Made by a program: the position numbers and the translations under genes
The notes under the pieces: model-generated
Seen by the model: the letters and a program-made list of their open reading frames with translations, nothing else
Databases searched by the model: none
What the model was told of the DNA's origin: nothing
DNA from: Chromera velia
Taxonomy: Eukaryota > Sar > Chromeraceae
Assembly (NCBI GenBank): GCA_018398765.1
Contig: JAHBMJ010000149.1
Location: forward strand, 25,001 to 45,000
Reading direction: 5' to 3'
Length of the DNA: 20,000 bases
Part shown: one piece after another, positions 1-20,000 of the stretch
How the letters are laid out: the number at the start of each line of letters is the position of its first letter
Position numbering within the stretch: the stretch's first letter is position 1

Positions 1-632
1 TACTGAACGAATCACGGCCGGGCGCGGTCTCTCACAGTTTGTTTTTGTGCCAGACCGCGCGCGCGTTGTGTTGTTCACTTTGTGTGCAACACTGTATTGC
101 AAAAAAGCAATTGAATTTTCTCACGCATAATAATTAATTCATATATACGTATACATGCATGTACGTATACGCATATACTATTACGTGCATGCATGAAACA
201 CATGGTGCATACCACACTTGTATTGATGATGTACACAATGATCGCAGGATAGAACGTTGAGTCCTTGTGCATGAAAAGTATTGTGCTTGAGTTCTCGGTG
301 ACAGAAGACTTCACCGCCCCCTCATTTTACATGTAGTTCTCAATCGATCGAATTTGAATCGCTTGGTCCCATGCATTAGAAGGTCTTTGAATCTTCCACA
401 AAGAGAGACTGCATGCAACACCCGTTCACTAGTAAAAAGAAGTTTTGAATCCTTGATGTGCTTACTTCGACTACCATTTCAATTTTGCCGAGGCAGTCTT
501 GACCTACCGTAGAATCGACACTTTGCTGGCCTCACCGTCAACCCGAAACTCATCTCGCAGGTCATCAGAAAAAAAAACTCACCACTTTACAGCAGTGAAA
601 GATTATCTTCAGTCTGACCGTGAACTACCACA
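1..632. promoter_or_regulatory. Upstream region and probable promoter/5' UTR of the receptor gene
   Basis: No supportable gene. It should carry the promoter and 5' UTR because the start codon is at 633. It contains a GC-rich hairpin at 22-60 and an imperfect palindrome of GTATAC/ATGCAT motifs around 136-180. I cannot place a TATA box or transcription start. Confidence 0.4.
22..60. repeat. Short GC-rich inverted repeat
   Basis: Arms GCGCGGTCT (22-30) and AGACCGCGC (52-60) are perfect 9-bp complements around a 21-nt T/G-rich loop. It may belong to the end of an upstream gene; its function is unknown. Confidence 0.6.
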
Positions 633-1091
633 ATGAAATCTTCAGTTCCGATGGATCTGCTTTTCCGTCTGTCTATGGTCTTTCTCTCCCTTTCTTTCCT
701 TGGAGGACTGATGAGGACAGATGCTTACCTGCTGCCCCTACACGACACATTCTATTTCTCCCGAACAGTCACCACACCTGGATCGTACCCCGACTTCAAG
801 ATTGGGTTCGTCTGCCCCCTTACCGGGTCACGATCCACGATCGGACAGAAGATGTACAGAGGGCTGCTGCTCTGGGTGGACTATGTGAACAACAGCGAAC
901 AGAAACTGGTGGTCAACGAAAACAACTACTACACAGTCTCTCCCATCTACTCAGACAGCACATCGGACACCACGACTGCGCAAACTGTGACAAACACCAT
1001 GATAGGCACCAATAAGGTGAACGTGGTTGTTTCCTGTGCGGCTGAAGAAGTGACTAACGTTGCAACTGAAGCCTCTGGGTCAAGTATTGTG
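633..1091 (+). CDS. Receptor exon 1: signal peptide and start of flytrap domain
   Basis: Encodes residues 1-153. A hydrophobic core at about 8-26 followed by TDA-Y suggests signal peptidase cleavage near residue 31. FKIGFVCPLTG and the following helix (GQKMYRGLLLWVDYVNN) match the first strand and helix of LivJ-type binding proteins. The exon ends in phase 0 after GTG, before a GTCAGT donor; read-through hits a stop six bases later at 1098-1100. Confidence 0.8.
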
Positions 1092-1168
1092 GTCAGTTAG
1101 AAAACGAACTCTGCGAAGAGTTGGGTCCTGTCGATATACGTGTTCACTCAATAGACTCGTGCGCGTAT

Positions 1169-1200
<32 letters not shown>

Positions 1201-4200
1201 TCGCCGATTTTTCAAAAAGAGGGGGTGGAGATCACAGCCGTGCATAAATGAATTCCAACTGTCTGATTTGTTCCCCTTACCTCACACATTTCATTTCACA
1301 GATGCTGTTCAATTGTACTGAAAGTGACAGGCGAGTACAAAAAGTGGTGCTCGTCCCTTAATTGTCTACAAAATATGCGGGTCCCCTTAAATCCTCATAG
1401 AATGGTAGTTTCGCTGCGGGGTTTTCACCCTTTTTGAATGCTTGCTTCTCTTCTCCACTGCCGGTCTGCAGAGTATGCACATTCTCGGGTCTTCCGACAG
1501 TTCTCTCTGGAGCTCATCATCCAACACGTTCGCCTTTGGGGCCTCCCCACCGAACCTGGACACATTCCACTCGCTGCTCACAGACGCCCAGACGCAGGGA
1601 TACTCCAAACTTGCACTCTTGTACGCGTCTGACAAAACATCCTCAACAGACCTGTGCACAAATGCGAAGGAGTTTGCCGAATGGAGTCTGAGCATGACCA
1701 CAGCTGCCACAGGGACCTATACGGGAACATCCTACTCTACCTCGACATCTGCCTCTGCGATCTCGTCTCTCCTGCAGTCCGCCCAGTCCAACTCTGCAGA
1801 GATTCTTCTGGTCTGCAACAGCGATGATGCTGCAGGGGCAGACAGCGTGGACATCGTCAACGCGATGCAGACGTTGGGATACGATTTCAAAGCAGTGGCC
1901 TTTGTCAGTCGCACATTGTTTCTTGGTGGGAGGGGGTTACGAATAAGTGAAAAATGAAACAGAGACAGACCAAATGCACATACTGAGGGAGGACCGTGTG
2001 TCTTGATTCCTTGCACCCTCTCCTGCCGCTCTCTTTCTGTCAAAGAATATCGCTCTCCCCACATGCACCGTCCTTTTTGTTCATACATACTCCACTACAG
2101 TCTTTTGAAATTCTCTCGCTTGAGCCGCACATCTCATCTTTTGCTTCATCGGGTCTTTCATCCATTAAATGAATTTCTCCAGACGCAGGCACGCATTGGA
2201 TTTCCTAAACGCAGAAGACTCCTGATGGATGTTCTCGTAGGATAAGTTTCTGTCTGTATACAATTTCTCTGGCTGTGTTTTTCCTGCAGGCCTACAACAC
2301 CGTTTCGTTTCCTCTGACGTCCTCCGTGTCCAATTCGACGGCTGCCAGTGCGATTGCCGCCACCAGGTGGGATCCTCTCAGCAGGGGAAGCTTCGACTTT
2401 GTCTTCGGGAGCTCCAGTGGGTTCGTGACGGCATTCAAAAACATGTCAGTCAGTCAAATAGCCAAAGAGGCTTTTTAGTGGAATGGATGCGTTGGTTGAT
2501 AGAGGGTTGGATGCATGAATGGATGGGTGGACAGGAACGTGGGTGGGTAGGTAAGCGGAGGTTGCATGCTGAATGCTCAGCTTGCCTGCTGGAATTCCGG
2601 CTGTTGCATTCCTTGTCTGTTTATGCAAAGACTGCACGTGCCTACTATTCTCTTTTGCCTTCCTTGTGTTCCCGATTCCTGACATCCTTCCCTCCCTCCT
2701 TCCTTCCTCCCTTCAGGTACGGCACCGACCCGGATGAGTATGAAGCAGCAGCAGTAGGTGCGATGAACGCTCTGATGTTTGGACTTTTTAAGACGACCTC
2801 TTGGGACACCACAACCGACGAGAGCACTCGAAACTTCGCATCGAATTCCGCTCTCCTCGTGACGTCACTGGGATCGATGCGAGAGGCCTCGTTTTACGGC
2901 ACTTTGGCATTTGGACGGGACGGGGTCAATAACGGTCGTACTTACTGGCACCTTCAACAGTATGCACTTGACGGCACACGCACTACTGTACTTCCTGAGG
3001 AGGCCGCTCCTTCAGGCATTTCTCCCTCATTTCCCGCAATCTCTTGGGAAGCAAGGACAGGACAAGGGTGCTATCCGGGCACCTATTTCAATGGCACGTC
3101 ATGTGTCAATTGTCCTGCTCATCAATACTCCAACTCCTATGGAGCAACGGCCTGCTCTGACTGCCCTGTTGGCCAAGAGCAGGCATCAGAGGGTCAAACT
3201 TCCTGTAAAGAGTGCCAGAAGGGCTTTGTGAAAGGGAGTGCTTCGGGCAGTGCCTGTTCGTCATGTGGGGCTGGAACTTTCAGCCAGACTACGGGGGCGG
3301 CCTCATGCTCGTCCTGTCCCGCTGGAAGCTATCAGCCCGACGTCGGAGCAACAAACTGCATTCCTTGTCCAGCAGGTCGGCTTGCAAGCAGTTCAAGAAA
3401 GACAAAGAGAGACAATCTAGACCGTCTGGGGGGTTCTTTTGTGCAACATGCAGAGAAAATCTTTCTTGGAGTTTCTTGCTGAGCGTTTTTTTTCGATACC
3501 TGCGTTTCCCCACGCCACTCTTGTAAGCTGTGTCTTCGTGTTAATTCGTTTTGGATCCTTGTGAGAACAGCGCGGGGGGAGACCGACTCTGTCTCTGCGA
3601 TCTTTCTCTGTCGTTGTTCTCATTTTGCATTTCCGTTCTTTCCTTTTGCAGGAAGAGCACAGAGCGAAACCGGCCAATCGTTCTGTGCCCAGTGTGCGGA
3701 CGGGTTCTTTGCCTCAGGAGAGGGGAGCGTGTCGTGTTTTGAGTGCCCAAGGGGGGCGTCTTGCAGGTAGAGAGAGACCGACAGCTGAATTCCACATAAA
3801 TCAAAGATAGACAGATGAGTGCCTTCTTACACTATAATGACATGTGGACTCATATGCCTCATTTCGCTGACCAATCTGCGAGAAAAGCCAAGACAAGAAG
3901 AAGAGCCCTGCTGTAGATCTGTTTTTTATTTATCATACCTTCGGCAAATAAATAACCGTACAAAGCTGACGGACCGGTTTTGTCTTCTTGATTTATTTTT
4001 TGAATTCCGGACGGACAGTCGAGAAGCAAACTAGAACCCTGAACACACTTCAAAGAGAGGGAGCGAGACAAAGGGGGAGGGAGAAAGACAGATGTAGGAA
4101 AAGAATCGCAAGAGTCTCAAAGAGTAGCCAAGATAGATAGAACGACTCATGACCTCTTTCTCTGGCCCTGTATCTTTCTGCCCCGCTTTGCGACTCCTCT

Positions 4201-7135
4201 GCAGCAACGCTACTGAGCAAGTGACTCCTGTCGCCACGCAAGGTTACTACATGATTTTGGGTCTGAAGGCCGACGAGTTCACAGTACCGAATGTAACGGA
4301 AAGAAGGAGAAGAAGGAGGATGGACGCCATAGAGGCCAGACGAATGGATTCCACCGAGGCCTCGATTGCAGGGGGGGAGGGTGTGTCGTATCTGTTCAGA
4401 TGTTCTCGACCTGATGATTGTGTGGGAGCGAATCAATGCATTGACGGTGCGAACTCCAATTCTCTTCTCTGTCGTCGGTGTGTGTCGACGTCTTTTCGAA
4501 CGTCAGCCATCACTCCCTGCAGAGCCTGTCCTCCTATCTGGGGTGTGGCACTTCAACTGCTCGGCTGTCTGTTGGTCATGGCCTTTCTTGTCTGGCTTTT
4601 GACCTCTCTCTCAAGAGTTCTGTTTCTCGCCACAGGACCCACAACACTCAGCGCCATGTCGCCCTTCAGAGACGCACAGTGGGTGAAGCCCAAATGGTCT
4701 CTCGAACACGGAAGGGGGTGGGAGGAAGCGGGGGATGGGAGCGGGGTAGATAACGACGAAGGCCTGTACGCATATGACTTTCTCTTGGCTTCACAGCACC
4801 CTGTGCTTCTGCCAAGTCTCCGTGTGTTGGTGAATTGGTGGGAGATGACAACGGTGGCGATGGCGGTTCTCGCAGAGGTCGCTCTGCAGAGCACAGATGC
4901 GGCTGTGCAGGTGGAAGCCGCCACACGCTCGTTCATCTACGGGTTTGCAGAGTTTCTTGTCCTCCTGAACCCTTTTCGGGTCGGTTGGGTGATACATCCA
5001 TCAATACGGATCTCCTTTATTCTGATATTCTCCCTCGATGTGTTCCTTACAGGAACTCTGAGAGATGCACACACAGATATCTTTGCAAGGGATGGATGAA
5101 CGGTTTTTGAGGCCGCAAGTAGCCAATCTTCTTGTTTTTCGCATGTGTCCGCACGATGCAATCAGTACTGAAGATCACCCCGCTTATCAATGTTGCAGTC
5201 GGTGGTTGTGGATTGTCCCCTCAATTGGTTTTACATTGGAAGTGGTCTGGAAGGTTTCTTTTCTTCTTTCGTTTTCTTGTATTGTAGCTTCCTTGTGTTC
5301 TCCTCATTCCCAGCGTCCTATGTGTCTCTCAGGGTTCACTGTGTTTGAAGGTCGAATGGGTTGAAATCAATGCCACATGACATCATTGATTTTCCCACAT
5401 TTCTCTTCTCCCCTTCCCTTTGGTCTCTCCTTCCACGTGCAGACAGTTTTCCTTCTTGACTGTCTGATTGGGGATGGATCCGCGTATCCCCCCTCCTTCA
5501 TATACACGGTGATGGCAACCTGCGTCCCCGCAGTCATCGCAGCGGTCTGCTGGGCCTTCCTGTTCGTTTCATGGAGGAAAAGTGCGAAGAGTGACAGGAC
5601 AGAAAAATTACCGAAAGTTCGCATGGTGAAGCAAAAAGGCGCAGGAGGGGCACTACAAAAGGCCCCAGGCGCAGGAAGCCGTAGGAGCCCCGGCCATCAA
5701 AGAGGCAGATCCGCGCCTGCACCCGCACAGAAGGAAGAAGAGATAGAAGAGATTCCAGTCTACGCAGACCCCTACACACTCACACAACTCCCACCCGGCC
5801 CTCCTCCCGGCAGTGCGCAGAACATGTCACGCAGCATGTTCAGCGGACACAACACTGCACAGAGCCTTGCAGACCGTCTGAAAAGCAACGCCGCATTCCA
5901 ACGAGACAAGGCGGATCCCCGTGCCAGTCAGGGAGGGGCAGAAGAAGACATGCCGAGGTTGTTCTCCCCCCCTCCCCTCACACAGACACAGGCAGGAATC
6001 CGACCCTCCTCTCCAGGCACCCTCATGAGACGGAGGTCCCTCGTTGCTGCTGCTGCCGGGGACACCAACAAGACCGAGGCAGACCGTCACATATCCGGCA
6101 AGACGTCCCGACATTTCTGCGCATTCTGTGTGGTCCTGTTCTACCTATGTCAGTCAGCCAGTTGAACCAGGAACCAATGATTGTGCTGCACCGAAGACCC
6201 ATCTGTTATTCTTATCGTATGGATATTCTTCTGACCTGCGCTAAAGTTTGAGTACGTGTGTGGGTGTGTTGGACCTCAGCATCTGATGTCTTGGAATTAC
6301 ATTCCATGATTTTCTCCACATGCTTGAAGTATGACAGAATGTCTGTCCACACACACACGCACACACACACACACACACACACACTTGCAGCAGCACACAG
6401 AAGGTGCACCTGGACATCTCGTGCTACGTCTGTGTGCATATTGAAGCACGTTGACATGTATGCCTGCGAAGATGTATGTGTCCATCCCTCCTGATGCACA
6501 AATGCAGGGCACCCGAGCCTTGTCAGCTACCTCTTTGAAGTCCAGCAATGCGAATTTCTGGATGCCTGGCGGCTCCGGAGCTTCCCTGCTGTGATCTGCT
6601 ACGAGAATTCTGTGGGAGAGGATGGGAGGAGATACGACCACTTTGGCATCAGAGCAGGCAGCATTGTGGGGTTGACGCTGTGGGGGTTTTTGCTTCCGGT
6701 CTCCCTTGGGACAGTTCTTTACTTTTGGGGTCAGAGGAGGGAGTTTCGGTTTTCCAAGGACTTCCTGGGCGTCTTCTCGTTCTTCACAGGTCTGTCAGTC
6801 AGCTGACGTTAGATGTGAATGGAGAACCGTCGTTTTCCCTTTTATTAATGTACGTTTTTGAGACAGTCTGTGAAGGAGCGGGGGCGTTTTAGAAGAAGAA
6901 ACACTAAAGACAGGTGTGGGTGTGGAAGGAGGGGGGTCAGCCGAACCATGCAATTCTCTTTTCCGTTCCCACGCCTTATGTCCACGGATTTACGAGGCCG
7001 TCCCGTGCGCTGGTGCCTCCACCTCGCATCACACGTTCTTTGCTTCTACAGAAACACGCGACCGCTTTTACTTGACCTCATCGTGTGCCTCTATCTGTGT
7101 CTATCGTGTGCCTCTATCTGTGTCTATCTGTTCCC

Positions 7136-7175
<40 letters not shown>

Positions 7176-7198
7176 CCGTGTGTGTGTGTGTCTGCGTA

Positions 7199-7248
<50 letters not shown>

Positions 7249-10200
7249 CAGTGGGATACAGAGCTCAGACACTCGGCTGGGAGGCCTGGGTGATGGTCCG
7301 CAGGGCCGCTCTCCTCTGTATGCCCGTGTGGTCAGTCAGTCAGTCAATCTGCACTCACGCCTGTCCGTCTGTGTGTGCGTGCGTCAATCCGCAATACTTC
7401 TGAGAAGAGGAAGCAGTACGTCTTTCTCAGGAGTTTTTGAGTACCTCTAGGACGTCCCCTTTTTTGTTTTTTCCTCCCATCCGCCCTCTCGCTCTTCCCG
7501 AGGGCCAACGCTTCCATTCTAATGTCGTTGCTTGTGCATTGATCCTTTTGTTTCTTGTACCATCTTTAGAGTTCCCACTCAGACTGACGATTAAGAAGAC
7601 TGTCGATTGACAGAAGAGGCTCTCTTAGTCTTCTGTACAGATATCGGGCAACCTTCTGTATTATCCCTGTACATCCTTCTTTTCATCTCATAAACTCACG
7701 CTTGCAGGTTGGGCATCTCCACTCGTTTGAATCTCTACGTCCTTCTCTCGGCCCTTTTCCTGGTCGTGCACCTGATATGGAGACCCCACACTCTGGCCTT
7801 CAACAGGATGGCGGGGTTCCTCGAGGCTGTCTCCCTCGGTTCTGTCTTCCTCACCTTCCTCACTGCTAGATTCATCCACGTGCTCTTCCTCAATAGCGAC
7901 CCAGTGTTTCATCAGACACTCGCCCTGAGCCCCCTAGAGAGATATGCCTATCAAGACGCGACAACAAAGGTCTTTGTGGCAATCCTCTGTGCAGTCGCAC
8001 TCGGGGTGCAGTTCTATTTTGGTCTCATGCTCTTGTACACAGCAGTTGTGTGCAACGATCGCAGTGTGGCGATACGCACGAACTCGAAGATTTTGAAGAA
8101 CAAGAGAGTGAGGGCGGTAGTCGAGAGAACTTTCCCCCCGAATAATTTGGTGTTTTTGAATCCCGACGGGTCTCTGGACATCCATAGGCTCTCTGCTCAA
8201 GAAAGAAAGTTCCTGTCTGCCGTGCTCGGGCAGATGCTCCAAGAAGCCATGGACGTCTCAGAGAAACAAGGAATCAAAACGAAAAACCAAAGACGGGTCA
8301 GACACTCTCGTCGCGAGACGAGTGAACAGGGGGGGGATCTCCAGTCATCAGGGAGATTGGGGGGCACTTGGGGAGGGGGGATGAGAAAGAAAAAGGCGAC
8401 AAATTTGGCAGCAGTAGAGACGTTGCACTGGATGATGCGTCCTGATTTTGCTTCTGATTTGGAGCATGAGAAGAAGAAGAGGGAGAGGGAGGATGAGGAG
8501 ACAAGATTCATGCAGGCACGAAGAGCCTCTCTTGCAGCCCCTCCTGATATCCTCAAGGGGACATTGGGTGTATCAGGGTTTGATGAAAAGAACAGAGAGG
8601 TCCTCTCTCAAGAGCAAGCCGTCAAAGCGCGTCGCACCTTTTATTTGGAAGTCGTCAGAGAAGCGATCGAATTTGCTTTCGAAGAAAAGCAACGATGTTT
8701 CTTTGCCCTTCTCTCTGGAACTGAGTTCCGAGACCCTTCCCATTTCCTCACACTCACGCGTTGGATGAAGCAGAGAGCCTTGAAAAAACGATCCTTTCAC
8801 TTCAATGATGATGACGAGGCAGACCGAAATGCAGCGTTTGTGGCAGCCAACCCATGGACTGTCACAAGCCCATTCGATGCCGAGTATGAGAAGTTGAGGG
8901 GGTCAGAAGAGGGAACAAGATTGGCTGAAAGGCGTGTGGCTTTGAGGGGAAAGCTGACAATTGGATGTACAGTGGAGGAAATTGAATTTGCCCTCAGAGC
9001 CCAAGAACCCCGTCTACGTCATCTCCTCGCGACTCTCGGCATTCTCGCCAGAGGCCCAGAGGATATGTTCCCTCTTCACAACACCCAGCCAAGCAGGGGG
9101 GGAACCAGGGGGTTCAGATCGATGACAAATCTTACAGAGAGTAGAAGAGGCCTGGAGAAAGAAAAAACGCGAATGCTGATGGAATCGTTCTCCCAGTTCC
9201 CCCCCCCCGAGGCTGTAGGTCTTGCGGGTGCCAACAGAAGAGGGTCTATGACCAAGTCCATATTCGAACAAACGGCAGGCCCCCTCCCTGATGAGGGCAC
9301 AGAACCAGACGACAACATCCAACCCGTCGCTGCCACCACAGCAGCCGCTCGTTCCATGCGTGAGGTTGCAACCCCCGCATCCTCCCTACCCCCCGAACAA
9401 GCCGACCTAGACACATTCCAAGGATTCCCTCCGACAACACACCCCCCACCAGATGACCCCTTCCCTCCAGCCCCCCCCGAGGCACCAGGCCCCAACGACT
9501 CCGGTGCGTTCTTTGCCGATGAAGGTGAGAGAGGTGCATTCCAGTCGGTGGGGATGCATGAACGCGCCCTCAGTCTCAGTTTGAGTGCCTCTGGAGTCAG
9601 CTCCCTGCCCTACACCCGAGAGATGTCCGAACTCAGCAGAACTCACTCAAGAGAAGAACCCCCCGACGGACCTGCACCCCCCGCACCCGGGGTCTCTGTC
9701 AAATATTCCATCCCGGAGGCCCATATCCTCTCTCTGTCCCCCTCGGGCTCCCGCAAGGTGTCAATGCTGCCGGTAGAGACCCGACACCATGAGGAAATGG
9801 GGGAGGAGACACTCCCTCCAGGAGCTGTGCCGCTCTCTGAGGAGAAATGCCCCCCACTGCCTTGTCACTTCATTCGTTCCGACCCGAAGAGCCGTCTCCC
9901 CCCCATAGTCGAGGAAGGGCGAGTGGAGGCACTCGCAACGGAGACCCCCCTTCCTGTTGGAGGCACCCGTCTCCTCCCTCCACCCGGTTCTTCCCAGTCT
10001 CGTCTGAACGTCCCAAGAGGCAAAACAATAAACCCGAGTCAACGTGCAGCGCAGAAGGAGAGTGCAGGTCCAAAGCGGCCACCTGCAGCTCCCCTGTCGA
10101 GCACTGTGCAACAATCCCAAACGTCACGTATCCAGCATCCTCGACCACGAGACAGAAATGCAAGTGAACGTCTCCCAAGTAACGAAGGACCCTCAAAAGA

Positions 10201-11452
10201 CCGGAATGCGAATTCTCTTGGATCTCCAACTTTCATGACCCCTTCGCAGCCACGCGATACCTCCCCGCCCTTACCTCCTTCCCGCCTTCCCCCTTCGCTC
10301 CTTTCCGGAATCCACCACAACCAGCCAGCAGCGCCTCCCCTGATAGTCAAGCCCCCTCCTCCTTTCCGCAGGGTGAGTGCAGTCGAAACTTCTCCCCTTG
10401 CACTAGCAGAGGAGAGGGCTCCCAAGCCTCCTACCACCGAAACCGCCCCAGCACCTGCCCCCCCAGAGAGCGAGCCCACTGCCTTCCTCATCATGCGGGG
10501 CGCCTCCACACAGCCGTTGAATTGCTTTCCCGAGTCACGTGCGTCTGTAGGATCTTCAGAAGGCACACCAAACGGTAACAGAAAAACAACAGTGCGCATC
10601 GTGGACAAAAATTCAGATGCAAGGCTGTCGGGTGACCCTCCTGTTTTTGACGTTAACGGGAGGGAGCCCTCGGGTGATTGGTCTCTTCAAGAGCATTTCT
10701 CTGCGACCGAGTCATGGAATCTGCAGCATAACAGAGGCGTTGCCCCCTCAGTCTGCGGATGTTGCAGAGCACGCGCTGGGCTCTCCCCCACGTCCTGTGT
10801 TTTGATGCCCGGACAAGGGAGAGGAGGTGGCAGTCCTGTTCTGAATCAAGGCAGTCAGCAGAACCCCGCGGGGGGATTGCAGGGGGGAAGGAAAAAGACC
10901 TCCTTCGACCTTGCATATGAGCCGAAGAGGACGACTGCCGCAGGGCACTTCCGCCCTGTGCATGAATCAGAAGAGCCCCCCCAGGGCGCGCGGAGTAGGC
11001 CTCGACGGGAGGAAAGCGTCAGGGGTGACTCGAGAAGGGGGGACAGCGTCAGGGGTGACTCGAGAAGGGGGGACAGCGTCAGGGGTTACTCAAGAAGGGA
11101 GGAAAGTCTTAGGGGTGACTCGAGAAGGGGAGACAGCGTGAGTGGTGACTCGAGAAGGGGGGACAGCGTCAGGAGTCACTCGAGAGAGGACGTTATTGAC
11201 AGCAGGGGTGATCGGATGTCTCTCCTGTCTCATAGCTCGCAGCAGCTCCCGCCTCCAAGTCGAAGCCGCGAGGGTCAGATGCTCGAGTCGAGGATGACAG
11301 TTGGAAGGTCAACGAGGCAGTCAGAGACGGGGAGGGGGTCGGTCACTGCCACGTTGACAGAGACGTCGTCATACTCCCAGGTTACAACATCCAACGAGAG
11401 GAGATTGAGCTCTTTAAGAGAAAACGCTCCGCCCTTCACTGGTTTCCGATAG
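633..11452 (+). CDS. Multi-exon surface receptor: flytrap ligand-binding domain, cysteine-rich repeats, multi-pass membrane block, long disordered tail
   Basis: Join of exons 633-1091, 1472-1903, 2290-2444, 2717-3375, 3652-3766, 4205-4979, 5443-6148, 6508-6789, 7252-7330 and 7708-11452: 7407 nt, 2468 residues. Every junction is GT-AG and phase-consistent. Residues 1-31 look like a signal peptide. Residues about 55-460 read as a type-1 periplasmic-binding/ANF-receptor fold (FKIGFVCPLTG at 55-65). About eight CxxC modules lie at 467-607, and a further Cys cluster precedes the first membrane segment at 718. Eight to ten hydrophobic segments fill 718-1336, with a loop of about 180 residues at 908-1089. 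The tail (1337-2468) is Pro/Ser/Arg-rich. Known of such families: flytrap domains bind amino acids or small ligands, and GCC2/GCC3 ephrin-receptor-like repeats are extracellular linkers. Inference: a plasma-membrane chemosensor. The ligand and downstream partner cannot be read. The ATG at 633 has A at -3; Met7 is a weaker alternative. The exact ends of membrane segments are uncertain. Confidence 0.82.
1167..1202 (+). repeat. (TTTC)n microsatellite in intron 1
   Basis: About nine uninterrupted TTTC units. They lie inside intron 1, well upstream of its acceptor. Confidence 0.9.
1472..1903 (+). CDS. Receptor exon 2: flytrap domain, first lobe to hinge
   Basis: Encodes residues 154-297, beginning SMHILGSS directly after a CTGCAG acceptor. 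It contains the alternating strand/helix pattern expected of the fold (KLALLYASD, then AEILLVCNSDDAAGADSVDIVNAMQTLGYDFKA as strand and helix). It ends phase 0 before GTCAGT at 1904. The exon is 432 nt with phase 0 at both ends, so skipping it would not shift the frame. Confidence 0.8.
2290..2444 (+). CDS. Receptor exon 3: flytrap domain, middle
   Basis: Encodes residues 298-349 from AYNTVSFPL through FVTAFKNM. Acceptor CTGCAG at 2284-2289; donor GTCAGT at 2445, phase 2. The Met codon is split AT/G across intron 3 and completed by the first base of exon 4, which fixes both sites. Confidence 0.8.
2717..3375 (+). CDS. Receptor exon 4: end of flytrap domain and most of the cysteine-rich repeats
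   Basis: Encodes residues 349-569. MYGTDPDEYEAAAVGAMNAL and the part up to about 460 complete the binding domain. From Cys467 a series of modules of about 16-17 residues follows, each of the form C-x2-C-P-x-G-x-(Y/F)-...-G-x-x-x-C (for example CPAGSYQPDVGATNC). This spacing is that of the GCC2/GCC3 ephrin-receptor-like repeat. The exon ends phase 1 after CPAG, before a GTCGGC donor. Confidence 0.8.
3652..3766 (+). CDS. Receptor exon 5: last cysteine modules
   Basis: Encodes about 38 residues, including SFCAQCADGFF and FECPRGASC, which continue the repeat from exon 4 across a phase-1 junction (CPAG then RAQSETGQ). Acceptor TTGCAG. The donor GTAGAG at 3767 is the only one of the nine with A at +3. 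Read-through meets TAG at once. Confidence 0.78.
4205..4979 (+). CDS. Receptor exon 6: juxtamembrane cysteines and first membrane segments
   Basis: Encodes residues 607-865. An Arg-rich stretch (ERRRRRRMD) is followed by a Cys cluster (DDCVGANQC, CRRC, CRACP) that ends at 715. Membrane segment 1 is at 718-748 (IWGVALQLLGCLLVMAFLVW), segment 2 near 809-834, and segment 3 begins at 850 (FIYGFAEFLVLLNPFR). The exon ends phase 0 at CGG before GTCGGT. Reading on in frame, the ORF stays open to 5099 but loses the membrane pattern. Confidence 0.78.
5443..6148 (+). CDS. Receptor exon 7: membrane segments 3-5 and large intracellular-type loop
   Basis: Encodes residues 866-1101. TVFLLDCLI completes the segment begun in exon 6, and a further span lies at 883-910. 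Residues 908-1089 form a basic, Pro/Gly/Ser-rich loop without hydrophobic runs. It contains an R-R-R-S site at 1061-1064 that fits the PKA-type RRxS pattern (pattern match only). FCAFCVVLFYL starts the next span. It ends phase 1 before GTCAGT, giving a Trp codon split T/GG. Confidence 0.78.
6348..6384 (+). repeat. (CA)n microsatellite in intron 7
   Basis: CA repeat with one CG interruption near 6358, about 125 nt upstream of the exon 8 acceptor. Confidence 0.9.
6508..6789 (+). CDS. Receptor exon 8: membrane segments, skippable in frame
   Basis: Encodes residues 1101-1194, beginning WHPSLVSYLFEVQQC. A strong membrane span lies at about 1150-1175 (SIVGLTLWGFLLPVSLGTVLYF). The length is 282 nt (94 codons) with phase 1 at both ends. 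Acceptor ATGCAG; donor GTCTGT at 6790. A second donor-like GTCAGT four bases downstream would shift the frame. Confidence 0.78.
7138..7250 (+). repeat. Interrupted (TG)n microsatellite in intron 8
   Basis: Two long TG tracts (about 7138-7172 and 7202-7244) are joined by TATCCGTG/TCTGCG interruptions. The second runs into the exon 9 acceptor and takes the place of a normal pyrimidine tract. Confidence 0.9.
7252..7330 (+). CDS. Receptor exon 9: short exon in the membrane block
   Basis: 79 nt encoding VGYRAQTLGWEAWVMVRRAALLCMPVW across its junctions. The acceptor GTGCAG sits directly after a long TG microsatellite. The Trp codon is split TG/G with exon 10, which selects the GTCAGT donor at 7331 over the GTATGC at 7318; the latter would give the wrong phase. 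Confidence 0.75.
7708..11452 (+). CDS. Receptor exon 10: last membrane segments and disordered cytoplasmic-type tail
   Basis: 3745 nt. The final spans lie at about 1227-1246 (LNLYVLLSALFLVVHLIW), 1256-1283 and 1307-1336. The rest, about 1130 residues, is low in hydrophobic clusters and rich in Pro, Ser, Arg and Glu. It holds a charged helix-like patch near 1473-1493 (EKKKREREDEETRF) next to an RRAS site, long proline-rich stretches between about 1770 and 2170, and a tandem repeat near 2320-2385. Stop TAG at 11450-11452. No catalytic motif of a kinase or cyclase is visible in the tail. Confidence 0.82.
11011..11190 (+). repeat. 30-bp tandem repeat coding for RRGDSVRGDS-type decapeptides
   Basis: About six copies of a 30-bp unit near the end of exon 10. 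Each gives ten residues (consensus RRGDSVRGDS, with variants REES, RGYS, VSGD, VRSHS). The unit is a multiple of three, so copy-number change would keep the frame. It is Arg/Ser/Asp-rich and probably disordered. Confidence 0.88.
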
Positions 11453-12040
11453 CATGGTGACCAGGTGACGGCGCAAGCAGCTCAGCAAGTGGCAATGTCA
11501 TCATCAGAATAGTGATCGATTGATTCATTGACCAGTTGATTGAGTGATTAATTAATTGACTGGTGAATCCGTGTTTTACAAACACTATAAATGCTAGTAT
11601 TTCTGTGTATCTCTAGCTATATCTAGCTCTGTATGCGCATCTTTTACAGGGAAAACATTTAAGGAAAGGGAATAATACTAATTTTCCCAAATAATAATAA
11701 TAATTTTTCTAAACTATTTTATTTTTATGTATTTTCCTATATTTTCCCCTTACTTTGAAGTTATAACGGCGGTTGTTTTGGTTTTGTACTACTACTATAT
11801 ATTTAAATGATATTTTTAACTAGATTTTTAAGTGTTGCGCAACTGTTTAGACGTGTGCACATGTGCTTGACCGGCGTTTTAAAAATCTAGTAAAAAATAA
11901 TCATTGTTCTAAACTATGCATGCATGGTTACTATGTAGTCAATTTGTTTTTTAATATTACCTGTCTATACGTAGTATGCTTCGGACATCATTTCTTAGGA
12001 TAGTTCTCACTATGCTCAGTATATAGACCTAGGCATGGTT
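11453..12040. other. AT-rich intergenic spacer, 3' flank of the receptor gene
   Basis: The base composition falls sharply after the stop codon. TGATTGATT/AATTAATT runs occur at 11513-11560, then (AAT)n at about 11690-11705. The 3' UTR and polyadenylation site must lie here but I cannot place them. No ORF is worth keeping. Confidence 0.6.
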
Positions 12041-12120
12041 TATACATACATACATTCTTACATACATTCTGGACTTGGAGAATATAATGTATATACACAA
12101 TGTATATAAACATCATTTTA
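12040..12120 (+). repeat. ATACATAC-rich tract, left copy
   Basis: An ATACATACATTCT array followed by GGA...GAAT.TAATGTATAT...TATATAAAC. A similar arrangement occurs in the same orientation at about 12955-13040. Both are AT-rich, so the homology is only moderately supported. Confidence 0.4.
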
Positions 12121-12290
12121 AAAAAATAGTAGAGTAATCAACTCATTACTAAATTAGTTCTAATAAAATGTCTAGTAACATATACACACTAATATAAATT
12201 ATATACTTTGTATATAAAATTCTATTGGCAGTCGACTTGTCAATTCTCAAGAGCCCTCTATCTACCTCTATCTCAGCCTCTATCCCTTCT

Positions 12291-12700
12291 TCACACTGCA
12301 ACGATCACACCAGTCTTCTTGTCAAAAAAAAACATATGTTTTGCGTCCTCTGCGATTGTGGGCTTCCCATCTACCCAGGTAAGACGGACTTGGGGAATGA
12401 ACCACAGAACCTTGCCGAATTTAGCAGAGTGCGCAGCAATGGCACCTTCATCAGAGCTATTAATCAGCTGGTCCCCGCCTGCAAAATACATAACCCCGTC
12501 CTTGTAGAACTTTGAATGCATCCCACCCCTCCTCGAGGGTCTCGGCTACATCTGCAAGGAGGGTCTGTATATTGTCGTCCTCGATTTTTTGTCCTCCTTA
12601 TCCTCGTCTCCTTCTTTCTCATCCTCCTCATCTTCATCTTCTTCATCAGATGTGCAAGACTGTTCATCCTCATTCTTGAAGCCAGAACGGGCTTGCAAGT
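12291..12700 (-). pseudogene. Decayed coding stretch, family not recognised
   Basis: On the minus strand, 12521-12291 reads as a globular-looking C-terminal piece (for example LTWVDGKPTIAEDAKHMFFF) ending in a TGA stop at 12293-12291. Upstream, in other frames, lie an acidic run (DEEDEDEEDEKEGDEDKEDKK, about 12645-12595) and NIQTLLADVAETLEEGWDAF (about 12575-12515). At least two frame changes are needed to read through. The composition is more protein-like than the opposite strand. It may be a degraded transposon ORF or a retro-copied gene. Alternatively, TTTTGCAG on the minus strand near 12482 could be a splice acceptor. Confidence 0.4.
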
Positions 12701-12954
12701 TCTTTGAAATCACAGCTGTCCTACTTAAAGTTTTTTTGGCAGCTTTTTGTATGAAATGTTATAGTCTCCTCCTTGTTTATCACCTAGCTTATCATGTACC
12801 AGCTTTGTCACTAGTATATAGTAATAGACCAACTACTAAACTTACTATACAAACTAGTATATAAAGTTGACCTAGAACTTGACTAAAAACTTAAGTGGCA
12901 TTGTTTCAGGCTTTGTCAGGAATTTCATTTTGAAAATAACTTTTGCAACATTAG

Positions 12955-13040
12955 TTTACATACATTATATACATACATATATACATACATACATACATTC
13001 TTGATGGACAGAATTTAATGTATGTATTTATATATAAACC
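12955..13040 (+). repeat. ATACATAC-rich tract, right copy
   Basis: ATATACATACATACATACATTCTTGATGGACAGAATTTAATG-type sequence resembling 12040-12120 in the same orientation. Together the two bracket the decayed ORF. Confidence 0.4.
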
Positions 13041-13249
13041 ACACCTAGATATAGATATGTTGTTAATTAATAAAAAGTCTATAGTAAAAAGTAACAATTT
13101 CTTTTGATTGTATTATTAACTAGACTCAGGGCCGATTTTCTATATTTTTATTGTATGTGGGATAATTAGAATGCCCAAATGAGAAAAGTTAATGAGAATA
13201 ATATTTTGGAATCCCTAATTCCCAATTGGGAGGCAGAGGTGTTAAAGAC

Positions 13250-13375
13250 TTGGCGCTTTACATAGTAAACGCCGGGTTTGCCGGGTCGGGCGAAGGCCGA
13301 CCTGGTAGCTAGACCCAGCTCAAACCCGGCGCGCCGGGGAGCGGCCAAAGGCCACAACCTGGCGCGTCATATCTA
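13250..13375. other. GC-rich self-complementary island in AT-rich spacer
   Basis: CGCCGGGTTTG (13270-13280) and CAAACCCGGCG (13321-13331) are exact 11-bp inverted arms. The 40-nt interior holds another hairpin, GGTCGG...CCGACC (about 13284-13302), and a weaker CTGG/CCAG pair. A palindrome GGCGCGCC and a GGCCAAAGGCC hairpin follow. It could be a structured RNA, a SINE-like relic or a foldback fragment. No tRNA is recognisable. Confidence 0.5.
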
Positions 13376-14560
13376 GGACATTCGAGGACAAAGAGACAGA
13401 CCCGGCTCCAAAAAGTTGCACGAACTGATTGACTATCTAAGTCCAGCATACGTCATGAAGAACATGTCATAATTGAAATCATCTGACAGCTGGAAAGAGT
13501 TGAATCATCTCTAGAAAAGGGAAGAGGTGGAATGCATGAGGGACTCTGAGTGGAGAGAAATGAGTTTGGATGTGTATTAGTGTGTGTTACGGTATTAATA
13601 TCTTTATGTGTGTTCGATCTAGTGTGTCGTACTAGTGATCGGTAGGAGTGAAAGTAAAAAAACACGGTAGCCGGTTGTGTAAAAAAAGCTAGAAAGATAT
13701 ATTTCTGCTTATAGAAAAACGTGGTGATCATTCATGAGAGGGTGAAGTGATTGAAAAGAAGTAGAAGAGCTAGATGTGAGCCATTTCGAACTTCAAACAT
13801 TTTTTTCTAGATTTTTTTCTATATGTCAAAAACTTACTAAGTGTATACAAAGCAGTATTTTTCTGGATAACAATTCTGAAACTCGATCAAAGATTTCAAA
13901 TCGATGTGAACACCAATTAACTTTACATAAACATTTAACGGTTTTAAGCTCAATATTAAAACTAGTATTAAAAACATAATTGGAAATTTGGTTTTCCAAT
14001 TGGAAATCTAATTTTTCAATTGGAAATCATCTATTGGAAATCATATACTGTGCATTCTTTTCGATCTATACAATTCTAAAATTTAGCCAATGATTTCTAG
14101 TGATATACTTACCTTGATCTAATACTTGACGATAGTCACGATACTAAGATTTGTACGACATCCAGCTTCAAATAAAGCTCTATGAATTGAAAAACAAAAA
14201 AACAAACGAAAGGCAGAAGGCTTACAAAGCCCACAGGAGCTTAGATTGCAGAAAAAAATATAACAGAGGCTGGAAATTCAATGCCCTAATCCCTCTCTCC
14301 AGGCTCCCGCCCTCTCTCCCTCCTTTTGCTCCGCACTCCTTTAATCGTCCATTAAGGCACCTAGTTAAGGCACTTTAGCCCTCAACACAACACACTAGCA
14401 TGAAACAACACTGCCAGCTCCTTGAATGACCAGGAGGCCTGACTGAGAACCACATTTTCAAGAAAGCCGATAGTATAACTGTTTATACAGGCCCACCACC
14501 TACGAGTACCCATTAATATTGGCAACCGTTAAATTCAAGTTCTTTCATCATTCTACGACT
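13376..14560. other. AT-rich intergenic DNA
   Basis: No supportable gene. Short ORFs here have no domain-like composition. The only structure seen is the CAATTGG repeat cluster at 13976-14045. Confidence 0.5.
13976..14045. repeat. Cluster of CAATTGGAAAT short repeats
   Basis: Four copies of (CC)AATTGGAAAT occur at 15-21-nt spacing, two extended to the palindromic TTCCAATTGGAA or a near version. No known function. Confidence 0.6.
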
Positions 14561-14589
14561 CGGAGGTTCAAATGTACCCACTATGTTAT

Positions 14590-15265
14590 CCCTCTTTGCC
14601 CCGGAAGTTCCCCCCTTGGCCCCCTCCTCCCCCCTCATGCTGATCAAAGAAAGCCTTAGGATGACCAATGGCATGGGAGCCCCCTTCTTGCCCCCCGCGC
14701 TGATCAGAAAAAGGATAAACATAGGATCCCCCTCCTCCCCCGTCCCCCCTCCCCCGCACTGATCAGAGAAAGGATGACCATAGGAGCCCCCTCCTCGCCC
14801 CCCGCACTGATCAAAGAAAGGATGAACATAGAACCCCCTTCCTCCCCCCCCGTGCTGATCAGAGAAAGGACGACGATGGAACCCCCCTCCTTGCCCCCCA
14901 CGCTGATCACAGAAAGAACGAATATAGGACCTCCCTCCTCCCCCCTGTGCTGATCAGAAAAAAGAAAAAGGACGAACATAGGACCCCCTTCCTCCCCCCC
15001 TGCGCTGATCAAAGAAAGGACGACCAATGGCATGGGAGCCCCTTCCTCCTCCCCCGCGCTGATCAGAGAAAGGACGACCAATGGCCAATGCTAGCTAATG
15101 GTATGGGACCTCCTCCTCCCCCTCCGCGCTGATCAGAGAAAGGACAACCATGGGAGCCCCCTCCTCACCCTCCGCGCTAATCTGAGAAAGGACAAACACA
15201 GGAACCCCTTCCTTGCCTCCTGTACTGATTAGAGAAAGGACGAACACAGGACTCTCCATCGTTCC
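14590..15265. repeat. Minisatellite, basic period 48 bp
   Basis: About 12 degenerate units, each with CTGATCAGAGAAAGGACGA and then a G/A spacer and C/T-rich block. CTGATC starts near 14640, 14700, 14759, 14807, 14855, 14903, 14950, 15005, 15059, 15129, 15177 and 15225. Five or six spacings are 47-48 bp; the others (54-70 bp) carry an inserted AATGGCATGG-like segment. Because 48 is a multiple of three, the minus strand stays open for long stretches and yields repeats like VLSLISAGGEEGAP. I treat these as by-products of the repeat, not a protein. Confidence 0.85.
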
Positions 15266-15284
15266 CTGTCGGCAGTCCAGCATG

Positions 15285-15970
15285 TCCAGTCAGGAAGAAC
15301 CCAGGATTGGCATTCTACGCGTACCTTTGAGGCAGCACGGAGGCTGCTAAGGGTCTGTAAGGAATAGGGCCGGGGGAAAGAGAGTCTAGCGGGGAAGGGG
15401 AGAATGGAAGAAGGAGGTCTAGAAGGAGGTCGAATTCCTGAGAGTTCCTCTTATACTCCCCCGCCCCCCCCCTCTGCCATCAGGTTAAGGACAGGGAGGG
15501 TAACTGTAGAAGGAAGCGCTCCGTTGCTAGGTTAGATGTGAGACGTGTCATAAATAGTGTTGCCAAATTGAGACAAAGGGGCAATGCCGGGAGAACCATG
15601 CCTAAATATACTAGAAGGACCACCTATTTGACTAAAAGGGCTCAGCGCCACCCCAGAAACCCCGAAGGGCGAACGTGTTAAGCCTTTGTCATGAGTGTTT
15701 TCATAGTGTTTTCAGATTGGGGCGAAGGAAGGCCACTTCCCCCGCATATCCCGCTATCCTTCACCTATAGGCCACGGAATCTGGAATTAAATGGCCAACC
15801 CCTAGCAGGGGGCGTTCATCCTCATCTCATCTGAACTATGGAGGCACGACAGCTGCGGCTGCAGATTCTGTCTGTCTCTGAACATCCTGCAGAGGAGAGG
15901 TCTCACTGTCACAGACGAGGCCTATGGCTGCAGCTGCACATAATACAGTACTCACTATATTAAGCGCTGC
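15285..15970. other. Intergenic DNA without a recognisable gene
   Basis: Mixed-composition sequence with purine-rich (15375-15435) and C-rich (15459-15474) runs and two CAGCTGC-containing patches near 15848 and 15928. No supportable ORF on either strand. Confidence 0.5.
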
Positions 15971-15973
15971 ATA

Positions 15974-16847
15974 CTACATTTGCTCCTCTCTCAGAGAACG
16001 CCGCTCCCAGTTTGTTATCCTCTGTGATTTGTCCAACAAGTGACCAAACACAAAATCAACCACATCACCGAGACTCACGAGATCCTCTCTCTCTTTCCTC
16101 CTGCCGCCTCCTTTAGGAGTCTTACTGGGAGTCTCGAAGAACCCATGACCAACGCTAGGGTCTGGGGTCTGAGGGACATACTCTTCTCTTGGTGAAAGAA
16201 TAGCAGCTGCACCAGCAGCAGCAAAACTGCTTAGCTGATATGAAGGAGTAGAGGGGGGCTGTACAACTTGAAGTTGAACTTCTGTCTGAGTATTGGGTTT
16301 CTCTGCTCGAAGGGGGCAACTTTTCAGTCTCATTTTCCTCTTTGCGTTCTAAGACTTTAGTGACTGTGACTGTCTTGCTGAGAAACAGAGAGGGATTCGA
16401 GAGATTACATGGAGACGGAACAGTAGAAGGGGAAAATCTCTCTCTGGACTGTTGCTCTTTTTGAGGGGAATGATGCTCATCCACAGTGACGTTATGTTGT
16501 ATGGTTATGCTTTCTCTCTTTGCAGGCTGAGAGGGCTGAGAGCCCCCTGGCGAGTGTTTGGGTAGAGAAACAGATACCAGGATCTCCCCCGCTGCCTCGG
16601 CTGTTGCGGCGGAATGTTGAGAAAGAGGGGTAGAAGCGGGCGGCTGGGGATTCAGATACGGATCTGTCAGGACTGGAGGCCCTACACGTATCTGCTTTCT
16701 ATTTGCTGTGTAGCAGAGAGCAATCAGCTCCAGCTGAGGAGAAGCTTTCAAATGCCCCGTTGGCCCTACAACGCACGCCCACAGCATCTGCCAGTCCTGT
16801 CTAAAAAACTGTATCCCCACCTTTGTTGGCCATCTTTTGGTAAACAA
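15974..16847 (-). pseudogene. Coding-like segment broken by one frameshift, family not recognised
   Basis: Minus strand. 16847-16320 gives about 175 codons (KASPQLELIALCYTANRK, then a Ser/Pro/Glu-rich region). The next frame runs from 16333 to a stop at 15974 and has a plausible C-terminus (SLGDVVDFVFGHLLDKSQ). The switch falls at a run of five G on the + strand (16312-16316); one base fewer would join the frames into about 290 residues. The first frame has stops immediately upstream of an ATACAG acceptor-like site, so it may be an internal or last exon. It could be a real gene with an assembly error, a pseudogene, or a transposon gag-like ORF. Confidence 0.4.
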
Positions 16848-16849
16848 CT

Positions 16850-17350
16850 GTATCTATCATCAGGATCTCCCCTACCCCCCTCCACGCTGCATGCACTCAT
16901 GAACCATTGGTTCATGTTTTGGTGATGAGCTGCCCAAAATTCATTTATAGGCAAAAAGTCTTCTTGTGAGGGGCAAAAACCCCCCTAAAAACACGCTAAA
17001 ACCCCCTTTAAAAACCATAAAATTCACTTTTCAAAGAGGCTCTGCCAAAAATTCAGGAGTCACTGCGTTTCCATCCCCCTTGAAAGAGAAAAGAGATCAA
17101 TGAAGAAGACCTGGGGATGGGAGAGAGTGGGGATTGTTTTTTTGCAGAAAGGGAGACCGGAAGCAGAAACAAGCAACATGATTTGCTGGACCTGGTTTGA
17201 GGTAAAGACAGCAATCTGGAGGAGGACGGTACGCGGTCTCTCGTTCTGAAACACAAAGGGAAGCAAAGAAGGCTTTCATTCATAGTCAACACCTATAAGC
17301 CCCCCCCGAGACGAGCCAACGCTTTTCAGGGTCTCTTGAACATCCTTCAG
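16850..17350. other. Spacer between minus-strand coding-like pieces
   Basis: Only fragmentary short ORFs. It includes an A/C-run segment at about 16974-17025 (CCCCCCTAAAAACACGC and neighbours). No gene supported. Confidence 0.35.
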
Positions 17351-17798
17351 CTAGTCAAGTGTCTGTACTAAGTGCACAGACTCATAAAGAGAATATGGAC
17401 TGTTGCTGAGAGGCCACTTAAAAGACCTCCCCATGGTGAGAGCAGGTATGGGGGCTTTCTGAATGTCCACTTCATCACCTTGGGTCTCTTCTTTGTTTTC
17501 TTGCTCCTGCTGGCCTCTGAGGTCATCCCTCTGGTTGTCGGGTGGGGCCACTTTTTGGATTGGGCCCACGACAATATAGAAAGAGAGCTGGAAGTTTCTG
17601 GTCTAGGTGTTAGCGTCGAATAGCACTGCCACAACACTTCCAAAAGCCGTCCCCCCATGCAATCCCCCCAACAGGAACAACCACGTTCGAATTATAGACC
17701 GCTCTTGTGAAAGTACCCCCGTGTTTTTCATTGCCTGCCTCCCTCTCGATCTGTGCTCGCTTGTTATGGAGCCTGGTGGCGGCATTCACCATAGCCAT
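17351..17798 (-). pseudogene. Coding-like minus-strand scraps next to the foldback element
   Basis: 17798-17610 reads as a basic, globular-looking piece (NAATRLHNKRAQIEREAGNE, then VVVPVGGIAWGDGFWKCCG). After a frame change, 17569-17351 reads VGPIQKVAPPDNQRDDL and a hydrophilic C-terminal part ending at a TAG, with open sequence continuing for about 20 codons beyond it. No family recognised. The first piece starts exactly at the edge of the inverted repeat at 17799, suggesting truncation of a former gene. Confidence 0.3.
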
Positions 17799-18008
17799 AT
17801 GGCTTGCTTAGTCAGACATACAAACTCCCAGTAAAATGCTATGAAACTACTAGGTAGATTAGCGAACATGCCTAGTAGACCGGGAGGTCTTCTAGGCAGT
17901 CTACCTGGGGTCTACCAAGCAAGTGCCTAGTGACTCCTAGGGAGCTACCAGGCAAACACTAAAACATTCCTAGGCACCATCTAGGTAAGTTCCTATCCTA
18001 TCCTAAGC
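17799..18008 (+). repeat. Left terminal inverted repeat
   Basis: Contains seven CTAGG/CCTAG motifs at roughly 10-50-nt spacing and ends in CCATCTAGGTAAGTTCC..., which recurs in inverse at 19201-19232. Confidence 0.65.
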
Positions 18009-18239
18009 AAGCTTAGACAAAGGGTTCTTTGAAAAAATGATGTTAGATAATGATACTTATGTAGAAATAACCATAATATGATTTTAGAGCATTAAGAGTC
18101 AGTATGCAAAATATTTTTTCAAGGCAACCTCCAAGGTGTTCTACCCAGAAACAAACCCATTAGCCATGCATAGCCCAAGCCACAGTCGTTGAGGCTTGGG
18201 TAGTAGCTGCAATCCCTGACTACTTGGTGCAGTTTTGGC

Positions 18240-18330
18240 GAGCTTCCATAGGGGTGTATGACACCGAGGGGGGGGTGGTGTGCAGCACTACAAGAGCTGA
18301 GGATGGATGCCGCCCCCCGGTATGATTCAG
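18240..18330. repeat. G-run module, copy A
   Basis: GACACCGAGGGGGGGG followed by TGGTGTGCAGCAC. It is a diverged copy of the module at 18725-18760. Confidence 0.5.
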
Positions 18331-18654
18331 AATAAGGTCATCTGAAAACGCCGGACTACGGATGGTAGAGGGGTGTGAGGCATAATGGTGGACAAAAAAA
18401 ACTCCTAACTTCTTAGCTATACAATATCCTAAAATCTCTTCAACTATCTAAGACTATTTTAAAACTTAAAAACACTAATATATCTTAAACTATCAGACAC
18501 TATTTAAAAGTGTTTTCAAACTAATCATGTTACTAATATGTTACTAGCTTAGTTAACAATCGTGTGCGATCTCATTCATGTGCAACTTGTCAATGACATG
18601 TGCATGGGCCTCTAAAAAAAAAAATGTATGCATGCATGCATGCATTAAAAAGCT

Positions 18655-18850
18655 GAACGTCAGCCTCGGGGGACAACTCCGCATAGATACCGAGGGGGGG
18701 TATCCCTTCTCGCACGGGCCGGTAGCAGCGGACACCGGGGGGGGCGGTGTCCAGCACATCGGACGCGAAGCGCCCGATGCCCGTCCCGCCATCTATGGGC
18801 ATAACGGAGCAAGCTTGGATACCCCCCCCCCCNCCCCCCCCCCCTGGTGT
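18655..18850. repeat. G-run module, copy B, with hairpins and a poly-C run containing an N
   Basis: GATACC...GGTATC near 18687-18705 and GGACACCG (18730-18737) with CGGTGTCC (18745-18752) form short hairpins around G runs. A run of C at 18822-18844 is interrupted by an undetermined base at 18833, a typical homopolymer sequencing limit. Confidence 0.6.
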
Positions 18851-19200
18851 CCTAATACTAAGCTAATAGGAGGATATACCCCTATAAGCTTCCCACATCA
18901 AAGCGCTCAAAGCGGCTTTGCCAGAGTTTCATCTTACAAGATGGTCCGCTGTTACTCGGTTTTTAGAAAGCATGGAAACCCTAACAGAGGCTAATAAGGT
19001 GCTGTTCAGCTCTCCTGAATACTACAAGTCAGAGCTTCTCGATGAAAGAGCAGGGGCAGAGCGAGATGAAGATATGCCTAACCGAGCGCGGGCATGACAT
19101 TCCTGTAAATATTCATCAATTAAATACTTTTACTTACATTTTTAAAGTTGAAAACTCAGCTAATGTTGTCTAGAAAAACTGAAGATGTTGCTAAGAGACT

Positions 19201-19388
19201 GCCTAAGATAAGATAGGAACTTACCTAGATGGTACCTAGAGTCTACTAGGCACTTGCCCGGGAGACCCCTAGGGTTCACCAGGCATGTACCCTAAATCTC
19301 CTAGGCATTCCTTCGAATATACCCAGACTACCCTAGGGTTGTCCAAGCAGTATTCCAAAGAATTTATATGTCTGACTAGGCAAGCCAT
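19201..19388 (-). repeat. Right terminal inverted repeat
   Basis: Inverse partner of 17799-18008. It carries six CCTAG/CTAGG motifs and ends in TGACTAGGCAAGCCAT. Confidence 0.65.
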
Positions 19389-20000
19389 GCAGGGTCCAGC
19401 CGAGGGTCTCGGGACTTCCTGGGGGGGGGAGACGGGTAAGACATTCGCTTGTCTGTCTCCATATTCTCTCCTTCGCCAAATGACACCCCAATGCTGCCGT
19501 CAGCCTCATGTCTCAGGAGTACTCGGAAGTCCGTCTAACAGGTCTATCGCAGTCTGCAAGATCACAACAGGGAATAACTGAATGTATGGGTGTTGAGTCG
19601 ATCGAACATTATTGGTTGATCGAAAATTATGGGAGAACGGAGGATAGGCAAATCGACGGTAGTGTGACAGCCATGTAGTATCAATGACAAACAACCGTAG
19701 GAGAGAGCCCAACGGTCTGAAAAGAGTATAAAACACACACAGACCTGTGCATTAACTTTTTCATGGGGAGTTACTGTATCAATGTTCAGATAATTGGATG
19801 AACGGTTTCAGTGTTTCACCGATCGATCAAAGCCTAAGACTTGAGAAAAAGAAGCAAACGGAAGGAGACAAAGAAGAAACTCCTAAGTTGCCTAGATGCA
19901 AGGACTAAAGAACCATGAAAACCACCTTGCTACTCGCAAACACGCATCACCAGATCGCTGGATTCCACAATTCAAAGTGAAAATGAAATACAAGCCCAAC
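19389..20000. other. Flank without a recognisable gene
   Basis: Short ORFs on both strands lack convincing composition. One G-run (19421-19429) is present. Minus-strand sequence at 19389-19505 is open in one frame and could be the continuation of the former gene cut by the foldback element, but this is speculative. Confidence 0.3.

Follow-up and report, generated by a model that had tools for sequence, protein, structure and literature searches.

Gene structure of the locus

The window analysed here is a 20,000-nucleotide stretch of Chromera velia DNA (contig JAHBMJ010000149.1, positions 25,001 to 45,000). It holds one gene model of 11 exons that starts with an ATG at position 633, ends with a TAG stop codon at 11450-11452 and encodes 2,485 residues with no internal stops (Table 1), i.e. 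the coordinates given in the original prediction, 633-11452, are right. Every one of the ten introns brings in an in-frame stop if retained. The donors start with GTC in 8 out of 10 cases (GTCAGT in five of those) and the acceptors end in GCAG, also in 8 out of 10. The join between 4910 and 5447 is uncertain, the 3' end of exon 6 ranging from 4910 to 5039 among the variants, and the frame is kept in all six variants tried. In exons 5, 7 and 9 the chosen frame gets no backing from the codon bias, which also gives no decision on micro-exon 7. We infer from the sequence that the locus encodes a single transcript.

Table 1. Features of the predicted receptor gene, in window coordinates.
Feature	Position	Strand	Remarks
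Exon 1	633..1091	+	start codon, signal peptide (~1-31), flytrap start; open frame, donor GTCAGT
Exon 2	1472..1903	+	mid-flytrap, residues 154-297
Exon 3	2290..2444	+	flytrap, continuing part
Exon 4	2717..3375	+	flytrap end and cysteine modules 1-6
Exon 5	3652..3766	+	final two cysteine modules; 17-residue register holds over the junction
Exon 6	4205..4979	+	polybasic stretch, seven-cysteine juxtamembrane segment, first span(s)
Possible micro-exon 7	5199..5253	+	uncertain; skipped in 5 of 6 variants
Exon 8	5447..6148	+	span 903-926 and 180-residue loop; starts at 5443 in variants without the micro-exon
Exon 9	6508..6789	+	remainder of span 1107-1127, span 1167-1190, two-cysteine loop between
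Exon 10	7252..7330	+	part of a weaker hydrophobic segment
Exon 11	7708..11452	+	final three spans and long tail to the stop; 1,252-codon stop-to-stop frame
Peripla_BP_6 flytrap	798..2831 (spliced span)	+	residues 56-387; PF13458 and bacterial profile
Eight cysteine modules	3069..3764 (spliced span)	+	residues 467-606; PF07699, 17-residue period
Juxtamembrane seven-cysteine segment	4401..4529	+	residues 673-715; weak DUF7630 match
Membrane block	4542..8050 (spliced span)	+	residues 720-1352; hydrophobicity on four scales
Hydrophilic loop, 180 residues	5575..6114	+	residues 927-1106; no segment on any of the four scales
Tail	8051..11449	+	residues 1353-2485, 1,133 residues; Ser/Arg/Pro-rich, low-complexity
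30-base tandem repeat, six copies	11007..11185	+	encodes an Arg/Asp/Ser-rich repeat in the tail

Signal peptide and flytrap domain

The signal peptide that had been proposed was judged by eye and from a hydrophobic peak at residues 9-27. It is followed by a flytrap domain with a clear match to Pfam PF13458 (Peripla_BP_6; E 9.9e-19, 68.6 bits vs. a cut-off of 31.7), covering positions 3-305 out of 343 in this type-1 periplasmic-binding profile, and the domain probably extends as far as residue 460 or so, i.e. position 3050. A bacterial flytrap profile made of 30 rows also matches the protein (E 8e-10 in a search space of one sequence), while none of 50 shuffled controls of residues 1-470 was reported by it. 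In an hhalign profile alignment the flytrap is colinear with LivJ-type proteins across the domain, at 11-12% identity. The domain had been described as LivJ/ANF-type; ANF_receptor was not listed in the Pfam search up to E 10. Flytrap queries returned only five chance rows in a PDB sequence search (best E 0.42), and no relatives in plasmids at E 1e-3.

Exon 2 and 17 LivJ proteins were misaligned in two MAFFT alignments. The structure of exon 2 (144 residues) was modelled from its single sequence. Strands and helices alternate in the resulting model, which is of low confidence (mean pLDDT 48.5). Foldseek returned 786 rows for this low-confidence model, none at E 0.001 or better, with a clamp loader at the top (E 0.047); AMPA-receptor chains, either full-length or the N-terminal domain, account for 12 of the 50 rows shown, with E values of at least 0.096 and an rmsd of about 16.

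The original prediction also spoke of a nutrient or amino-acid sensor, which as a statement about the ligand is unsupported. The residues Ser79, Ala100 and Thr102 of LivJ, which we take to be amino-acid pocket residues, are replaced by Glu, Gly and Ser, respectively, in an ungapped reading of the HMMER alignment, but hhalign aligns this stretch differently. An amino acid is a possible ligand of the flytrap, although the pocket residues in the ungapped reading do not favour it.

Cysteine modules and juxtamembrane segment

The linker was expected to consist of about eight GCC2/GCC3-like cysteine modules, and this is what we find: Pfam PF07699 (Ephrin_rec_like, formerly GCC2_GCC3) matches in four stretches (E 1.2e-19), and there are eight CxxC pairs whose first cysteines, from residue 478 to 597, are spaced by exactly 17 residues. 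In 2,000 shuffles the mean count of such pairs was 2.0 and the maximum 7. The register continues through the exon 4/5 junction. The NCD3G linker was not listed by Pfam up to E 10, Ephrin_rec_like being found in its place.

The juxtamembrane segment, when searched alone, matches DUF7630 over positions 4-45 of 45 with E 0.016, which is under the curated cut-off, and with E 2.1 as part of a longer query. The DUF7630 model was run against two genomes of bacteria and a control set of 14 genomes; eight of the 14 controls show matches with an E value of 1 or lower (the eight controls named are prokaryotes), none of them over the cut-off. EGF-like models were not listed by Pfam up to E 10, and a PHROGs search confined to the cysteine and juxtamembrane region gave no match at E 0.01.

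Membrane block and tail

The four hydrophobicity scales place 10, 7, 11 and 10 segments in the membrane block; seven segments are common to all four, and one scale sees just these seven. The eight to ten segments claimed earlier are therefore about right, but the thresholds are lenient, and on two of the scales the ectodomain is also assigned segments (four and one, respectively). The loop has the length that had been estimated (about 180 residues), and the span preceding it, 903-926, is followed by six Lys or Arg within 15 residues. If the end carrying the signal peptide is outside and the K/R-rich loop and the tail are inside, then two segments have to be added to the seven shared ones, and the block would have about nine spans, its N-terminus facing outward and its C-terminus the cytosol.

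The seven-span domain 7tm_3 was not listed for a 665-residue block query by Pfam up to E 10 (HMMER filters can hide weak matches); to this extent the claim of a different membrane block is supported. Pfam gave just two chance-level rows for the block, both to unrelated short families (E 0.062 and 0.67), and no channel family up to E 10; NCBIfam likewise gave chance rows only. The block without its loop has no match in a PDB sequence search, no relatives of the block were found in viral contigs, and a query of cysteine modules plus block found none in phages at E 1. No relatives were found in prokaryote genomes, including a set of 56, an empty answer that is uninformative without a known match.

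The tail exceeds the 1100 residues anticipated for it. Its composition was computed on residues 1376-2485, and a Pfam search with the whole tail gave one chance-level row (E 0.034, under its cut-off).

A proposed CRMP-like receptor with a flytrap head

We propose, with a probability of roughly 0.55, that the locus encodes one CRMP-like receptor of the cell surface that has a bacterial-type flytrap as its head, the link to the CRMPs being one of architecture. The layout (flytrap, cysteine modules, many-span block, long inner tail) appears to resemble the apicomplexan CRMP sensors more than it does the class C GPCRs of animals. A more specific scenario, for which we would give slightly less than an even chance, is that a CRMP-type nine-span receptor gained a bacterial-type flytrap and reached the class C GPCR design independently, sensing a soluble small molecule and not a surface. 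The independent assembly suggested by the original prediction fits, because the flytrap matches Peripla_BP_6 and ANF_receptor was not listed up to E 10.

We suggest that a small solute makes the flytrap close, that the cysteine rod relays this change to the membrane block, and that the tail, together with the 180-residue loop, recruits cytosolic signalling proteins or is modified by them. The CRMPs of Toxoplasma and Tetrahymena suggest, by analogy, that a cascade controlling secretion could be the output. If the proposal is true, the flytrap-rod-membrane layout would have arisen a second time, and the flytrap would offer a handle: produced on its own, it could be put through a ligand screen, after which one could ask what the block does on binding.

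That the protein is a genuine, if divergent, class C GPCR seems unlikely to us. Such a receptor would have a seven-span core, a flytrap and Ephrin_rec_like replacing NCD3G, the weaker segments being loops or re-entrant. The seven segments common to the four scales, and the one scale that sees only these in the block, would suit this reading, and seven spans likewise give an outside N-terminus and an inside C-terminus. However, 7tm_3, NCD3G and ANF_receptor were not listed up to E 10, even if filters can hide weak matches, and we did not adopt it as the main reading. In addition, class C receptors usually have a compact seven-span core, which is at odds with a loop of 180 residues behind the second shared segment. 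On the other hand, non-metazoan opisthokonts are described as having glutamate-type receptors with Ephrin_rec_like and ANF domains, and NCD3G is absent from GABA-B receptors too (PMC12716839, in the portion available).

Nor is it likely that the protein is a ligand-gated channel, with the last spans making up a TRP-like or other channel under the control of the flytrap and the cysteine rod. GCC2/GCC3 modules combined with TRP-like C-termini are known from protist proteins, and a polytopic block with a long tail would be compatible with a channel, but the searches described above connect the block neither to a Pfam channel family up to E 10, the two chance-level rows being to short families of another kind, nor to a PDB sequence.

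We find it improbable that the protein belongs to a receptor family that is new and unrelated to these, its flytrap and cysteine modules having been joined to a private membrane block. The block has no meaningful match in Pfam, NCBIfam, PDB sequences, viral contigs or phages; the eukaryotic coverage of these searches consisted of PDB and Pfam models, however, so that the blanks say little, and the architecture agrees with the CRMPs on several points. Finally, a false merger of two adjacent genes, one for the flytrap and the cysteine modules and one for the membrane protein and its tail, is very hard to reconcile with exon 4 alone linking the flytrap to the cysteine modules, exon 6 alone holding both the juxtamembrane cysteines and the first span, the register spanning the exon 4/5 junction and the frame holding across all ten introns, even though the codon bias is not for the chosen frame in three exons and the single transcript is inferred.

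Comparison with known systems

The bacterial LivJ, LivK and other Peripla_BP_6 proteins belong to the same domain family as the flytrap and are colinear with it. The differences are the low identity, the LivJ pocket residues, mostly changed in one alignment, and the fusion to a membrane protein. Class C GPCRs (mGluR, GABA-B, CaSR) have the same order of flytrap, connector, membrane block and cytosolic tail, but here none of their three Pfam domains is listed, the connector consists of eight 17-residue modules, and there is a 180-residue loop. The glutamate-type seven-span receptors of animal relatives share the name of the linker domain, Ephrin_rec_like; these were gathered via their seven-span domain, according to the available portion of PMC12716839, and that domain is not detected here. 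The CAST multi-domain proteins of chromerids and Oxytricha, which are surface proteins in chromerids, also have a cysteine-rich ectodomain, but they have a single span and a coiled-coil cytoplasmic region, and the accessible text of PMC4501334 does not mention a flytrap.

The likeness to the CRMPs was absent from the earlier interpretation. In the accessible parts of PMC9815656 and PMC9670195, CRMPs are proposed to time the firing of secretory organelles in apicomplexans, as argued from domains, location and loss-of-function; they are proposed contact sensors and occur in ciliates too, and five spans are given for those of Tetrahymena. PMC9815656 terms them apicomplexan-specific, yet it cites many diverse CRMPs in Chromera velia as well as Dictyostelium homologues, naming Q86I19. 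For TgCRMPa, a proposed sensor, the topology (N-terminus out, C-terminus in) was tested; it is GPCR-like by PANTHER but not a bona fide GPCR (PMC9670195). As in the protein described here, the published descriptions of TgCRMPa/b, PfCRMP1-4 and Tetrahymena CRMP1/2 show a cysteine-module ectodomain adjoining a multi-span block, and their outside N-terminus and cytosolic C-terminus are consistent with the signal peptide and the basic loop and tail found here. The CRMPs of Toxoplasma and Plasmodium combine Ephrin-receptor-like and EGF-like domains with nine spans, and the conserved core is made up of two EGF-like domains and the spans (PMC9815656, accessible part); here 7 to 11 segments are seen depending on the scale, seven of them shared, and residues 673-715 hold seven cysteines with a weak DUF7630 match, no EGF model being listed up to E 10. 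No flytrap on a CRMP was found in the literature searched, in which few subscription journals were covered. In the place where the CRMPs, as far as described there, carry Kringle, MAR, C-type lectin and other domains, the Chromera velia protein has a LivJ-type flytrap.

Gene model

The window contains one convincing gene (see the table), whose exons were assembled by hand on the basis of open frames and splice sites, without any internal stop. Eight of its ten donors start with GTC and eight of the ten acceptors end in GCAG, and every intron (10 out of 10) introduces a stop when retained. GTCAGT, an unusual donor consensus, begins five of the ten introns, some with additional CAGT copies after it. 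A codon-bias model trained on exon 11 preferred the frame of the gene model over both alternatives in 7 of the 10 remaining exons, with no preference for it in exons 5, 7 and 9. Exons 6 and 8 can be joined in six ways, all frame-keeping: via a micro-exon, by extending exon 6, or in four more ways that lack the micro-exon. Codon bias was not decisive among the six, which differ only around residues 842-884, so that two weaker hydrophobic segments are affected, and range in overall length from 2,445 to 2,488 residues. Introns 9 and 8 carry long TG and CA runs, respectively, and the former stops immediately upstream of the exon 10 acceptor.

Elsewhere, no tRNA or Rfam family was found across the window, and Pfam gave no row above cut-off for the 9 out of 23 frames of at least 80 codons scanned in 12000-20000 (one of them in part). 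An 84-codon frame resembles part of a real protein by eye; Pfam lists nothing for it up to E 10. Imperfect C-rich tandem repeats and short CTAGG-rich stretches, the latter resembling a repeat family by eye, were also noted.

Features of the window and of the predicted protein
Feature	Window	Residues	Remark
Gene, + strand	633-11452	2,485 in total	11 exons
GTCAGT-starting introns	1092, 1904, 2445, 6149, 7331
Exons 6 and 8	4205..4979, 5447..6148
Micro-exon	5199-5253		join alternative
Exon 6 extended	to 5039		join alternative
CA run, TG run	6348-6384, 7139-7248		introns 8, 9
Peripla_BP_6 match		56-387	flytrap
CxxC modules, first cysteines		478, 495, 512, 529, 546, 563, 580, 597	eight
Arginine run	4302-4319	640-645	six arginines
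Juxtamembrane piece		673-715	seven cysteines
Segments on all four scales		~720-742, 903-926, 1107-1127, 1167-1190, 1242-1263, 1272-1299, 1322-1352	seven
Weaker segments, some scales only		near 801-841, 850-869, 873-891, 1203-1241
Loop after span 903-926		927-1106	180 residues, Lys/Arg-rich
Tail		1353-2485	1,133 residues
30-base repeat, six copies	11007-11185		in tail
84-codon frame, - strand	12291-12545
Tandem repeats, ~48 bases	14672-15246		outside gene
CTAGG-rich stretches	near 17850-18000, 19190-19330

Flytrap and cysteine modules

Along the single open gene model, a binding domain of bacterial type is followed by a cysteine rod, then by a polytopic block and finally by a low-complexity tail. 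The predicted flytrap, a LivJ-like type-1 periplasmic-binding head, is assigned from profile matches. Its match to Pfam Peripla_BP_6 (PF13458) has E 9.9e-19 (68.6 bits, cut-off 31.7) and covers positions 3-305 of the 343 in the profile. As a check without Pfam's alignment, a second profile was built from 30 bacterial sequences, namely LivJ and LivK of E. coli plus ORFs of 27 loci (L083-L109). Searched with it, the sequence of residues 1-720 was detected with E 8e-10 (24.4 bits; search space of one sequence), while residues 1-470 shuffled 50 times gave no reported match. With hhalign the flytrap and the bacterial profile align almost end-to-end at 11-12% identity (probability 87-91). Pairwise searches of plasmids (E 1e-3), 56 bacterial genomes and PDB gave no match above chance, i.e. 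the flytrap is distant from the bacterial sequences searched. A single-exon model (exon 2) has strands alternating with helices at a low mean pLDDT of 48.5, and none of its 786 Foldseek rows reached E 0.001. The top row, at E 0.047, was a clamp-loader protein. Of the 50 matches listed out of 786, 12 were chains of AMPA receptors (E at least 0.096, rmsd about 16), which adopt the type-1 binding fold in their N-terminal domain. In the HMMER alignment, ungapped against LivJ, Ser79, Ala100 and Thr102, which we take to be amino-acid pocket residues, correspond to Glu, Gly and Ser; hhalign places this stretch differently. On this comparison, an amino acid is a possible but not a favoured ligand.

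The CxxC modules have an exact 17-residue spacing, and their count (8) exceeds that in any of 2,000 shuffles (mean 2.0, maximum 7). Pfam names them Ephrin_rec_like (E 1.2e-19, four stretches), and their register continues over the exon 4/5 junction, which supports the splice there. Between them and the juxtamembrane piece lies the arginine run, a possible proprotein-convertase-like cleavage site of the ectodomain. The juxtamembrane piece matches DUF7630 below cut-off (E 0.016 alone, 2.1 in a longer query); we place little weight on this match, as eight of the 14 control genomes also gave rows for this model at an E of at most 1, never above cut-off.

Membrane block and tail

On four hydrophobicity scales with lenient thresholds set by us, the block (residues 720-1352) contains 10, 7, 11 and 10 segments. 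One scale detects no weaker segment, and two also place segments (four and one) within the ectodomain. With the signal-peptide end outside and the Lys/Arg-rich loop inside, one extra span is called for before the loop and one near 1221-1241; on these two assumptions the block would have nine spans. Searches with the block gave two chance-level Pfam rows (E 0.062 and 0.67), one NCBIfam row (E 0.39) and, with the loop mostly omitted, no PDB sequence match. The tail, where Ser, Arg and Pro abound, gave a single chance-level Pfam row over its entire length (E 0.034). Its 30-base repeat encodes an Arg/Asp/Ser-rich repeat that is likely a length-variable stretch.

We speculate that solute binding would close the flytrap, that the cysteine rod would relay this closure to the membrane block, and that the block would then switch state and let the tail signal.

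Comparison with known receptors

It is instructive to compare this architecture with class C GPCRs, whose layout, with a different membrane block, was seen in the original prediction. The order of parts is indeed identical, whereas the class C seven-span domain and the NCD3G linker are absent from the Pfam listing up to E 10, as is ANF_receptor for the ectodomain.

The layout of cysteine repeat modular proteins (CRMPs) is closer, as judged from published descriptions rather than sequences. In the available text of PMC9815656, CRMPs have Ephrin-receptor-like and EGF-like domains and nine spans, with two EGF-like domains plus the spans as a conserved core of unsolved structure; the family is termed apicomplexan-specific despite homologues in Dictyostelium and numerous, diverse members in Chromera velia. 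According to the accessible part of PMC9670195, the CRMPs of Toxoplasma and Plasmodium cross the membrane nine times and those of Tetrahymena five times; it also reports a tested topology for TgCRMPa (N-terminus outside, C-terminus cytosolic) and a PANTHER assignment as GPCR-like. The extracellular-protein appendix of the chromerid genome paper (PMC4501334, section 55) mentions neither CRMPs nor flytraps. The CRMP heads described in those portions of PMC9815656 and PMC9670195 are Kringle, MAR and lectin domains, with no mention of a flytrap, whereas here the head is a predicted flytrap. CRMPs have been proposed to sense host contact and so trigger rhoptry discharge (PMC9670195, same part), and by analogy to them only, the output of the present receptor might be the control of secretion.
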